In this document: positions 1 through 64,000 of the stretch, piece by piece
How the letters are laid out: each line of letters starts with the position of its first letter
Position numbering within the stretch: the first letter of the stretch is position 1
Source of the DNA: Bacteroidota bacterium
GTDB lineage: Bacteria; Bacteroidota; Ignavibacteria; UBA10030; SZUA-254
Reading direction: 5' to 3'
Length of the DNA: 64,000 nucleotides
Assembly (NCBI GenBank): GCA_036522515.1
Contig: DATDFQ010000024.1
Span: 107,173 to 171,172, forward strand
Translations under genes and position numbers: made by a program
The notes under the pieces: generated by a model
What the model was told of the DNA's origin: nothing
Databases searched by the model: none
What the model saw: only the letters and a program-made list of their open reading frames with translations

Positions 1-819
1 GGCGGTCTGCAGGATCTTGTCGGGGTAGACGACTCCTCCCGTAACATGTTTCGTGTCGTCCCAGATGATGTCGCCGCTTTTCGCGTCGATGATGTAGAAC
101 ATCATCGAGAGCCGGGAGACACCCTGAAGCGTCTGAATCCCCATCGTCAGGCTGCTGTTCGGCGTGGCGGTCCCGATTCCCTTGCCGACCGGAACGTTGA
201 CGCCCCCCACGAGAACAACCATGATTGTGCTGCATTCAACCTGTCTGCCCACCGCCACCGCATCGGGGATCGTGTTGACGACACCCTCCTTTCTCTCCGG
301 GAGGTTGATCAGGGAATTGTAGGTGTTCACCAGAGCTCCGAGGATCGAGTCGGGCAAAAATACCTCGTCGACGTAGAAGGGCGGATTTCCGAGCGGGAGC
401 TCTTCCGCGTCGGCGTTCCGGCCCTCCGGCGTCCGGACGACTCTGAACGGCTTGTCGCGTTGCATCATCAGGCCGATGGAGGAGTATATCGTTTTCGTGA
501 CCGGGTACCCTTTCCGGCTCAGGCTATCCGCGCAAAGTGTGAGGAGGGCGCCCCCCACTCTCCGGTTCTCAATCAGGTCTATCTTGCTGGTGTCTCCCAG
601 GAGGGCCTCGATCATGACGTAATCCATCACGATGGCCATGCCGCCAAAATGAGTCTTTTGTTCCTCGAAGGAACGGTAAAGATTGGAGGGGGAATTTCCG
701 CAACCGTTCAGGGACGCAAGGGAAATGAGGAGGCCGATCACCCCCGCCGTGACAATTAGATGCAGGCTCCTCTGTACACGGAGGGAAGACGGGATACGGC
801 CGGAAAACCCGCTATTCAC
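1..819 (-). CDS. Putative lipoprotein, 3' end beyond window
   Basis: 273 codons are visible with no stop, so the C-terminus lies beyond base 1. The GTG start at 819 is 8 nt after the stop of the upstream kinase gene and follows a purine-rich GGGGGGTGA, which suggests translational coupling. The N-terminus is basic, then hydrophobic (residues about 19-36), then LNGC with Cys40 as a plausible lipid-attached residue; Asn at -2 makes the lipobox imperfect. The mature part is soluble and mixed alpha/beta, with a glycine-rich stretch GGVNVPVGKGIG and a late segment FYIIDAKSGDIIWDDTKH, a wording seen in CsgG/DUF799-type lipoproteins that process an outer-membrane substrate. I cannot assign the family firmly. 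An envelope lipoprotein of unknown function is the safe reading. Confidence 0.6.
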   Translation of the reverse strand, partial: MNSGFSGRIPSSLRVQRSLHLIVTAGVIGLLISLASLNGCGNSPSNLYRSFEEQKTHFGGMAIVMDYVMIEALLGDTSKIDLIENRRVGGALLTLCADSLSRKGYPVTKTIYSSIGLMMQRDKPFRVVRTPEGRNADAEELPLGNPPFYVDEVFLPDSILGALVNTYNSLINLPERKEGVVNTIPDAVAVGRQVECSTIMVVLVGGVNVPVGKGIGTATPNSSLTMGIQTLQGVSRLSMMFYIIDAKSGDIIWDDTKHVTGGVVYPDKILQTA

Positions 820-827
820 GAGAGGAT

Positions 828-1463
828 TCACCCCCCGGCGGCGGAGTTGCGTACATGCGACAGGAACCGGGCTTTGATCTCCGCCACGACTTCGTCGACG
901 CTTCTGTGCTCGTTCGCGACCACAAGATCGTATAACGGCTCAAACCGCGCCGAATCCGCGGCGTTGCCGAGACGCTCCTCGATCTGTCCGGGGGGATGCG
1001 TCTTCCTGGCCAGGAGACGTTCTCTGATCGTGTCGAGGGAAGCTGAGATGAAGACACCATAGGCGTCATGTAATACGGATTTGACGGAGCTGATGTTACC
1101 GAGGTTGATCATCGCGAGGGCGTGGTGCCCCTTTCCGAGCGATGCTCTCGCTTCCTTGCCCGGCAACCCGTAGCACATCCCGAACTTGTAGCACTTGTGC
1201 TCGATGAAGAACCCCTCCCCCACCAGCCGCTTGAATTCCGGGTGGCCCACAAATTCATAGAGATCGTCGTCGTTATCCGATTCCCGGCGGTGGCGCGTCG
1301 TGTACCTCTTGACAAGGTCGAAATGCAGATCGGGGAGAGCGAGGAGGCCTCTGACGATTGTCGACTTGCCGGATGCGCTCGGACCGTCGATGACCAGGAG
1401 TTTGCCCGTAGCCTGTCCTTGCCCTCGGGACGTTTCGCCCGGGATGCCTGATGATGATGTCAC
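828..1463 (-). CDS. Guanylate-kinase-like P-loop kinase
   Basis: 211 aa, GTG start at 1463. The P-loop GPSASGKST is near residue 28. It is followed by RYTTRHRR, then YEFVGHPEFKRLVGEGFFIEH and a downstream YGLP, which match the order of the GMP-binding segment of guanylate kinases (TRxxR, FxxxI..GxFLE, YG). The following strand reads ALAMINLGN and lacks the Asp that guanylate kinases carry there, and the TR..YEF linker is unusually Asp-rich (ESDNDDDL). It could therefore be a divergent Gmk or a PhnN-like relative phosphorylating another substrate. LARKTHPPGQIEERL resembles the LID of Gmk (R..R..). It is adjacent to, and probably co-transcribed with, the lipoprotein gene downstream. I do not assign gmk, because a second canonical copy may exist elsewhere. 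Confidence 0.7.
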   Translation of the reverse strand: MTSSSGIPGETSRGQGQATGKLLVIDGPSASGKSTIVRGLLALPDLHFDLVKRYTTRHRRESDNDDDLYEFVGHPEFKRLVGEGFFIEHKCYKFGMCYGLPGKEARASLGKGHHALAMINLGNISSVKSVLHDAYGVFISASLDTIRERLLARKTHPPGQIEERLGNAADSARFEPLYDLVVANEHRSVDEVVAEIKARFLSHVRNSAAGG

Positions 1464-1922
1464 GATCGGGATCGCACTAGAAATTCGCGGAGGAGGGTGG
1501 CATGAGGGGGTAAATATAGAGAATTCGCCTGTCAGATCAAACTGGGGGCGAGGCCTCCGGTGCGCCTCGGTTTGATGATGACGTCCGCGACCTGAAGGTC
1601 GCGGACCGCAGGCTAAAGCCTGCGGCTACCGAACCCGAAGCATGGGTATAACCACCAAGCTCGACACATCGGTAGGCGCGACCTTTAGGTGGCGTGCAGC
1701 CTAACGCAGGCTAAAGCCTGCGGCTACCGAACCCGAAGCATCGGTATAACCACCAAGCCCAATACATCGGTAGGCGCGACCTTCAGGTCGCGCTCGCTCC
1801 CACGGTCTACGTGGGAGCGGATATTTGGACGCTCCAGCCTCCACGGCCGCGGAGCGGCCGAAATACGCGTTCCCATGCAGAGCATGGGAACGCGGTAACG
1901 TCCGGCAAGGTGAACCCCCCTC
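1464..1922. repeat. Intergenic repeat field with 98-nt tandem duplication and three hairpin families
   Basis: No gene is seen in these 459 bases. They hold hairpin-forming elements that recur elsewhere in the window: GACCTGAAGGTC at 1590-1601, CGCAGGCTAAAGCCTGCG followed by GGCTACC at 1607 and again at 1705, CGACCTTCAGGTCG near 1777, a GCTCCCAC..GTGGGAGC hairpin at 1796-1819, and GTTCCCATG..CATGGGAAC at 1869-1893. Bases 1607-1694 and 1705-1791 are a tandem duplication with period 98 nt, including the shared tract GAACCCGAAGCAT. The copies differ at a handful of positions. No transposase is nearby. Confidence 0.85.
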
Positions 1923-2264
1923 TCAATTGAGGTGCGGCGTTATCTTCTCCATCAGATGCCGTTTCGGCACGGCGCCGACGATCTGCTCGACGATCTTTCC
2001 CCCCTTGAAGACCAGGAGAGTCGGGATACTCCGGATGCCGAATTCCATCGCCGTGCGAGGGTTCGCATCGACATCCATTTTCGTCACTTTCAATTTCCCG
2101 TCGTACTCGAGTGCGATCTCGTCGACGGCGGGCGCAATCATCTTGCACGGGCCGCACCATTCGGCCCAGAAGTCGACCAGCACCGGCCGGTCGGCTTCCA
2201 GGACTTCCTGCCTGAATTCTGCGTCGGTTATCGATCTCGGTTTCACGCCTGTTTCCGGATTCAT
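1923..2264 (-). CDS. trxA: Thioredoxin
   Basis: 113 aa, cytoplasmic thiol-disulfide reductase of the thioredoxin fold. The redox centre WCGPC is at residues 36-40 (Cys37, Cys40) after the typical strand PVLVDFWAE. The cis-proline loop IRSIPTL is near residue 80 and the usual [13 protein letters not shown] end is present, so the whole domain is there at normal length. The ATG at 2264 overlaps the DoxX stop by 4 nt (ATGA), so it is translationally coupled to the DoxX gene and likely controlled by the ArsR-type gene upstream. This context points to a role in a thiol, sulfur or metal stress response rather than the general housekeeping thioredoxin. That last point is inference. Confidence 0.93.
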
Positions 2265-2695
2265 GCCGTCACCGGATGTTTTGTGCGCGTGATGTGCACC
2301 CTGCGGGCGCTCAGCACCGAGTCGAGGCTCAACGGGCCTGAACCAAAATACGAGATGAGAAACGCGCTGCCGAGCATCGCAAAGTTCTTAAAGAACATCG
2401 CCTGCTGCATGCGCGCCATCATCGGATCCGGAACGGCCCAGAAATTGTGCATCATGAACGTTACGGGGATGAGGAACAGCGCCAGAACCACGGCTCCGTA
2501 CTTCGCCTTGAATCCGAACGCGACGCTCAACCCTCCCAGGATCGCCATGACCCCGGAAAGAGGAACCGCGATCGAGGCGAAGGGAACGCCCACCGAGGCG
2601 GCATAGCCGATCGTCTGACTGGAAAAATGGCCAAAGGCCGACATCACGAAGATCGACGAATAGAGGATTCTTCCCAGCAACACGAGGTACTTCAT
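2261..2695 (-). CDS. DoxX family membrane protein
   Basis: 144 aa with four hydrophobic segments (about residues 5-23, 44-64, 68-88, 100-120). The order and wording are those of DoxX proteins: [18 protein letters not shown] at the start, [23 protein letters not shown] in the middle and HNFWAV before the last helices. DoxX-family proteins sit in the inner membrane and are linked to thiosulfate or thiol redox chemistry, for example with thioredoxin-like partners. The exact reaction here is unknown. A good ribosome site, AAGGAG, precedes the ATG. It lies between an ArsR-type regulator gene (96 bp upstream) and a thioredoxin gene overlapping its stop. Confidence 0.85.
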
Positions 2696-2734
2696 AGTCT
2701 AAATCTCCTTTCTTCTTGAATGTTTTATTTGAGA

Positions 2735-2790
2735 ACTATATTGATATATCTAAATATCGAAATATATCGATAGATAGATCAAAAAAAATG
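2735..2790 (-). promoter_or_regulatory. AT-rich control region before doxX with putative ArsR half-sites
   Basis: The spacer between the regulator gene and doxX is strikingly AT-rich against a GC-rich background. It contains TATTGATATAT at 2739-2749, the exact reverse complement of ATATATCAATA found in the regulator's own promoter (3088-3098). A one-mismatch copy, ATATATCGATA, is at 2762-2772. A shared operator read by the ArsR-family protein is inferred from this. No clean -35/-10 pair stands out. Confidence 0.5.
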
Positions 2791-2791
2791 T

Positions 2792-3073
2792 TCACTTCTT
2801 TCCCGAAAGCGCAACCAGCTCAGCGAACTCATTCAGCACCGCTTTGTTGATCTTAATGTTTACATGCCTGCCTTTCTTCTCCGTAACCACCAGCCCCGCA
2901 TTTGCCAGCACCTTCAGATGATGCGACACTGTCGGCTGCGAAAGACCTGCGAGGTTTTCGGCATCAGCGCAGGAAACGCTCCCGCATTTTGCTATTTCCT
3001 GGAGTATTTTCACCCTCGTCTTATCCGAGAGCGCCTTTGCTACTTTAACAATATAATCTTCCGGGGTGTTCAT
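2792..3073 (-). CDS. ArsR/SmtB family transcriptional regulator
   Basis: 93 aa winged-helix repressor of the ArsR family. The recognition helix is LSQPTVSHHLKVLANAGLV, residues about 47-65, followed by the wing EKKGRHVNIKI. Two cysteines, Cys30 and Cys35 (KCGSVSC), sit at the start of the DNA-binding unit. The classical metal motif ELCVC is absent, so the pair may sense thiol oxidation, persulfide or metal through different geometry. Downstream DoxX and thioredoxin genes favour a redox or sulfur signal. A strong promoter overlaps a putative operator just upstream, as expected for autoregulation. Confidence 0.9.
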   Translation of the reverse strand: MNTPEDYIVKVAKALSDKTRVKILQEIAKCGSVSCADAENLAGLSQPTVSHHLKVLANAGLVVTEKKGRHVNIKINKAVLNEFAELVALSGKK

Positions 3074-3086
3074 ATTGACGTATGTA

Positions 3087-3115
3087 AATATATCAATACA
3101 TTATGCAAAAGTCAA
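3087..3115 (-). promoter_or_regulatory. Promoter and putative operator of the ArsR-DoxX-Trx unit
   Basis: Reading the minus strand, TTGACT (3110-3115) and TATATT (3087-3092) are separated by 17 bp, a near-consensus housekeeping promoter 14 bp before the regulator's ATG. The -10 box overlaps ATATATCAATA (3088-3098), the motif repeated before doxX, and lies in TGTA-N10-TACA. Repressor binding here would block RNA polymerase. The operator assignment is inference. Confidence 0.65.
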
Positions 3116-3175
3116 GTCCCTTCATCCTTTTTTTTCACTCCTATAAGCTCTTGTGGCATAAAGGGTTACAGGATA

Positions 3176-4204
3176 TCAGATGAGGCGGGCATAGATCTCC
3201 CTGGTGAGCTCTGCCACCCTGTCCCAGAGGTATTTCGTCCGGATACGCTCCCTCAGAGCGGGATCCTTCTGCTTGTTCAAGGAAGAGATTATCGCGTGGT
3301 GGATCAGCTCCACGGAGGTGGGTTCGATGTATTCCGCGTACGGCCCGAAATAATCCTCCGTCCCGCCGTACTTCGTGATCGCGATCTTCGCACCGGCGAG
3401 CCCCGCCTCGAGCGCGGCGATTCCCGGAGTTTCAAAGAGCGACGGAAGCACGAAGACGTCGCACGCCGCGTACGCGGAGGCGAGAAGATCCGATTCGTTC
3501 GGAAGAGCGTCAATAATAACAAGGCGCGGATTCTGTTTTGCGCGCTCCAGACACTTTAACCCGTATTCGTTCTGTTCGATCCTGCCGATGATCACGGCGG
3601 GGACGTTCACGTCTTCGAGCGCCCGGATGAGCCGCAACACGTTCTTGCGGGGAGGCCCGATGTGCCCGACGTTCAACACAAAATCCCGGATCCCGTATTT
3701 CTCCCGGAACGGCCCCGGGTCGGCCTCATGAAACCTCTGCTCCACGCCGTTCGGAATGACTTCGATTTTCTCCCCTGGGACGCCCAGTCCGTGCTCCACC
3801 AACTCCGCCTCTCGCTGCGTATTCGGCAGCACGGCTGCGGCCCACGAACAGATTTCCGAGGCGATGCCGTAATCGGTCCAGGTCCCGCGCGCGAGGTTGC
3901 GAATCATCCCGTGCATCCCGACGATCGATCGGACGAACGGCCACGAATGGCGGGTGAAGAAGATCGGCGTGACCACGGTCGGAATTCCCAGCTTGTGAAC
4001 CTCGCGGGCAAAGTGATAGGTGCCGAGGTTGGCTCCGAAGATGTGGATCAGATCGACATCCTCCTTCTGGATCTCCTCCCATGAATTGAAGAGGCTGACC
4101 TCCACGCCGCGCCGCTCAAGGCAGCTCTTCATCTGGAGGATCTGCGTCCGTGGCCCGCCCTTCAGCATCATGACGGAGTGATATGTCGCGAGGCAAACGT
4201 GCAT
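3176..4204 (-). CDS. GT4-type glycosyltransferase
   Basis: 342 aa, GT-B fold glycosyltransferase of family GT4, expected to transfer a nucleotide-activated sugar in the cytoplasm during glycan assembly. The N-terminus MHVCLATYHS begins the first Rossmann strand. GGPRTQILQMKSCLERRG is the acceptor-side glycine loop. The C-terminal half has VLNVGHIGPPRKNVLRLIRAL and the donor-binding PSLFETPGIAALEAGLAGAK with the paired Glu (E..E) typical of GT4. The frame is open upstream to 4564, but the added residues are low-complexity and include the translation of an intergenic repeat, so I start at the ATG at 4204. It is the last gene of a glycan locus and its sugar specificity cannot be read. Confidence 0.88.
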   Translation of the reverse strand: MHVCLATYHSVMMLKGGPRTQILQMKSCLERRGVEVSLFNSWEEIQKEDVDLIHIFGANLGTYHFAREVHKLGIPTVVTPIFFTRHSWPFVRSIVGMHGMIRNLARGTWTDYGIASEICSWAAAVLPNTQREAELVEHGLGVPGEKIEVIPNGVEQRFHEADPGPFREKYGIRDFVLNVGHIGPPRKNVLRLIRALEDVNVPAVIIGRIEQNEYGLKCLERAKQNPRLVIIDALPNESDLLASAYAACDVFVLPSLFETPGIAALEAGLAGAKIAITKYGGTEDYFGPYAEYIEPTSVELIHHAIISSLNKQKDPALRERIRTKYLWDRVAELTREIYARLI

Positions 4205-4221
4205 TAGGCACACACTCCCGC

Positions 4222-4282
4222 TGTCATTCTGAGGAGCGGAGCGACGAAGAATCTGAGATCCTTCGCTTCGCTCAGGATGACA
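4222..4282. repeat. Intergenic inverted repeat of the ATCCTTCG..CAGGATGAC type
   Basis: The outer arms TGTCATTCTGAG and CTCAGGATGACA pair over 11 of 12 positions. Inside lies GATCCTTCGCTTCGCTCAGG. Related pieces occur at 30489-30534 and 63496-63522. In the minus-strand frame it reads HPERSEGSQ, which creates a spurious N-terminal extension of the adjacent glycosyltransferase gene. Confidence 0.8.
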
Positions 4283-4310
4283 AAAATGTGATGAAGTTGA
4301 CCTGGTTCGA

Positions 4311-5876
4311 TCATGTTTTGAAGAGACTCGTAATCTTATCCTGTGTACGAATAACCGGTATCCACGGGTTGAATCGCCTCGTGCGTCCGATGTCCGAGGG
4401 AAGCGGCGGCCAGGCGGGGGGCGCTTTCCAGTCCAACGAGTCGAGCTCCACGCCGGACCCCGGCTCTGTGAAAGCCTCCATCCCGTCCGGACGGATGATG
4501 TGTAACCACGGAACCTGTGAGTCTGCGGCCGCCTCTCCCCCAACCCGGACCGATGATCCGTCAATTGAAATCTGGCACTCGTCCGAGCCCCTGCGCATCC
4601 ACCACGATGCGAAATCGATCATCCGGACCGCTTGGAGAGACCGCTCGTGTATCATCTCAAACACCTTCTCAAGAACCCGGGGGTGCGCGTTCTTCGGATG
4701 ATGATAGAGGAAGACCGGCTCCCGTGCCTGAATCTTGCGATCGATGAGAGCGCGATAGTATGCCGTCATCTCCTCTTCGCGGAACCCCTGGCGCCGAAGG
4801 CTTCCGATGCTGATCGGATGAACCGGGACCTGCAATGTGGAAATGAACCCCGCCGGGAGGTGAGGAACCGACGGGAGATCGTCATAATCGTACGAAAATT
4901 CCGAAGAGTAGACAAACTTGAATTGTTCGACCGCTTCTGCCAGGCGCTCGCTCCAGAGGCCATAGGGCGCCGCGTAGCTCCGGGCGCGCAAACCCGCCGA
5001 TTCAAATGCCCGGACGGCCTTCCGAATATTCTCTGCGTGGGCCGCGGGTTCGGAATAGGTGCGGTGGTGAAAACAATGGACCCCCACCTCGTCTCCATTC
5101 TCGTCTCCGGCCATTTCACCGAACAACGAAAGGAATTCCTTTTGACTCCCCACGTCGACGAACCAGGTGAGAGGGATCTTCGAGCCGCGGGCAAGGTCTC
5201 GGAGGGCTTCGACTTCCGGCCGGGCCGCATAATCGGTGTCGATCCGGAAGGCGAACAGAGATTGCCGATCGGAGGGATAATACCACCGATGAACGTAGGG
5301 TAAACCACGCCGGTGGTGGAGGATCGTCAGAGCCCTGGAGACGATCCTCAGAAGCCCCCCTTTTGAGACGAGCGACACCCGCTCGAACGGGAGGCGCCGG
5401 TTCACCGCATAAAACGATTTGGTCGCCACCCTCCGGTCATTCGCAAGAGCGGCCGGATCGAACGGAAGGACCACAAGGTGCCCTCCTCCGAATTCCCCGA
5501 CGTAGCCGGAGGGCGCTCCGGATCCGGGCAGGGAGTTGGCGTTCACCGGAATCTCGCCTTCCGTAAAAAGGTCGGTCAGCTCGGGGTTAAAAACCCTGCC
5601 GCTCTCGTCCCCGAGCAGATGCCGGATGAAGGACCTCTTCGTCCTGCCCCCGGAGAGCGGGCCAAACACGCTTCCCGGACAGAGCACCGCGCCTCCCCCT
5701 GCAAGAAACGACCGGACGATTTCAAGATCCTCCGGTCCAATCCCGCCCGAAACGGCCATGGCGCTGATTTCGGCGGCTGAAGCGCTGCCGGTAAGCGGAG
5801 AATGAGGTATTCCCTCCTGCCTGAGAAGTATCCGCCAGCCGGGATCTGCGCCGAGAATGCCGACATGGATCCGCAT
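4311..5876 (-). CDS. Polysaccharide deacetylase-like protein with GATase-like N-terminal domain
   Basis: 521 aa. The ATG at 5876 overlaps the flippase stop by ATGA. Residues 1-140 look like a class-I glutamine-amidotransferase-type alpha/beta domain (MRIHVGILGADPGWR, then VRSFLAGGGAVLCPGS, then GGHLVVLPFD) without an obvious catalytic triad. Residues 205-430 carry a NodB-like fold: FAFRIDTDY gives Asp213/Asp215 for the metal and base, EVGVHCFHH gives the metal histidines (His267 to His271), and YHHPKNAHP is a late histidine motif. A C-terminal region of about 90 residues is not recognised. In this glycan locus it most likely modifies N-acetylated or O-acetylated polymer; no signal peptide is seen, so the site of action is uncertain. 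Confidence 0.75.
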   Translation of the reverse strand: MRIHVGILGADPGWRILLRQEGIPHSPLTGSASAAEISAMAVSGGIGPEDLEIVRSFLAGGGAVLCPGSVFGPLSGGRTKRSFIRHLLGDESGRVFNPELTDLFTEGEIPVNANSLPGSGAPSGYVGEFGGGHLVVLPFDPAALANDRRVATKSFYAVNRRLPFERVSLVSKGGLLRIVSRALTILHHRRGLPYVHRWYYPSDRQSLFAFRIDTDYAARPEVEALRDLARGSKIPLTWFVDVGSQKEFLSLFGEMAGDENGDEVGVHCFHHRTYSEPAAHAENIRKAVRAFESAGLRARSYAAPYGLWSERLAEAVEQFKFVYSSEFSYDYDDLPSVPHLPAGFISTLQVPVHPISIGSLRRQGFREEEMTAYYRALIDRKIQAREPVFLYHHPKNAHPRVLEKVFEMIHERSLQAVRMIDFASWWMRRGSDECQISIDGSSVRVGGEAAADSQVPWLHIIRPDGMEAFTEPGSGVELDSLDWKAPPAWPPLPSDIGRTRRFNPWIPVIRTQDKITSLFKT

Positions 5877-7267
5877 CAGACCGACCCCCGCAATTCCGCA
5901 AGATCGTCGCGCCGGATCGCTCCGGTGGCGACAAGGAGCGCCGCGTAGGCCGCCGCCGCCGAAGCGATCAAAAGCCAGAGAGAGACGGATGGAAGCAGAA
6001 CGAGGACCAGGGCCATCCCCGCAGTGGCGATGAGCGCCTTTGCCGCCGATGGAGGAAACCCGACGCGCACGAACGGCGCGAGCCGCCTCGCCATGATGAC
6101 GACCGCGATGGCCTCGGAGCAAACGACCGCGGCTGCCGAACCAACCGGCCCGTAGAGGAACGTAAGCCCGACCGTCAGAAGAAGGTAGATCCCGGCGCTG
6201 ATCATCATGATCCTGCCGTACAGCTTTTCCTGCCCGGAGGCGATCAATCCCGTCGTGTAAACGGTATGAAGAAGGGTGGCGAGAAAGAACCAGACGAGAA
6301 CGCTGAACACTCCCCCCGAGGCGATGAACCGGTCGCCGAAAATAAGCCCGATAATCCGGCTGGCGAGCAACGATCCCCCCGCGCAGAGCGGGAGCGCGAT
6401 GAGGATCATCCACTTGAGGGAACGGTTCAGTATCCGCGAGAGCGCCTCCGGAGATTGGCCGAACGACCGGGCCGAGGCCGGGAGGAGGAGCGTGGAAACG
6501 ACGCGATCGACCACGAGAAGGAATGTCACAAGCTTCCCCGCGGCGCTGTAGATCCCCGCGTCGGCGTTCGTCATCAGGATGCCGAGAACAAGCGGAGGGA
6601 GATTCACGCTCAGGTGAGCCAGAAGGGAGCCCAATCCGAGCGGAAAGGACTTCAACACGAGGGTTTTCCACCCGGAGAAGGCGGGCCTTGCCGGCTCGGC
6701 CGGAAATCGCCTCCGGAAACTCACCCCAAGGTAGGCCGCCGCGGCCGAGTCTCCCAGCACCGCCGCGACCGCCACCAGCAAAAGGTCGGCGGGCGTCCGG
6801 ACGAGCGCCACCACGAGGATGAAATAGGTGGCGGCCGACAGGGTGCGGGCGGCTCCGATGGAGGCCATCTCCTCCTTCCCCTGGAAATACCAGTCGAGAT
6901 TCAGCGCATTGGGAATCAGCGAGAGGCAAAAGAGAAGAATCAATGCGGCGGTCGCGGCGTTCGGGACAGCGAACATGATGCAGCCGACGATTGCAAGGAG
7001 GGCGAGCGAGTTCAGGAGCCGCGCTCCGGCCACGGGGCCGGCAAGCGCCGCGCCTTCGCCCCGCGCGACAGCCCGCGTGCCGAACACGGTGAGGCCCCCC
7101 GCGGCCGTCATGGCGGCGTACGAAAGGACGGTGAACCCCACGTTGATCGCGCCGAAGTCCGAGGGACCGAGCTTCCGCGCGAGGTACGCAAATGTCAGGA
7201 AACCGAAACCCCTGCGACCGATGTCGCTCAGGACGATCGAGAGAGCGTTTCCGGTGTGCTGCTTCAT
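5876..7267 (-). CDS. Polysaccharide flippase (Wzx/MATE-like)
   Basis: 463 aa, about 12-14 hydrophobic helices, with the N-terminal pattern SDIGRRGFGFLTFAYLARKLGPSDFG of the oligosaccharide-flippase branch of the MOP superfamily. Such proteins move lipid-linked glycan units across the inner membrane. The ATG at 7267 overlaps the upstream glycosyltransferase stop (ATGA), and its own stop overlaps the deacetylase-like start, so three products are translationally coupled. The open frame extends upstream to 7510 but that stretch is an arginine/glycine-rich shadow of the glycosyltransferase gene. I find no ligase (WaaL/Wzy) in the same run unless the DUF2723 protein fulfils a related role. Confidence 0.87.
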   Translation of the reverse strand: MKQHTGNALSIVLSDIGRRGFGFLTFAYLARKLGPSDFGAINVGFTVLSYAAMTAAGGLTVFGTRAVARGEGAALAGPVAGARLLNSLALLAIVGCIMFAVPNAATAALILLFCLSLIPNALNLDWYFQGKEEMASIGAARTLSAATYFILVVALVRTPADLLLVAVAAVLGDSAAAAYLGVSFRRRFPAEPARPAFSGWKTLVLKSFPLGLGSLLAHLSVNLPPLVLGILMTNADAGIYSAAGKLVTFLLVVDRVVSTLLLPASARSFGQSPEALSRILNRSLKWMILIALPLCAGGSLLASRIIGLIFGDRFIASGGVFSVLVWFFLATLLHTVYTTGLIASGQEKLYGRIMMISAGIYLLLTVGLTFLYGPVGSAAAVVCSEAIAVVIMARRLAPFVRVGFPPSAAKALIATAGMALVLVLLPSVSLWLLIASAAAAYAALLVATGAIRRDDLAELRGSV

Positions 7268-8253
7268 TGCGCGAACGAATCGAGCAACGTGAGCAATTCG
7301 GCGTCCCGCTTTTCCCGCGGAAACATCGCCACGATCCGCGCCCGCGCCCGGAGGCCCGCATCGCTTGCGGCGCCGATCGCCTTCTGCAGCGCTTCGACAA
7401 GCGATTCGATCTCCCCCGGCGGAACAAGGATTCCGGTCTCTCCCACGGCGGTCCTGATCCCGCCGGTGTCCGAGCCGACCGGCAGGCAGCCGCAGAGCAT
7501 CGCCTCGCAAAGGGTGTTCGGCAACCCCTCCCTCAAGGAGGGCTGGCAGTAGACCTTCGAGCGCTGATAGTACGGGAGAAGCTCGGACCTCGCCATGATC
7601 GGGAGAAAGCGCATGTTGAGGGGAGGCTGGAGTGTCCGCCAGAAGCGCTCGTCGACTCCGATCACGGTGAACGTCATTCCGGGCAGCCGGCGGGCGGCCT
7701 CCACCAGCGAATCGATCCCCTTTACCTTCAGGCGGCTCCGCTCGTTCACGACCGCCACGGTCAAAACCTCCGGCTCCTTCTCACCCGCCGGTTTCCACGC
7801 CATCGGATTGTAGCCCGTCGGAAGGTACCGGATGTTCCCGCCGTCATAGGCGGCAAGCCGGATCGCGTCGTCCTTCAGGCTCGGGTCGACGACCAGGACG
7901 CGGGATGCGCCGCGAAGCGCAAACCGGACGAGCCGCCCCCTCCATGGACTCAACCAGAGGCCGTACTTCAACTCCTCGTCTCCGGCGACATCCACGCCCC
8001 CGACGACGACGACCGATTTCATCCCGAACAACTTCCCGAAGGCCACGCCGATGAACGCATAGACCGAAGCGAACCAGCAAAAAACAACGTCGCTTCCGAA
8101 CGCTCCCACCGCGATGCTCAGCGCGGCTCCGAGCCCGTGCCCGATCTTCTTCCGGACGGTGAAATGCCGTTCGAGGAGATCGATATCGTCCTGGATGAAC
8201 GGAGTGTGGAACGCCGAGATAAAAAGGACTGTCAGGTTCTGGCGGTCTGCCAC
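7264..8253 (-). CDS. GT4-type glycosyltransferase
   Basis: 329 aa GT-B enzyme. The C-terminal donor half is clear: VKGIDSLVEAARRLPGMTFTVIG, then YYQRSKVYCQPSLREGLPNTLCEAMLCGCLPVGSDTGGIRTAVGETGILVPPG, a textbook GT4 ending with the paired Glu in REGLPNTLCEA. The N-terminal half is shorter than usual and lacks a clear glycine loop, having FGMKSVVVVGGVDVAG instead. It sits between another GT4 gene 3 bp upstream and the flippase gene that overlaps its stop, consistent with stepwise assembly of a lipid-linked oligosaccharide. The sugar is not predictable from sequence. Confidence 0.9.
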   Translation of the reverse strand: MADRQNLTVLFISAFHTPFIQDDIDLLERHFTVRKKIGHGLGAALSIAVGAFGSDVVFCWFASVYAFIGVAFGKLFGMKSVVVVGGVDVAGDEELKYGLWLSPWRGRLVRFALRGASRVLVVDPSLKDDAIRLAAYDGGNIRYLPTGYNPMAWKPAGEKEPEVLTVAVVNERSRLKVKGIDSLVEAARRLPGMTFTVIGVDERFWRTLQPPLNMRFLPIMARSELLPYYQRSKVYCQPSLREGLPNTLCEAMLCGCLPVGSDTGGIRTAVGETGILVPPGEIESLVEALQKAIGAASDAGLRARARIVAMFPREKRDAELLTLLDSFAQ

Positions 8254-8256
8254 CGG

Positions 8257-9375
8257 TCAGTTCTCCCTGCGGGCTTGCCGGAGGAGGAGCGCAACCGTCT
8301 GCTCCGCGACACGTTGCCAGTCGAACGTTCCCGCCCAGTCCTGCGCCCCCTTCGCGAGAGCGTTCCTCAGCCGGGAATCTCCGGCGAGGTGGATCATCTG
8401 TTCCGCGAGCACCTCGATATTTCCGTACGGATAGAGGATACCGGTTTCTCCGTCCTTGACGGCGTCCCGGAGGCCCGGAACGTCGCTGGCGATGACGGGA
8501 GTCCCGCAGGCATTCGCTTCGATCACCGTGAGGCCCCATCCCTCCACCGAGGACGGATTCACCAGAAACCAGACCTCCTGCAGAAGCCGCACCTTCTCCT
8601 CTTCGCTCACAAAACCGGTGAACCGGACCGACGCCTCCATGCCGAGCTGCCTCGCGCTTCGCTCGAGATCGCTCCGATCGTCTCCCTCGCCGATGACGAC
8701 CAGCTTCGCATCGGGCATGCCCCGGAGCAGAATCGCGAACGCGCGGAGGAGATGATCGACCGATTTGTACTTTTTCAACCGCCCCATGTAGCCGATGAGC
8801 GGGGTCCCGCTCCTCTGCACTCCGGTGGGGCGAAAGCGCCCGTGATCGACGCAATTGGGAACGATCTCGAGGCCCGACGCGCCGAACCCCCGGTTCAGCA
8901 GCACCTCCTTCGTGCTCGGCGAGACCGCAAAGACGGGAATGCGGCTGCGCCTGTAGAGCGCGACCCCCGCCCGTTCCGCGAGGTAGACATAGAGGGCAAG
9001 CGGAAAAATCGCTTCGCGGAAGATCACGGTGTCGAACAGATGGTGAACGATGAGGGCGAGCGGCTCGCGGACATAGAGCGGGGTGAGGAACGGGATCTTG
9101 TTCAGGTCGTCAATGACCACATCGTATCCCTCGCGCCGGAACCGTTGCCGGTACCGGAGCGGAACGAGAAAATTGAAGAGGTAACGGCCGCCTTCCCGCA
9201 CGACCCTGATCCCGCCGATGGTCTCCTCCTTTGGGGCTCCTTCGAACGAAGAACAGAACAGGGTCACCTCGTGGCCCATCCCGGCCACACGCGAAAATAT
9301 TTCATGGAGGTGGACTTCGGCGCCGCCCGCGAGGGGGTTCCTGATGTCCTGCCAGTTAAAGATCAGGATCTTCAT
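8257..9375 (-). CDS. GT4-type glycosyltransferase
   Basis: 372 aa, full-length GT4 enzyme. The start MKILIFNWQDIRNPLAGGAEVHLHEIF has the donor/acceptor glycine loop (GGAE). The middle has VPNCVDHGRFRP. The C-terminal domain has IGYMGRLKKYKSVDHLLRAF and VNPSSVEGWGLTVIEANACGTPVIASDVPGLRDAV with the catalytic-type EGWGLTVIEA. No signal peptide or membrane helix, so it is cytosolic and probably membrane-associated. First gene of a four-gene overlapping or adjacent block (GT4, GT4, flippase, deacetylase-like). A 103-bp gap with a 16-bp perfect palindrome separates it from the DUF2723 gene. Confidence 0.92.
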   Translation of the reverse strand: MKILIFNWQDIRNPLAGGAEVHLHEIFSRVAGMGHEVTLFCSSFEGAPKEETIGGIRVVREGGRYLFNFLVPLRYRQRFRREGYDVVIDDLNKIPFLTPLYVREPLALIVHHLFDTVIFREAIFPLALYVYLAERAGVALYRRSRIPVFAVSPSTKEVLLNRGFGASGLEIVPNCVDHGRFRPTGVQRSGTPLIGYMGRLKKYKSVDHLLRAFAILLRGMPDAKLVVIGEGDDRSDLERSARQLGMEASVRFTGFVSEEEKVRLLQEVWFLVNPSSVEGWGLTVIEANACGTPVIASDVPGLRDAVKDGETGILYPYGNIEVLAEQMIHLAGDSRLRNALAKGAQDWAGTFDWQRVAEQTVALLLRQARREN

Positions 9376-9394
9376 GGGGAAACGCTAGGCGGCG

Positions 9395-9410
9395 GCGTGA
9401 GGCCTCACGC
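9395..9410. repeat. 16-bp perfect palindrome in the spacer before the GT block
   Basis: GCGTGAGGCCTCACGC reads the same on both strands. It sits 20 bp upstream of the GT4 start at 9375 and downstream of the DUF2723 gene. There is no T-tract, so it is more likely an operator, mRNA hairpin or processing site than an intrinsic terminator. Confidence 0.5.
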
Positions 9411-9478
9411 GGAGCGGCTTCAAGTTCCCGGGTCGAGGATGTCGAAGAAAGGCAGGTGTTCGACGGGCCCCGGGCGGA

Positions 9479-12226
9479 TTATTGCGGTCGGGTCGAGTCG
9501 GGAGCGGCGCCACCCTTCTGCAGCTTGTCGTACATGTTGATCTGGTTCTTGATCCATCCCGTCTGATCGGGGTACTGCACGGCCAGGTTGTTCAGCATGT
9601 CGATCGCCTTCGGATACTCCTTGCGCATCCCGTAGAGCTCCGAAAGGATGAGATACGGGTTGCTCGATCCGTCCGACTGGTCGTACTGCCCGGAGGCGAT
9701 GAGCTCCTCGCACTTCGCCTCGACGTTCTTCGCGTAGGCGTCGAAACGGTCCTTCTCGCCCAGGTCGTTGAACAGGCGGGCGACATAGAAGGTGTAGCGC
9801 CAGTCCTGCATCGGAATCACGCTGATCGGGACCACGTCTTCCATGCGGGCCATGACGTCCCGGGCTTTCCGCTTGTCATTGGCTGTGCGGTTGTAATAAT
9901 CGCTAATCCGCATGAACCCCGCCCGGTAGTTCATCACCATGCGCTGGACGTTCTCGTCGTAGTAGACGTCGGGGTTGTTCAGGTTCCTGTACAGGTATCC
10001 GTGCTGCTCGGTCTTGGAGGCCTTCACATCCCTCGCGAGAAAATTCGCCTCCATCATTTTCATGTCGTTCCCGCCTTCCTGCGTGGCGAAGCTCATCGGC
10101 CTCAGCTCGAGCGTCAGTCCTTCCATCCAGAGGTAGGGATCAAGCCCGATTTTCGAATCGGGCGCGCAGGTGACGGCGAAGTGAATCGGGCGTTCCCAGT
10201 GGTTGGACTGGATGATGTCGCGCACCATGATATCCTGCACGCGGAGATACCGGATGTCCTGCTGGTAGGGCTGGCCGTTCATGGTCCAGGAAATCTTGCC
10301 CTGGTTCAACACCGTCGAATCGGACGATCCGAACCGCTCGGCCACGCGCTTCGGCACGGGGACGTCCACTTTTCGCGGAGTCCACCGGACGGGTCCGATC
10401 CTTTCGATCTGGTCGTCGGTGAGCGAGAGCGCCACCTTCTTACCGCCGAACGGCGTGTCATTTTTTAACAGGTGGATGTACCACTGCGTGTTTACGAGGC
10501 TCAGATTCACGGTGCGGACGTCCCGGCGGACGCCCTCGACATCCTGGAGGTACCAGAGAGGAAACGTGTCGTTGTCCCCGTTCGTGAAGAGGATCGCGTC
10601 CTGGGGGCAGCTCTGCAGCAGGTTGTACGAATAGTCCCAGGCGATGTAATTCTGGCTCCGGTCGTGCTCGCGCCAGTTGCTGCGGGCGAGGCTGACCGGC
10701 ACCGTCAATGCGAAGACCGCCACCAGAGCGACGGCCGCCCACTGCACGAGTTTCGGCTGCAACCCTTTGCGGAACGCGTCGAAGAGGCCGACGATTCCGA
10801 TCGCGATCCAGACGCAGAACACGTAATAGGCGCCGACATAAAAATAGTCGCGCTCGCGCGGCTGGGGATCCTGCTGGTTCTGATAGAGGTCGAGCACGAT
10901 ACCCATGATGATGAACATCGCCATCAGCACCGAGGCCATCTTCCAATCCTTCCGGAAATGGAACCAGAGCCCGAGCAAGGCGGCAAAGAGCGGGATCCCG
11001 AACGACTCCTTCCAGCTGACACCGGCGTCCTGCCAGTCCCCTTCGGTCCCCACGAAATTCCAGAGCACGTAGCGGACGAACATGTGGTTGATCTGATAGC
11101 GCCAGAGAAAGTCTCCGTCGCTCGTGTAATTCACGCGCGTCGGCTCGTGCATCGCTTCCTGCGAATACCGCCGCGGGAAGACCTTCTCCACGTACGTCTG
11201 CGTCTCGTTGTCCCAGCTCTGGCCCTTCAGGAGAGGCGTATCGCCGTACTGCTCGCGCGTGAGATAGCTCGTCAGCCGCGAGAGGTTGTTCGGGTTGTTC
11301 TCCTTCATCGGAAGGTTGTCGACGTTCGACCGGATGATGACCTGGGTGTAGGTCGTGTATCCGACCACGATCAGGAGAAACGAGAGACAACCGATATGGA
11401 CCATCTTATGGTGCGTCTTGTACGACCGGTACGCTCCGTACGCCGCCGCGGCCACGCAGAGCGGCGGGATGAACGGAAAGAATTCGCTCTGCGTCCCCTT
11501 AAAGTCGCCGTCGAGCAGCCCGGGAAGGAACTGGACGATCCCTGGGTAGATCACGAAGAAAATCGCGATTGCGGCGAGCCCGAACTGGAAAAAGCCCTTG
11601 CGGCTGTATTCATATTTGCGGAAATAGACCATCATCAGGATCGGGATCGTGGCGAGCAGCGCCAGGATGTGGATGCCGGTCGAGAGGCCGAGCATGTAGG
11701 CGATCATGAGGAGGTATTTCTCATTGTGCGGCTCGTCGGCATGATCCCACCACCGGAGCGCCAGCCAGAGGCAGAAGGAAACGAAGAACATTCCCATCCC
11801 GTACACCTCCGCCTCGATCGAATTATCCCAGTAGGTCGTCGAGAAGGCAAGCGCGAAGGCGCCGATGGCGGAAGCGCCGTAGACGACGATCCTGTCGGTG
11901 AGGCTCTGCGTCGCACCGCGGAACATCTCGATGAATCTCACGGCAACCAGGTAGAGGAACATGATGCCGAGCGCGCTTCCGATCGCGGAAACGGCGTGCA
12001 TGCGGGCAGCGATATCGTCGCGGTACGGGATGAGCGAGGCGATGCGTGCGATGAAAACAAAGAGGGGGGCGCCGGGCGGGTGCGGCACTTCGAGCAGCCT
12101 CGCGGCCGCGCAAAATTCGCCCACATCCCAGAACACGACCGTGGTGGAGAGGGTCTTCAGGTAGACCACCGCCGTGACGAGAAATACTCCGAGCGCAACT
12201 GCGCGGTTTATCACTTTATCCGACAT
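9479..12226 (-). CDS. DUF2723 (GT117-type) multi-spanning membrane protein
   Basis: 915 aa. The diagnostic DUF2723 segment FWDVGEFCAAARLLEVPHPPG is at residues about 32-52 after a first membrane helix. It carries the acidic pair (Asp, Glu) that resembles the catalytic loop of GT-C protein O-mannosyltransferases. About 10-12 further hydrophobic helices follow to residue about 510, then a soluble region of about 400 residues ending in TPR-like helices (EYPKAIDMLNNLAVQYPDQ). By family knowledge these proteins (relatives of TMEM260) are thought to transfer sugars from lipid carriers to proteins on the outer face of the membrane. They are abundant in Bacteroidota-type genomes, where protein O-glycosylation is common. 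Its neighbours are a glycan assembly block and hemW. Confidence 0.88.
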   Translation of the reverse strand: MSDKVINRAVALGVFLVTAVVYLKTLSTTVVFWDVGEFCAAARLLEVPHPPGAPLFVFIARIASLIPYRDDIAARMHAVSAIGSALGIMFLYLVAVRFIEMFRGATQSLTDRIVVYGASAIGAFALAFSTTYWDNSIEAEVYGMGMFFVSFCLWLALRWWDHADEPHNEKYLLMIAYMLGLSTGIHILALLATIPILMMVYFRKYEYSRKGFFQFGLAAIAIFFVIYPGIVQFLPGLLDGDFKGTQSEFFPFIPPLCVAAAAYGAYRSYKTHHKMVHIGCLSFLLIVVGYTTYTQVIIRSNVDNLPMKENNPNNLSRLTSYLTREQYGDTPLLKGQSWDNETQTYVEKVFPRRYSQEAMHEPTRVNYTSDGDFLWRYQINHMFVRYVLWNFVGTEGDWQDAGVSWKESFGIPLFAALLGLWFHFRKDWKMASVLMAMFIIMGIVLDLYQNQQDPQPRERDYFYVGAYYVFCVWIAIGIVGLFDAFRKGLQPKLVQWAAVALVAVFALTVPVSLARSNWREHDRSQNYIAWDYSYNLLQSCPQDAILFTNGDNDTFPLWYLQDVEGVRRDVRTVNLSLVNTQWYIHLLKNDTPFGGKKVALSLTDDQIERIGPVRWTPRKVDVPVPKRVAERFGSSDSTVLNQGKISWTMNGQPYQQDIRYLRVQDIMVRDIIQSNHWERPIHFAVTCAPDSKIGLDPYLWMEGLTLELRPMSFATQEGGNDMKMMEANFLARDVKASKTEQHGYLYRNLNNPDVYYDENVQRMVMNYRAGFMRISDYYNRTANDKRKARDVMARMEDVVPISVIPMQDWRYTFYVARLFNDLGEKDRFDAYAKNVEAKCEELIASGQYDQSDGSSNPYLILSELYGMRKEYPKAIDMLNNLAVQYPDQTGWIKNQINMYDKLQKGGAAPDSTRPQ

Positions 12227-12268
12227 TCAATCCTCATTCAAGTACTCAAAAAACACTCCAACACCCGC

Positions 12269-13465
12269 TCAACCGGCGGCGTTCGCCGTCAATATAGAGG
12301 AATTCTGAAGCAATCGCAAGGAATCGGCGTCCGGATCGACGCGGGCGAGGAGGAGTTCGCAGATTTCGTCGCAGAGAAGGTACCCCTTATCGGTGAGGCG
12401 AAGCGTTTCACCATCGAGGATCGCGAGGCCTCCGGTGATACAGTCCTGTAGTTCGAGAGACTTGCGTTCGTGGAGGTTGACTCCATACCGGGCGCGAAGC
12501 GCGGCGAGATCGAGTCCCTCCCCGCGAAGGCCGAGCATGACGGCTTCATCCAGCAGTTGCGTCTTCGTGAGGGTCTCCGAGCCGGCGACAGGGGATTTTC
12601 CCGATGCGAGCGCATCGCAGTAGGCCCGGACGCTCCTGGTGTTCCACCACCGGCGGTTCCCGCTGAACGAATGCGCCGAAGGCCCGAACCCGATATAGTT
12701 CGAGTGGTTCCAGTATCCGCTGTTGTGCTTCGATTGAAAGCCCGGCCTGGCGTAGTTCGACACCTCGTAGTGTTCGTATCCCGCGGCGTGAAGGAACTGC
12801 ATGGTGAACTCGTACTGTTCGGCTTCGGTTTCGACCGGCAGCGTCGATACCTGACGGGTTTTCACCATTTCGAAGAGGGGCGTCTTCGGTTCTACGATCA
12901 GGCTGTAGGCGGAGATGTGGCCCGGCTCGAGCTCCACCGCCTGGCGCAGGTTCTGTTCCCACCGGCTCATCGTCTGACCGGGCAAAGCGAAGATGAGGTC
13001 GAGGCTCACGTTCCCGAAGCCCGCCTCGCGCGCCATCCGAACACCCTGGATCGCCTGTCCGGAGCTGTGGATGCGGGTGAGGAACCTGAGATCATCCTCA
13101 TGAAACGACTGGATTCCGAAGCTGAGCCGGTTGACGCCGGCGTCCCGGTACCCCTTCAGTTTGTTCAGATCGACCGTCCCCGGATTGGCTTCGAGCGTGA
13201 CTTCCGCGCCCGCTGCGATCCGGAACGTCTTCGTCACGAGCCCGATCAGCTCGCCGATCACGCGGGGTTCGAGCAATGACGGGGTGCCGCCGCCGAAAAA
13301 GATCGTGGTAAACTCCTCCGGCGATCCGGAGGAAGGATGTTCTTTTATCTCGCGCCTGAGCGCGGCGAGGAATTCATCGACCGGATCGAGCGTTTCGATC
13401 GAGTAGAAATCACAGTAGATGCACTTGTGTTCGCAGAAGGGAATATGGAAGTAGATACCCGGCAA
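12269..13465 (-). CDS. hemW: HemW-like radical SAM protein (heme chaperone)
   Basis: 398 aa radical SAM enzyme of the HemW/HemN-like family, thought to bind and insert heme rather than oxidise coproporphyrinogen. The cluster motif is at residues 11-18 (Cys11, Cys15, Cys18 in CEHKCIYC), then FFGGGTPSLL, and the C-terminal signature NSGYWNHSNYIGFGPSAHSF. The only in-frame start after the upstream in-frame stop is TTG at 13465, so this gene must use a TTG codon. The ribosome site is weak. It lies 38 bp after a signal peptidase gene. Confidence 0.9.
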   Translation of the reverse strand: MPGIYFHIPFCEHKCIYCDFYSIETLDPVDEFLAALRREIKEHPSSGSPEEFTTIFFGGGTPSLLEPRVIGELIGLVTKTFRIAAGAEVTLEANPGTVDLNKLKGYRDAGVNRLSFGIQSFHEDDLRFLTRIHSSGQAIQGVRMAREAGFGNVSLDLIFALPGQTMSRWEQNLRQAVELEPGHISAYSLIVEPKTPLFEMVKTRQVSTLPVETEAEQYEFTMQFLHAAGYEHYEVSNYARPGFQSKHNSGYWNHSNYIGFGPSAHSFSGNRRWWNTRSVRAYCDALASGKSPVAGSETLTKTQLLDEAVMLGLRGEGLDLAALRARYGVNLHERKSLELQDCITGGLAILDGETLRLTDKGYLLCDEICELLLARVDPDADSLRLLQNSSILTANAAG

Positions 13466-13503
13466 GAAATGCTCAAAAGTAAAAAGAGAGGGCTGTCATA
13501 GAT

Positions 13504-14349
13504 TTATCGGACAAACATCCCGATCCTGTCCCAGCGGACCGATCCGGGGGCGTCCGTTCCCCCCGATCCGGGGCCATCCCCGGGCGAAGACCAGTAGACC
13601 ATCATGGCCTCCCCGATGACGTTCTCCTCCGGCAGGAATCCCCATGCCCGGCTGTCGTAGCTCCGGTCCCTGTTGTCTCCGAGGACGAACAGGTAGTTCT
13701 TCTCGAACCCGTACTTATTCGCAGGTATCCCGTCGATGGTGACGCCGGAACGCTCGCCACACCGAATGTCATGCCCCTCCCGCCGGATCAGATTTTCCCA
13801 GAGGGAAAAATTGGCGGAAGTAAGCGTAACCGAATCTCCCCGCGCCGGAACGATCGCCGGCGGAAACCGGCCTGCCGTGGCGCCCTGTCCGGCATTTCCA
13901 CTCACCGGCTCCCGGAGCGCCTCTTCGTTCACGTAACACGTTCCGTCACGGATTTCGATTTTGTCGCCGCCCAGCGCGACGCACCTCTTGACGAAGTAGA
14001 CGGGCTCGTCCGGAGCGGAGCCGTCGGCATCCCCCGGGAAACTGAAGACAATCACGTCGCCGCGGGCAATTTTTCTCAGGCCTGGAATACGGAGTTCCGG
14101 AAACTTCGCCTCGGAGAAGGGAAGCTTCTCCGGAGTCCTGGGGCCGTAAACGAGTTTGTTGATCAGCACACAATCCCCGGGGAGGAGCGCGTTTTCCATC
14201 GACCCGGACGGAACGCGGATCGCTCCGACAACGAATGTTTTCAGGAGGAACGCGGCCAGGATCGCGACAAGCAGGACGCCTGCGTAGCCGGTGATCCGTT
14301 TACGGGCCAACGTGCCGGCCTGTTCCAGAGTATGTCGAATGGATCTCAT
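13504..14349 (-). CDS. lepB: Signal peptidase I, copy 1
   Basis: 281 aa inner-membrane serine protease that removes signal peptides. One N-terminal helix (about residues 21-42) is followed by box B VPSGSMENALLPGD with nucleophile Ser50 and box D VYFVKRCVALGGDKIE with general base Lys121. Box E is GDNRDRSYDSRAWG. All catalytic elements are intact. It lies 4 bp after a second lepB of similar length, in the same operon. The two are related but clearly diverged, so this is an old duplication with possibly different substrate preferences. Confidence 0.94.
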   Translation of the reverse strand: MRSIRHTLEQAGTLARKRITGYAGVLLVAILAAFLLKTFVVGAIRVPSGSMENALLPGDCVLINKLVYGPRTPEKLPFSEAKFPELRIPGLRKIARGDVIVFSFPGDADGSAPDEPVYFVKRCVALGGDKIEIRDGTCYVNEEALREPVSGNAGQGATAGRFPPAIVPARGDSVTLTSANFSLWENLIRREGHDIRCGERSGVTIDGIPANKYGFEKNYLFVLGDNRDRSYDSRAWGFLPEENVIGEAMMVYWSSPGDGPGSGGTDAPGSVRWDRIGMFVR

Positions 14350-14353
14350 CTGC

Positions 14354-15256
14354 CTATTTTACGAGCGTTCCGAACCTGCCCCAGCGAACGCTGGCGAACT
14401 TGTCGGATATCTGGAAAATCGAAGATTCCGGATCCCACGACCAGTAGACGATCAACGGAGTTCCCACGACCGATTCGACCGGTATGAATCCCCAGAATCG
14501 GCTGTCCAGACTATTATCCCGGTTATCACCCATCCCGAAAAGGTAATCCCTCTCCACCGTGTAGGTCTCTTTTTCAACGCCGTCAACATACGCCTTCCCT
14601 TCCGTCATCTTCGCGGTGTGCCCTTCGCGGCGGATGAAGATCCTCCACCTCTCGAAACTCTCCCGGGTGAGGCTGATCTTGTCGCCCTTTTTGGGGATGA
14701 CGACCGGCCCGTAGTTGTCCTCGTTGAAGGGCATTCCCTTCGGGAAGATGTGCTCGTCCGCGAGGCCCTGCGGCTTGACGACGGTCGAATTGAATTTCAC
14801 GTTGCGCGGAACCGGCGCCGGCCGGCCGTTGATGTAGACAACCCGGTTGATGACCTGGAGCGTATCCCCTGCGGTCGCCATGCACCGCTTCAGATAGTAG
14901 GCGAATTCCGCCGGCTCCACCTCGTCGCGGTTTCCGGGGAAAATAAAGACGATCACGTCCCCCTTTTCGACAGTCCAGAGCGAGGGGAGCTTGAACGCGG
15001 GGATCTTCGTATTAGTAAACGGAATTGTCCTTGGCGTGGTTCCTCCGAAAACGAACTTGTTCACGAGGAGGAAGTCGCCGGTCATGATCTCGTTCTCCAT
15101 CGACCCGGTCGGGACCTCGAACGACGCGAGGACGAAGCTGTTGAGGAGAAGGAAGGCTCCGAAGATGATCCCCATCTCCTTGAAAAAAGCGCTTACCGCC
15201 GAGGGCCCGTTGCGCTGATCCGCCGGCCCGGCGGCCTGTTCACCTTTGTTCGCCAT
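14354..15256 (-). CDS. lepB: Signal peptidase I, copy 2
   Basis: 300 aa. One N-terminal membrane helix (about residues 28-46), box B VPTGSMENEIMTGD with Ser52, box D YYLKRCMATAGDTLQ with Lys123, and box E GDNRDNSLDSRFWG. It has a longer hydrophilic N-terminus (AAGPADQRNGPS) than its neighbour. It lies 57 bp after lepA; the lepA-lepB order is a common bacterial arrangement. A diverged second lepB follows within 4 bp. Both appear active, which fits an organism with a large load of exported and outer-membrane proteins. Confidence 0.94.
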   Translation of the reverse strand: MANKGEQAAGPADQRNGPSAVSAFFKEMGIIFGAFLLLNSFVLASFEVPTGSMENEIMTGDFLLVNKFVFGGTTPRTIPFTNTKIPAFKLPSLWTVEKGDVIVFIFPGNRDEVEPAEFAYYLKRCMATAGDTLQVINRVVYINGRPAPVPRNVKFNSTVVKPQGLADEHIFPKGMPFNEDNYGPVVIPKKGDKISLTRESFERWRIFIRREGHTAKMTEGKAYVDGVEKETYTVERDYLFGMGDNRDNSLDSRFWGFIPVESVVGTPLIVYWSWDPESSIFQISDKFASVRWGRFGTLVK

Positions 15257-15313
15257 GATCTCTCATTGATGGTTGAAGAAAATGCTTCAGTTCATTCTCC
15301 GGATCGGTCCGGC

Positions 15314-17110
15314 CTAATCTTCCATCGCGAGGACCGCGAGAAACGCCTCCTGGGGAATCTCGACGCGCCCGACCTGCTTCATGCGCTTTTTCCCCTCCTT
15401 TTGCTTCTCGAGCAGCTTCCGCTTGCGCGAGATGTCGCCACCGTAACACTTTGCGATCACGTTCTTCCGCAAGGCGGAAATGGAATCGCGGGCGATCACC
15501 TTGCTCCCGATCGCCGCCTGCACGACGACTTCGAACATCTGGCGGGGGATGAGCTTCCGGAGGCGGGCGCAGAGCTTTTTCCCCCACTCGTACGCCTTGT
15601 CACGGTGCACGATCGTGGAGAGCGCGTCCACCGATTCGCCGTTCAGGAGGATATCGAGCTTGACGAGGTCGGACTCCCGGTATTCGAGAAAATCGTAATC
15701 GAGGGAGGCGTATCCGCGGGAGGTCGACTTGAGCTTGTCGTAGAAATCGAATATGATTTCGGACAGCGGCAGCTCGTAACGGAGGTCGGCGCGCGAGGGA
15801 TCGATGTAGGTCGTATTCTTATAGATGCCGCGCCGTTCCGTGCAGAGCTTCATGATGTTCCCGATGTATTCCGACGGCGTGATGATCTGCGCGCGGATGT
15901 ACGGCTCCTCCACGTGGTCGATGTCCCCGAGCGCCGGCATCAGGGCCGGGTTGTCGACGAGGACCACGCTCTTGTCGATCTTCACGACGCGGTATTCCAC
16001 GTTGGGCACGGTCGTGATGAGCTCCTGCTCGTATTCGCGCTCGAGCCGCTCCTGGATGATTTCCATGTGAAGCAGGCCGAGGAACCCCGCCCGGAACCCG
16101 AAGCCGAGCGCGACCGAGGACTCGGGCTCAAACACCAGGGACGCGTCGTTCATGCGGAGCTTTTCGAGCGACTCGCGCAGCTCGGCGAAATTATCCGCGT
16201 TCACCGGGTAGAGGCCCGCGAACACCATCGGTTTCACTTCCTTGTAGCCGGGGAGCGGGCCCGATGCGGGCGACAGGGCGTTCGTCACCGTGTCGCCGAC
16301 CTTCGTATCGTGCACGTCCTTCGCGCCGGGGATGAGATATCCCACGTCGCCGGCGGAAAGCTCTTTCGTCTTGATGCGGTGCATCTCCAGGATGCCGACC
16401 TCCTCCGCGTCGAACTCCTTGTCGGTCACGAAAAAGCGGATCTTGTCCTTTTCCCGAAGCGTCCCGTCGAACACGCGGATGTAGACGATCGATCCCCGGT
16501 ATCCGTCGAAAATCGAATCGAAAATCAGCGCGCGAAGGGGCGCATCGGGATCCCCCTTCGGAGGGGGAATGAGCCGGACGACCGATTCCAGGATCTCGTC
16601 GACGCCCGTTTTCATCTTGGCGCTCGCCAGGATGATGTCGCTTTCAGCGCAGCCGAGCAGATCCATGATCTGGCGCTTCACCTGATCGACCATCGCGCTC
16701 GGGAGATCGATCTTGTTGATGACCGGGATGATCTCCAGCCCGGCGTCGATGGCCAGATAGAGGTTGCTGATGGTCTGGGCTTCGACGCCCTGGGACGCGT
16801 CCACCACGAGGATCGCGCCCTCGCACGCCATCAGCGAGCGGGAGACTTCATACGAAAAATCGACGTGGCCGGGGGTATCTATGAGATTCAGCGTGTAGGT
16901 TTTCGCATCCTGCGCGAGGTACTTCATCTGGATGGCGTGGAGCTTGATCGTGATCCCGCGTTCCTGCTCCAGCTCCATGTCGTCGAGGACCTGGTTCGTC
17001 TTCATTTCCCGCTCCGTGACGGTCCCCGTGCGCTCCAGGAGCCGGTCCGCGATCGTGGACTTGCCGTGGTCGATGTGGGCGATGATGCAGAAGTTGCGGA
17101 TGTGGTCCAT
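15314..17110 (-). CDS. lepA: Elongation factor 4 (LepA)
   Basis: 598 aa, the usual length of this ribosomal GTPase, which acts on stalled or pre-translocation ribosomes. G1 AHIDHGKST is at residues 11-19, G2 is in ERGITIKL, G3 is DTPGHVDF, and G4 is NKIDLP. The later part has the EF4-specific C-terminal domain ending [37 protein letters not shown], which is diagnostic. The ATG at 17110 follows a leader with a promoter at 17172-17200 and a stable hairpin at 17141-17162. First gene of a run with two lepB genes and hemW. Confidence 0.97.
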
Positions 17111-17140
17111 TAATTGACGGATTGGGAGACTGCAAAAATA

Positions 17141-17162
17141 ATCCCGCTCGTTTTGGCGGGAT
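17141..17162 (-). promoter_or_regulatory. Leader hairpin with T-rich tail before lepA
   Basis: On the minus strand ATCCCGC and GCGGGAT pair around an 8-nt loop and are followed at once by TATTTTT. This looks like an intrinsic terminator placed in the lepA leader, 31 nt before the ATG and only about 3-5 nt after the predicted transcription start. It may be a 5' stability hairpin, an attenuator, or the end of a longer antisense transcript. Confidence 0.5.
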
Positions 17163-17171
17163 CTCTGCTAA

Positions 17172-17200
17172 AATATACCACAAAATAGCCTGAATTGCAA
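17172..17200 (-). promoter_or_regulatory. Predicted lepA promoter
   Basis: On the minus strand TTGCAA (17195-17200), 17 bp, then TATATT (17172-17177). The same TATATT box occurs in several other promoters of this window, including dnaG and the aminomutase operon. Confidence 0.6.
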
Positions 17201-17222
17201 TCATGGGGCGGGAAACTACGTA

Positions 17223-17287
17223 TTGACAATAGAACGGTGGATGTGTACTTTTCGTACCGGGAGTGCGCTATTCATCGACGCTCCCGG
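17223..17287 (+). promoter_or_regulatory. Predicted promoter and 5'-leader hairpin of the repeat-protein gene
   Basis: TTGACA (17223-17228) and TACTTT (17246-17251) are 17 bp apart; TACTTTTC also approximates the Bacteroidota TAnnTTTG box. A hairpin follows at 17257-17287, with arms CCGGGAGTG and CGCTCCCGG (nine pairs with one G-T). It would lie at the very start of the mRNA, about 55 nt before the ATG. It may protect the transcript or control translation; this is inference. Confidence 0.5.
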
Positions 17288-17341
17288 ATAACCACCCTCT
17301 GAACAAACCATGATCGTCGGTATAACCTGCCTGAGGAATGT

Positions 17342-19336
17342 ATGAACGCTCGAACCGGGTTTCGCAGATTCACCCCCATCGTGTCGCTGTTCCTTCTTGT
17401 GTGCCTTTCATTCGGTCAGGCCCCGCGGATCTCTGTGACCAGGCTCCCTGAGCCGGGGAAAAAGTATCCCTGGCCTCCCCTCCAGGCGCGGGATCTTCAA
17501 GCCATCTCGAAGCTCCCCCTGCGGGCGACCTCCGTCAAATCAAAGGCTCCCTTTTCGGCAAGCGGTCTCGAGGACAGCGTCACCTTTACCGCCGTGCAGA
17601 CACCGTTCCCCGGCCTCGTCGGCGGAGGGGGATCATGGTTCGATTACGACAATGACGGGGATCTCGATGTGATTGTGTCGGGCTACTCCGTGGAGGGGAA
17701 CGTATTCAAGATCTACTCCAACGACGGAGGAGGGGTCTTCACGGAAGTTCAGACGGACCTTCCGGCCATCGGGGCCGAACATCAATCGATTTCGTGGGGC
17801 GACCTCGACAAGGACGGTAACTTCGACCTCGCGATCGCAGGAAGGCTCGATACGTCGAGTCTTGTGAATGTGTCGAAGATTTTCCATAACGACAACGGAA
17901 GATTCGTCGATATCGAAGCTCCGCTGATGGGGCTATCCGGCGGAGCGGTCACCTGGGTGGACTATGACAACGACGGGGACCTCGATCTTCTCGTCACCGG
18001 CTCGCCCGACGCGGGCAACACGTTTTATGCGATCCTCTATCGCAACGACGACGGCACGTTCACCGACGCTCAGGCGGGACTCAGAGGGTCCTGGTCTACC
18101 ACGGCATCCTGGGGAGACTATGACAACGACGGCGACCTTGATCTCCTGATGACCGGCTACGGCAACGGTGCGTTCAGCAAGATTTACCGTAATGATAACG
18201 GGACATTTGTCGATATCGGCGCTACACTTGCAGAGGTCAACTCCGGCGCGACGCAATGGGTCGACATTGACAACGACGGCGATCTGGATATCGTGCTCTC
18301 CGGCGGCATGCCGGGAGACGTCCCGACCGCCAGGATCTACCGGAACGACGGCAATGATGTCTTCACCGATCTCAACGTCCCGATCGAGGGGTTCATGGTA
18401 AGCGCAGTCGCGATAGCCGATTATGACAACGACGGCGATCTCGACATCGCGATATCGGGTGCTGATGAGTTCTACGCGGGAAGCAATCCGCGCACGAAGA
18501 TCTATCGCAACGACAACGGCACCTTCGTCGACATCGGCGCCAACCTGGTGGGCACCTGGTTCGGATCCCTCGCGTGGGGCGATTACGATAACGACGGCAG
18601 GCTAGACCTTCTCGTCTCGGGAGCGACGATTCCACGCGCGACGTGGAACGGACCCTTCGCGCAAACCACGATCCTCTACCACAATAATAATGTGGAGCCC
18701 AACACCATGCCGGCGACTCCTCAGCCATCGGAGCCTCTCCTCGACGGGAATTCCGTTCAGTTGGGCTGGGGCCGTGCGTCGGACGGTCAAACCCCGAGCG
18801 CGGAACTCACCTATAATCTCCGGATCGGCACGGCGCCCGGGCTGAGCGATGTGGTTGCCCCCGTTTCCAACGTCGGAACGGGATATCGGCGCGTTCCGAC
18901 TGACGGCAATTCGTTCAGAAAGACCGGCCGGTTGCTGAAAAATCTCCCCCAGGGCACCTACTACTGGGGCGTTCAGGCGGTGGATGGCGCCTACAGCGGA
19001 TCGCCCTTCTCCCCGGAGAACTCCTTCGTTGTGAGTTCCCCTCTCGGGGTAAAAGAGGAGCGGGAGATTCCCCGTGTATTCGCATTGGAGCAGAACTACC
19101 CTAACCCGTTCAATCCGCAGACCGACATCGCGTTTCAAATTCCCGCGACCGATCATGTCTCGCTCAGGATCTACGACGTGCTGGGGCGCGAAGTGGCAAC
19201 GGTTTTGGATGGAGTCAAGGAGGCGGGAGCCTATACCGTGAGCTGGGATGCGTCGCGAATGGCGAGCGGAGTGTTTTTCTACGAGCTGAAGACCGAGCAG
19301 TCTTTCGCGCGGATGAAAATGCTGCTGATCCGGTAA
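17342..19336 (+). CDS. Secreted FG-GAP/VCBS repeat protein with T9SS-type sorting domain
   Basis: 664 aa. A signal peptide is clear (basic MNARTGFRR, hydrophobic VSLFLLVCLSFG, cleavage near GQA). Seven FG-GAP/VCBS-type units follow, between about residues 95 and 430, each centred on a calcium-loop DYDNDGDLD-type motif with the variants DLDKDGNFD and DIDNDGDLD. Such units form a beta-propeller. A short Fn3-like region leads to a C-terminal domain of about 90 residues: FALEQNYPNPFNPQTDIAFQ, then YDVLGREVATV and SGVFFYELKT. This is the Por secretion system C-terminal signal of FCB-group bacteria. It is probably exported by type IX secretion and surface-attached or released. GAGG before the ATG acts as ribosome site; a terminator follows at 19471. 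No other T9SS gene lies in the window. Confidence 0.92.
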   Translation: MNARTGFRRFTPIVSLFLLVCLSFGQAPRISVTRLPEPGKKYPWPPLQARDLQAISKLPLRATSVKSKAPFSASGLEDSVTFTAVQTPFPGLVGGGGSWFDYDNDGDLDVIVSGYSVEGNVFKIYSNDGGGVFTEVQTDLPAIGAEHQSISWGDLDKDGNFDLAIAGRLDTSSLVNVSKIFHNDNGRFVDIEAPLMGLSGGAVTWVDYDNDGDLDLLVTGSPDAGNTFYAILYRNDDGTFTDAQAGLRGSWSTTASWGDYDNDGDLDLLMTGYGNGAFSKIYRNDNGTFVDIGATLAEVNSGATQWVDIDNDGDLDIVLSGGMPGDVPTARIYRNDGNDVFTDLNVPIEGFMVSAVAIADYDNDGDLDIAISGADEFYAGSNPRTKIYRNDNGTFVDIGANLVGTWFGSLAWGDYDNDGRLDLLVSGATIPRATWNGPFAQTTILYHNNNVEPNTMPATPQPSEPLLDGNSVQLGWGRASDGQTPSAELTYNLRIGTAPGLSDVVAPVSNVGTGYRRVPTDGNSFRKTGRLLKNLPQGTYYWGVQAVDGAYSGSPFSPENSFVVSSPLGVKEEREIPRVFALEQNYPNPFNPQTDIAFQIPATDHVSLRIYDVLGREVATVLDGVKEAGAYTVSWDASRMASGVFFYELKTEQSFARMKMLLIR

Positions 19337-19344
19337 CAACAGAA

Positions 19345-19370
19345 CGCAGCCTGAAGGCTGCGGCTACCAG
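19345..19370. repeat. GGCTACC-tailed hairpin repeat
   Basis: CGCAGCCTGAAGGCTGCG followed by GGCTACC, a member of the intergenic hairpin family found at 1607, 1705, 30344, 30424, 48476, 48517 and 48656. Its arms differ from the 1607 copy by compensatory changes (GGC/GCC versus GCC/GGC). Confidence 0.8.
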
Positions 19371-19470
19371 CGGTGTGATCCAGAACACGTTTCGCTTGAA
19401 GGAGTATTCGAACTTTCGTATTCTTAAGCGGGGATAACCTCCTCCTCAATGGAACCATATCTGCATCCCT

Positions 19471-19504
19471 AAGGGTGACTTCCTCCAGGTCACCCTTTTT
19501 TATT
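19471..19504 (+). terminator. Rho-independent terminator after the repeat-protein gene
   Basis: AAGGGTGAC (19471-19479) pairs perfectly with GTCACCCTT (19489-19497) around a 9-nt loop, followed by TTTTTATT. The T-run is on the plus strand, so it ends transcription of the 17342-19336 gene, 135 nt past its stop. The T-run overlaps the stop end of convergent dnaG. Confidence 0.88.
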
Positions 19505-21389
19505 CCATTTCCTCGTGGTGGGGCATTTCTCTCGCGTTCCCCTTTTCCTGCAGCTCCTTGATCTTGTTCCGAAGGTCCTTGCTGACTTCGAGATACGGGA
19601 GAAGGTCTCCCCCGCGCCGGCTTGCCTCTTCAATCGAGCGCTGGTTCTCCGCCAGCATCCTCTTGAGCGACCGCTCGCGGATACCTCTGAGGGCGTCGGA
19701 GGCGAGCTTGAGGGGATCCGCCTGTTCCACCTGTGAGACATCCCATCTTTTGCTGAGCTGGTACTTGGCGAAAACCGCGGAGGCGAGCAGCTTCCTCTGG
19801 CCCGAATCCTCGATGTCATCCATCAGCGTCGCCGGATCGATCACCTCTCCGTTTTCGATCCGCCGGACCAGGTAGGCGGCGATCGCCTTGGCGTGAGGAT
19901 GTGTAAACTCCTCGAGAAGGATCTGGCCGAAGATATAATCCGCAACCGGCCTTCCTCCGTCCAGTATCGCGTTGATGAGATCACGCTCGGCGGGGGGGAT
20001 CTCTCCGGCCTGGGCCGGGGGCGCTTCGACGGGCGCGGGCCGGGGAGGAACCGCCTTTCTGACAACGGTCTGCCCAACTCCCGGCTGGCGCTTGCCGGCG
20101 AGTATTTTTTCAAGCTCCCTGTAGAGGGACGACTCATAGAGCTTGTATTTCTCGGCCACATGCTTCACATAAAAATTCCTTTTCAGCTCGTCGGGCATCC
20201 TGGAGATGGTCTCGACGATCGATCGAACGGTCTGCGCATGCCCTTCCGGCGAAGCCAGCTTCCCCTCGCGCTCGGCCATCCGCCCGATGAAATCGATAAA
20301 GGAGATCGACTCTCCGGCCAGCTCGCGGAACGCGTCCGCGCCCTGTTTCCGGACAAACGAATCGGGATCCTCCCCCTCGGGTAGTACCGCGACCCGGACA
20401 TCGAGGTCGCGCTCGAGTATCAGATCCACCCCCCGGAGCGCGGCCTTCGAACCGGCCGAATCCGCGTCGTAGACGATCGTGACGTTCTTCGTGTAGCGGC
20501 TGAGGAGCAATATCTGCTCGACCGTCAGCGCGGTCCCGCTCGACGCGACGACATTCTTCACACCCGCCTGGAAGAGGCTGATCAGATCCGCATACCCCTC
20601 CACGAGAATCGCATCCTCCTGCTCCCGGATCGCCTCGCGCGCCTGGAACAGGCCGTAGAGGATTCTGCTCTTATTATAGATGGGGGTTTCGGGAGAATTG
20701 ATATACTTGCCGAGGGGGTCGTCTTCGAGGAGTTTCCGGGCTCCGAAGCCCACGATCCTGCCCGTCGTGGAAAAGATCGGGAACATCGCCCGCCCCCGGA
20801 AATAATCGTACGCCGACCCGTCTGCGCGCTTGCGGATCAATCCCGCAGATTCGAGCAAGGGGACCGAAATTTTCTTTTCGGACGCATGCTTCAGGAATGC
20901 GTCCCACGAATTCGGCGCGAAGCCGAGCTGAAACGCCTTGATCGTCTCATCGGTGAAACCCCGGTGGCGGAGGTACTCGAGCGCCAGCCTCCCTTCGCTG
21001 CCGGCGGTGAGAGAGGAATGGAAGAACAGCGCGGCCGTCCGGCAGACCTCATACAACTGTTCGTGTTCGTCGGAGGCGGCGTCCCCGCCAGGGGAGTAGG
21101 TCGGGAGAGCGATGCCCGCTCGATCGGCGAGGGACCGGACCGCCTCGATGAAGCTGACCTTTTCGAACTCCATCACGAAGGTGAACGCGGTGCCGCCCAC
21201 TCCGCATCCGAAGCAATGGTACATTTGCCGGTCGGCTGAGACGTTAAAGGACGGAGTTTTCTCGGAATGGAACGGACAGAGGCCGATATAGTTCTTCCCG
21301 CGCTTCTTGAGCTTGACCGACGCGCCGATGAGATCGACAATATCGGTCGCAGCCCGGATCTCGTCTATTTTTTCGGGGGGAATGCGCAT
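19500..21389 (-). CDS. dnaG: DNA primase
   Basis: 629 aa, makes RNA primers at the replication fork. The CHC2 zinc finger is residues 38-62 (Cys38, His41, Cys59, Cys62). The catalytic core has ALEYLRHRGFTDETIKAFQLGFAP and YFRGRAMFPI. The Toprim domain has VEGYADLISLFQAGVKNVVAS and the metal-binding DADSAG. The C-terminal part, after a Pro/Ala-rich linker (VPPRPAPVEAPPAQ), is the helicase-interaction region. Its promoter lies at 21457-21485. The stop is convergent with the repeat-protein gene and the terminator between them is shared space. Confidence 0.96.
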   Translation of the reverse strand: MRIPPEKIDEIRAATDIVDLIGASVKLKKRGKNYIGLCPFHSEKTPSFNVSADRQMYHCFGCGVGGTAFTFVMEFEKVSFIEAVRSLADRAGIALPTYSPGGDAASDEHEQLYEVCRTAALFFHSSLTAGSEGRLALEYLRHRGFTDETIKAFQLGFAPNSWDAFLKHASEKKISVPLLESAGLIRKRADGSAYDYFRGRAMFPIFSTTGRIVGFGARKLLEDDPLGKYINSPETPIYNKSRILYGLFQAREAIREQEDAILVEGYADLISLFQAGVKNVVASSGTALTVEQILLLSRYTKNVTIVYDADSAGSKAALRGVDLILERDLDVRVAVLPEGEDPDSFVRKQGADAFRELAGESISFIDFIGRMAEREGKLASPEGHAQTVRSIVETISRMPDELKRNFYVKHVAEKYKLYESSLYRELEKILAGKRQPGVGQTVVRKAVPPRPAPVEAPPAQAGEIPPAERDLINAILDGGRPVADYIFGQILLEEFTHPHAKAIAAYLVRRIENGEVIDPATLMDDIEDSGQRKLLASAVFAKYQLSKRWDVSQVEQADPLKLASDALRGIRERSLKRMLAENQRSIEEASRRGGDLLPYLEVSKDLRNKIKELQEKGNAREMPHHEEME

Positions 21390-21456
21390 GGATTCAAAGA
21401 ATTTCGATCAGATGGTCGCCCGGGGGAGCGGTCAGGCGGATGCGTGATACCGAAGC

Positions 21457-21485
21457 AATATAAGGGTCGCGGGATTGAATGTCAA
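21457..21485 (-). promoter_or_regulatory. Predicted dnaG promoter
   Basis: On the minus strand TTGACA (21480-21485), 17 bp, then TATATT (21457-21462), 67 bp before the ATG. A perfect -35 and near-perfect -10. Confidence 0.75.
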
Positions 21486-21528
21486 CGAGGGGCGCGCGCG
21501 ACGGGGGCGCGGAGCGGGAAAGAATAAA

Positions 21529-21695
21529 GATCCCGGCCTAAAGCATGCCGGGATGACGAGCGGGTGGGTGTGGGAGCGAGCGGGGCGCGGAGCGCCCAAA
21601 TAGGACGCTCCCACGCGGAGCGTGGGAGCGAGTGATCATTCGAGCGTGGGAGCGAGAAAGAATGAAGATCCCGGCCTAAAGCATGCCGGGATGAC
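21529..21695. repeat. Intergenic hairpin repeats (two GATCCCGGC..GCCGGGATGAC copies and a CGCTCCCAC hairpin)
   Basis: GATCCCGGCCTAAAGCATGC begins the unit at 21529-21557, and an identical 29-nt copy is at 21667-21695. Between them, 21606-21630 is a hairpin with arms CGCTCCCACG and CGTGGGAGCG. No gene is seen in the 323-nt space between dnaG and the aminomutase gene apart from the dnaG promoter. Confidence 0.85.
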
Positions 21696-21712
21696 GGTAT
21701 ATTAGATTGCGT

Positions 21713-22876
21713 CTATCTTGTTCCCACCTCAACGTGTTCTGTCTTGCCGTTCCCGTTGCCATTACCGTTTCCGTTGCCTTTGCCGTTCTTGCGCTTGAAG
21801 GCCTTCTCGATCGGCGGCAAATGGCCTGCTGGTTCCTCTTCGAGATCGGGGTAGGTGAAGATTTCGTACTTGTAGTTCCGAAGGATGATATTCTTTCCGG
21901 CTCTTCCGATGACATACTGGGGAAGGATCGGAATCTTCCCTCCTCCTCCGGGCGCGTCGATGACGTAGCTCGGAATCGCCAGGCCGGAGGTATGACCGCG
22001 GAGTTTGTCCATGATTTCCAGCCCCTTGCTCACCGGGGTGCGGAAATAATTCGTTCCCTTGGTCAGATCGGCCTGGTAGAGATAGTAGGGCCTGACCCGC
22101 ATCGCCAGAAGCTTACGCACGAGCTCCAGCATCACGTCCGGATCGTCGTTCACGCCTTTCATCAGGACCGCCTGGTTGCCGACCGGGCAGCCGGCGTCTG
22201 CGAGCATCTCGCAGGCCCGCTTGGCCTCGACCGTGCATTCCCACGGGTGGTTGAAGTGCGTGTTGACATAGACCGGATGGTACTTGCGTATCATCTTGCA
22301 GAGCTTCGGCGTGATGCGTTGCGGCAGCACGCAGGGCATCTTGGTCCCGAGCCGTATGATTTCGACGTGAGGAATGTCCCTCAGCCCCTTGAGAACCCTT
22401 TCGAGGAGAAAATCGGTCAGCATCAGGGGATCGCCGCCCGAGAGGATGACGTCGCGGACCTCCGGCTTTCCCGCAATGTAATCGATCCCGTCCTGGATGT
22501 ACTTCATGTTGATCTTCGAGGCGTCTCCGACCTTTCGCTTCCGCGTGCAGAACCGGCAGTACATGGAGCACTGGCTCGTCGTCAGGAAGAGCACCCGGTC
22601 GGGATACCGGTGCACGATGCTGGGAACCGGGCTGTGTGAATCCTCGGCCAGGGGGTCTTCGGGAAACCCGTCTTCCATCAGCTCCCGGGCGTCCGGGACG
22701 CACTGGAGCCAGATCGGATCCCCGGGGGTGCGGATCAGGCTGAGATAGTAAGGATTGATGCGCGTATGAAAGAGTGAGTTGAGCTTGTCCGCGAGGTCCT
22801 TATCGAATCCGAACCGTTCGACCAGATCCTTTCCGCTGTCCACGCTTTGTCGAAGCATTTGCTGCCACAGTTCCAT
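21713..22876 (-). CDS. kamA: Lysine 2,3-aminomutase-family radical SAM enzyme
   Basis: 387 aa from the ATG at 22876, 7 nt after the GNAT stop. An in-frame start at 22924 would overlap that gene by 41 nt and adds no conserved sequence. The radical SAM motif is Cys103, Cys107, Cys110 (CSMYCRFC). The PLP site DAPGGGGK is present (Lys314). Asp270 (in YQADL) and Asp307 are spaced 37 residues apart, matching Asp293 and Asp330 that hold the side-chain ammonium of lysine in the clostridial enzyme. Glutamate mutases carry Lys and Asn there, so L-lysine to beta-lysine is the best guess. Odd: the clostridial C-terminal zinc cysteines are missing, and the tail is a Gly-Asn repeat (GKGNGNGNGNGNGK). No epmA or EF-P gene is nearby, which argues against EpmB. 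Confidence 0.85.
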   Translation of the reverse strand: MELWQQMLRQSVDSGKDLVERFGFDKDLADKLNSLFHTRINPYYLSLIRTPGDPIWLQCVPDARELMEDGFPEDPLAEDSHSPVPSIVHRYPDRVLFLTTSQCSMYCRFCTRKRKVGDASKINMKYIQDGIDYIAGKPEVRDVILSGGDPLMLTDFLLERVLKGLRDIPHVEIIRLGTKMPCVLPQRITPKLCKMIRKYHPVYVNTHFNHPWECTVEAKRACEMLADAGCPVGNQAVLMKGVNDDPDVMLELVRKLLAMRVRPYYLYQADLTKGTNYFRTPVSKGLEIMDKLRGHTSGLAIPSYVIDAPGGGGKIPILPQYVIGRAGKNIILRNYKYEIFTYPDLEEEPAGHLPPIEKAFKRKNGKGNGNGNGNGNGKTEHVEVGTR

Positions 22877-22883
22877 AAAGTCG

Positions 22884-23396
22884 TTACGCTCCTGATTGTG
22901 AGAAATATTTGCCGAAGACGACAAGATCGTCCCCGGGTGTATAATAATCCGTTATCCGGGCGAGCTCCCGGTATCCGTTCTTCCGGTAGAACGACCGCGC
23001 CTTCTCGTACGAGGGCTGGGAAGAGGTTTCGGCGACGAGGAGCCGCGCCCCCCTCGACTGAACGAGCTCTTCCACATGCCGGAGAAGCTGGGTCCCAGCC
23101 CCGCCGCGGTGGCTGTCGGGGTTGACGGCGATCCAGTAGAGGTCGAACGTTCCGTTGGTGAGCGCAGCGGGCCCGAAGCAGACATAGCCCGCGACCGTCC
23201 CGTCGGAGTCGACGCCGGTATAGATATCATAGTCCTGCTGGGAAGTGTCGTGAAGGTAGGCATCGATCAGCTCGAGGGCGACGTCGATTTCTTCGTCTCT
23301 GAACGCGCCCGTTTTCCCGAGCATGTCACCGATAACATCCCTGTCCTCCGCACGCGCCGGCCGTATGGTGATCAGGGAAGTCGTTCCAGGGCGCAT
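22884..23396 (-). CDS. GNAT family N-acetyltransferase
   Basis: 170 aa. The acetyl-CoA pyrophosphate loop is HRGGAGTQLL (residues 96-105, the R-x-x-G-x-G/A motif), preceded by the central strand DLYWIAVNPD. The later SYEKARSFYRKNGYREL is the usual C-terminal GNAT helix and beta-bulge. Its ATG lies inside the end of the ATP-grasp gene (25-nt overlap) and its stop is 7 nt before the aminomutase start. Co-location with a lysine 2,3-aminomutase recalls AblA/AblB of methanogens, where a GNAT enzyme makes N-epsilon-acetyl-beta-lysine, an osmolyte. This protein is shorter than AblB (about 270 aa) and its acceptor is unknown. Confidence 0.85.
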   Translation of the reverse strand: MRPGTTSLITIRPARAEDRDVIGDMLGKTGAFRDEEIDVALELIDAYLHDTSQQDYDIYTGVDSDGTVAGYVCFGPAALTNGTFDLYWIAVNPDSHRGGAGTQLLRHVEELVQSRGARLLVAETSSQPSYEKARSFYRKNGYRELARITDYYTPGDDLVVFGKYFSQSGA

Positions 23397-24454
23397 TCAA
23401 CGATCTTTCCGACGAGTTCTTCGAACTTGTAACCGTACGCCGCCGCCGACCTGGCGAACCCCGCGTCATCGGAGATGTCGGGGTTGGGGTTCACCTCGAG
23501 GATGTACGGTTTGGCGTCCTTGCTCAGCCGGAAGTCGATGCGGGCATAGTCCCTGCAGCCGAGGAGCTGGTATGCGCGGAGCGCCATCTCCTTGATCGTG
23601 GCCTCAAGCGCGGGCGGCAGCGGAGCCGGACAGAGGCCTTTGGTGTGCTCGTACTCCTCCGTCCCCTTCATCCATTTCGCGTTGTAACTGATGATCCGGT
23701 GGTATTGTTTCGGGAGCGTCGACATGTCGATTTCGGAGATCGGAAAGACGATCGGCTTGCGGTTTCCCATGATGCCGACGTTCAGTTCCCGGCCGTCGAT
23801 GTACTCTTCCACGAGGGCGGGCTGGTCGAACTGTTCTATTATATAGCGGACCCTCTTCCGCAGCTCCGCAAGGCTCGAAACGATCGAATCCGACTCGATT
23901 CCGAGGCTCGCGTCCTCCTGGGAGGGTTTCACGATCAGCGGATAGGCGAGCCGCTCGTCCACGCTCATGCGGCTCCAGGTCTTGAACAGCTGGAAACGCG
24001 GCGTGGGCAAGCCGTTATAGAGGAGAATTTCCTTGACCCTCACCTTGTTCAGCGCGGTGCCGAGCGTGAGCGGATCGGAGCCGGTGTAGGGGACCCCCAT
24101 CAGCTCGTAGATGCCCACCGCGTGCATTTCATGGATGGAGGAATCGCCGACGCTCTCGCAGAGGTTGAACACGACATCGGGGTCCTCGTCGTGCAGAAAG
24201 TTCACAAACCGCCGGATATCCCCGTCCACATTGAAGATGCTTGTTTTGAAACCGAGGGCGTTCAGGGCGCGCGCGATATCTTCCTTCTCCTCGAGCACTC
24301 CGACTTCCGAAAGGTCCGTCAATACGTCCGCCGTCCCGGCCAGCAGCTTGCCCCCCTCCTGAAGAATCCCGGCCTCGGAGATATACTTCCGGCCCGACTT
24401 GGTCAACACCGTCGGCTCATTGTACACGATTGCGACCGTCAGTTTTTTCTTCAT
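23372..24454 (-). CDS. ATP-grasp ligase, D-Ala-D-Ala-ligase-like (second of pair)
   Basis: 360 aa from the ATG at 24454, which has a strong AGGAG ribosome site. The open frame runs to 24676 but that part is an arginine-rich shadow of the upstream gene. N-terminal domain: MKKKLTVAIVYNEP to VFNLCESVG. The motif PYTGSDPLTLG corresponds to PYTGS in Ddl. ATP-grasp core: YPLIVKPSQEDASLGIESDS, LVEEYIDGRELNVGIMGN and the metal end RIDFRLSKDAKPYILEVNPNPD. It lacks the Ddl ending NxxPG, having NPNPDIS, so its acceptor pocket differs. ATP-dependent carboxylate-amine ligation is expected. It follows a sister ligase by 8 nt and overlaps the GNAT gene. Confidence 0.85.
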   Translation of the reverse strand: MKKKLTVAIVYNEPTVLTKSGRKYISEAGILQEGGKLLAGTADVLTDLSEVGVLEEKEDIARALNALGFKTSIFNVDGDIRRFVNFLHDEDPDVVFNLCESVGDSSIHEMHAVGIYELMGVPYTGSDPLTLGTALNKVRVKEILLYNGLPTPRFQLFKTWSRMSVDERLAYPLIVKPSQEDASLGIESDSIVSSLAELRKRVRYIIEQFDQPALVEEYIDGRELNVGIMGNRKPIVFPISEIDMSTLPKQYHRIISYNAKWMKGTEEYEHTKGLCPAPLPPALEATIKEMALRAYQLLGCRDYARIDFRLSKDAKPYILEVNPNPDISDDAGFARSAAAYGYKFEELVGKIVECALERLP

Positions 24455-24462
24455 GGGTGCTC

Positions 24463-25584
24463 CTAACGTGAGGGGTTGTGTTGATATCGCAGCGCCGCGA
24501 AACCGAGGACGCTCTGCAGGAGGCGATCGTAACCGAGCCCTGCGGCCCGCGCCGCCTTCGGGAAACAGGAGTTGTCTTCGGGTTTGGGGAGTATGCCCGG
24601 GAGCGGGTTCAGCTCGAGGATATGCGGCTGTCCGGCGTCGTCGAGACGGACGTCGATCCGGCACCAATCCCGGCAACGGAGGACATTATACGCCTTCCTG
24701 CAAATCCGCTCGATTTCATCGCTGAGGGGCGTCGGAATCCTTGCAGGACATTCAAAGATGTCGAGAGGATCGTCTGACCGGTCCCAGATCCACTTCGCTT
24801 CGTAGGAATAGATCCGGTTCACCCCGGCGGGGAGCGAATCGAACTTGATTTCCACAATCGGGAGGACGTTCAACCGGTCGCCGTTTCCGAGCATCGCGAC
24901 GGTGAATTCGCGCCCGGGGAGATACTCCTCGACGATCACCGCTTCCCTGTAGGTCCCCAGGAGCATCTTCACCTGGCGCGTCAGTTCCGCCTTGTCGCGC
25001 ACCAGCGAAGCGTCAAAAATGCCTTTGCTTGAGCCTTCATGAAGGGGCTTGACGATCGCGGGAAACCTGACGCCCGCGTCTTCGGTCCCGGAGAGATCCG
25101 ATATCACTGAGAAACGGGGGGTCGGGACCTGGTAGTACGAGAGGATTTCCTTCGCGCGCGACTTGTCCAGGCAGACTGCAAGCGTGAGGGGATCCGATCC
25201 CGTGTAGGGGATCCGCAGCATCTCGAGCACGGAGGGGATGTGCGCCTCGCGCGAGACGCCGTGAAGCCCCTCGGCGATGTTGAACACGAACTCCGGCCGG
25301 TTGAGAGAAAGCTTTTCGTACGCTTCTCCGTCCGCCTCGATGAGCGTGACGTGGTGAATTTGCGACAGCGCGGAAGCTACGGCTTCGATTGTTTCAGCCG
25401 TGTCCCATTCTGCGTAAAGATCGTTGAGAGGTTGAGTGGAAGGAGAGGTGTGAGAGCGAATCGCGAGGCTGGATGCAACTCCTCGCTGAGTACTCGGAGG
25501 GTCTGCGGTGTCCTCCGGCAACGACTGTTGTGTTGCATCTTCCTTTTTCTGATTGTACACGAGCGCGACGCGCATCGGATTCAT
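24463..25584 (-). CDS. ATP-grasp ligase, D-Ala-D-Ala-ligase-like (first of pair)
   Basis: 373 aa from the ATG at 25584; a second ATG at 25575 is equally possible, and the N-terminal extension to 25671 is unlikely. After MRVALVYNQKK there is an insert of about 40 residues rich in Ser, Thr and Pro, then FVFNIAEGLHG, PYTGSDPLTLAV, FPAIVKPLHEGSSKGIFDAS (like Ddl EGSS), VIVEEYLPGREFTVAMLGN, YSYEAKW and RIDVRLDDAGQPHILELNPLPGI. All ATP and metal ligands of the ATP-grasp fold appear present. It is the promoter-proximal gene of the aminomutase operon. A role in peptidoglycan D-Ala-D-Ala synthesis is possible but not favoured: there is no mur or ddl neighbour, and two diverged copies stand next to an aminomutase. 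Confidence 0.85.
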   Translation of the reverse strand: MNPMRVALVYNQKKEDATQQSLPEDTADPPSTQRGVASSLAIRSHTSPSTQPLNDLYAEWDTAETIEAVASALSQIHHVTLIEADGEAYEKLSLNRPEFVFNIAEGLHGVSREAHIPSVLEMLRIPYTGSDPLTLAVCLDKSRAKEILSYYQVPTPRFSVISDLSGTEDAGVRFPAIVKPLHEGSSKGIFDASLVRDKAELTRQVKMLLGTYREAVIVEEYLPGREFTVAMLGNGDRLNVLPIVEIKFDSLPAGVNRIYSYEAKWIWDRSDDPLDIFECPARIPTPLSDEIERICRKAYNVLRCRDWCRIDVRLDDAGQPHILELNPLPGILPKPEDNSCFPKAARAAGLGYDRLLQSVLGFAALRYQHNPSR

Positions 25585-25691
25585 TTCAGCAGGAAGATCT
25601 AACAAGTGACTCGTGAATTCCTCTCGACTAGTTGAACAAAAATTTGAATCACATCCAAACTTACAACGCACTGAATCAATTTCTTATGTGT

Positions 25692-25719
25692 AATATAAAC
25701 ATTTTAAACGATTTGTCAA
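25692..25719 (-). promoter_or_regulatory. Predicted promoter of the ATP-grasp/GNAT/aminomutase operon
   Basis: On the minus strand TTGACA (25714-25719), 16 bp, then TATATT (25692-25697), about 108 nt before the first gene. The local AT-richness is strong. It indicates that the four genes form an operon separate from recG. Confidence 0.72.
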
Positions 25720-25769
25720 GAGAAAAATGCATTCTGGAGATGAATTTCATGACATCGCGCCGGAAAAAG

Positions 25770-25814
25770 TTCGCGCGAAGATGCGCGCGACCATCGTTAG
25801 AAAGTTCTAACGAT
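25770..25814. promoter_or_regulatory. Two inverted repeats between recG and the aminomutase operon
   Basis: ATCGTTAGAA and TTCTAACGAT (25793-25814) are 10-bp perfect arms separated by 2 nt. TCGCGCG and CGCGCGA arms (about 25771-25790) flank a 6-nt centre. Neither is followed by a T-run. They lie just after the recG stop and 50-100 bp upstream of the operon promoter, so they could be an operator for a dimeric regulator or a structured recG 3' end. Confidence 0.5.
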
Positions 25815-25815
25815 C

Positions 25816-28017
25816 TCAGCCGGCGTCGATCATCGACAACGCGACCTTCATGCGGGTGAGGAGGTAGTCCCGGAGAGGGAGATCTTCCGCAAGACGGAGA
25901 TGCGGATCTCTCTCGATCAGATCGAAGGCTTCGCTCCGCGCGATCGACAGAAGTTCCTTGTCCGTTGCGAGGTTTGCAATTTGAAGTTCGGGCAAGCCGC
26001 TCTGGCGGGTCCCGAAAAAATCTCCCGGACCCCTCATTTCCAGGTCGATTTCAGCGATTCTGAAGCCATCATGCGTCTCGAGCATGGTGCTCAGCCGCCG
26101 GATTGCTTTTTGTTTCTCATCCTCGTTGCCATAGAGGTCCGCCGTCGCCGAGGCCTTGGAAAGAGGGGAACGCATCCAATCGGGCGCGAGGAGGAGACAG
26201 AAAGACTGTTCGGCCCCTCTGCCGACCCGGCCTCTCAGCTGGTGGAGCTGGGAGAGTCCGAACCTCTCGGCATGCTCGATGACCATGACGACGGCATTGG
26301 GGATATCGATGCCCACCTCGATCACCGTGGTCGACACCAGCACGTCCAACTTCCCCTCCTTGAAGGCGCCCATCACCGCATCCTTCTCCTCGGTCGTCAT
26401 GCGGCCGTGGATCAGTCCGACTCTCCGCTCCTTGAAGACCGTCGTCTTGAGCGTCTCATAGCTCTCCGTCGCCGCCTTCAGGTCGAGCTTCTCGGATTCC
26501 TCGATCAGGGGATAGATGATATAGGCCTGGCGCCCCTTCCCGAGATGTTCGCCGATGAATCGATAGACCGAATTCCGCTCGGATTCGAATTTGACGAAGG
26601 TGCGTACCGGTTTGCGGTTCGAGGGTATTTCGTCGATGACGGAGACGTCCAGATCGCCATAGACCGTGAGGGAGAGGGTCCTGGGGATGGGAGTCGCGGT
26701 CATGACCAGGATGTCGGGCCGGGGGGCGATCTCCCCCTCCGCCTTCCCCTTGCCCGCAAGGGCTACTCTCTGGGCGACCCCGAACCTGTGCTGCTCGTCG
26801 ACGACGGCCAGGCCGAGCCGGGCGTACTCCACCGACTCCTGAATCAGCGCGTGCGTGCCGATCACAATTTGCGCCGATCCGCGCCGGACATCCTCCAGGA
26901 CATCCTCACGGAGCCGGGCCTTCTGTCCGCCGATCAATAACCGGGCGGTCACCGGAAGATCGTTGAGAAAGCTCTTCAGGCTCAGGAAGTGCTGCTCGGC
27001 GAGGATTTCGGTGGGCGCCATGAACGCCGCCTGGTACCCGTTCTCGACGGCGATCAGCATGGCGATGAGGGCCACAATGGTCTTTCCGCTCCCCACGTCC
27101 CCCTGCAGGAGGCGGTTCATCGGCTTGGGGGAGCTCATGTCGGCGGCGATCTCGTTGATGACGCGCGTCTGCGCGACGGTCAGCCTGAACGGGAGCGAAT
27201 CGACAAGCTTCCGCGCGAGCTTGCTCCGGGTTTCGAAGATGATTCCCCCCGTCCCCACTTTCACATGGCTCCGGCGGAGGGCGAGCAGCAGCTGCATGGT
27301 GAAGAGTTCGTCGAATTTGAGGCGCCTCCGGGCGAGCTCGAGCGTTTCCTTCGACTCCGGGAAATGGATGGAGCGAAGGGCGGACTGGATGGAAATCAAC
27401 GAGAGTTTCTCCGCGAGCCCGGCCGGAAGCGTCTCACCGATCGCGTCCACGTAGCCGTCGACCGCGGACTTCATGATCTCCCGCAATCCCTTGACATGGA
27501 GCCGCGCGTCCTTCATCTCTCCCGAGGAGCGATACTTCGGGACGATCCCCCCTGTATGCAGAAAACCGCCGGCTCCCTCCCCCACGGCAGGATCTATCCG
27601 GTCGATCGAGGGGTGGACAAGTTGCGGTTTCCCCCGGTACCCCGTCACCCTCCCGCTCACCGCGAGAGTTTCACCCTCGGTGAACGCCTTCTTGAAGTAG
27701 TGGACGGCCCTGAAGAATACGAGCTGCACTTTGCCGGTCTCATCCCCCAGCACCACCGCAAGCCGCTGGCGGGGCGGGCGTCCGAGAAGGCTGGATGTGG
27801 CCACGGTTCCGATCACCGTGATCCACCGGCCTGAATCGATCAGGCCGCGGAGGTTGCCGATCGTTTCCACGGCGGAAAGATCGAGGTATCCGAAAGGCAG
27901 ATAATAGAGGAGATCGCGGACCGTCTTGATGCCGAGCTCGGCAAGCGCCTCTGCGCGCTTCGGCCCTATTTTCGGGAGGTACTGTATGGGAGTATCAGGA
28001 TCCCTCTGAGCCGACAT
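25816..28017 (-). CDS. recG: ATP-dependent DNA helicase RecG
   Basis: 733 aa, branch-migrating helicase that remodels stalled forks and Holliday-like junctions. The N-terminal wedge/OB region begins PIQYLPKIGPKRAEALAELGIKTVRDLLYYLPFGYLD and includes WITVIGTVATSS. Walker A is RLLQGDVGSGKTIVALIAM, motif II is DEQH in AVVDEQHRFGVAQR, motif III is MTATPIPRTL, and motif VI is QLRGRVGRGAEQSFC. Length and domain order are normal. The transcript starts in a spacer carrying a hairpin repeat at 28061-28089. Confidence 0.97.
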   Translation of the reverse strand: MSAQRDPDTPIQYLPKIGPKRAEALAELGIKTVRDLLYYLPFGYLDLSAVETIGNLRGLIDSGRWITVIGTVATSSLLGRPPRQRLAVVLGDETGKVQLVFFRAVHYFKKAFTEGETLAVSGRVTGYRGKPQLVHPSIDRIDPAVGEGAGGFLHTGGIVPKYRSSGEMKDARLHVKGLREIMKSAVDGYVDAIGETLPAGLAEKLSLISIQSALRSIHFPESKETLELARRRLKFDELFTMQLLLALRRSHVKVGTGGIIFETRSKLARKLVDSLPFRLTVAQTRVINEIAADMSSPKPMNRLLQGDVGSGKTIVALIAMLIAVENGYQAAFMAPTEILAEQHFLSLKSFLNDLPVTARLLIGGQKARLREDVLEDVRRGSAQIVIGTHALIQESVEYARLGLAVVDEQHRFGVAQRVALAGKGKAEGEIAPRPDILVMTATPIPRTLSLTVYGDLDVSVIDEIPSNRKPVRTFVKFESERNSVYRFIGEHLGKGRQAYIIYPLIEESEKLDLKAATESYETLKTTVFKERRVGLIHGRMTTEEKDAVMGAFKEGKLDVLVSTTVIEVGIDIPNAVVMVIEHAERFGLSQLHQLRGRVGRGAEQSFCLLLAPDWMRSPLSKASATADLYGNEDEKQKAIRRLSTMLETHDGFRIAEIDLEMRGPGDFFGTRQSGLPELQIANLATDKELLSIARSEAFDLIERDPHLRLAEDLPLRDYLLTRMKVALSMIDAG

Positions 28018-28060
28018 TCCTAACGATATGGATGAGGAAGAGAGTGTGACAAAGAATAAA

Positions 28061-28089
28061 GATCCCGACCTGAAACATGCCGGGATGAC
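28061..28089. repeat. GATCCCGAC hairpin repeat upstream of recG
   Basis: GATCCCGACCTGAAACATGC then CGGGATGAC. On the minus strand the hairpin is followed by CTTTATTCTTT, so it could also terminate the outer-membrane-barrel-distal transcript. It differs from the 53669 copy by one base in the arm. Confidence 0.75.
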
Positions 28090-28123
28090 GAGCTATAGAG
28101 CAACGCAGGATACGACCCGTGAA

Positions 28124-29329
28124 TTATTCCTCGTGGCTTCCGGGCATCGTATAGGTCACACCGAGGGAAATCGCGGACTGCCTGAAACGCGCATCGGGGA
28201 ATCCCGAGAACGGGACGTCCGGCGAGGTGCTCGCCAGGTGACTGTCGATCACATTCGCCGAAACCGCAAAGGCAGGCGACATCCTCCAGCGGAATCCGGC
28301 GGTCAGGAAGTTTTCCGAAAGGGGATTTTCGTCGATCTGCTGCGGAGCCGCCTGCGTGAAGAAGCCCGCGTGGAGATTCACAGCCTCGGACAATTCAATC
28401 TGCGCCCCGATATGGAACTGAAAGAGATTGCTGTAGCCCTCGGCGAGATGGGACCAGTGCTGGTACTCGACGCTCGCGAGGAGGTCCACGCTGGGAGAGG
28501 CGGCCCATGCGGCACCAAGATTGACGGACCAGGGAAAGCTGGCTTTGAATTCATACGTCTCCCGAAGGGCGGTAAACCCCGGCCTCGAAGTGTCGTTCAC
28601 AGACAGAAGGGAAGGACCCTGGTACGAGCCCGTAAAGGTAGTCGGAGACTCGAAATGGAGAGTGCTTCCGACGCTGAAGCGGTCGGAGATCCGGAAGAGT
28701 CCGCCCCCGACCAGGAGAAGCCCGAACCCTCCGCCGTCGGCGGTCACGTTGAATATGTAATCATGGATGTGAACATAATGGATGCCGGCGGTCAACCCCA
28801 GGGATAGCTTCTCGTCGACGGTATAGCCGACAGAACTGAACAACGCATGGGCCTTGACGCTTCGGCCGGCCTCGAAAAATCGCCCCGTACCTTCGGGAAA
28901 ATTCTCGGTCGCCTCTGGAACCTTGAGAGACAAATTGAGATCGAACAGGTTGGCGTAGCCGAAGGCAAGACTGGCCGCCCCGGTTGAAAAACCGGCCGAG
29001 GCGAACGACGGAACAATCGTCTGGCCGTCGTAGTCGATGCCGGCCAGCCAGGTGGTATTCAACCGTTGCGTTGCTTCGATGTAGAGCTCAAGGTTGGGAT
29101 AATTCAGCGCAGCAGGATTCGCGAACGGGGCTCCCGGCATTCCCAACCCGGCTACGCCCGCGCCACCTGAGGCCCAGAAGCCGGAACCGAATCTGGAAAA
29201 GGATTCGGGGAGTATGATGTTCACCTCCGTACCGCTGCGGGAACCTGCGGCGGGAGCGGTAGATGAGGTGCCAAGCAAGAGAATTGCCAGACAAGCGAGA
29301 CTATGGGAGATCTTGATAATCGCATTCAT
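28124..29329 (-). CDS. Outer-membrane beta-barrel protein, FadL/OmpP1-like
   Basis: 401 aa from the ATG at 29329, which has an excellent GGAGG ribosome site 7 nt away; the frame extends 8 codons further but without a site. The signal peptide is MNAIIKISHSLACLAILLLGTSSTAPA. The mature N-terminus GSGFWASGGAGVAGLGMPGAPFANPAALNY matches the OmpP1/FadL/TodX pattern (hatch region with NPA). The rest alternates amphipathic strands (SLAFGYANLFDLNLSL, VNLGAAWAASPSVDLLASVEYQHW, LTAGFRWRMSP) and ends with aromatic-poor YTMPGSHEE. Such barrels carry hydrophobic molecules across the outer membrane. In T9SS bacteria the PorV family is related, so an accessory secretion role cannot be excluded. Confidence 0.78.
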   Translation of the reverse strand: MNAIIKISHSLACLAILLLGTSSTAPAAGSRSGTEVNIILPESFSRFGSGFWASGGAGVAGLGMPGAPFANPAALNYPNLELYIEATQRLNTTWLAGIDYDGQTIVPSFASAGFSTGAASLAFGYANLFDLNLSLKVPEATENFPEGTGRFFEAGRSVKAHALFSSVGYTVDEKLSLGLTAGIHYVHIHDYIFNVTADGGGFGLLLVGGGLFRISDRFSVGSTLHFESPTTFTGSYQGPSLLSVNDTSRPGFTALRETYEFKASFPWSVNLGAAWAASPSVDLLASVEYQHWSHLAEGYSNLFQFHIGAQIELSEAVNLHAGFFTQAAPQQIDENPLSENFLTAGFRWRMSPAFAVSANVIDSHLASTSPDVPFSGFPDARFRQSAISLGVTYTMPGSHEE

Positions 29330-29368
29330 GGAAATCCTCCGCTTGGTTGACAATGTATCAAACGCGCT

Positions 29369-30286
29369 CTAACGTTTTAGAAAGTGGTCGTAGAGCAGCC
29401 GCGAGATCCTGGCCACGGCGAGCGTCGCGCGATTATCGACCTGCTCGCCGGGGTCCTTAGAGTCCGAGCAAAAGATCGCATATGCGTAACGCCCCTTTGA
29501 GCATCCCACGATTCCCACATCGTTCTTGACCTCGTCCAGGGATCCGGTCTTGTTACCGATCCAGAGGGTTGAGTCATCCTGGAACGGAAGGAGCCGGGCC
29601 GCCATGAGAATATCCTGCTGATTTCGCAGGATCGCCACCATTGAATCGCAGCTCTTCCGGTCGACGATTTCTCCCCGGGCAATGAGCTCGAGCAGTTTCA
29701 CCATGTCGGCGGGAGAGCTGACACCCAATCCGAAGCGCCGCGCTTCCTCGGTTTTTTTCTTCGTGCGAAACGAGTAAACCTTATTGAGCAATTTCGTGTG
29801 GGCCAGCCCCAGTTCCCTCATTGTAGAATTTACCGCTTCGAGCTTCTCATCATGCTCCCTCCCGAACTGGTCGATGACATAGTTCGTCGCAGTGTTGTCG
29901 CTAAGTATGATCATCAGCGTTGCGACATCGATCAGTTTCAGGCTCTGCCCTCCATGCACATACTGCAGAATCCCCGAGCCCGGCTTCCTGACGCTGTCTG
30001 CAAGGAGGACCGGCTTGTCCCCCAGAGTGGGCTCCTTCTCCAAACGATAAAAGAGTGTCACGAGAACAGGCAGCTTGATCACGCTCGCGGTCGGAAAGAG
30101 CGAGTCGGCATTCACTGAGATGCGCTCACCCGACCCGAGGTCTACCGCGGAGACTCCCACTCGCCCGCCGAATTCGGCCGCGAACCCCCTAATGCGCTCC
30201 TCGAGCCCCTCCCGATTCTGGGCTTGAAGGACCAGGGGAGCAAGGATGAAAAGGAGAATAATCCTCAAGTATCTTGTTCCGGACAT
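29369..30286 (-). CDS. Class-A beta-lactamase-like serine hydrolase (probably not a lactamase)
   Basis: 305 aa with signal peptide (RYLRIILLFILAPLVLQAQ). Ser68-x-x-Lys71 (TASVIK), SDN at 129-131 and KTG at 246-248 show the penicillin-recognising serine-hydrolase fold. The omega loop reads LGLAHTKLLNKVYSF. By spacing, the Glu that deacylates beta-lactams in class A (Glu166, in ExxLN) is replaced by Thr164, while the Asn is retained. Known class-A enzymes need that Glu, so a peptidase or esterase acting in the periplasm is more likely than antibiotic resistance. It follows a repeat-filled spacer with no obvious promoter box. Confidence 0.82.
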   Translation of the reverse strand: MSGTRYLRIILLFILAPLVLQAQNREGLEERIRGFAAEFGGRVGVSAVDLGSGERISVNADSLFPTASVIKLPVLVTLFYRLEKEPTLGDKPVLLADSVRKPGSGILQYVHGGQSLKLIDVATLMIILSDNTATNYVIDQFGREHDEKLEAVNSTMRELGLAHTKLLNKVYSFRTKKKTEEARRFGLGVSSPADMVKLLELIARGEIVDRKSCDSMVAILRNQQDILMAARLLPFQDDSTLWIGNKTGSLDEVKNDVGIVGCSKGRYAYAIFCSDSKDPGEQVDNRATLAVARISRLLYDHFLKR

Positions 30287-30304
30287 TTCATTTGCCGCTT
30301 TGCA

Positions 30305-30534
30305 TTCCCACGCAGAGCGTGGGAACGAGGATGATTCGGGCTTGGTAGCCGCAGCCTTTAGGCTGCGGTTAAAAGCCCACGACCTGAAGGTCGTGGCTAC
30401 CGTTGCCTCTGGCGGTTTCGCTTGGTAGCCGCAGCCTTTAGGCTGCGGTCCGCGACCTGAGGGTCGCGGATTTTATTGACGGTCGTGGGGATCCTTCGCG
30501 GAGTTTACCCCGCGAAGGCGGGGCTCAGGATGAC
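30305..30534. repeat. Cluster of six intergenic hairpin repeats
   Basis: The 257-nt spacer between gpsA and the serine hydrolase is almost all repeats: TTCCCACG..CGTGGGAA (30305-30325), GGTAGCCGCAGCCTTTAGGC.. (30344-30369 and 30424-30449), CACGACCTGAAGGTCGTG (30378-30395), CGCGACCTGAGGGTCGCG (30451-30468) and the GGATCCTTCGCGG..CAGGATGAC unit (30489-30534). No gene and no clear promoter are visible. Confidence 0.85.
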
Positions 30535-30543
30535 AATTGGGTC

Positions 30544-31542
30544 TTACCCCTCCCCCTTTGCATCCCGTGTCATCAGATCCGAGGTCGCGGCGATGGGGTC
30601 CTTGTCTTCGAAGAGAACCTCGAAGACTTCGTTGCTGATCGGCAACTCCACGTTGTATTTCACGGAAAGATCGTGGACCGACCGGGTCGTCGCCACCCCC
30701 TCGGCGACCATCACCATGTCCGCGAGCACGGCGCGCAATTTCCTCCCCTTTCCGATCTCCTCTCCCACGTGCCGGTTCCGGCTGTGCTTGCTCATGCAGG
30801 TTGCGATAAGATCGCCGATACCGGACAGCCCGGCGAAGGTCCTTTGCTGGGCGCCCATCACCGTTCCGAGCCTCGAGAGTTCCACCGTCGCGCGGGTCAT
30901 GATTGCGGCTTTCGTGTTGTCCCCGAATCCGGCCCCGTCGGCGATGCCCGCGCCGATCGCGATCACGTTCTTGATCGACCCCGCCAGTTCGACGCCACGG
31001 ATGTCGTCGCTCGAATAGACCCTGAAATACGGGGTCATGAACGCCTGCTGCACCTTCTTCGCAACCCCCAGATCGGTCGAGGCGGCAACGACCGCGGTCG
31101 GGACCTGCCTGCTCACTTCTTCGGCGAAGCTCGGACCGGAAAGGGTGACGATGTTCTCCTGCCTGACGGTGGGCAGCACGTCCAGCAACACGCCGGACAT
31201 CGTCATCAGGGAACTGTTCTCGATCCCTTTCGAGACGTTGACGATCGTCGTGGAGGTGAAATCGTGGCTCCGGAGCCGCTCACCGATCGGGCGGATGAAT
31301 TGAACCGGCACGGCGGCGACGAGCAGGTCGCAGTGCGAGACCGATTGTTCGAGGTCGCTGGTGATTTCGATATTGCCGGGGATTTTGACGCCGGGAAGGA
31401 GCGTGCGGTTCTCCCGGCTCGCGATGATCGCCTGGGCATGGTCCTCGCGATGCGCCCAGAGAATCACCTGGTGGGAATTGGAGCTGAGCAGGACGGCGAG
31501 CGTTGTACCCCAACTGCCGGCACCCAGCACCGTGATGCGCAT
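30544..31542 (-). CDS. gpsA: Glycerol-3-phosphate dehydrogenase [NAD(P)+]
   Basis: 332 aa. It makes sn-glycerol-3-phosphate from DHAP for phospholipid synthesis. The N-terminal Rossmann loop is MRITVLGAGSWGTTLAVLL, then HREDHAQAI, the substrate-binding VSKGIE and LSGPSFAEEV, and the catalytic-lysine region AGSIKNVIAIGAGIADG. RHVGEEIGKG is close to the end. I start at the ATG at 31542; the 25 extra upstream codons are Arg/Pro-rich and overlap the intergenic space after plsY. It lies 19 nt after plsY, whose enzyme uses its product, a typical pairing. Confidence 0.95.
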   Translation of the reverse strand: MRITVLGAGSWGTTLAVLLSSNSHQVILWAHREDHAQAIIASRENRTLLPGVKIPGNIEITSDLEQSVSHCDLLVAAVPVQFIRPIGERLRSHDFTSTTIVNVSKGIENSSLMTMSGVLLDVLPTVRQENIVTLSGPSFAEEVSRQVPTAVVAASTDLGVAKKVQQAFMTPYFRVYSSDDIRGVELAGSIKNVIAIGAGIADGAGFGDNTKAAIMTRATVELSRLGTVMGAQQRTFAGLSGIGDLIATCMSKHSRNRHVGEEIGKGRKLRAVLADMVMVAEGVATTRSVHDLSVKYNVELPISNEVFEVLFEDKDPIAATSDLMTRDAKGEG

Positions 31543-31561
31543 CGGAGGTTCTTGGCGAGGT

Positions 31562-32263
31562 TTACGTGTTCGGGCGACGCCCGCTCCCGTCCCTGTTCTT
31601 TCTGAGGAGGGGAACATGCGTAAGCCGGTTTTCAGTGCCGGCCAGCAGGCGCTTGATGTTCGAGCGGTGCGTGAAGATCAGCAACAGGGAGATCCCGACG
31701 CTGAAGAAGATCAGCGTGTGATACCCCTGTAAATCCGCGTGAAAGAGGTTGTGGCGGAAGAGCATCGTCAAAGGAAACGCGACCGCAGCCGTGATGGACC
31801 CGAGGGAGACGTACCTCGAAATCAGAAAGACGAGCGAAAAAACGCCGATCGCGACGAGCAACTCAATTGTGGCAAGTCCGAGAAGGACTCCGCCCGCGGT
31901 GGCGATCCCTTTTCCGCCGCGGAACCCGCCGAAGGCGGTCCAGACGTGGCCGAGAATCGCGGCGCATCCGGCGATAATCTGAATGACAGTGAAATCTTCG
32001 AACGGCGTCCGGTTTGTGAAGGGAGTCGGCCCGTACATCAGCTTCGTCACGAGCATCGTCGCGACATACCCCTTCAGGATGTCGAGGGCGATCACGAGCA
32101 GCCCGAGTTTGGGGCCGAGGACCCGGAATACGTTTGTTCCGCCGGCATTTCCGCTGCCATGCTTGCGAATGTCTATCCCCCGCGAAAGCTTCGAGACGAT
32201 GATGCTCGTGGGGATCGATCCGACGAAATAGCTTAAAATAACGACGATTGCAAGTGGCAGCAT
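31562..32263 (-). CDS. plsY: Acyl-phosphate glycerol-3-phosphate acyltransferase
   Basis: 233 aa inner-membrane enzyme making lysophosphatidate from acyl-phosphate and glycerol-3-phosphate. Five to six helices; the conserved segments are FVGSIPTS near residue 16, HGSGNAGGTNVFRVLG near 39, and FRGGKGIATAGGVLLG near 115, which are the three PlsY motifs. The C-terminus is longer than usual (ENRLTHVPLLRKNRDGSGRRPNT), adding a basic cytosolic tail. gpsA, which supplies its substrate, follows 19 nt downstream. The promoter lies at 32300-32327. Confidence 0.93.
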   Translation of the reverse strand: MLPLAIVVILSYFVGSIPTSIIVSKLSRGIDIRKHGSGNAGGTNVFRVLGPKLGLLVIALDILKGYVATMLVTKLMYGPTPFTNRTPFEDFTVIQIIAGCAAILGHVWTAFGGFRGGKGIATAGGVLLGLATIELLVAIGVFSLVFLISRYVSLGSITAAVAFPLTMLFRHNLFHADLQGYHTLIFFSVGISLLLIFTHRSNIKRLLAGTENRLTHVPLLRKNRDGSGRRPNT

Positions 32264-32299
32264 GAAAAACCCTTTAAAGTGTGCTATTTAACTCCATTT

Positions 32300-32327
32300 A
32301 AGATACTAAATTTAAGCATTAAATCAA
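32300..32327 (-). promoter_or_regulatory. Predicted plsY-gpsA promoter overlapping the ispD stop
   Basis: On the minus strand TTGATT (32322-32327), 16 bp, then TATCTT (32300-32305) in a strongly AT-rich 60-bp gap. The -35 box overlaps the ispD stop codon. Confidence 0.55.
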
Positions 32328-33043
32328 GATGTGTGTGCTGAGGATCGCTTCCGCGTTGCGATCAGCTTTGCGAGCTCATAATCCTCGGGGGTCGTAATCT
32401 TGATGTTTTCGTAGGCGCCCGGGACGATTGCGACCGTCTTCCCTGTCCGTTCCACCAGGCTCGCCTCGTCGGTACCGGTGAACCCGTCCGCATCGGAATG
32501 CTCAAAAGCGCCGCGGAGGTCGGCATACCTGAAGGCCTGGGGGGTCTGCGCGATCCAGAGCTCGTCCCGGGGGGGCGTCGATTGTACCAACCCTCCGGCA
32601 CCCGCGATCTTGATGGTGTCGGTGACGGGGATCGCGATCAGAGCGGCATCCGCGCGGCTCAGGGCGGCCAGGACATCCTGAACGATTTTGACGTCGATGA
32701 ACGGCCGGACCGCGTCGTGCACGATGACGGTCTCCACGCTGAGACCCTCGAGCAACCGGAGCCCGTTCCTGACCGAATCCTGGCGCCGTATGCCCCCTTC
32801 GGCGACCGCAAGGACCTTCGAAAAACGGTACTGCGTCACAATTTTCCTCATCTCCCCGATCTGGTCTTTTCCGACAACCAGGACGATCGAGTCGACTTCC
32901 GGGCAATTCTGAAAATGTTCGATGGTCCAGGCGACGATCGGCTTTCCGTCAAGGTCGAAAAACTGCTTGGGACCACGGGGGCCCATACGGACCCCCCGCC
33001 CCGCCGCAGGAATCACAACGCCAACTCTCCCGTTTTGCAGCAC
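32324..33043 (-). CDS. ispD: 2-C-methyl-D-erythritol 4-phosphate cytidylyltransferase
   Basis: 239 aa, third step of the MEP isoprenoid pathway. CTP-binding loop VVIPAAGRGVRMGPRGPKQF at residues 9-28, then GGIRRQDSVRNGL, VIVHDAVRPF and PVTDTIK, all typical of IspD. GTG start at 33043, 11 bp after the queA stop. ispG of the same pathway lies at 62337-63470. No ispF fusion is present; the protein ends after LAKLIATRKR. Confidence 0.95.
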   Translation of the reverse strand: MLQNGRVGVVIPAAGRGVRMGPRGPKQFFDLDGKPIVAWTIEHFQNCPEVDSIVLVVGKDQIGEMRKIVTQYRFSKVLAVAEGGIRRQDSVRNGLRLLEGLSVETVIVHDAVRPFIDVKIVQDVLAALSRADAALIAIPVTDTIKIAGAGGLVQSTPPRDELWIAQTPQAFRYADLRGAFEHSDADGFTGTDEASLVERTGKTVAIVPGAYENIKITTPEDYELAKLIATRKRSSAHTS

Positions 33044-33054
33044 GGATCAGGCTC

Positions 33055-34092
33055 TCAGATGATGAGCATTGCGTCGCCGTAGCTGTAGAAACGCCACCGC
33101 TCCTTGATCGCTTTCTTATACGCCCGCATGACGAAATCCCGGCCGGCGAAGGCGCAGGAGAGCATCAGCAGGGTCGATTCCGGCATGTGGAAGTTCGTAA
33201 TCAGGTGGTCGACGATCTTGAAGTCGTACGGCGGAAAGATGAACTTGTCCGTCCAGCCCTTGTTCGCTTTCAGGTGCCCGGTCGTCGTCACGCTCGATTC
33301 GATGGCCCTGGTCGTGCTCGTCCCCGCCACGAACACGTTCCCCCGGCTGTCGATCGTCCGGTTGACGATGTCCACGGTGAACTGCGGGATCTCGTAGTAC
33401 TCGGAGTCCATCTTGTGCTTCGAGAGGTCCTCCACCTCGACGGGGCGGAACGAACCGAGTCCGAGGTGCAGGGTGACGGGGGCGACCTTCACTCCCTTCT
33501 TCTCCAGCTGGGCGAGAAGCCGCTTCGTAAAATGGAGGCCGGCGGTGGGCGCCGCGACCGAACCGATGTTCTTCGCATAGACCGTCTGGTAATACTCCTT
33601 GTCGGATTCCTCCGGCTCCCGCTTGATGTAATGCGGAAGCGGCGTCATCCCGATCCGTTCGATGACCTTGAAGAGATCGTTCTTGTAATTGAACCTCACC
33701 GTCCGGCCGCGGGAGGTCGTATTATCGATCACCTCGCACCAGATCTTCCCGTCGTCGAAATAGATCTTGTTCCCGATGCGCACCTTCCGCGCCGGATCGA
33801 CGATCACGTCCCAGATATTCTCCTCGGGGTTGAGTTCCCGGAGAAGGAAGACCTCGATTTTCGCGTTCGTCTTCTCCTTCTTGCCGAAGAGCCGCGCGGG
33901 GAAGACTTTCGTCTGGTTGACCACCAGGCAATCGCCTTTCTTGAAATAGTCGGCGACGTCGGTGAACCGTTTCTCGTCGATGCTGTCGAGAGCGCGATTC
34001 AACACCATCAGCCGCGAGGAATCCCTCGGTTTTGCCGGATGTTTGGCGATGAGGTTCCGGGGGAGCGGATACTTGAAATCAGAGAGCTTCAT
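33055..34092 (-). CDS. queA: tRNA preQ1(34) S-adenosylmethionine ribosyltransferase-isomerase
   Basis: 345 aa. It transfers and rearranges the ribose of SAM onto preQ1 at tRNA position 34, giving epoxyqueuosine. MKLSDFKYPLPRNLIAKHPAKPRDSSRLMVL, then LVVNQTKVFPARLFGKK, GSVAAPTAGLHFT and GTSTTRAIES are diagnostic. Length is normal. It lies in a compact run between ppdK (18 bp upstream) and ispD. Confidence 0.96.
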   Translation of the reverse strand: MKLSDFKYPLPRNLIAKHPAKPRDSSRLMVLNRALDSIDEKRFTDVADYFKKGDCLVVNQTKVFPARLFGKKEKTNAKIEVFLLRELNPEENIWDVIVDPARKVRIGNKIYFDDGKIWCEVIDNTTSRGRTVRFNYKNDLFKVIERIGMTPLPHYIKREPEESDKEYYQTVYAKNIGSVAAPTAGLHFTKRLLAQLEKKGVKVAPVTLHLGLGSFRPVEVEDLSKHKMDSEYYEIPQFTVDIVNRTIDSRGNVFVAGTSTTRAIESSVTTTGHLKANKGWTDKFIFPPYDFKIVDHLITNFHMPESTLLMLSCAFAGRDFVMRAYKKAIKERWRFYSYGDAMLII

Positions 34093-34110
34093 TGGGGAGC
34101 ACCTTCAGTG

Positions 34111-36834
34111 TTATTGAGACTTTTTGGTTGCGCGAAGCGCGGCCTGGGCCGCGGCAAGCCGGGCGATCGGAACGCGATAGGGCGAACAGCTGACATAGTT
34201 GACGCCGAGCTGGGAACAGAACTCCACCGACTTCGGGTCGCCCCCGTGCTCGCCGCAGATGCCGATCTTGATGTCGGCCCTGGTGGACCGCCCTCCCTCG
34301 ACGGCTATTTTCATGAGCACCCCCACTCCCTTCCGGTCGAGCGTCTGGAACGGATCGGTGTCGATGATGCGGTGATCGATGTAGAGGGGGAGGAAGCTCC
34401 CCGCGTCGTCGCGGGAGACCCCGAGCGTGGTCTGGGTCAGGTCGTTCGTGCCGAACGAGAAGAACTCCGCGACTCCCGCGATCGCGTCGGCCGTGATCGC
34501 CGCGCGGGGAAGCTCGATCATCGTGCCGACGAGATAGGAAACCCGCTCTCCCCTCTCCCGGAACACCTCTTCCGCGACGCGGCGGACAATCTTTTCCTGC
34601 TCCTCGAGCTCCCTGACGAAGCCCACGAGGGGGATCATCACTTCGGGATGGACGTCTATTCCTTCCCGCTTCGCCTGGCATGCGGCTTCAAAGATCGCGC
34701 GGGCCTGCATCTCCGTGATCTCGGGGAAGACGATCCCGAGCCTGCATCCCCGGTTCCCGAGCATCGGATTGAATTCCTTGAGCTGGCTGATTCTCTGAAC
34801 GATCCGCTCCGCGGGGACCCCTATCTTCTGCGAAAGCTCCCGGATCTCCTTCTCCTCGTGCGGAAGAAACTCGTGCAGCGGCGGGTCGAGCGTCCGGATC
34901 GTCACCGGACGGTCCTGCATCACGCGGAAGATTCCGGCGAAATCCTCGCGCTGCATCGGAAGCAGCTTGTCGAGCGCCCGGCGCCTTCCCGCGCGGTCGT
35001 CGGCCAGGATCATCTCCCGGACGGCGTCGATGCGGTCGCCCCCGAAAAACATGTGCTCGGTCCTGCAGAGTCCGATCCCCTCCGCTCCGAAAGCGATCGC
35101 CACTTCACTCTGGTCGGGCTGGTCGGCGTTGGTTCGTACTTTCAGCACCCGGAATTTATCGGACCACTCCATCAGTTTGCGGAACATCCCATAGACGGGG
35201 GAGTCGTCCCCCGCCAGTTCCTTCGTCACGAGAACCCGGATGATGTCCGAGGGCTTCGTCTCGATGCGGCCGCTGATTACCTCGCCCGTCGTCCCGTCGA
35301 TCGAGAGGAAATCGCCCTGCCGGATGACCGATCCGTTCACCCGCATCGTCTTGCTGACATAATCGAGGTCGAGCGCGCCGCATCCCGCGATGCAGACCTT
35401 CCCCATCTGTCGCGCCACGAGCGCGGCATGGGAAGTCATGCCTCCCCGTGCGGTGAGGATCCCTTCGGAGGCGTCCATCCCCTTGATGTCTTCCGGAGAA
35501 GTCTCCATTCGGACAAGAATGACCGCTTCGCCCCTCTGCTTCCATTCCTCGGCATCCGAGGCGCTGAAGACCACTTTGCCCGTGGCGGCGCCCGGGCCGG
35601 CGTTCAGGCCTTTGGCGAGGAGGCGCCCGCCCCTGACCGCCTTCGTCTTTTCTTCGGAATCGAACACCGGCCGCAGGAGCTGGTTCAACTGTTCCGGCTC
35701 GACGCGGATGAGCGCCTCCGCCGGTTTGATCAGCTTCTCGGCGACCATCTCGACCGCGATCCTCAACGCCGCGAGGCCGGTCCGCTTCCCGTTGCGCGTC
35801 TGCAGCATATAGAGTTTCCCGCGCTCGATCGTGAATTCGAAATCCTGCATGTCGTGGTAGTGGCGCTCGAGCCGCTTCCGGACCTTCAACAACTGGGCGT
35901 GGATCCTGGGATAAATGTCGGCGAGCCCGGAGATTTCGATCGGCGTCCGGGTTCCCGCGACGACGTCTTCTCCCTGCGCGTTCAGGAGGAATTCGCCGTA
36001 GAACGAGTTTTCGCCCGAGGCGGGATTCCGCGTGAACGCGACCCCGGTCCCGGAGTTTTCCCCCATGTTGCCGAACACCATCGCCTGAACGTTCACGGCC
36101 GTGCCCCAGTGCTCGGGGATCTGGTTCATCTTCCGGTAGGCGATGGCCCGCTCGTTCATCCACGACTTGAAGACCGCGTCGACGGCGCCCCAGAGCTGCT
36201 GCAGGGGATCCTGGGGAAAGTCGACACGAAGCTTCTTCCTGATTTCGGCCTGGAAGAGGCCGACCAGCTCGCGAAGGTCGGCGGCGGTCAGGTCGGTGTC
36301 GTTCTGGACTCCGCGCGACGCCTTCTTCGCCTCGATGATCACTTCGAACGGGTCCCGGTCGTTCTCGGTCGCGGGCTTGAGGCCGAGGACGACGTCCCCG
36401 TACATCTGGACGAGCCGGCGGTAGGAATCATACGCGAACCGCTCGTTTCCGGTTTTCGCGACGAGGCCCTTGACGGTCTGCTCGTTCAGTCCGAGGTTGA
36501 GGATGGTGTCCATCATCCCGGGCATCGAAGCGGGCGCGCCGGAACGCACCGACACGAGGAGGGGGTTTTTCGGGTCTCCGAATTTCTTGCCTGTGCTGCG
36601 CTCGACCCGGCGAAGGGCCTCCAGGACTTTCTTCCGGAAGCCCCGGGGCGTTGCGCCCTTATGGTCCCGGACGTACGCGCACATCTCCGTCGTGATCGTA
36701 AATCCCGGTGGTACGGGCAATCCGATGTTCGTCATCTCGGCCAGGTTCGCCCCTTTTCCACCCAGCAAGAGCTTCATGTCCGCCTTGCCGTCCGCTTTTC
36801 CGCCGCCAAATGAATAGATATACTTACGTGACAT
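34111..36834 (-). CDS. ppdK: Pyruvate, phosphate dikinase
   Basis: 907 aa, interconverts pyruvate + ATP + Pi and phosphoenolpyruvate + AMP + PPi. The N-terminal ATP-grasp domain begins [22 protein letters not shown] and includes [14 protein letters not shown]. The swivelling phospho-histidine domain has [22 protein letters not shown]. The C-terminal PEP/pyruvate barrel has [19 protein letters not shown]-type [13 protein letters not shown], and [13 protein letters not shown] followed by CGEHGGDP. All three domains are complete. Its ATG overlaps the glutamine-amidotransferase gene by 11 nt. Confidence 0.97.
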
Positions 36835-37561
36835 TCTGTTCTCTCCGCAGGTTCGGGTGTGTGTTGTCGTTCGTTTGTACCGCTCGTAAAAAGCTTTTTA
36901 AGAGTAAGGACGAAAACGGCTCTTCGGGGTCCATGATCCGCTCGGGATGCCACTGGACGAGGAGGAAGAAGGGCTTCCGCGCCGAATCCTTCCATTGCAT
37001 CGCCTCGACGATGCCGTCAGCCGCGCGCGCGGCGACTCTCAAGCCCGCGCCGAGCTTGTCGGCCGACTGGTGGTGGCTGGAATTCACCGGACCGCGGGAG
37101 ACCCTCACCGCCTCGCGGAGAAGGCTGTCGCCCTCGACTTCGAGCGGGTGGAAGCTCTCGCGGCCGCCCCGGCCCTTGTGCCCCTTATACCCGGCATCTT
37201 CAAGATCGGGGATCAGGGTGCCTCCGAGATGGACGTTGGCGATCTGCAATCCCCGGCAGATCCCGAGAACCGGCATGTCCGCCTTCAGCGCGTGGTCGAG
37301 GATCCCGCGCTCGAAGTCGTCGCGCTTCCTGTCGACATCCTTGAGCTTCGGATGGTCCGCGCGCCCTCCGAAGATCGCAGGGTCGACGTCCCCTCCTCCG
37401 GTCAGCACGATGCCGTCGCACTGATCGGCCGAGCCGGCATCGTCCCGGAGGTAGGAAAGCACTTTGCATTCGACGGGAATCGTTCCGGTCCGCAGCCACG
37501 CGAGATACCTCTGAAACTTCGCCGGATCGCCCATCGTGTCGGTAACACCGATTCTCATCAT
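36824..37561 (-). CDS. Class-I glutamine amidotransferase, PuuD-like (peptidase C26)
   Basis: 245 aa. The active-site elbow GICRGLQ gives Cys101, and the later WHPE supplies the His and Glu of the triad. GGGDVDP and [11 protein letters not shown] match gamma-glutamyl-gamma-aminobutyrate hydrolase PuuD and relatives. The substrate is probably a gamma-glutamyl amine or peptide, but the context (between lpxK and ppdK) does not help. Two successive ATG codons at 37561 and 37558; the first overlaps the lpxK stop as ATGA. The stop overlaps ppdK by 11 nt. Confidence 0.85.
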
Positions 37562-38592
37562 GTTGTCCCTCCGACGGTCCGCTCGAGAAGCGAGTGGAGC
37601 AATTCCCTTCCCTCTACGATCTCCGTCCTGATCCTCACGAAATAGACCGGCATCCCCTTAAGCGGCGATTCGCTCTCCATTCCACCGAGGCGAACGGCAT
37701 CTTTCTCGGTGGTCACCATCATCGCGGCGCCCGACCGGTCATACCTACCCTTGATGCGCTGCAGATCATCCGCCGGGTAGGGGTGATGATCGGGGTATGT
37801 CATGGAATCGCGCATGACGGCGCCCATTTCTTTCAACATCTCCGTGAACCTGGATGGATTCGCGATTCCGGAAAAGGCAAAAACAGATTTTCCGCGCAGA
37901 TCCTCAGTCGCGAGATCTTTCCCCCCGAAGAGAGGGGAAACTCTGTCGGGCACAAATCGAACTCTGACTTCCGGGGCGGCGGAGTATCTGACCAGCCCGT
38001 TCTGTCCGGCGCTCCGGCCGGCCGGACCCGAGACGACCAGAAGCCCCGCACGGCGGAGGGACGAGAGCGGCTCGCGCCGCGATCCCGCCGGGAGCATCGG
38101 CGTGGCGGCCGGGGATTCACCGATCATAACGATATCGAGGTCCCGCCCGATTCCCCTGTGCTGAAAACCGTCGTCGAGGAGGATGACGTCGGCATGATAC
38201 CGGTCGACAGCGATCCTCGCGGACTTCGCCCGGCTCTCGTCCGAGATCACGACCGCGCCGGGAAAACGCCTGGCGATCTGATAGGGCTCGTCCCCCGAAC
38301 GCTCCGCCGTCTCCCGGACCGTGTCGCCGTCGGAGACGACAACCGTCCCGCGCGTCGTGCGCAGGTATCCTCTGCTCAGCACAGCCACTTTTTTCCGTTC
38401 CCCCATGAAATATTGAACAAGGTATTCGACAAAGGGCGTTTTTCCGTTTCCGCCCGCGGTCAGGTTGCCCACGGAAATGACGGGCACGCCGGCCCGCACG
38501 GCGCCGAAGAGGCGCGCGTCATAGCATCTGTTTCTCAACCAGACGAGGGAGCCGTAGAGCCATGACGCCGGAAGCAGAAACCGCTCCAGCAT
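37558..38592 (-). CDS. lpxK: Tetraacyldisaccharide 4'-kinase
   Basis: 344 aa. It phosphorylates lipid A disaccharide at the 4' position on the inner membrane. The P-loop is VISVGNLTAGGNGKTPFVEYL near residue 40, preceded by the usual WLYGSLVWLRNRCYDARLF hydrophobic start. DVILLDDGFQHRGIGRDLDIVMI contains the DDGFQH signature of LpxK. It lies 2 bp after lpxB and overlaps the amidotransferase gene. The presence of both genes shows the organism makes LPS or lipid A. Confidence 0.96.
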   Translation of the reverse strand: MLERFLLPASWLYGSLVWLRNRCYDARLFGAVRAGVPVISVGNLTAGGNGKTPFVEYLVQYFMGERKKVAVLSRGYLRTTRGTVVVSDGDTVRETAERSGDEPYQIARRFPGAVVISDESRAKSARIAVDRYHADVILLDDGFQHRGIGRDLDIVMIGESPAATPMLPAGSRREPLSSLRRAGLLVVSGPAGRSAGQNGLVRYSAAPEVRVRFVPDRVSPLFGGKDLATEDLRGKSVFAFSGIANPSRFTEMLKEMGAVMRDSMTYPDHHPYPADDLQRIKGRYDRSGAAMMVTTEKDAVRLGGMESESPLKGMPVYFVRIRTEIVEGRELLHSLLERTVGGTT

Positions 38593-38594
38593 CT

Positions 38595-39731
38595 TCAGCT
38601 CGCCTGCGATGCGACCGCAAGAACCGCAGCGGCGGCCCTTCCCGACGCCCCGGGCGTGCCGAGCCTTTCCTTCACCGTTCCGAGGCGGCGCGAGATCTCC
38701 TTCAGGCGAGCCGGATCGCCGAGGAGCGACGCCGCCTCGCGCGCGAGGAGCGGCGCGGTCGCCCGGCCCTGGAGGAGCTCCGGCACCACCTGCTCGCCGG
38801 CCACGATATTGACCAGACCGATGTTCCGGATCCGGATCAGGAGCCGGACGATCAGGTAGGTCATGATCGAGGTCTTGTACACGACAATCATCGGCGTCCC
38901 GTAATACGCGGTTTCGAGCGTCGCCGTGCCGGAAGTCACCAGCACCAGGTCCGAATTTTTCATCACGTCATAGGTCGCGTCCCGGATCAGCGCCACCGGG
39001 AGGTCGTCGCGCAGGAACGACTTCAGAAAATCGAGCTCGAGCACCGAGGAAACGGCGACGGCGAGCTGGACACCGAGCTCCCGGTGCAGGATGCGCGCCG
39101 CCCCGAGCATCACCGGAAACATCCGCTCGATCTCCTGTCTCCTGCTTCCGGGGGCGAGTCCGACGATCTTTTTCTCCGGATCAAACCCGTACCGCTTGCA
39201 GAACTCGGGACGCCCCTGGGGCTCGGTGAAGACGTCGAGCAGCGGGTGCCCCGTGAATTCGACGTCGATTCCATTGGCCCGGTAGAGATCCACTTCAAAC
39301 GGGAACACGACGAGCATTTTGTCGATCAACCCCTTCATTTTTTTCACCCGTCCCGGGTTCCAGGCCCACACCTGGGGGCTGATATAATAGACGATCTTCA
39401 TGCCGAGCTTTCTGGCGACCCGGGCGAATCGCAGGTTGAAGCCCGGATAGTCGATCAGGACAAGGACCGACGGCCTGCGTGCCTTCACGATCGCCTCGAG
39501 CGTCCGCTCGACGGACCGGAGAAGCGGAAGATGCTGGATGACTTCCAGGAACCCCATAACCGAGAGTTCCCGGATATGATAGATCAGGTCCATCCCCGCC
39601 GCGCGCATCTTGTCGCCCCCGATTCCGAAAATCTCGCATCCGGGGCTTCGCCGTTTCAACTCGCGGACGAGGCCGGAGCCGTGCAGGTCGCCCGACGGTT
39701 CCCCCGAGACAATCATGATGCGCATCGTCAT
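38595..39731 (-). CDS. lpxB: Lipid-A-disaccharide synthase
   Basis: 378 aa GT19 glycosyltransferase that joins UDP-diacylglucosamine and lipid X. SGEPSGDLHGSGLVRELKRR at the N-terminus, GFLEVIQHLPLL, IDYPGFNLRFARVARKLGMKIVYYISPQVWAWNPGRVKKM and the C-terminal LVTSGTATLETAYYGTPMIVVYK are the family signatures. lpxK follows. The gene upstream codes an ICMT-like methyltransferase. Confidence 0.97.
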   Translation of the reverse strand: MTMRIMIVSGEPSGDLHGSGLVRELKRRSPGCEIFGIGGDKMRAAGMDLIYHIRELSVMGFLEVIQHLPLLRSVERTLEAIVKARRPSVLVLIDYPGFNLRFARVARKLGMKIVYYISPQVWAWNPGRVKKMKGLIDKMLVVFPFEVDLYRANGIDVEFTGHPLLDVFTEPQGRPEFCKRYGFDPEKKIVGLAPGSRRQEIERMFPVMLGAARILHRELGVQLAVAVSSVLELDFLKSFLRDDLPVALIRDATYDVMKNSDLVLVTSGTATLETAYYGTPMIVVYKTSIMTYLIVRLLIRIRNIGLVNIVAGEQVVPELLQGRATAPLLAREAASLLGDPARLKEISRRLGTVKERLGTPGASGRAAAAVLAVASQAS

Positions 39732-39767
39732 CGGCCGCGCCGGCCGTGCGTGGAGCGGTTCACTCCG

Positions 39768-40355
39768 CTATCCCCGTACGCGCCAGATCGCGCAGAGAAG
39801 CAGGGTGAGGATCGCAATCGCCTGCAGCGTCCTTTTTTCAGAACGCAATCCCCTCCGGACGTCCGTCTCCGGCTGGGGATTCGAGCCCGCCGGATATTTC
39901 TTCAACAGGGGAAGGAACCTCGGAACCGACGCGCAGTAGCGGATAAATTCGTCCTTGAACGTCTTGAGCAGGTATTCCTCTTCGAGGCTCACGATCAGGG
40001 AATATTGCCAGAAGAAATAGACCACCGCGGCGACAGAGAGCCAGAACGCGTTCGACATGATTCCGAGTCCGAGATACATGAGCATGTTCCCCAGATAGAG
40101 AGGGTTTCGGACGTGGGCGAACGGGCCCCGCGTAATGAGATACGTTCCCCCGACCGGCCCGGTGGTGCGCGTTTCGCTGCCGGCGATCGAGACGCCCCAG
40201 AGCCGCAACATCTCTCCCGCGGCGACCACCGCAAACCCCGCCAGCATGCCCGCCGGCGCCGGCCGGGCGAGGACGATCATCGCGACGAGGAACGGGATCG
40301 GAGTATAGCTGCGATACTGGAATAATCGTTGTCGTAGATCCATTGGTTTGGGCAA
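39768..40355 (-). CDS. ICMT/PEMT-like membrane methyltransferase
   Basis: 195 aa with about five hydrophobic helices. The SAM-binding C-terminal signature is GPFAHVRNPLYLGNMLMYLGLGIMSN (RNPxYxG) followed by the EEEYLLKTFKDEFIRYCASVPRFLP pair typical of isoprenylcysteine carboxyl methyltransferase and phospholipid N-methyltransferase families. The substrate is unknown: it may be a lipid, a quinone or a protein C-terminus. It stands just upstream of lpxB in an operon of envelope genes, so a membrane lipid is plausible. Confidence 0.82.
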   Translation of the reverse strand: MPKPMDLRQRLFQYRSYTPIPFLVAMIVLARPAPAGMLAGFAVVAAGEMLRLWGVSIAGSETRTTGPVGGTYLITRGPFAHVRNPLYLGNMLMYLGLGIMSNAFWLSVAAVVYFFWQYSLIVSLEEEYLLKTFKDEFIRYCASVPRFLPLLKKYPAGSNPQPETDVRRGLRSEKRTLQAIAILTLLLCAIWRVRG

Positions 40356-40361
40356 ACCGTC

Positions 40362-41102
40362 TCATCCGCCGAGGTAGACTTCGCAACGGGCCAGCTCCGC
40401 GCGGCGGCGTTTCCGGAGCCGCACGCCGCCGACCGGGTCCTTGCGGTCGATCATTTTCGCCAGCCGCTTCGTGATATCCCCGAACGTCCGGTAGGACACG
40501 AACGGGATGCCGGATGTCCGGCAGTACTCCATCAGCTCGTCTTTCGCAAAAACGACGTCGGCGTATTGCGCGGGACACCGGTCGGAATATCCCTCGCCGA
40601 CATAGACGATGATGTCCTCGTCCGCCGAGAGGGTCAGGATATGATTCCTCTTGCAACACGCGCAGCGCTCGCAGTTTTCATCCCGGTAGGGAAACGAGGG
40701 CCGGAACCGCACGCGGGAACTCCCGTCGACCGGCACAAGTTCCAGCGTGTTCGCGAAGAACGGGACGCGGTCGAGGCCATTGTTGTTGAGGATCCGGGCG
40801 ATGTAGTACCCCATTCCGTCGCTGAGGATCGTGCAACCGATCCCTCTCTCCTCGCAGAACTTCACAAATCCGGCAAACGTGGAATCGATCTCCTGGCCGT
40901 CGAGAAACGCGTCGAGCGATTGCGGTTCGACTTCCCCGCAGGCTTCGCACTCGCGGCGGAAACATTCCGTCGCTGTGAGGGTCCCCGCGCGGTACTGTTC
41001 GACCAGCTCGAGGCACGTGCGGCCTCCGAAGGTCTCGAATAACAGGTCTCCGACGTCCTTGCGCGAGATCGTACCGTCAAAATCGATGAACGTCCGGATC
41101 AT
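40362..41102 (-). CDS. HAD-IB phosphatase, MtnX-like
   Basis: 246 aa from the ATG at 41102; the frame has a weak TTG 11 codons earlier. HAD motif I is FIDFDGTIS, motif II lies in GCTILSDGMGYYIARIL, and motif IV is IVYVGEGYSDRCPAQYADVVFAK. This places it with MtnX/phosphoserine-phosphatase-like enzymes. A cysteine cluster CERCACC lies between the halves, possibly a zinc site. The substrate may be a methionine-salvage phosphosugar, but no other mtn gene is nearby, so the role is open. Confidence 0.82.
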   Translation of the reverse strand: MIRTFIDFDGTISRKDVGDLLFETFGGRTCLELVEQYRAGTLTATECFRRECEACGEVEPQSLDAFLDGQEIDSTFAGFVKFCEERGIGCTILSDGMGYYIARILNNNGLDRVPFFANTLELVPVDGSSRVRFRPSFPYRDENCERCACCKRNHILTLSADEDIIVYVGEGYSDRCPAQYADVVFAKDELMEYCRTSGIPFVSYRTFGDITKRLAKMIDRKDPVGGVRLRKRRRAELARCEVYLGG

Positions 41103-41135
41103 GAAGGCCTTGAGGAGAAGAACACAATACAACAA

Positions 41136-41169
41136 CTCGTCATGCTGACATGCTCCTGGTCAGCATCTT
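41136..41169. repeat. 34-nt hairpin repeat, identical copy at 53619
   Basis: CTCGTCATGCTGACATGCTC then CTGGTCAGCATCTT. Arms ATGCTGAC and GTCAGCAT pair perfectly around a 9-nt loop. The 34 nt are identical to 53619-53652. It lies between smc and the HAD phosphatase gene. Confidence 0.8.
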
Positions 41170-41197
41170 CATTCGTTGACGGGCTTGAGACTGCGCA

Positions 41198-44100
41198 CTA
41201 ACCGGAGACTGCCGCGGACCGCAGGCGGGCTTCCTCGTTGAAACGGACGGTGACAATCTTGGATATCCCCTCTTCTTCCATCGTGACGCCGTAGAGCGCG
41301 CTCGCCGCTTCCATCGTCCGCTTGTTATGCGTGACCACGATGAACTGCGTGTTGTTGGAGAATTTCTTGAGAATGCGCGTGTACCGGTCGATGTTGGAAT
41401 CGTCGAGCGGCGCGTCGACCTCGTCGAGAATGCAGAACGGGCTCGGTTTCACAAGGTAGATCGCGAAGAGAAGGGCGATGGCCGTCAGCGTCTTTTCACC
41501 GCCGGAAAGCAGATCGATCGAAGTGGGCCGCTTGCCCCGGGGCTTCGCGATGATCTCGATGTTCGCCTCCAGGGGGTCCACTCCCTCCTCGATCCTGAGG
41601 TCGCACTCGTCCCCTTCCTGGAACAGCTCCTTGAAGGTCGTGATGAAGTTGTCCCGGATTTTCGAGAACGTCTCGGAGAACTTGTTCTGCGCCGTCGTGT
41701 TGATCTCGTCGATCGTGCTGAGGAGCGTCTTCTCGGCCTCGAGAAGGTCGTCCCGCTGGCCGGTGAGGAAGGCCAGCCGTTCGCTCTCGCCTTTGAACTC
41801 GTCGAACGCCGCAAAGTTGATCGCCCCGAGGACCCGGATGCGGTCCTTGTGGCCCTTGATGTCGTCGCGGAGCTGCGCGAAGTCGACCCACTCGTCCTCG
41901 GGGTACGGCTTCAGGGTGAGTTCGAGCTCGAATTCCTCCTTCGCGCGCCCCTTCAGGTGCTCGATATTCGATTTCAGCTCGGAGATTTTCATCTCGAGCT
42001 CGTGGGCCGCCGCCACCGAGTCTTCGTGCATCCGGCGCTCGTCCTTCATCTTGAGCTCGATCTGGTGAAGCTCGCTGCGCTTGGAGGAGTGCGCCTCCTC
42101 GATCCCCCGGACTTCCTCTTCCAGCCGCTGGAAGCTCTGCCGGAACACCGCCAGCTCCTCCGTCTGGGAGGCGATCTGGGATCCGAGCCGCGTGATTTCC
42201 TCGCGGGCGCGCGTGATTTCCTCGTCGCGGCGCAGGAGGGTGACCCGGATGTCCTCCGACCTGGCGTCGCCCCGCTCGATGTCCCGTTCGGTGTTGCGGA
42301 TGTCGCCCTGGAGCGTCACCACCTTGATTTCAAGCTCGTTCACGCTCCTGGTCAGGTCGGTCCACTCGGCCTCCAGTTTCTCCAGCTCGCGCGCGGCAGT
42401 GGCTGCCATCCCTTCGTGCTCCGTTTTCCTCTGTTCGCTCGCCGCCAGATCTCCGGTGGCCGCCTCATGCTTCAAACGAAGCTTGACGATTTCATCCTGG
42501 AGCAGGCCCGTCTCCGACTGATTTCGCCCCACCGCGTCTCTGGCGCGCCCCTTTTCAAATTCGATCTGGGCGATCCGCATCTCGATCGCGGTCATGTCCT
42601 TCTCAATTTTCTTCACCGCCGCCACGAACGATTTCACCTCGAGCGCCTCGGCGGAAGCGCTCTTCGCCTTGATTTCTTCCACGATGCGCTCCAGACGGAC
42701 GCCGGTTTCCTTCATCCCTTCGCCGAGCTCGGTGATCTGCTCTTTCTTGCCGATCACTCCCCCCTCGTCGAACCGCTTGCTCCCGCCCCGGATCGTCCCC
42801 GTCGTCGAAACGACCTGCCCGTCGAGCGTCACGCAGCGCACCCCGGAAAAGTTTTTGACGGTTCCGGCGACCGCGTCGAGCGTTCCCACCAGCGCCACGT
42901 CCTGGAGGAGAAAATTGATCAGAGGACGGTAGGCGGGGTCGCAGTGCACGACATCCTGGGCCCAGACGCATTGAGCGGCGTCCTTCCTCCTTTTGCGGCT
43001 GCTCCGGCCTATGCGCCGGGAAACCCTGGGCACCCAATCGAGGCAGATGAAGGTCGCTTTCCCCTTGTCCTGGCGCCGGAGCTCCTCGAGCGCGGCGTAC
43101 CCGTCCTTGACGTCCCGCACGACGAGCATGTGCGCCGCCTCGCCGAGAGCCGCCTCCACCGCCACGCGGTATCGCTCTTCCGCATGCACGAGGTCAGCGA
43201 CCGTCGTAAGATTCTTCACCACCCACTTGTGGCTGCCGAGCAGGAAGCGCGTCCCCTCGGAATACCCCTCGTTGCTTTCGACCATTTTCCGGAGGAAATC
43301 GATCCGGGACGCCTTTCGCTCGATTTCGTTCCTGAGCGCGTCGGACTGTTTCTGGAGGCGGTCGACTTCGTCGTTCAGCTCCTTCTTCGCCTTCTCGCGC
43401 TCCATCAGCTTCATCTCCGCCTCGACGAACTGCCTCCTCAACTCGCGGTCCTCCGCGGTGAGCTGGGCGACCCGTTCGGCGTTATTCAGGATGTCGGTCT
43501 CGTAGAGGGCGTTCTCCTCGTTCGCGCGGTCGATCCTTCCCTGCAGGTTGTGGATCCGCTCCGTGATACGGTCCCGCTCGCCCCGTTTCTCGACGAGCTC
43601 GTGCGCGAGCCCGAGGATCGAGACCCTGTACGCTTCGACCTCGGATTTTTTCGCCTCCACCGCGCGCCCCTGCGTCTGGCGGTTCTCCTTCATTTCCAGA
43701 AAATGCTGTTCCGACGCAGCGAGCTCGACACGAAGCTGCTCGACCGACGCGTGGAGGGTCGTCTGTTCCGCGCCGAGGCGCTCCTGCTGTCCCTGCAGGC
43801 CCGTCTTCTCCTGTTCGTACCGCTCGATGTTCGATCCGAGCGAATTCGAACGCTCGTTCGCGACGAGAATCCTCTCTTCGGCGCGGTGGATCGTCTCGAA
43901 CTGGGCGGCGGTATCGCGCTGCTTCAGCTGGAGCTGCTCCTCGATCTCCCGGAGCGAGCTTCCGAGGAGGTCGGCCCGCTCTTCCTGGGACTGGAGCGTT
44001 TCGTGAATGCTCGACTTGTCGGTCTTCGCGGAGGCGAAGCGCTCTTCGAGCGGCACAAGCTTGCCCTGGAGGTGCGCATACTCGCGCTCGAGGAGATCGA

Positions 44101-44779
44101 CTTCGAGCCGCTTCAGTTCGGAAGAGACCTCGTTGTACTGCTCGGCCCGTTTCGCCTGGCGCTCGAGCGAGTTGACGGTTTTCTGGACTTCCTTGACGAT
44201 GTCGCTGACGCGCATCAGATCCTGCTGGACGCTCTCGAGCTTGCGCATCGCGGCCTTGCGGCGGAACTTGTATTTGGTCACTCCGGCCGCCTCTTCGAAG
44301 AGCCGCCGGCGCTCGTCGGTCTTGTCGCTGAGAATCGTCTCCACCATTTTCAGCTCGATCACCGAGTACGCGTCGCTCCCCATGCCGGTGTCCATGAACA
44401 GGTCCAGAATATCCTTGAGCCGGCAGGGGACCTTGTTCAGAAGGTATTCGCTCTCGCCGGAACGGAAGACCCTGCGCGTGACGGTCACCTCGGAGTACTC
44501 GGTCGGGAGGATCCCCTTGGTGTTCTCGATGGAAAGCGAGACTTCCGCGAGGCCGAGCGGTTTCCGGCTCTTTGTCCCGTTGAAGATCACGTCTTCCATC
44601 TTGTCGCTCCGGAGCGTGCTGTAGCGCTGCTCGCCGAGCGCCCACCGTATGGCGTCCACGATGTTCGTCTTCCCGCAGCCGTTCGGACCCACGATCGCGG
44701 TCACGCCTGTGTCGAAATTCAGGTTGATCCGCTGGGCGAACGACTTGAACCCGATGACTTCTATTTTGGAGAGGTACAT
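41198..44779 (-). CDS. smc: Chromosome partition protein SMC
   Basis: 1193 aa. The ATPase head starts MYLSKIEVIGFKSFAQ with Walker A GPNGCGKT at residues 31-38. Long coiled coils (heptads rich in Glu, Arg, Leu) surround a hinge near residues 500-680 (VADLVHAEERYRVAVEAALG, TTGTIRGGS). The C-terminal head has the ABC signature LLSGGEKTLTAIALLFAI and Walker B CILDEVDAPLDDSN. It organises chromosomes by loop extrusion, with ScpA and ScpB not present in this window. It follows the GH2-like gene by 9 nt. Confidence 0.97.
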   Translation of the reverse strand: MYLSKIEVIGFKSFAQRINLNFDTGVTAIVGPNGCGKTNIVDAIRWALGEQRYSTLRSDKMEDVIFNGTKSRKPLGLAEVSLSIENTKGILPTEYSEVTVTRRVFRSGESEYLLNKVPCRLKDILDLFMDTGMGSDAYSVIELKMVETILSDKTDERRRLFEEAAGVTKYKFRRKAAMRKLESVQQDLMRVSDIVKEVQKTVNSLERQAKRAEQYNEVSSELKRLEVDLLEREYAHLQGKLVPLEERFASAKTDKSSIHETLQSQEERADLLGSSLREIEEQLQLKQRDTAAQFETIHRAEERILVANERSNSLGSNIERYEQEKTGLQGQQERLGAEQTTLHASVEQLRVELAASEQHFLEMKENRQTQGRAVEAKKSEVEAYRVSILGLAHELVEKRGERDRITERIHNLQGRIDRANEENALYETDILNNAERVAQLTAEDRELRRQFVEAEMKLMEREKAKKELNDEVDRLQKQSDALRNEIERKASRIDFLRKMVESNEGYSEGTRFLLGSHKWVVKNLTTVADLVHAEERYRVAVEAALGEAAHMLVVRDVKDGYAALEELRRQDKGKATFICLDWVPRVSRRIGRSSRKRRKDAAQCVWAQDVVHCDPAYRPLINFLLQDVALVGTLDAVAGTVKNFSGVRCVTLDGQVVSTTGTIRGGSKRFDEGGVIGKKEQITELGEGMKETGVRLERIVEEIKAKSASAEALEVKSFVAAVKKIEKDMTAIEMRIAQIEFEKGRARDAVGRNQSETGLLQDEIVKLRLKHEAATGDLAASEQRKTEHEGMAATAARELEKLEAEWTDLTRSVNELEIKVVTLQGDIRNTERDIERGDARSEDIRVTLLRRDEEITRAREEITRLGSQIASQTEELAVFRQSFQRLEEEVRGIEEAHSSKRSELHQIELKMKDERRMHEDSVAAAHELEMKISELKSNIEHLKGRAKEEFELELTLKPYPEDEWVDFAQLRDDIKGHKDRIRVLGAINFAAFDEFKGESERLAFLTGQRDDLLEAEKTLLSTIDEINTTAQNKFSETFSKIRDNFITTFKELFQEGDECDLRIEEGVDPLEANIEIIAKPRGKRPTSIDLLSGGEKTLTAIALLFAIYLVKPSPFCILDEVDAPLDDSNIDRYTRILKKFSNNTQFIVVTHNKRTMEAASALYGVTMEEEGISKIVTVRFNEEARLRSAAVSG

Positions 44780-44788
44780 CGCCGGTCC

Positions 44789-47389
44789 CTAGGCCGAATG
44801 TTTCATGGATTGGACGACATGCTTCAGATAGAGCGACGTGGATTGCGAATAGTCGATGTAGCTGTAGAGCGCCGCCGTCGCCACGATGACGAGGAGCAGG
44901 CCGGTGGCGTAGACTTTCAGAGGGAAGACGTCGTACACGATCGAGATCCCTTTCAAGAGCCGCATGAAGACCCAGAGGCTCACGAGTCCCACCAGCACGC
45001 CGACGGGCATGAGATAGGTGTCGGTTTCCATCGAGAGCCGGTAGAGGACCATTGCGACGGGGATAAAGATGACGAACGGGAGCATCGACCACATCGTGAT
45101 CGAAAAACAATGGTAAAAATAGACCCGGGCACGCGCCGTGATCGAGAGGATGCGCACCAGAAGGCTGAGGGAGCAGAGTCCGAAGAAGATCCCTCCCGAC
45201 GCCACCATGATGAACTTCACCGGGCTCCAGACGAGGCGCACCAGCCATTCCTTCGGGCCGTCCGAGAGGAACTGGCTCAGCACATTGTCGAAGACCACGT
45301 TGTCGCGGTAGTGCGAGCAGAGGCTCGAAAGGATCGTCGCCCACGTCACGGAGACGATCACCGCGAGAAAAATCGTATGGCCGTAGCTCAGGATCCGCTC
45401 GTCACGGACGTCCGCGAAAAAATTGTACGTCCGGAAGATGGATCGGTTGACCGATTCCCTGAAATGGCGGTTGCTGTTGTAGAGAAAAAAGAACGAGATC
45501 AGCGCGAAGATGCCGGCCAGGACATAGATGATGGGGGCGCTGGAGGAGAAGTTGCCGACCGGGAGCGCCTGCACTTTTTCCCCGTTAAAGACCGTCCGGG
45601 CGATGTCGAACGAGGTCCGCTTTTCCCGGTCGTAGGCGACAAGCCCCATGCTGTGCAGGTACGGGTCGTGCGAATGGGTGGATAGCGCGGGGCGGTCCGA
45701 CCGCCAGTCGTTGAAGGAGGCAAAAACCCCGCCGGCGATCTTTGTCGAGCTGACTGCTTCAAAACACTGGACGACAAGCCGTGCCTGGGACTCCATCGAG
45801 AGCGGGTCGCTGTACCCGTTGTGATTTCCGGGCTCGATGTCGCGGCTGTACTGGGTCACGATGATCGGCTTCTCCGGGTTCCTGGATTTCCAATCCTTCA
45901 GCTCTTCACGAAAGTCCTTCACGTCCCCGTCGGTGTGATTCACGACCATCATGTCGACGGATTCCCAGCAGGGGCTCTGCGACGGCTGGTTGGCAAAATA
46001 AACGAGCCGTGAATCGATCGCCTTGATGATATTGCGCATGCCGTTGACATAATCGCAAGCGCCCGACGCCGGCGTTTCGAATCCGTCTCCGATTCCCCAT
46101 GCGAGGACCGAGCTGTGGCGCTTGTCCCTCCAGACCATTTCCCGGATATAGGTCGCGGCGAGGTCTTCGTAATAGTCCTTGGCGAGAATCCCGGAGGGCA
46201 CCCCTCCAAGGGGGATCTCCTCCATCGCGAGAAGCCCATACCGGTCGCACAGGTTCAGCATATATGGATGCGGCGGATACGGGAAACGTATCAGGTTGGC
46301 GCCGAGCGCCTTGATCAACGCGATATCGCGTTCGAGCGATTCGTAGGTCATCGCTCCCCCGAACGACGCGTGGTCTTCCTGCCAGAGGACCCCCTTGAGG
46401 GAGACGAGGCTCTCGTTCACGAAGAGCCGCCCTCCGACCCACTTCAGGTCCCTCATGCCGACATCGATGTCATACTCATCCAGGACCGTGACCTCTTTGT
46501 TCGCGAGGCGGACGATCTCGCACTTGAAAACATACAGGTCGGGGGATTCCGGCGACCATGTTTTCGGGGAGGGGAGAACCACGTCGGCGTTCACCGTGAG
46601 CGACTTGTTCGCCGGCGAGGCGAACGTGTTGATCCCGCTGCGCCCGGTCATTTCGCCGGTGAGCTTGTCGTAGACTTCGACCTGCACGCCGAGATACTGG
46701 CCCGGAGCGAACACGGTGTTGGATCCCCTGTCGGAGATCTCCGCCTGAACCGAGACCTTGCGGTTCCTGTTCGGCTCTGAGGGGGGATACGTCACTGCGA
46801 CATCATCGATGGAGAGTCGGGGAGCGCCGAGGATATAGAGATCGCGGAGGATCCCGCCGTAGGTTCTCCAACCGCCCACCGGCTGCCTGAGGGGTAGAGT
46901 AGTCGCGGGGGTCAACTCGTTGTCGACGGAGACCCTGATCGAATTATCCTTGCCGACCTGGAGAGTATTCGGAGGAATCGCGAGCACGAAGGACGAATAG
47001 CCGCCCATGTGCCGGCCGATGAAGTTGCCGTTGATGAAGATTTCACACTGATAGTTGATCCCGTAGGCCACGAGGCTGAACGCGTACTTGTCGAGCTGCT
47101 CTGGCTTCACGTCGAAAGACCTCTGGAAGGTGACTTTTCCCGTGAAGTCGTAGGCGCTCGGGACGGAGACGGTATTCCAGCTCTTTCCGTCAAGCGTGTA
47201 CTCCCAGGAGCCCGAAAGGTCGAGTTTTTCGCGTGTGGGAACGTCGGAGTACATCGCGGCGTCCGCGCCGGTACGTGTGGGCTGGCCATTTTGGAAAAAC
47301 CTGATGCCTGAAACGGTAGGTTGTGAGGTTCCAGGAGATGGAATAAGAAAAGCGAAAAGCGCATAGAGGAAAAATCTGCGCAATATCAA
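44789..47389 (-). CDS. GH2-fold protein with six-helix membrane domain, predicted inactive
   Basis: About 866 aa. The start is uncertain: the promoter at 47520-47548 rules out anything upstream, leaving TTG at 47389 (gives an ideal signal peptide) or GTG at 47449. After MILRRFFLYALFAFLIPSPGTSQ come a GH2 sugar-binding jelly-roll (about 55-190, LSGSWEYTLDG, AYGINYQCEIFING), an Ig-like domain (190-305) and a TIM-barrel-like domain (310-600). Where GH2 enzymes have GNE the sequence is WGIGDGFE (residues 431-438), and the nucleophile motif (T/S)EY is VTQY (511-514). Both catalytic glutamates are thus missing. Residues 618-845 form about six membrane helices. Likely a carbohydrate-binding or sensing pseudoenzyme facing the periplasm. 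It precedes smc by 9 nt. Confidence 0.72.
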   Translation of the reverse strand: MILRRFFLYALFAFLIPSPGTSQPTVSGIRFFQNGQPTRTGADAAMYSDVPTREKLDLSGSWEYTLDGKSWNTVSVPSAYDFTGKVTFQRSFDVKPEQLDKYAFSLVAYGINYQCEIFINGNFIGRHMGGYSSFVLAIPPNTLQVGKDNSIRVSVDNELTPATTLPLRQPVGGWRTYGGILRDLYILGAPRLSIDDVAVTYPPSEPNRNRKVSVQAEISDRGSNTVFAPGQYLGVQVEVYDKLTGEMTGRSGINTFASPANKSLTVNADVVLPSPKTWSPESPDLYVFKCEIVRLANKEVTVLDEYDIDVGMRDLKWVGGRLFVNESLVSLKGVLWQEDHASFGGAMTYESLERDIALIKALGANLIRFPYPPHPYMLNLCDRYGLLAMEEIPLGGVPSGILAKDYYEDLAATYIREMVWRDKRHSSVLAWGIGDGFETPASGACDYVNGMRNIIKAIDSRLVYFANQPSQSPCWESVDMMVVNHTDGDVKDFREELKDWKSRNPEKPIIVTQYSRDIEPGNHNGYSDPLSMESQARLVVQCFEAVSSTKIAGGVFASFNDWRSDRPALSTHSHDPYLHSMGLVAYDREKRTSFDIARTVFNGEKVQALPVGNFSSSAPIIYVLAGIFALISFFFLYNSNRHFRESVNRSIFRTYNFFADVRDERILSYGHTIFLAVIVSVTWATILSSLCSHYRDNVVFDNVLSQFLSDGPKEWLVRLVWSPVKFIMVASGGIFFGLCSLSLLVRILSITARARVYFYHCFSITMWSMLPFVIFIPVAMVLYRLSMETDTYLMPVGVLVGLVSLWVFMRLLKGISIVYDVFPLKVYATGLLLVIVATAALYSYIDYSQSTSLYLKHVVQSMKHSA

Positions 47390-47519
47390 GATGGATTCGA
47401 TTTTCTTGGCGTCAGTCTGTTTATCTCTGTGCGCAATGGACTGTATCACCGACCGCAATCGGGAGGGATTTCGGGTATGTCGGAACTCCGAATTACGAGC
47501 GCTTTGGGTGATAGGCCGT

Positions 47520-47548
47520 AATATAACAAAAAAGGGGGGCGAAAGCAA
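47520..47548 (-). promoter_or_regulatory. Predicted promoter of the GH2-like gene and smc
   Basis: On the minus strand TTGCTT (47543-47548), 17 bp, then TATATT (47520-47525). The same -35 hexamer TTGCTT occurs 17 bp from the -10 box of the nagK-like gene. It excludes start codons upstream of about 47512. Confidence 0.6.
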
Positions 47549-47666
47549 CGAAAATATGAGGATTTACAGGGGATTCCGGCTAAATCGGTTGAAGGAGAGG
47601 CGGACAAAAACCGGGGAGCGAACATGACCGGAGAGGCCGGACGTTCTGCCAGAATTTGAAATCAGA

Positions 47667-48440
47667 TTACTGGTGAGTTGCCTCGACTCCCGCCTGGACG
47701 ATGGCCATGAAACTCTCTGTCTTCAGGCTCGCCCCGCCGATCAAACCTCCGTCGATATCGGACTGTGAAAAGAGGTCTAAAGCGTTGCTATTGTTGACGC
47801 TACCGCCATATTGGATGATAGTTTTCTCCGCCACGGCCCAGGAAAACAACTGTCCGATCGTTTTGCGGATAAGCTTGTGGGCGGCGTTTGCCTGGTCTGG
47901 AGTTGCGGTCTTCCCCGTCCCGATCGCCCAGACCGGCTCGTAGGCCACCACGACCTTCCCCATGTCGGCGGAGGAGAGTTCGTGGAGGCCGCCTTTGATC
48001 TGGGTCGAGATGACCTGATCGGCGAGGCCTTTCTCCCGCTCTTCAAGCGTCTCGCCGACGCACATGATGGGAAGGAGCCCGGCGGCGAGGGCCTTCTTGA
48101 CCTTGGCGTTCACCAGCTCGTCGTTCTCCTTGAAGTACTGACGGCGTTCCGAGTGACCGAGTATGACATATTCGCAACCGGTCGCGAGGAGCATTTTTGC
48201 GGAGATCTCTCCGGTGTAGGCGCCGTCGTCGAACTTCGACATGTTCTGGGCTCCGAGCTTCATCGGAGAATCCTTCAACAGGGTCTTCGCGATGACGAGC
48301 GAGGTGAAGGGAGGGCAGACGACGATGTCGATCTCGTTCCGGAAGTCTTTCAGGCGCGTCTTCAGTTCGTTGATGAGCGCGGCGGTTTCGTGGATGTCCT
48401 TGTTCATCTTCCAATTACCGGCGACAATTTTCTTTCTCAT
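47667..48440 (-). CDS. tpiA: Triose-phosphate isomerase
   Basis: 257 aa, interconverts DHAP and glyceraldehyde-3-phosphate. NWKMN gives catalytic Lys11; GHSERRQYF gives the His electrophile; AYEPVWAIGTGKTATP gives the catalytic Glu and flexible loop; GGSVN and GLIGGASL bind phosphate. Complete and normal length. A hairpin with T-tract sits 28 nt before its ATG, so its own promoter is not obvious. Confidence 0.97.
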   Translation of the reverse strand: MRKKIVAGNWKMNKDIHETAALINELKTRLKDFRNEIDIVVCPPFTSLVIAKTLLKDSPMKLGAQNMSKFDDGAYTGEISAKMLLATGCEYVILGHSERRQYFKENDELVNAKVKKALAAGLLPIMCVGETLEEREKGLADQVISTQIKGGLHELSSADMGKVVVAYEPVWAIGTGKTATPDQANAAHKLIRKTIGQLFSWAVAEKTIIQYGGSVNNSNALDLFSQSDIDGGLIGGASLKTESFMAIVQAGVEATHQ

Positions 48441-48467
48441 GGCACAATTTCAGTTTTGTGATCGAAT

Positions 48468-48493
48468 GAAAAACCCGCAAGCTAAAGCTTGCG
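48468..48493 (-). terminator. Hairpin repeat with T-tract, terminator-like
   Basis: On the minus strand CGCAAGCTTTAGCTTGCG is followed by GGTTTTTC. An 8-bp perfect stem and five T make it a plausible intrinsic terminator for the gatB operon. It is also a member of the GGCTACC-tailed hairpin family, which suggests that some of these repeats act as terminators. Confidence 0.6.
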
Positions 48494-48682
48494 GCTACCG
48501 GGTCTTCAGCCGATTCGGTAGCCGCAGCCTTTAGGCTGCGGTAAGGTACAGTGTCGATGTAGGGGCGGGGCATGCCCCGCCCGGACGGACAGATATTTCG
48601 TAATCACCCCGGGCGACGCATGCGTCGCCCCTACAAAAACCGACCTCCACCGATTCGGTAGCCGCACCCTTTAGGCTGCGGT
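48476..48682. repeat. Five intergenic hairpin repeats between tpiA and gatB
   Basis: CGCAAGCTAAAGCTTGCG+GGCTACC (48476-48500), GGTAGCCGCAGCCTTTAGGC.. (48517-48542), a perfect 20-bp palindrome GGGCGGGGCATGCCCCGCCC (48563-48582), a second perfect palindrome GGGCGACGCATGCGTCGCCC (48611-48630) and another GGTAGCCGCA unit ending by the gatB stop. No gene is seen in these 241 bases. Confidence 0.88.
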
Positions 48683-50142
48683 CATTTCTTCCCGAGAGCT
48701 TTTCTAATCAGGTCGTTCACGATCTTCGGGTTGGCCTTTCCCTTCGTCGCTTTCATCACTTCGCCCACGAAAAAACCGAAGACGTTTTCGTTGCCGTCCC
48801 GGAATTTCTTCACCTGAGCGGGATTTTTCGACAGAACTTCCTCCACCACCGCCCCGATGGCCCCTTCGTCGGATAGCTGAACGAGTCCCTTCCTTTTTAC
48901 GACCTCCGCCGGACTCTCTCCGGACACAAGCATCTCCGTGAAAACATCCTTCGCGATCTTCCCGCTGATCGTCCCGTCCGAAATCAGCCGGATCATCGCG
49001 CCGAGCCTATCCGGCCGTATCGGAAAGCCCTCGATGCCTATCTTCCGCTCCCCCACGACCCGCAAGACATCCGTCATGACCCAGTTGCTCGCCGATTTTG
49101 CGTTCCCCGCATTCCGATCCCCCAACTCGCCGAGAAGCGATTCAAAGTAATCGGCATATCCCTTTTCAGAGGTGAGCACGTCCGCGTCGTATTTGGGCAA
49201 GCCGAGCTTGTCGACGAGGCGATCGCGTCTCGCGGTCGGATGCTCGGGGAGCGAAGCCTGGATCTGGTGTACCCAGCCCTCATCGACATGCACCGGCACG
49301 AGGTCGGGCTCGGGAAAGTACCTGTAGTCGTGCGCCTCCTCCTTGCTTCGCATCGGGTGGGCTTCGTTCCGGTCGGCGTCCCAGAGAAGTGTCTCCTGTT
49401 CCACGGAGCCTCCCTCCTCGAGCAGGGCGATCTGCCTTCCGATCTCGAACTCGAGCGCGCGCTCGACGTTCCGGAAGGAGTTCATGTTCTTCACCTCGGT
49501 TTTCGTTCCGAGTTTCTTCTCTCCCTTTGCACGGACGGAGACGTTCGCATCGCAGCGGAGGCTTCCCTCCTCCATGTTCCCGTCGCAGATCCCGAGGTAG
49601 GTCACGATCTGGCGGATTTTGTGAAGAAACAGGTATGCGTCTTTCGGCGAGCGCAAATCGGGTTCGCTCACGATTTCGATCAACGGGACTCCGCACCGGT
49701 TGACGTCCACAAGCGTGTCCGGCCCCTGATCGTGAATCGATTTCCCCGCATCTTCTTCCATGTGAATACGGGTGATCCCGATCCTCGTGCGGCCCCCCTC
49801 CTCCTTGTCGATCTCGACAAAACCCTTCGTGCAGATCGGCGACTCGTACTGTGAGATCTGGTACCCCTTCGGCAGGTCAGGATAGAAATAGTTTTTTCGC
49901 GCAAAGATGGAATTGGGCGCGATCGCGCAGTTCGTGGCGAGGCCCATACGGATGGCAAACTCGACGAGGTTCTTATTGAGGACGGGGAGCGATCCCGGCA
50001 ATCCCAGGCAAATCGGACAGACGTTCGTGTTCGGTTCGTTTCCGAATGTCGCCGGACAGCCGCAAAACGCCTTCGAAGACGTCAGGAGCTGCGCGTGGAC
50101 TTCCAATCCGATGACAGGCTCGTAGCCCTCGGTCGGCTTCAA
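48682..50142 (-). CDS. gatB: Aspartyl/glutamyl-tRNA(Asn/Gln) amidotransferase subunit B
   Basis: 486 aa. It recognises misacylated Glu-tRNA(Gln) or Asp-tRNA(Asn) and activates it for amidation. [49 protein letters not shown] shows the zinc-binding Cys pairs and GHLD-like start; [26 protein letters not shown] and [11 protein letters not shown] are typical. The C-terminal YqeY-like tail ends [19 protein letters not shown]. gatA and gatC are elsewhere. The ATG overlaps the DinB-family stop by ATGA. Confidence 0.97.
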
Positions 50143-50678
50143 CCCTTGCCTTTCCTGAACGCCTTCCCGATCTGTTCGATCTGTTTCACATGATTGATGT
50201 CATGCCCGGCGATCATCTGCACCATCCGCTCGATGGTTTCCTTTCCCCGCTCCTCGTGCATGCCCCACCGCTTCCACTCGTTCGGGGCGAGAGATTCAAG
50301 GAGCGCGATGTTCTCCTCCCGCATTTTGATAAAGAGATCGAGTTTTCGTCTGCAATCCGCAGATTCGTAGCGGAGATTGTCCGCCCACTTGTCCTGGTCG
50401 TACGCCTGGATCGGGCGTCCCGATTCGGCGATCGCCAGCCGGTACCGGTACGAAGTGACGAACTCGGCGTCGCAGAGATGCGCCACGATCTGCGAGACCG
50501 TCCACTTTCCCTTCGAGAGGGGAGTCCGGAGGTCGCGGTCCTTGAGCCCTTGTAAGGATTTTTTGAGCGCCCCCGGGGTGCGCTTGTAAACGGCGAACGG
50601 GTCCTTTCCCAGGAGGTTCGAGAGGATGCGCCTGGTGTAAGGGTCCTTGATGCCTGTGACGTCTTTGATCGGTTTCAT
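50139..50678 (-). CDS. DinB family protein (putative thiol transferase)
   Basis: 179 aa, four-helix DinB-like fold. The metal-site histidines are recognisable in [14 protein letters not shown] and [13 protein letters not shown] (H..H triad). Members are metal-dependent, and some use bacillithiol or mycothiol; no specific substrate can be read. It is translated together with gatB (ATGA overlap), and sucC lies 40 bp upstream. Confidence 0.85.
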
Positions 50679-50718
50679 GAGTCACCTCAGAGAAATTGGC
50701 GGAACGGTAAAGAGAGAA

Positions 50719-51882
50719 TCAGCTTCTGATCGTCTTGGTCACTTTATCGGCGGCGTCCTGGAGCGTGGATGCCACCGCAAAATTCAAACCGGAGTTGGCG
50801 AGGATTTGTCTCGCTTCTTTGGCGTTCGTCCCCTCCAGGCGCACGACGACCGGCACGCCGACGTGGACGTTCCTCGCCGCCTCGACGACTCCGTTCGCGA
50901 CGCGGTCACACCGTACGATCCCGCCGAAAATGTTGATGAGGACGGCTTTGACGTTCTTGTCGGAGAGGATGATCTTGAAGCCGTTCGAGACCGTCTTCAC
51001 GTTCGCTCCGCCCCCCACGTCCAGAAAATTTGCCGGCTCTCCTCCCGCGAGCTTGATGATATCCATCGTCGCCATGGCGAGGCCCGCGCCGTTGACCATG
51101 CATCCGACGTTTCCGTCGAGCTTGATGTAATTCAGATTGTGCTTCGACGCCTCGATCTCGAGCGGCTCTTCCTCATCCGGATCGCGCAGTTCCGCAAATT
51201 CCGGATGCCTGGCGAGGGCGTTGTCGTCGAAATTGATCTTCGCGTCGAGCGCAAGGACGGCCCCGCCTGTCGTGACTACGAGAGGATTGATCTCGGCGAG
51301 CGACGCGTCCGAAGCCTGGTAGGCGTTATAGAGCGCCAAGAGAAACCGGACTCCGGACTTGAACGCATCCCCGGTCAGGCCGAGGCCGAAAGCGAGGGAC
51401 CGTGCCTGGTACTCGCGGAACCCGATCGCGGGATCGACCGCTTCCTTGAGGATCAGTTCCGGATGTTCTTCCGCGACCTGCTCGATTTCCACACCCCCCT
51501 GGCTCGAAGCCATCACCACATCCTGAGAGCGGGACCTGTCGAGCGTCACCCCCAGGTAGAGCTCTCGGGCGATCGAGATGCCCTGCTCGACGAGGAGGCG
51601 CTTGACGATTCTCCCCTCAGGGCCGGTCTGGTGCGTGACAAGCCGCATCCCGAGAATCTGCGTGGCGAGACTCCGCACTTCCTCGAGCGACTTCGCGACC
51701 TTGACGCCGCCCCCTTTCCCTCTGCCGCCGGCGTGGATCTGGGCTTTTACGACCCAGAGATTGCCGCCGAGGCGCCGGGCGACCTCCACCGCTTCATCGG
51801 GAGTGAACGCCGGCCCTCCCTCGGGGACAGGCACATTGAATTTTCTGAGGATGCTCTTTCCCTGGTATTCGTGTATTTTCAT
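50719..51882 (-). CDS. sucC: Succinate-CoA ligase, beta subunit
   Basis: 387 aa from the ATG at 51882, which overlaps the aldehyde dehydrogenase stop as ATGA; the frame beyond it is a shadow. ATP-grasp start [22 protein letters not shown], then [25 protein letters not shown] for metal/nucleotide, and the CoA-side GGGANVKTV and [16 protein letters not shown]. It makes succinyl-CoA reversibly in the TCA cycle with SucD, not present here. Length is that of the E. coli protein. Confidence 0.96.
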
Positions 51883-53435
51883 TTTATCTTCTCCGCCATC
51901 GACTTCGCCTGCAGGAAGAGGAGAAGATAATCCTGTCCACCCGCCTTCGAGTCGGTGCCGCTCATGTTGAAGCCGCCGAACGGGTGCGCTCCCACCATCG
52001 CCCCGGTGCATTTCCGGTTGAGATAGAGGTTGCCGCAGAAGAATTCCCGTTTCGCCTTCTCGATTTTTTTCTTGTTCTTCGAATAGACTCCGCCCGTGAG
52101 CCCGAACTCCGTGTTATTGGCGATCTCGATCGCATGGTCGAAATCGCGAGCCTTGATGACAGCGAGCACCGGCCCGAAAATCTCTTCCTGGGCGATCGTC
52201 GCCTTCGGCTCGACATCCGCCACGACCGTGGGCCGGATGAAATAACCGTTCCCGCCCGCGGCTGCGCCGCCCGCCACAACCCGGCCGCCTTCCTTGCGCG
52301 CGGTTCCGACATAGCCGAGAATCTTTTCCATCGAGCCCTTGTTGATTACCGGCCCCATGTAATTTGCCAGCTCTTTCGCCTGGCCTACCGTGATCGATTC
52401 TGCGCGCTTGGCAAGAAGGTCCACGAACTTGTCATAGATCTTCTCGTCCACGATCACACGCGAGCAGGCGGAACATTTCTGCCCCTGGAAGCCGAAGGCC
52501 GAGACAGTAACGCCCGCCGCCGCCTCGTCTAGGTCGGTTTCGTGGTCGACGATGATCGAATCCTTCCCGCCCATCTCGGCCACGATCCGCTTGAGCCAGA
52601 TCTGACCCGGCTGAACCTTCGAACCTTCCGTGTTGATATGGATCCCGACTTCCTTCGAACCCGTGAAGGCGATGAACCTGATCTTCGGATGCGTCACAAG
52701 CGTGTTACCGACCGCGTCGCCGGGGCCGCTCACGAAATTGATCACGCCCGGAGGGAGGCCCGCTTCTTCCATCACCTCCATGAATTTGTACCCGACCAGG
52801 GGTGAGTCGCTCGATGGTTTCAGGACGACGGTGTTTCCGGCGACAACCGCCGCGCTTGCCATCCCGGCGAGGATCGCCAGGGGGAAATTCCAGGGAGGAA
52901 TCACCACACCGACTCCGAGCGGAAGATAAACGAGCTCGTCTTTTTCGCCCGGCAACTGGACAGCCGGTTTCGCCGCCGCGTACCGGATCATTTCCCGGCC
53001 ATAAAATTCCAAAAAGTCGATCGCCTCCGCCACGTCCGCGTCCGCTTCGGGCCATGACTTTCCCACTTCGAGAATTTCCGCCGCATTCAGCTCATACCTT
53101 CGCTTGCGCATGATCTGCGCGGCTTTAAAAAGGTAGCCCGCCCGCTTTTCCGGATCGACATACCGCCAGGTCTCGAAGGCTTTGAGGGCGGCATTGAGCG
53201 CGAGGACCGCAGAATCGGGCGTCCCTTTTTGGAACACTCCGACGACCTGGTCCGGGTTGGAGGGATTAAGGGATTTCAGCTTGTTAGGCGCGGTGACGCG
53301 CTCGCCGCCGATGATGTTCGGGTATTCCGCGCCGAGTTTGGCTTCGAGGGCCGTGATCGCGTCCTGCTGTTTCTTCCGGTGTTCCGGGGTGGCCCAGTTG
53401 GTGTACGATTCGTTCTTAAATTTTGGGATTGGCAT
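51879..53435 (-). CDS. pruA: L-glutamate gamma-semialdehyde dehydrogenase (P5C dehydrogenase)
   Basis: 518 aa aldehyde dehydrogenase that turns glutamate semialdehyde (from proline or arginine) into glutamate with NAD+. [34 protein letters not shown] gives the catalytic Asn and cofactor site, EMGGKD gives Glu287 and GQKCSACSR gives the nucleophile Cys321. The N-terminal [10 protein letters not shown] region and the C-terminal [26 protein letters not shown] are typical of the monofunctional 1-pyrroline-5-carboxylate type. No proline dehydrogenase gene is adjacent. First gene of the pruA-sucC-dinB-gatB run; AAGGA precedes the ATG. Confidence 0.92.
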
Positions 53436-53551
53436 TTAGATCCTTGTTAAATTGGGTTGCCTCGACGCCTGCCTCCCGGAGGATCCGACATCTCATTAGA
53501 GACCAGCGAGAACGAGAAATTAAATCTGGAATTGAAGGTGATCTTCGGGGA

Positions 53552-53582
53552 AATATACGAAAATTTCCCGAATGGTTTTCAA
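53552..53582 (-). promoter_or_regulatory. Predicted pruA operon promoter
   Basis: On the minus strand TTGAAA (53577-53582), 19 bp, then TATATT (53552-53557), with TATATTTC also approximating the Bacteroidota -7 box. The spacer is longer than in the other promoters, so confidence is moderate. Confidence 0.45.
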
Positions 53583-53618
53583 CGGGTCATGCCACAGGTT
53601 GGCCGTCTTTCTCTCCAG

Positions 53619-53697
53619 CTCGTCATGCTGACATGCTCCTGGTCAGCATCTTTCAACTCTTTTATAAAGATCCCGACCTGAAACATGTCGGGATGAC
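53619..53697. repeat. Two intergenic hairpin repeats
   Basis: 53619-53652 is identical over 34 nt to 41136-41169. 53669-53697 is GATCCCGACCTGAAACATGT then CGGGATGAC, whose arms pair perfectly (GAC/GTC). They lie between pruA and the GH3-fusion gene; the 291-nt spacer otherwise holds only the pruA promoter. Confidence 0.85.
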
Positions 53698-53726
53698 GGC
53701 AAAAGAGGAAAATGCGAACCTACCAT

Positions 53727-56639
53727 TTAACGCGCCGCGTTCTTAAGAGGCACCATGGCCCTGATAATGGCGTCGTGCACCGCAGGCCTTACCTTCGCGA
53801 TTTTATTGTTGGCGCGCGTCGGATAGACGCGGTTTGTCAGAAAAATCGTCACGACTTTGCGATCCGGGTCAGCCCAGACAGAGGTCCCCGTGAACCCGGT
53901 ATGCCCGAATGAGTGCTCGCTGAAGAGCGTGCCCGCCGTGCTGTAGCCGTTCACAGTCTTCGTATCCCACCCCAGCGCCCTCGTGCTCTTTTCGCTCTGC
54001 TTCGTGGTGAAGAGCGCGATCGTTTCGGGCTTCAGGTACCGTTTCCCTCCATATTTCCCGCCGTTCGTCAGCATCTGCATCAGGACCGCAAGATCGGAGG
54101 CGGTGGAAAAGAGGCCGGCGTGCCCGGACACTCCCCCGAGAATATAGGCGTTTTCGTCATGCACGACCCCCCACACTTGATGCTTACGGAAGAGCCCGTC
54201 GAATTCGGTCGGGGCGATGTTGCTTCGGAGCGAGGAGTCCGGTCTGAACATGGTGCGCGTCATCCCGAGGGGCGCGAAGAAGACCGAGTCGGCGTAATTA
54301 TCGAGCGTCGTGCCCGAGATTCGTTCGATCACCTTTCCAAGGACGATGAAATCGAAATCACTGTAGACGGTGGAATCGCCTGTAGGATAGATCAATTCAG
54401 TCTGATAGACTGAGTCGAGCGCCTGGGCAGCGGAGGAACAGGTCAGGAAAAGCCGCTTGAAGGGAGGAAGCCCGCCGTTGTGCACGAGAAGATTTCGAAT
54501 TCTGATGCTCTCTTTTCCGTGATTGCCGAACTCCGGGAGATACCTGACGACCGAATCGTCAAGGCCGATCCTGCCTTCATCGTACAGCCTCATCAAGGCT
54601 GAGGTGGTGGCGACGACTTTCGTCATCGATGCGAGGTCGTACATCGTGCTCGCGTTCACGGGCGGACTGGCGCTGCCGTATTCCAGAGAGCCGAACGACT
54701 TATTGTAGACAACAGCCCCGTCTCTCGAAACAAGAAGCTGGCCTCCGGGAAATGCCGAGTCGGCGATGGCTCTGGTGAGAATGGTGTCGAGGAGCGAAAG
54801 GCTGTCCCGCTGGAAGCCGGCGCTCTCCGGCAGGTCGTACCGCAGGACTTCCATTCCGAGATCGATCCCGCTTCCGTACGAGTACCTCCCCGGAATCGTG
54901 ACAGGAAGCTTTCCCCGGGAAGGGATTTCTCCAAACAAGACCTCGGCGATAGCTTCCGTCGACGGCTCGCAATCAGAGTAGGAACAAATTGAGGCGGACG
55001 CCTCCGGAAATGCGGCGAGGATATAGGGGCTCCCCATGGCGAGGACGACGCTCGGCTTTTTTAATGCTAAAACGGACTGCACGCAGCCCACAAGCGCGGG
55101 GGTGAGCCCGAATTGTCCGGCGCCCGAGCGCGCCTTCGAAAATACCGTGCAGAGAACGAGGTCGGCGTGGTTCGCCATGATCCGCACCGTGTCAAAATCG
55201 AGCTCGTTGCTCGAGGGGTCGATCAGGACGGTCCGGAGATTCGAGTAGCGCTTTTTCAATTGTGCGTTAAAGTAATCCCCGACCGGCTCGTTCGGCCACT
55301 GGTTCCCCGGGCGGTTGATTTCCGTGCGGACCTGCCCGGCATCCGAAACGGTGATGTTCAGGATTCTTTTCTTCCCGAAACGGGCTACGGGGAGGACCGA
55401 ATCGTTCTTCAGGACCGTGATCGATTTCCGCGCGATCTGCTTCGCGAGCAGGAGGTGTTCGGGGGTTCCCACGGCCTCCGGAATTTTCTCCAGGTCCACC
55501 ACCCGTTTATCCGCAAGGCCGGCCGACCACTTATATCCAAGCAGTTTCCGGACCGACTGGTTGATCCGTTCCTCCGGTATCCTGCCCGAGCGGACTGCGT
55601 TCGCCACCGCCTCCACCGCGCGGTCTTCGTCCGTGGGAATCAGGATCACGTCGACGCCCGCCTCCACGGCCCTCACCGCCGAGGAGTCGGCTCCGAACCC
55701 GTGCACCAGCGCGCCCATGTCCATCGCGTCTGTGACGACAAGGCCGTTGAACTGAAGCTCGCCCTCCAGGAGCCCGTGAACGATGGAGCGGGAGAGTGTC
55801 GCAGGAAGTGTATGCTGTTGTTCGACCGCGGGAACTTCAAGGTGGGCGATCATGATGGCCGAGATTCCCCCCCGAATGAGCTGCCGGAAGGGAGAGAGTT
55901 CGACGCTGTCCATCCTGCCGCGTGTCACGTTGATCAGGGGAAGGTCGAGATGCGAATCGACCTGCGTGTCGCCGTGGCCGGGGAAATGCTTGCCGGTCGC
56001 CATCACTCCGGTCGATTGCAACCCCTGCGAAAAGGCGGTCGCCATCCCGCCGACGAGCAAGGGGTCCTCGCCGAACGAGCGCGTGTTGATCACGGGGTTT
56101 TCGGGATTGACGTTGACGTCAGCCACAGGGGCGAAGTCGATCCGGACTCCGATGGACCGGGCCTCGACTCCGATCGCTTTACCCAACGCGCGCGCCAGCG
56201 AGGTATCCCTGGTCGCCCCGATCGCCATCGCCTCCGGGAACCGGGTGCCCCGCCGGATGCGCATTGCCGATCCCCACTCAAAGTCGGATGCGATCAGGAG
56301 GGGAACGTCGGCCAGCTTCTGCAGGCGGTTTACGAGGGCCGCGGTTTCGTAGACGTCGCCCTGGAAGAAAATGAGGCCGCCCACTTTCCGCGCCCTCACC
56401 AGGCGCTCGAGCCGGCGGTATTCGTCGCTTCCCCCGCTGTAATAATAGCCGTAGGAGCGCGACATGACCATCTGAGCGACCTTCTGGTCGAGCGTGAGGC
56501 GTTTCAGCGTCCCTTCAACCCATTCGGTGCGCGACCTGTTGTCCGGCCCCGGGGGTCCGCCTGCGCAACCGGCCAGCCAGAGAATGGAGTAAACGAGGAG
56601 AGCGTACCAACAGACCCGGTGTAGCTTAACGAAAGGCAT
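53727..56639 (-). CDS. NagZ-like GH3 beta-N-acetylglucosaminidase fused to a serine beta-lactamase-like domain
   Basis: 970 aa lipoprotein (lipobox LAGC, Cys25). The GH3 barrel (residues about 45-380) has the NagZ signature KHFPGHGDTQVDSH at 217-230 and nucleophile Asp304 in VVTDAMDMG. A GH3 C-terminal alpha/beta domain follows (about 400-600). The last 340 residues are a class-C/peptidase-like domain with Ser671-x-x-Lys674 (SMTK), the usual PDxxFDLASxTKV wording being MYDLASMTKV, and YSDFDFIVLGKVIE and HSFGHTGFTGTSVW later. The fusion is known in Bacteroidota-type bacteria. It probably cleaves GlcNAc-anhydroMurNAc or related muropeptides outside the inner membrane. Its start overlaps an amino-sugar kinase gene by 14 nt. 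Confidence 0.92.
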   Translation of the reverse strand: MPFVKLHRVCWYALLVYSILWLAGCAGGPPGPDNRSRTEWVEGTLKRLTLDQKVAQMVMSRSYGYYYSGGSDEYRRLERLVRARKVGGLIFFQGDVYETAALVNRLQKLADVPLLIASDFEWGSAMRIRRGTRFPEAMAIGATRDTSLARALGKAIGVEARSIGVRIDFAPVADVNVNPENPVINTRSFGEDPLLVGGMATAFSQGLQSTGVMATGKHFPGHGDTQVDSHLDLPLINVTRGRMDSVELSPFRQLIRGGISAIMIAHLEVPAVEQQHTLPATLSRSIVHGLLEGELQFNGLVVTDAMDMGALVHGFGADSSAVRAVEAGVDVILIPTDEDRAVEAVANAVRSGRIPEERINQSVRKLLGYKWSAGLADKRVVDLEKIPEAVGTPEHLLLAKQIARKSITVLKNDSVLPVARFGKKRILNITVSDAGQVRTEINRPGNQWPNEPVGDYFNAQLKKRYSNLRTVLIDPSSNELDFDTVRIMANHADLVLCTVFSKARSGAGQFGLTPALVGCVQSVLALKKPSVVLAMGSPYILAAFPEASASICSYSDCEPSTEAIAEVLFGEIPSRGKLPVTIPGRYSYGSGIDLGMEVLRYDLPESAGFQRDSLSLLDTILTRAIADSAFPGGQLLVSRDGAVVYNKSFGSLEYGSASPPVNASTMYDLASMTKVVATTSALMRLYDEGRIGLDDSVVRYLPEFGNHGKESIRIRNLLVHNGGLPPFKRLFLTCSSAAQALDSVYQTELIYPTGDSTVYSDFDFIVLGKVIERISGTTLDNYADSVFFAPLGMTRTMFRPDSSLRSNIAPTEFDGLFRKHQVWGVVHDENAYILGGVSGHAGLFSTASDLAVLMQMLTNGGKYGGKRYLKPETIALFTTKQSEKSTRALGWDTKTVNGYSTAGTLFSEHSFGHTGFTGTSVWADPDRKVVTIFLTNRVYPTRANNKIAKVRPAVHDAIIRAMVPLKNAAR

Positions 56640-57561
56640 TCAATCCGAGGATCGCCGCGCCGAACGCGGCAGGAAATTTTGGCTTTTGGATGACGATCTG
56701 GGGAAGGGAACTCGCGATTTTCTCTCTCACCATTTTCGCGTAGACATTGTCCGTTTCGAGAAGGCGGCCCATCGGGACGACCGGGAGCTTCATCTTGGGG
56801 CGGGCCTGCATAGTCAGGACGCGCACAAGCTCGACAAGCTCGTTCGCGTTCTTCACGATCACATTGTGGGCGATGCGGTCGCGCTCGACGACGGCCTCCA
56901 GGACGCTCGGGGCGAACGCCGCGAGATCCGCGTGGTCATGATAAATCTTGGAGATCAATTCGTCCGGGGAGGCGACGTTGAAATGCTTGAGGGCTTTCGC
57001 GGTGAGGAGGGTTTTCTCGAATCTGCCGTCGTGCTGCCGCATCACCGCGTTGATCGCATCCCTTGCGATGGCGAATCCGCCCCCCTCATCGCCGAGGACG
57101 CTCCCCCATCCGCCCGCCCGGAGAATGACCCCCGAATCGGTGCGGTAGAGGGCGATGGAACCGGTTCCGCCGATCACGACAAGCCCCGGCTTCCCGGCAA
57201 GGGCCGCCTCGAGCGCGACCCGGGCGTCCGTTTCAACGACGATGTTCTTCAGGGGAAATTTCTTCTTCAACCCGACGGCAAGAATCGCGTTGACGAGCTC
57301 GGCCCTGTCCGATCCCCTCCCCGCGCCGGCGATTCCGAGCACGATGTTCTGCAGCGCCTCCGGAGAACACTCCGCCTTGGTGCAACAGTCCGAGATCAGG
57401 TCGAACAGCACGTCCGCGGCATGAGAGATGCCGACATTGCCCAGGTGGCTCGGGCCTCCGTGACACTCCGCGACGATCGTGCCGTCGAGCCCTGTGATGA
57501 GCGCGTCGGTTTTAGTCCCGCCGCCATCGATTCCGATCACATAACGGACTTGCCCGGGCAT
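56626..57561 (-). CDS. N-acetylglucosamine kinase-like, BadF/BcrA ATPase family
   Basis: 311 aa ASKHA-fold kinase. The phosphate-1 loop is GIDGGGTKTDALI (residues about 10-22). GGTGSIAL and GGWGSVLGDEGGGFAIARDAI match eukaryote-type and bacterial GlcNAc/amino-sugar kinases. The start MPGQVRYVIG at 57561 follows a promoter at 57618-57646. It overlaps the GH3-fusion gene by 14 nt, so the enzyme probably phosphorylates GlcNAc or anhydromuropeptide sugars released by that glycosidase. This is a compact cell-wall recycling unit, although transporters and amidases are not present here. Confidence 0.88.
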   Translation of the reverse strand: MPGQVRYVIGIDGGGTKTDALITGLDGTIVAECHGGPSHLGNVGISHAADVLFDLISDCCTKAECSPEALQNIVLGIAGAGRGSDRAELVNAILAVGLKKKFPLKNIVVETDARVALEAALAGKPGLVVIGGTGSIALYRTDSGVILRAGGWGSVLGDEGGGFAIARDAINAVMRQHDGRFEKTLLTAKALKHFNVASPDELISKIYHDHADLAAFAPSVLEAVVERDRIAHNVIVKNANELVELVRVLTMQARPKMKLPVVPMGRLLETDNVYAKMVREKIASSLPQIVIQKPKFPAAFGAAILGLNAFR

Positions 57562-57617
57562 CGAACGCTATCCTGCTTGTTTAACTGAAAGTGACGGCTC
57601 ATCGAACAATGCCACAC

Positions 57618-57646
57618 ATATTATCAAAAAACGGTATGAGAAGCAA
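57618..57646 (-). promoter_or_regulatory. Predicted promoter of the kinase/GH3-fusion unit
   Basis: On the minus strand TTGCTT (57641-57646), 17 bp, then TAATAT (57618-57623), 57 bp before the kinase ATG. Confidence 0.55.
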
Positions 57647-57723
57647 GGAGGGGTGTGACGGAGACAGGCCTAAACGGGGGCTCTGAGCGGTTAAACCGGG
57701 GGAGCGACCTCGCCGGCGGCGCT

Positions 57724-58614
57724 TCAGTCGGAATAGATCGACCCGCCGGCTGCGAGGAGGGTGTTGCGCAGAAGCATCGCGATCGTCATCGGACCGACTC
57801 CGCCGGGAACCGGGGTGATCGCGCCCGCGACATCGGCCGCCGAGGCAAAATGGACGTCTCCCACGAGACGGTATCCGTTCTTTGCCGCCGGGTCTTCGAC
57901 GCGGTTGATCCCGACGTCGATGACGACGGCGCCCGGCTTGATCATATCGCCCGTGATGCATTCCGGCCGGCCCATCGCGGCGATGAGAATGTCGGCGGAC
58001 TCCGTATACCAGGAAATATCCTCCGCGCCGGTGTGCGCGATCGTCACGATCGCGTTGGCCCCCTTCTTCTTTTGAAGGAGAATATTCAGGAGCGGCTTCC
58101 CGACGATGTTGCTCCGGCCCACGATCACCACGTGCTTCCCGGAGGGGTCGTTGCCGCTGCGGACGAGGAGTTCCTGGACTCCGAGAGGCGTGCACGGCTT
58201 CAGGCATTCCTGGCCGATAACGAGCCTTCCCACGTTGACAGGATGGAACCCGTCGACATCCTTCCGGTAGTCGATGGCGGTCAGGACGCGGCTTTCCCGG
58301 ATCTGCGGGGGGAGCGGAAGCTGGACGAGAATTCCGTGGACCAGCGGGTCATTGTTGAATCTTCCGATAAGTTCGAGCAGGCGGGCTTCGGTGGTGTCGG
58401 CGGGGAGTTTTTCCGTGATCGAATAGAACCCCATCTCCTCGCATCCCTTCCCCTTCATCTTCACGTAGGCCTGGGATGCGGGGTTGTCTCCGACGAGAAT
58501 GAACGCGAGGCCCGGCGTGATCTTGCGCGACGCTTTAAGCTTGTCGGTCTCGAGCTTTACCTCGTCCTTGATCTCCGAGGCGATTTTTTTCCCGTCGATG
58601 AGCGCAGCAGGCAT
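57724..58614 (-). CDS. folD: Methylenetetrahydrofolate dehydrogenase/cyclohydrolase
   Basis: 296 aa bifunctional enzyme of one-carbon metabolism. PGLAFILVGDNPASQAYVKMKGKGCEEMGF has the catalytic Tyr and Lys; GILVQLPLPPQI, DVDGFHP and VIVGRSNIVGKPLLNIL are standard, and GVGPMTIAMLLRNTL ends the protein. I start at the ATG at 58614; 13 upstream codons come from a repeat-bearing spacer. Confidence 0.96.
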   Translation of the reverse strand: MPAALIDGKKIASEIKDEVKLETDKLKASRKITPGLAFILVGDNPASQAYVKMKGKGCEEMGFYSITEKLPADTTEARLLELIGRFNNDPLVHGILVQLPLPPQIRESRVLTAIDYRKDVDGFHPVNVGRLVIGQECLKPCTPLGVQELLVRSGNDPSGKHVVIVGRSNIVGKPLLNILLQKKKGANAIVTIAHTGAEDISWYTESADILIAAMGRPECITGDMIKPGAVVIDVGINRVEDPAAKNGYRLVGDVHFASAADVAGAITPVPGGVGPMTIAMLLRNTLLAAGGSIYSD

Positions 58615-58642
58615 GGGGGGTCGTGCTAGTCCGTTCGGGTAC

Positions 58643-58662
58643 GGGCGAGGCATGCCTCGCCC
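58643..58662. repeat. 20-bp perfect palindrome of the GGGCG-GCATGC-CGCCC family
   Basis: GGGCGAGGCATGCCTCGCCC, followed by CTACG. It shares its frame with the two palindromes at 48563 and 48611, differing by paired changes in the arms (AG/CT here, GG/CC and AC/GT there). Confidence 0.88.
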
Positions 58663-58719
58663 CTACGAAATTCTTTAGATGATGCGTTTGGCCAGATCAA
58701 GCGACCGAAACTATAGCTC

Positions 58720-59520
58720 TTATGAGAAGGCCGGGTAGACGAAGCTCTCGATCTTGAGGGCTTTTCCGGTTTCGGAATCGGCCTGGACGTAGACCCCGCT
58801 GAGCCGCACATCGTGGGATGCGAGCTCATACTTATAGGGAGTCTGGTGGAGAAAGCGCTTGATCGCGATCTCTTTCTTCAGCCCGATGACCGAATCATAG
58901 GGGCCGGTCATGCCGACGTCGGTCAGGTAGGCGGTCCCCCGGGGGAGGATTCTCGCGTCCGCCGTTTGGATGTGCGTATGCGTACCGAGGAGCGCGGTGA
59001 TGCGCCCGTCCAGATGCCATCCGAGCGCCACTTTCTCCGCGGTCGCCTCCGCGTGCATGTCGAGCACGATGACTTTTGTTTGTTCCTGCATCTTCCCCAC
59101 CGCCCAGTCGGCCTTCCGGAAGGGGCAATCGAGCGGCTGCATGAAGACGCGTCCCTGCAGGTTGAGGACTCCCACCTTCCCCTTTTCTCCGAGGTCGTAC
59201 ACGATGAAACCGTTTCCCGGATTTTCGGGGGGATAGTTCAGGGGCCGGAGCACGTTCCTGTTGGCCGCGAGGACCTTCCTCGCCCCCCAGTTGTCCCAGA
59301 GGTGATTTCCCCCCGTGATGACGTGGACACCGAGGCTGAAGACCTTGGCGGCCCCCTCTTCGTTGATCCCCTTCCCTTCGACAAGGTTCTCGCCGTTTGC
59401 GATGCAGAAATCGATGCTGTACTTTTGAACGTAGCTCTTGAGGAGCGACTCGACCAGATCGAGCCCGGGTTTGCCGACAATGTCGCCGATGAAGAGTATG
59501 TTGAGGACTTTTTGGGCCAC
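58720..59520 (-). CDS. ymdB: YmdB-family metallophosphoesterase
   Basis: 266 aa dinuclear metal phosphodiesterase (YmdB/TIGR00282); Bacillus YmdB cleaves cyclic mononucleotides and affects biofilm and RNA turnover. Metal ligands lie in FIGDIVGKPG, CIANGENLVEGKG, TGGNHLWDN, LDMHAEATAEK and GTHTHIQTAD. The only plausible start is GTG at 59520. A candidate -10 (TATATTTG, 59529-59536) ends just 8 nt before it and no ribosome site is visible, so the mRNA may be leaderless. Divergent from the E1 gene. Confidence 0.93.
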   Translation of the reverse strand: MAQKVLNILFIGDIVGKPGLDLVESLLKSYVQKYSIDFCIANGENLVEGKGINEEGAAKVFSLGVHVITGGNHLWDNWGARKVLAANRNVLRPLNYPPENPGNGFIVYDLGEKGKVGVLNLQGRVFMQPLDCPFRKADWAVGKMQEQTKVIVLDMHAEATAEKVALGWHLDGRITALLGTHTHIQTADARILPRGTAYLTDVGMTGPYDSVIGLKKEIAIKRFLHQTPYKYELASHDVRLSGVYVQADSETGKALKIESFVYPAFS

Positions 59521-59528
59521 GGGGAGCG

Positions 59529-59571
59529 CAAATATACTAAAATTTGAGTTAACAAGAAATTTTTATATCTT
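59529..59571. promoter_or_regulatory. Divergent promoter region between ymdB and the E1 gene
   Basis: The 90-bp gap is very AT-rich. Toward E1: TTGAGT (59544-59549), 16 bp, TATCTT (59566-59571). Toward ymdB: TATATTTG on the minus strand (59529-59536), with a TTG 16 bp upstream. Confidence 0.5.
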
Positions 59572-59610
59572 TAAACGTGAATTCAGAAACAATCCGGTAA
59601 ATAGAAATCG

Positions 59611-61707
59611 ATGGCAGGAAAAGAAATTAACACGAAAACGACGGGCGAGATCGGATCGCTGGAACCGCTGTCCGATCTTGGCATTTCTGTCCACACCAAG
59701 ACTCTGACCCGCTGGTACCAGCTCATCCATCTGGGGCGGCTCGTCGACCTGAAGGCCGCGACTTACGTACGGCAGGCGAAGGGGTGGTCGTATCACTCTT
59801 CCGGCGCGGGCCATGAGGGAATCCAGCTGATCCTCGGGCTCTCCTTCCGGCAGGGAAAGGACTTCCTCTTCCCCTACTACCGCGACGTGATGACCTGCCT
59901 CGCGGCCGGCATCTCGGTTCAGGAAGTGATTGAAAACGGCCTTTCGAAGGCGGCCGACATCGCGTCCGGAGGCCGCCACATGAGCAACCACCTCTCCAAG
60001 CCCTCGATCCGCATCCAGAATTCATCCTCGGCGACGGGCAACCATTCGTTGCACGCCGTCGGCGTGGCCCGCGCCATCAAGAAATACAAGGGGGATGAAA
60101 TCGCGTTTGCGAGCTTCGGCGAATCGGCCGTTTCAGAGGGTTTCGTCTATGAGGCGGTGAGCGGCGCGGCACGGGAGATCCTTCCCGTGGTCTTCGTCAT
60201 CCAGAATAACAAATTCGGGATTTCGGTGCCGATCGAGGAGGAGTCCGCGAACGAGGACGTCGGGGAGAATTTCTCGGGCTTCAAGACGGTGAAGATCGTC
60301 AACTGCGACGGGACAAATGTATTTGAATGCTGGGGGGCCATGCAGGCGGCGCTGGACTACGTGAAGTCCGGCGAGGGCCCCGCGATCATCCACGCGCGCT
60401 GTGTCCGGATCAACTCCCACAGCAATTCCGACCGGCAGGAGCTCTACCGCTCCCCGGAGGAAATCGCCGAGGCGCGGCGCTTCGACCCCGTGCAGCGATT
60501 CCGGAATTATCTCGTTACGGAAGGAGAGATTTCAGAAGCGGAGATCAATCAGATCGAAGAGGGGAACAACAAATTGGTGGAAGAGACCGCGACGAAAGTG
60601 GAGGCGGAACCCGATCCGGACCCCGCCACTGCGCTCCTCTATGTGATACCCCCCGCCTACGAGCACCCGAAAGAGGATGCCCCCGACGCCCAGCCGGCGG
60701 AGGGAACGCCGTCGATCACGCTCCGCGAGGCGATCAATGAAACCCTCAAGGAGGAGTTCCGCCGCAACGAAAACACGTTTCTCTGGGGCCAGGACGTCGC
60801 CTCCAAGGAAAAGGGCGGAGTCTTCAACGTCACGAAGGGGATGCTCGCCGAGTTCGGGAACCGCCGCATCTTCAACGCGCCGATCGCCGAAAACTTCATC
60901 ATCGGAACCGCGAACGGGTTCACCCGTTACCGGAAAGATATCTGGGTCGTGATCGAAGGGGCGCAATTCGCAGACTATCTCTGGCCCGCGATGGAACAGC
61001 TCGTCGAGTGCTCGCACGAGTATTACCGGACGAACGGGCAGTTCGCCCCCAATATCGTCATGCGGCTCGCCTCCGGAGGCTACATCGGAGGCGGCTTATA
61101 CCACTCGCAGAGCCTGGACGGAACGTTCGCCACGATACCGGGGCTTCGGATCGTCATGCCGGCGTTCGCCGACGACGCCGTGGGCATGATGCGGATGGCG
61201 ATGCGAAGCAAGGGCTTCACCATCTATATCGAGAACAAGTTTCTCTACAACCAGTTCTTCACGAAATCCCCGCGCCCCTCGCCCGACCATATCGTTCCGT
61301 TTGGAAAGGCGCGAGTGAGGAGGGAAGGATCGGACCTTAGCATGATCGCCTGGGGCACGCCGGTCCACTATGCGCTCCGCGCGGCGGCCAAGCTCGCGGA
61401 TGAGCACGGCATCAATGCGGAGGTCGTCGATCTCAGGTCGATCAATCCGCTCGACGTCGATGCGATACTTCAATCGGTGAAAAAGACGGGAAGGCTGCTG
61501 GTGGCGCATGAACATCCGGCGTTCGGGGGGTTCGGCGGGGAGATTGCCTCGCTCATCGCCGAGCACGCCTTCAGTTTCCTGGACGCGCCCCCGGTGAGGG
61601 TCGCCTCCAAAAACTCGCCGGTCCCCTTCGCGCGGGTTCTGGAGCACGTAGTGTTGCTCCAGGAAGACGATATTCTACAGGCCGCGCTGAAACTGGCGGC
61701 GTTCTAG
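59611..61707 (+). CDS. Fused 2-oxoacid dehydrogenase E1 alpha/beta (branched-chain type)
   Basis: 698 aa. The alpha half (about 20-335) has SGAGHEGIQLILGLSF, PYYRDV and the thiamine-diphosphate motif FGESAVSEG..QNN, here with GES in place of the usual GDG. The beta half (about 370-698) starts TPSITLREAINETLKEEFRRNENTFLWGQDVASKEKGGVF and has EGAQFADYLWPAMEQLVE, GGYIGGGLYHSQSLDG and HEHPAFGGFGGEI. Two separate genes are the rule; the single-chain form occurs in Bacteroidota-type bacteria. It probably decarboxylates branched-chain 2-oxoacids or a related acid; no E2 or E3 gene is nearby. Confidence 0.9.
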   Translation: MAGKEINTKTTGEIGSLEPLSDLGISVHTKTLTRWYQLIHLGRLVDLKAATYVRQAKGWSYHSSGAGHEGIQLILGLSFRQGKDFLFPYYRDVMTCLAAGISVQEVIENGLSKAADIASGGRHMSNHLSKPSIRIQNSSSATGNHSLHAVGVARAIKKYKGDEIAFASFGESAVSEGFVYEAVSGAAREILPVVFVIQNNKFGISVPIEEESANEDVGENFSGFKTVKIVNCDGTNVFECWGAMQAALDYVKSGEGPAIIHARCVRINSHSNSDRQELYRSPEEIAEARRFDPVQRFRNYLVTEGEISEAEINQIEEGNNKLVEETATKVEAEPDPDPATALLYVIPPAYEHPKEDAPDAQPAEGTPSITLREAINETLKEEFRRNENTFLWGQDVASKEKGGVFNVTKGMLAEFGNRRIFNAPIAENFIIGTANGFTRYRKDIWVVIEGAQFADYLWPAMEQLVECSHEYYRTNGQFAPNIVMRLASGGYIGGGLYHSQSLDGTFATIPGLRIVMPAFADDAVGMMRMAMRSKGFTIYIENKFLYNQFFTKSPRPSPDHIVPFGKARVRREGSDLSMIAWGTPVHYALRAAAKLADEHGINAEVVDLRSINPLDVDAILQSVKKTGRLLVAHEHPAFGGFGGEIASLIAEHAFSFLDAPPVRVASKNSPVPFARVLEHVVLLQEDDILQAALKLAAF

Positions 61708-61716
61708 GAGCGTTGC

Positions 61717-62316
61717 CTATTTCGCCTGCTGGGCGAGAAGCTCTTCCACTTTCCCTCTCACATCCGGTGACATCGGGTCGACGGCGGACATGAACCGCGC
61801 GGCGATCCTGCCCGAACGGTCGACAAGGTACTTCTGGAAGTTCCACTTCACGTCTCCCGGAAACGGGGATTCCTTCGTCAGGTACTGATAGAGCGGATCC
61901 TGGTCGCTCCCCTTCACGCTGATTTTCCCGAACAGGTCGAACGTGGTGTGGTATTTCGTCGTGCAGAAGGTCTTGATCTCCGGGTTGGTGCCGGGCTCCT
62001 GCGCGCCGAAATTATTCGCCGGGAACGCGAGGATGGTGAACCCCTTCCCTTTGTACGTCTCGTACAACTTTTCGAGCGTTTCGTACTGCGGGGTATAGCC
62101 GCACTCGGAGGCGGTGTTTACGATCATGACGACTTTCCCCTTGTAGGCCGAGAGGGGCTGAGGCTTCCCGTCGATCGTCTTCATCGTGAAGCCGAGCACG
62201 CCCGCCGTGTGTTTGGCGGACTCCGTCGATTTGTGAGCGGACTTGACCCCGCCGTTGCCGGGAGCAAGGAACGCCATAAGGATTCCAAGCGCCGGGATAA
62301 GCAGATACTCGTTCAT
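61717..62316 (-). CDS. Glutathione peroxidase family protein, exported
   Basis: 199 aa from the ATG at 62316 with an AGGGGG ribosome site; the 94 upstream codons in this frame are an arginine-rich shadow of ispG. A hydrophobic N-terminal signal (YLLIPALGILMAFLAPG) precedes the thioredoxin-like peroxidase domain. The catalytic tetrad is present: Cys72 (NTASECGYTPQY, Cys rather than selenocysteine), Gln106 (NNFGAQEPG) and Trp158 (VKWNFQKYLVD), with the usual Asn in the same loop. It probably reduces peroxides in the periplasm using a thioredoxin-like donor. Confidence 0.93.
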   Translation of the reverse strand: MNEYLLIPALGILMAFLAPGNGGVKSAHKSTESAKHTAGVLGFTMKTIDGKPQPLSAYKGKVVMIVNTASECGYTPQYETLEKLYETYKGKGFTILAFPANNFGAQEPGTNPEIKTFCTTKYHTTFDLFGKISVKGSDQDPLYQYLTKESPFPGDVKWNFQKYLVDRSGRIAARFMSAVDPMSPDVRGKVEELLAQQAK

Positions 62317-62336
62317 AAAACCCCCTTCAACAATAG

Positions 62337-63470
62337 TTACTCCGGTTGAAACTTTTCGACTTCTTCGAGAATGGTCGCGACGATCTCCGATTCCTTCACG
62401 CGTTTCACGACTTCTCCTTTTCGATAGAGAATCGCGACTCCCTTCCCCGCCGCGATGCCGATATCGGCTTCGCTCGCCTCGCCGGGCCCGTTGACGACGC
62501 ACCCGAGGACGGCGATTTTCACGGGCTTCTTGATCCCCTCGAGCTTCTCCTCGAGCTGCGCCATGATGCCGAACAGATCGACCTCCAGCCGCCCGCATGT
62601 GGGGCAGGCGATCAGCTCGATGTTGCGCGACGCCAGGCTGAGTGAACGGAGGATTTCCTTTCCCACCTCGACTTCCTTTACCGGTTCGTCTGTGAGCGAG
62701 ACGCGGATCGTGTCTCCGATCCCCTCGGCGAGGAGCGTCCCGATCCCCACGGCCGACTTGATCGTCCCGATCTTCGTGGTGCCCGCCTCGGTGACTCCAA
62801 GGTGGAGCGGGATGTCTGTGCGCTGGGCGACGAGCCGGTAGGCCTCGATCATCAACCGCACATCCGTCGACTTCACCGAGATGATGACGTCCCTGAAGCC
62901 GAAGTCTTCGCAGATCCCGACGTGCCGCATCGCGCTGTCGAAGAGCGCTTCCGCGGTGGGATAGCCGTGCTTCTCGAGAATGTCCTCCTCCAGCGATCCG
63001 GAATTCACGCCGATCCGGATGGGGATGTTCTTCTCTTTCGCGGCGGTAAGGACCTGCCGGATCCGTTCCTGCGAGCCGATATTGCCGGGATTGAGCCTGA
63101 CCTTGGCGACATTCGCTTCGATCGCCTTCAGGGCGAAGACGTGGTTGAAATGAATATCAGCAACAACCGGAATGGGCGACTGCCGCACGATTTCGCGGAT
63201 GGCTTCCGCCGCCTCCTTGTCGTTCACGGTCACCCGCACGATATCGCAGCCCGCATCAGCCGCCTGACGGATTTGATTTACCGTTCCCTCGACATCCGAC
63301 GTCTTCGTTTTCGTCATCGTCTGCACCGAGATCGGGGCGTCGCCGCCGACGCGGATGCCGCCGATATTCACCTGGCGCGTCTTCCGGCGTACACCAACCT
63401 TGTAAGTGGGATGGGGCCTCGTAGGTGGGCTATTCTGAGTCAGATCAAAAACGGGAATTTGAAGTTCCAT
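62337..63470 (-). CDS. ispG: 4-hydroxy-3-methylbut-2-en-1-yl diphosphate synthase
   Basis: 377 aa iron-sulfur enzyme, penultimate MEP-pathway step. The barrel has KTRQVNIGGIRVGGDAPISVQTMTKTKTSD, DIVRVTVNDKEAAEAI and RLNPGNIGS; the cluster cysteines lie in CPTCGR and GCVVNGPGEA. It is the shorter bacterial type without the extra insert of the plant/Chlamydia form. ispD is at 32324-33043. A repeat (63496-63522) lies just upstream. Confidence 0.96.
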   Translation of the reverse strand: MELQIPVFDLTQNSPPTRPHPTYKVGVRRKTRQVNIGGIRVGGDAPISVQTMTKTKTSDVEGTVNQIRQAADAGCDIVRVTVNDKEAAEAIREIVRQSPIPVVADIHFNHVFALKAIEANVAKVRLNPGNIGSQERIRQVLTAAKEKNIPIRIGVNSGSLEEDILEKHGYPTAEALFDSAMRHVGICEDFGFRDVIISVKSTDVRLMIEAYRLVAQRTDIPLHLGVTEAGTTKIGTIKSAVGIGTLLAEGIGDTIRVSLTDEPVKEVEVGKEILRSLSLASRNIELIACPTCGRLEVDLFGIMAQLEEKLEGIKKPVKIAVLGCVVNGPGEASEADIGIAAGKGVAILYRKGEVVKRVKESEIVATILEEVEKFQPE

Positions 63471-63495
63471 TCGGGATAGGGAGTATGGTGGAGGG

Positions 63496-63522
63496 GGATC
63501 CTTCGCTGCACTCAGGATGACA
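63496..63522. repeat. GGATCCTTCG..CAGGATGACA repeat fragment
   Basis: GGATCCTTCGCTGCACTCAG then GATGACA, a short member of the family at 4222 and 30489. It lies between ispG and the rhomboid gene. Confidence 0.7.
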
Positions 63523-63531
63523 CCAGCGTGG

Positions 63532-64000
63532 TCAATTCAGTTTCTTGCTCGCGTCGAAGAGGATTTTCTTCTCGCTTTCGGTGAGGCTCTGATATCCGTT
63601 CTGGCTGATCTTGTCGAGGATCTCGTCGATGCGCTCCTGATTGACCTGGTCGTCCGGTTCCGGAAGATCGGAATACTTCGCGTCGACGGCGCGCCGGGGA
63701 TCGTACGACGAGTACTCGCCCACCTTTTCGGACGGCACGATACGCTGTGCCGCGCGGGAGATCATCCCCTGGAACGGCAGACGGCGCTGGTCGATCAGCA
63801 GGTAGATGAACCCCACGGCCGCCCCGCCGAGATGGGCGAAATGGGCGATGCCGTCCTGGGTGCCGGCGTATGTCGTCGCCAGCTCCATGAAGATGTAGAT
63901 CATGACGAAGTACCGGGCCCTGATCGGGACGAGGAACGAGAGGAAGATCGGACGATCGGGATAGGTCATCCCGAACGCGATGAGGACGCCATAAATCGCT
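63532..64000 (-). CDS. Rhomboid-family intramembrane protease, 5' end beyond window
   Basis: The visible 156 codons begin AIYGVLIAFGM, the residues that in rhomboids directly follow the catalytic GxSG motif, so the nucleophile Ser lies just past base 64000. The catalytic His is in HFAHLGGAAVGF, at the start of the last visible membrane helix. A cytosolic tail of about 90 residues follows, with a helical segment (VNQERIDEILDKISQNGYQSLTESEKKILFDASKKLN) that resembles the C-terminal domain seen in many Bacteroidota-type rhomboids. The start and N-terminal helices are missing from the window. Confidence 0.85.
   Translation of the reverse strand, partial: AIYGVLIAFGMTYPDRPIFLSFLVPIRARYFVMIYIFMELATTYAGTQDGIAHFAHLGGAAVGFIYLLIDQRRLPFQGMISRAAQRIVPSEKVGEYSSYDPRRAVDAKYSDLPEPDDQVNQERIDEILDKISQNGYQSLTESEKKILFDASKKLN

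Follow-up and report, generated by a model that had tools for sequence, protein, structure and literature searches.

A Bacteroidota membrane protein family with a GH2 fold lacking the catalytic glutamate pair, encoded beside smc or ftsZ

The gene upstream of smc and its domains

The DNA analysed is a 64,000-nt stretch, hereafter the window, taken from a Bacteroidota bacterium assigned to SZUA-254 in GTDB (assembly GCA_036522515.1, contig DATDFQ010000024.1, positions 107,173 to 171,172 of the forward strand). Directly before smc lies a gene whose product joins the domains of a GH2 glycosidase to a membrane domain of six helices. The features considered here are as follows, with the evidence for each in brackets.

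44789..47389, minus strand: whole gene, pseudo-GH2 and Yip1-like membrane protein, 866 aa, start codon uncertain (open reading frame)
47324..47389, minus strand: signal peptide, about residues 1-22 (hydropathy)
46820..47272, minus strand: jelly roll, the GH2 N-terminal domain, about residues 40-190 (Pfam PF02837 and PDB profile match)
46451..46810, minus strand: Ig-like GH2 middle domain, residues 194-313 (Pfam PF00703)
45587..46432, minus strand: GH2 TIM barrel without either catalytic glutamate, residues 320-601 (Pfam PF02836 and PDB profile match)
46082..46084, minus strand: acid/base position, where Gly436 replaces Glu (profile alignments to 6ncy, 8dhe, 5uj6 and 6xxw; family column)
45851..45853, minus strand: nucleophile position, where Gln513 replaces Glu (profile alignments to PDB enzymes; family column)
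44855..45535, minus strand: six transmembrane helices, Yip1-like from residue about 655 (hydropathy; Pfam)
45374..45475, minus strand: predicted cytoplasmic loop 1, residues 639-672 (topology prediction; family conservation)
41198..44779, minus strand: smc, directly downstream, the conserved partner gene (Pfam SMC_N and hinge)
47667..48440, minus strand: tpiA (triosephosphate isomerase), upstream neighbour common to part of the family (locus comparison)

The reading frame stays open upstream of position 47389, opening at 47548 or beyond, and the TTG at 47389 is a plausible start codon for the 866-aa protein. The stop codon occupies positions 44789-44791 and the ATG of smc, whose product carries SMC_N and hinge domains in Pfam, lies at 44779. 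An earlier note on this DNA, made from the letters alone, had given the spacing between the two genes as 9 nt; this value is correct, and the adjacency recurs throughout the family.

Pfam recognizes the TIM barrel (E = 1.2e-27), the Ig-like domain (3.7e-8) and the jelly roll (3.6e-7) of the window protein; its C-terminal part gives a Yip1 match that stays below the threshold. Furthermore, when a profile was made from 54 homologues, GH2 enzymes of known structure were matched over residues about 50-610 (approximately 550 positions), the lowest E-value being 1.4e-70. The order of jelly roll, Ig-like domain and barrel that had been read from the letters is thus recovered, all three domains being found by Pfam and by the PDB profile match. 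The GH2 fold is assigned here by sequence; an AlphaFold2 model was built from three sequences only, had a mean pLDDT of 46, and so was left unused. The protein scores far below every cut-off of the NCBIfam equivalog models. Annotation pipelines probably label such genes beta-galactosidase or glucuronidase, which would hide a conserved membrane family.

Occurrence was surveyed within the phylum. Full-length orthologues are present in 59 of 60 relatives, and orthologues occur in 83 of 296 genomes from across the phylum. The family is nearly universal in one class and can be traced through much of the phylum. In one genome (G208) where the gene was not found, smc was likewise not found, and an assembly gap is more probable than a true absence. 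Close pairs give dN/dS values of 0.04-0.14 in the GH2 half and the membrane half alike, indicating that the gene is not decaying; these values, with the deep conservation of the family, rule out a decaying pseudogene. The gene is one member of an ancient family that is apparently undescribed: a literature search, with most subscription papers lying outside it, gave no account of the family. At one locus (L150 of genome G100, 5329-8640) the gene is broken into overlapping frames of 569, 424 and 201 aa, which may be due to frameshifts during decay of the gene or to errors in the assembly.

Loss of the catalytic pair

In all four printed PDB alignments (6ncy, 8dhe, 5uj6 and 6xxw), the acid/base Glu of the enzymes, which ends the motif ..NE, aligns with G436 in WGIGDG, and the nucleophile Glu of their T/S-E-F/Y-G motif aligns with Q513 in VTQY. 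These alignments took the place of a GH2 paralogue from the same genome, which was tried as a catalytic control and aligned over its N-terminal domains only. Glu438 had been named as a residue that might occupy the acid/base position in a shifted register; this can be ruled out, as G436 holds that position in each of the four alignments. Both catalytic glutamates are therefore missing, as the earlier note had claimed, and the trait extends to the whole family. Among 93 distinct homologues, Glu occurs at the acid/base column alone in 22 and at the nucleophile column alone in 18, and no homologue keeps both. Homologues retaining the pair, which the earlier note had set as grounds for refuting its claim, were thus not found.

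It had also been proposed to ask whether the DG and Q replacements are themselves conserved. The answer is divided: the pair of glutamates is never retained, but the columns drift. Ranked by variability within the barrel, G436 stands at the 41st percentile and Q513 at the 79th, with the equivalents of the active-site His and Tyr of GH2 enzymes at the 82nd and 98th. Judged by sequence, the GH2 fold is retained while the catalytic pair is gone, and the catalytic and sugar-contacting positions are not conserved in the family.

The family thus resembles beta-glucuronidases and beta-galactosidases (6ncy, 8dhe and 5uj6) in domain order and in profile similarity, and differs from them in lacking the acid/base and nucleophile pair, in its unconserved His and Tyr equivalents and in the six-helix membrane domain appended to the fold. 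A cryptic enzyme working through other acidic residues might be suspected from the well conserved D479, D561 and E391 of the barrel and from those members that retain one of the two glutamates. However, by motif reading these three residues align with positions of active GH2 enzymes outside the catalytic pair, both catalytic columns drift without the two glutamates ever occurring together, and shorter relatives described below have neither. We regard this explanation as highly improbable.

The membrane domain as the constant part

When hydropathy was averaged over 93 homologues, six helices were resolved in addition to the signal peptide, at residues 619-638, 673-692, 727-746, 764-783, 791-810 and 826-845, and the charges of the loops between them alternate as expected from the positive-inside rule. 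The C-terminal membrane-spanning part and its fusion to the GH2 fold are as had been noticed at first reading, and the fusion is family-wide. The predicted topology places the GH2 module in the periplasm and loop 1 in the cytoplasm. No other stretch of the family is as conserved as this loop, which has the consensus NxxRRFRExxxRALxRPYNFFADIRDQRIxSxxHT over residues 639-672. Its mean column entropy is 1.49, compared with 2.26 for the membrane domain, 2.34 for the jelly roll, 2.40 for the barrel and 2.84 for the Ig-like domain.

When the C-terminal part is queried alone, 28 of 54 members match Yip1 (PF04893) at E < 0.1, with a best value of 1.2e-9. The window protein scores 22.7 bits against a curated cut-off of 28.6, and its match covers residues 655-840, corresponding to TM2-TM6 and fitting the roughly five-helix membrane bundle of Yip1 proteins. 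PDB hits of the membrane domain to subunit 2 of cytochrome oxidase (E about 0.01-0.09) were set aside as noise from helix composition. The Yip1 family includes YknW of Bacillus subtilis, which modulates the assembly of an ABC transporter membrane complex (PMC4887032). The resemblance lies in the C-terminal helices. In contrast to Yip1 proteins, members of the present family have an additional first helix, a cytoplasmic loop of high conservation and, in the periplasm, a large pseudo-enzyme, and no ABC transporter gene adjoins theirs. For the membrane part, YknW is the nearest precedent in function.

A query with the membrane domain alone exposed distant relatives of about 460-680 aa that consist of a signal peptide, a TIM barrel and the membrane domain, with neither jelly roll nor Ig-like domain. 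These short forms yield no meaningful Pfam match of their own and have no Glu at either catalytic position. Nevertheless, profile-profile comparison joins them to the long form with 100% probability (E = 3.3e-42, 479 aligned columns, window residues 332-831), and the barrel and membrane domain are homologous in the two forms.

A more extreme reduction occurs in one genome (G216, family f15), where a 294-aa protein (locus L149) comprises the membrane domain with loop 1 and the GH2 module is absent. This protein scores 33.3 bits against Yip1, above the Pfam cut-off of 28.6, which the longer window protein does not reach, and its gene lies about 125 nt before smc. Because this variant nests within the long forms in the tree, we infer that its GH2 module was lost secondarily. 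In its sister genome (G258, also f15) smc is present and the family gene was found neither beside smc nor elsewhere in the genome, so that the family is not universally essential and can be lost. What the short forms and the GH2-less variant both keep, and hence the constant part of the family, is the membrane domain, including the conserved loop on its cytoplasmic side. These variants point to the part of the protein worth testing first.

These forms bear on the possibility that the protein is a glycan sensor or lectin, in which a dead GH2 module would bind a sugar of the envelope or of the environment, with the membrane domain relaying the signal. Dead glycosidases serve elsewhere as lectins or co-receptors, and the GH2 fold of the long form, jelly roll included, is intact and under purifying selection. 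However, the catalytic and sugar-contact columns are variable, the short form dispenses with jelly roll and Ig-like domain, one variant dispenses with the entire GH2 module and still lies beside smc, and neither a signalling domain nor a gene for a partner regulator was found beside the family gene. The analysis thus did not bear out the sugar-binding sensor offered by the earlier note. A pure sugar sensor or enzyme does not fit a family in which the membrane domain is the constant part, and we consider a sensor or lectin rather unlikely.

Linkage to smc and ftsZ and candidate functions

Among 97 long-form genomes checked, 16-kb neighbourhoods being combined with small flanks of further genomes, smc directly follows the family gene in 79. 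Within 98 mapped loci it lies immediately downstream in 57, representing 18 families, and small loci add 23 further genomes in which smc is present. In the 16-kb neighbourhoods smc is downstream on the same strand and usually no more than 30 nt away. The surroundings commonly include tpiA upstream, and a HAD phosphatase, a methyltransferase, lpxB and lpxK downstream. Even where the rest of this operon differs partly or wholly (f21, f24, f39 and f51), the pair of genes is kept. Tree distances for the GH2 module and Smc correlate with r = 0.85, and none of 2000 permutations reached this value, which is as expected from vertical co-inheritance. In the window itself, 37558-41135 carries a HAD phosphatase gene, an isoprenylcysteine-methyltransferase-like gene, lpxB and lpxK downstream of smc, an unusual smc-lipid A run that is common to the smc loci of most relatives.

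Long forms without smc linkage constitute a single clade (f8, f9, f11, f12, f19 and f20; node support 0.986), and the linkage was therefore apparently lost about once. In five loci of this clade (L059, L062, L088, L118 and L150) a divergent upstream gene encodes a protein of about 2200 aa that, judged by eye, is SprA-like (type IX secretion), and four of them (L062, L088, L118 and L150) have an HrcA-like gene downstream, likewise judged by eye.

In the short forms a different partner appears. Instead of preceding smc, the gene follows ftsZ immediately in 12 loci, each from a different genome (families f40, f44, f50 and f54), within a murG-murC-ftsQ-ftsA-ftsZ cluster whose FtsA and FtsZ products were confirmed by Pfam; two more short-form loci (f23) have ftsZ at 0.93 kb. 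In f29 the short-form gene lies before smc and overlaps or abuts it. Since linkage to smc is present on both sides of the deepest split, the simplest interpretation of the tree, rooted by midpoint and with the placement of f29 inside the short clade unsupported, is that this linkage is ancestral and moved to ftsZ in one branch. The gene adjoins neither smc nor ftsZ in 18 long-form and 18 short-form genomes.

Conserved adjacency to smc or ftsZ is the genomic linkage looked for in a division or segregation factor, and its independent occurrence at both genes makes the family a testable candidate for a lineage-specific factor of this type. From gene neighbourhood, we tentatively suggest that the protein is non-catalytic and acts in the inner membrane as a scaffold or assembly factor, serving the segregation of chromosomes, division or the synthesis of the septal envelope, a role that seems to us quite possible. 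The signal peptide would send the GH2-derived module to the periplasm, TM1 would return the chain to the cytoplasmic side, and the Yip1-like helix bundle would present the strongly conserved basic loop in the cytoplasm, as predicted from topology and homology. Membrane domain and loop would form the working core, and the dead TIM barrel may serve in the periplasm as a surface on which a glycan or a protein partner docks.

A bolder version of this scaffold makes the protein a trans-envelope cell-cycle component whose cytoplasmic loop engages the Smc or FtsZ machinery while the dead glycosidase module recognizes or docks to glycan of the septal wall. If true, it would couple the state of the chromosome or Z-ring to the envelope; we think it doubtful. 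The genes smc and ftsZ are stable, well-expressed loci able to carry unrelated genes, and the linkage could arise from a shared promoter alone. Gene neighbourhood does not prove function.

In an alternative, smc and ftsZ are no more than convenient genomic hosts and the protein helps to assemble an export or envelope-biogenesis machine, be it for LPS, for type IX secretion or of the ABC type. The activity of YknW, the many genomes in which lpxB and lpxK belong to the gene run and the SprA-sized divergent gene in the f9 and f11 lineages are consistent with this proposal. However, the smc link is kept where lpx genes are not nearby (f24 and f39) and is found again in f29 with the short form, and the SprA-type neighbour is confined to a few loci; an export or envelope role of this kind is unlikely in our judgement. 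The assembly role raised by the earlier note is still plausible and fits the Yip1 precedent of YknW (PMC4887032).

Two further observations concern glycan-related genes. In most short-form loci (L151-L156, L159, L162, L164, L195, L196, L208, L209 and L212-L214) a convergent GT8-like glycosyltransferase gene immediately follows the short-form gene, and this pair is likewise conserved. Elsewhere in the window, at 53727-56639, a 970-aa protein reads by eye as the fusion of a GH3 glycosidase with a serine hydrolase domain resembling beta-lactamases.
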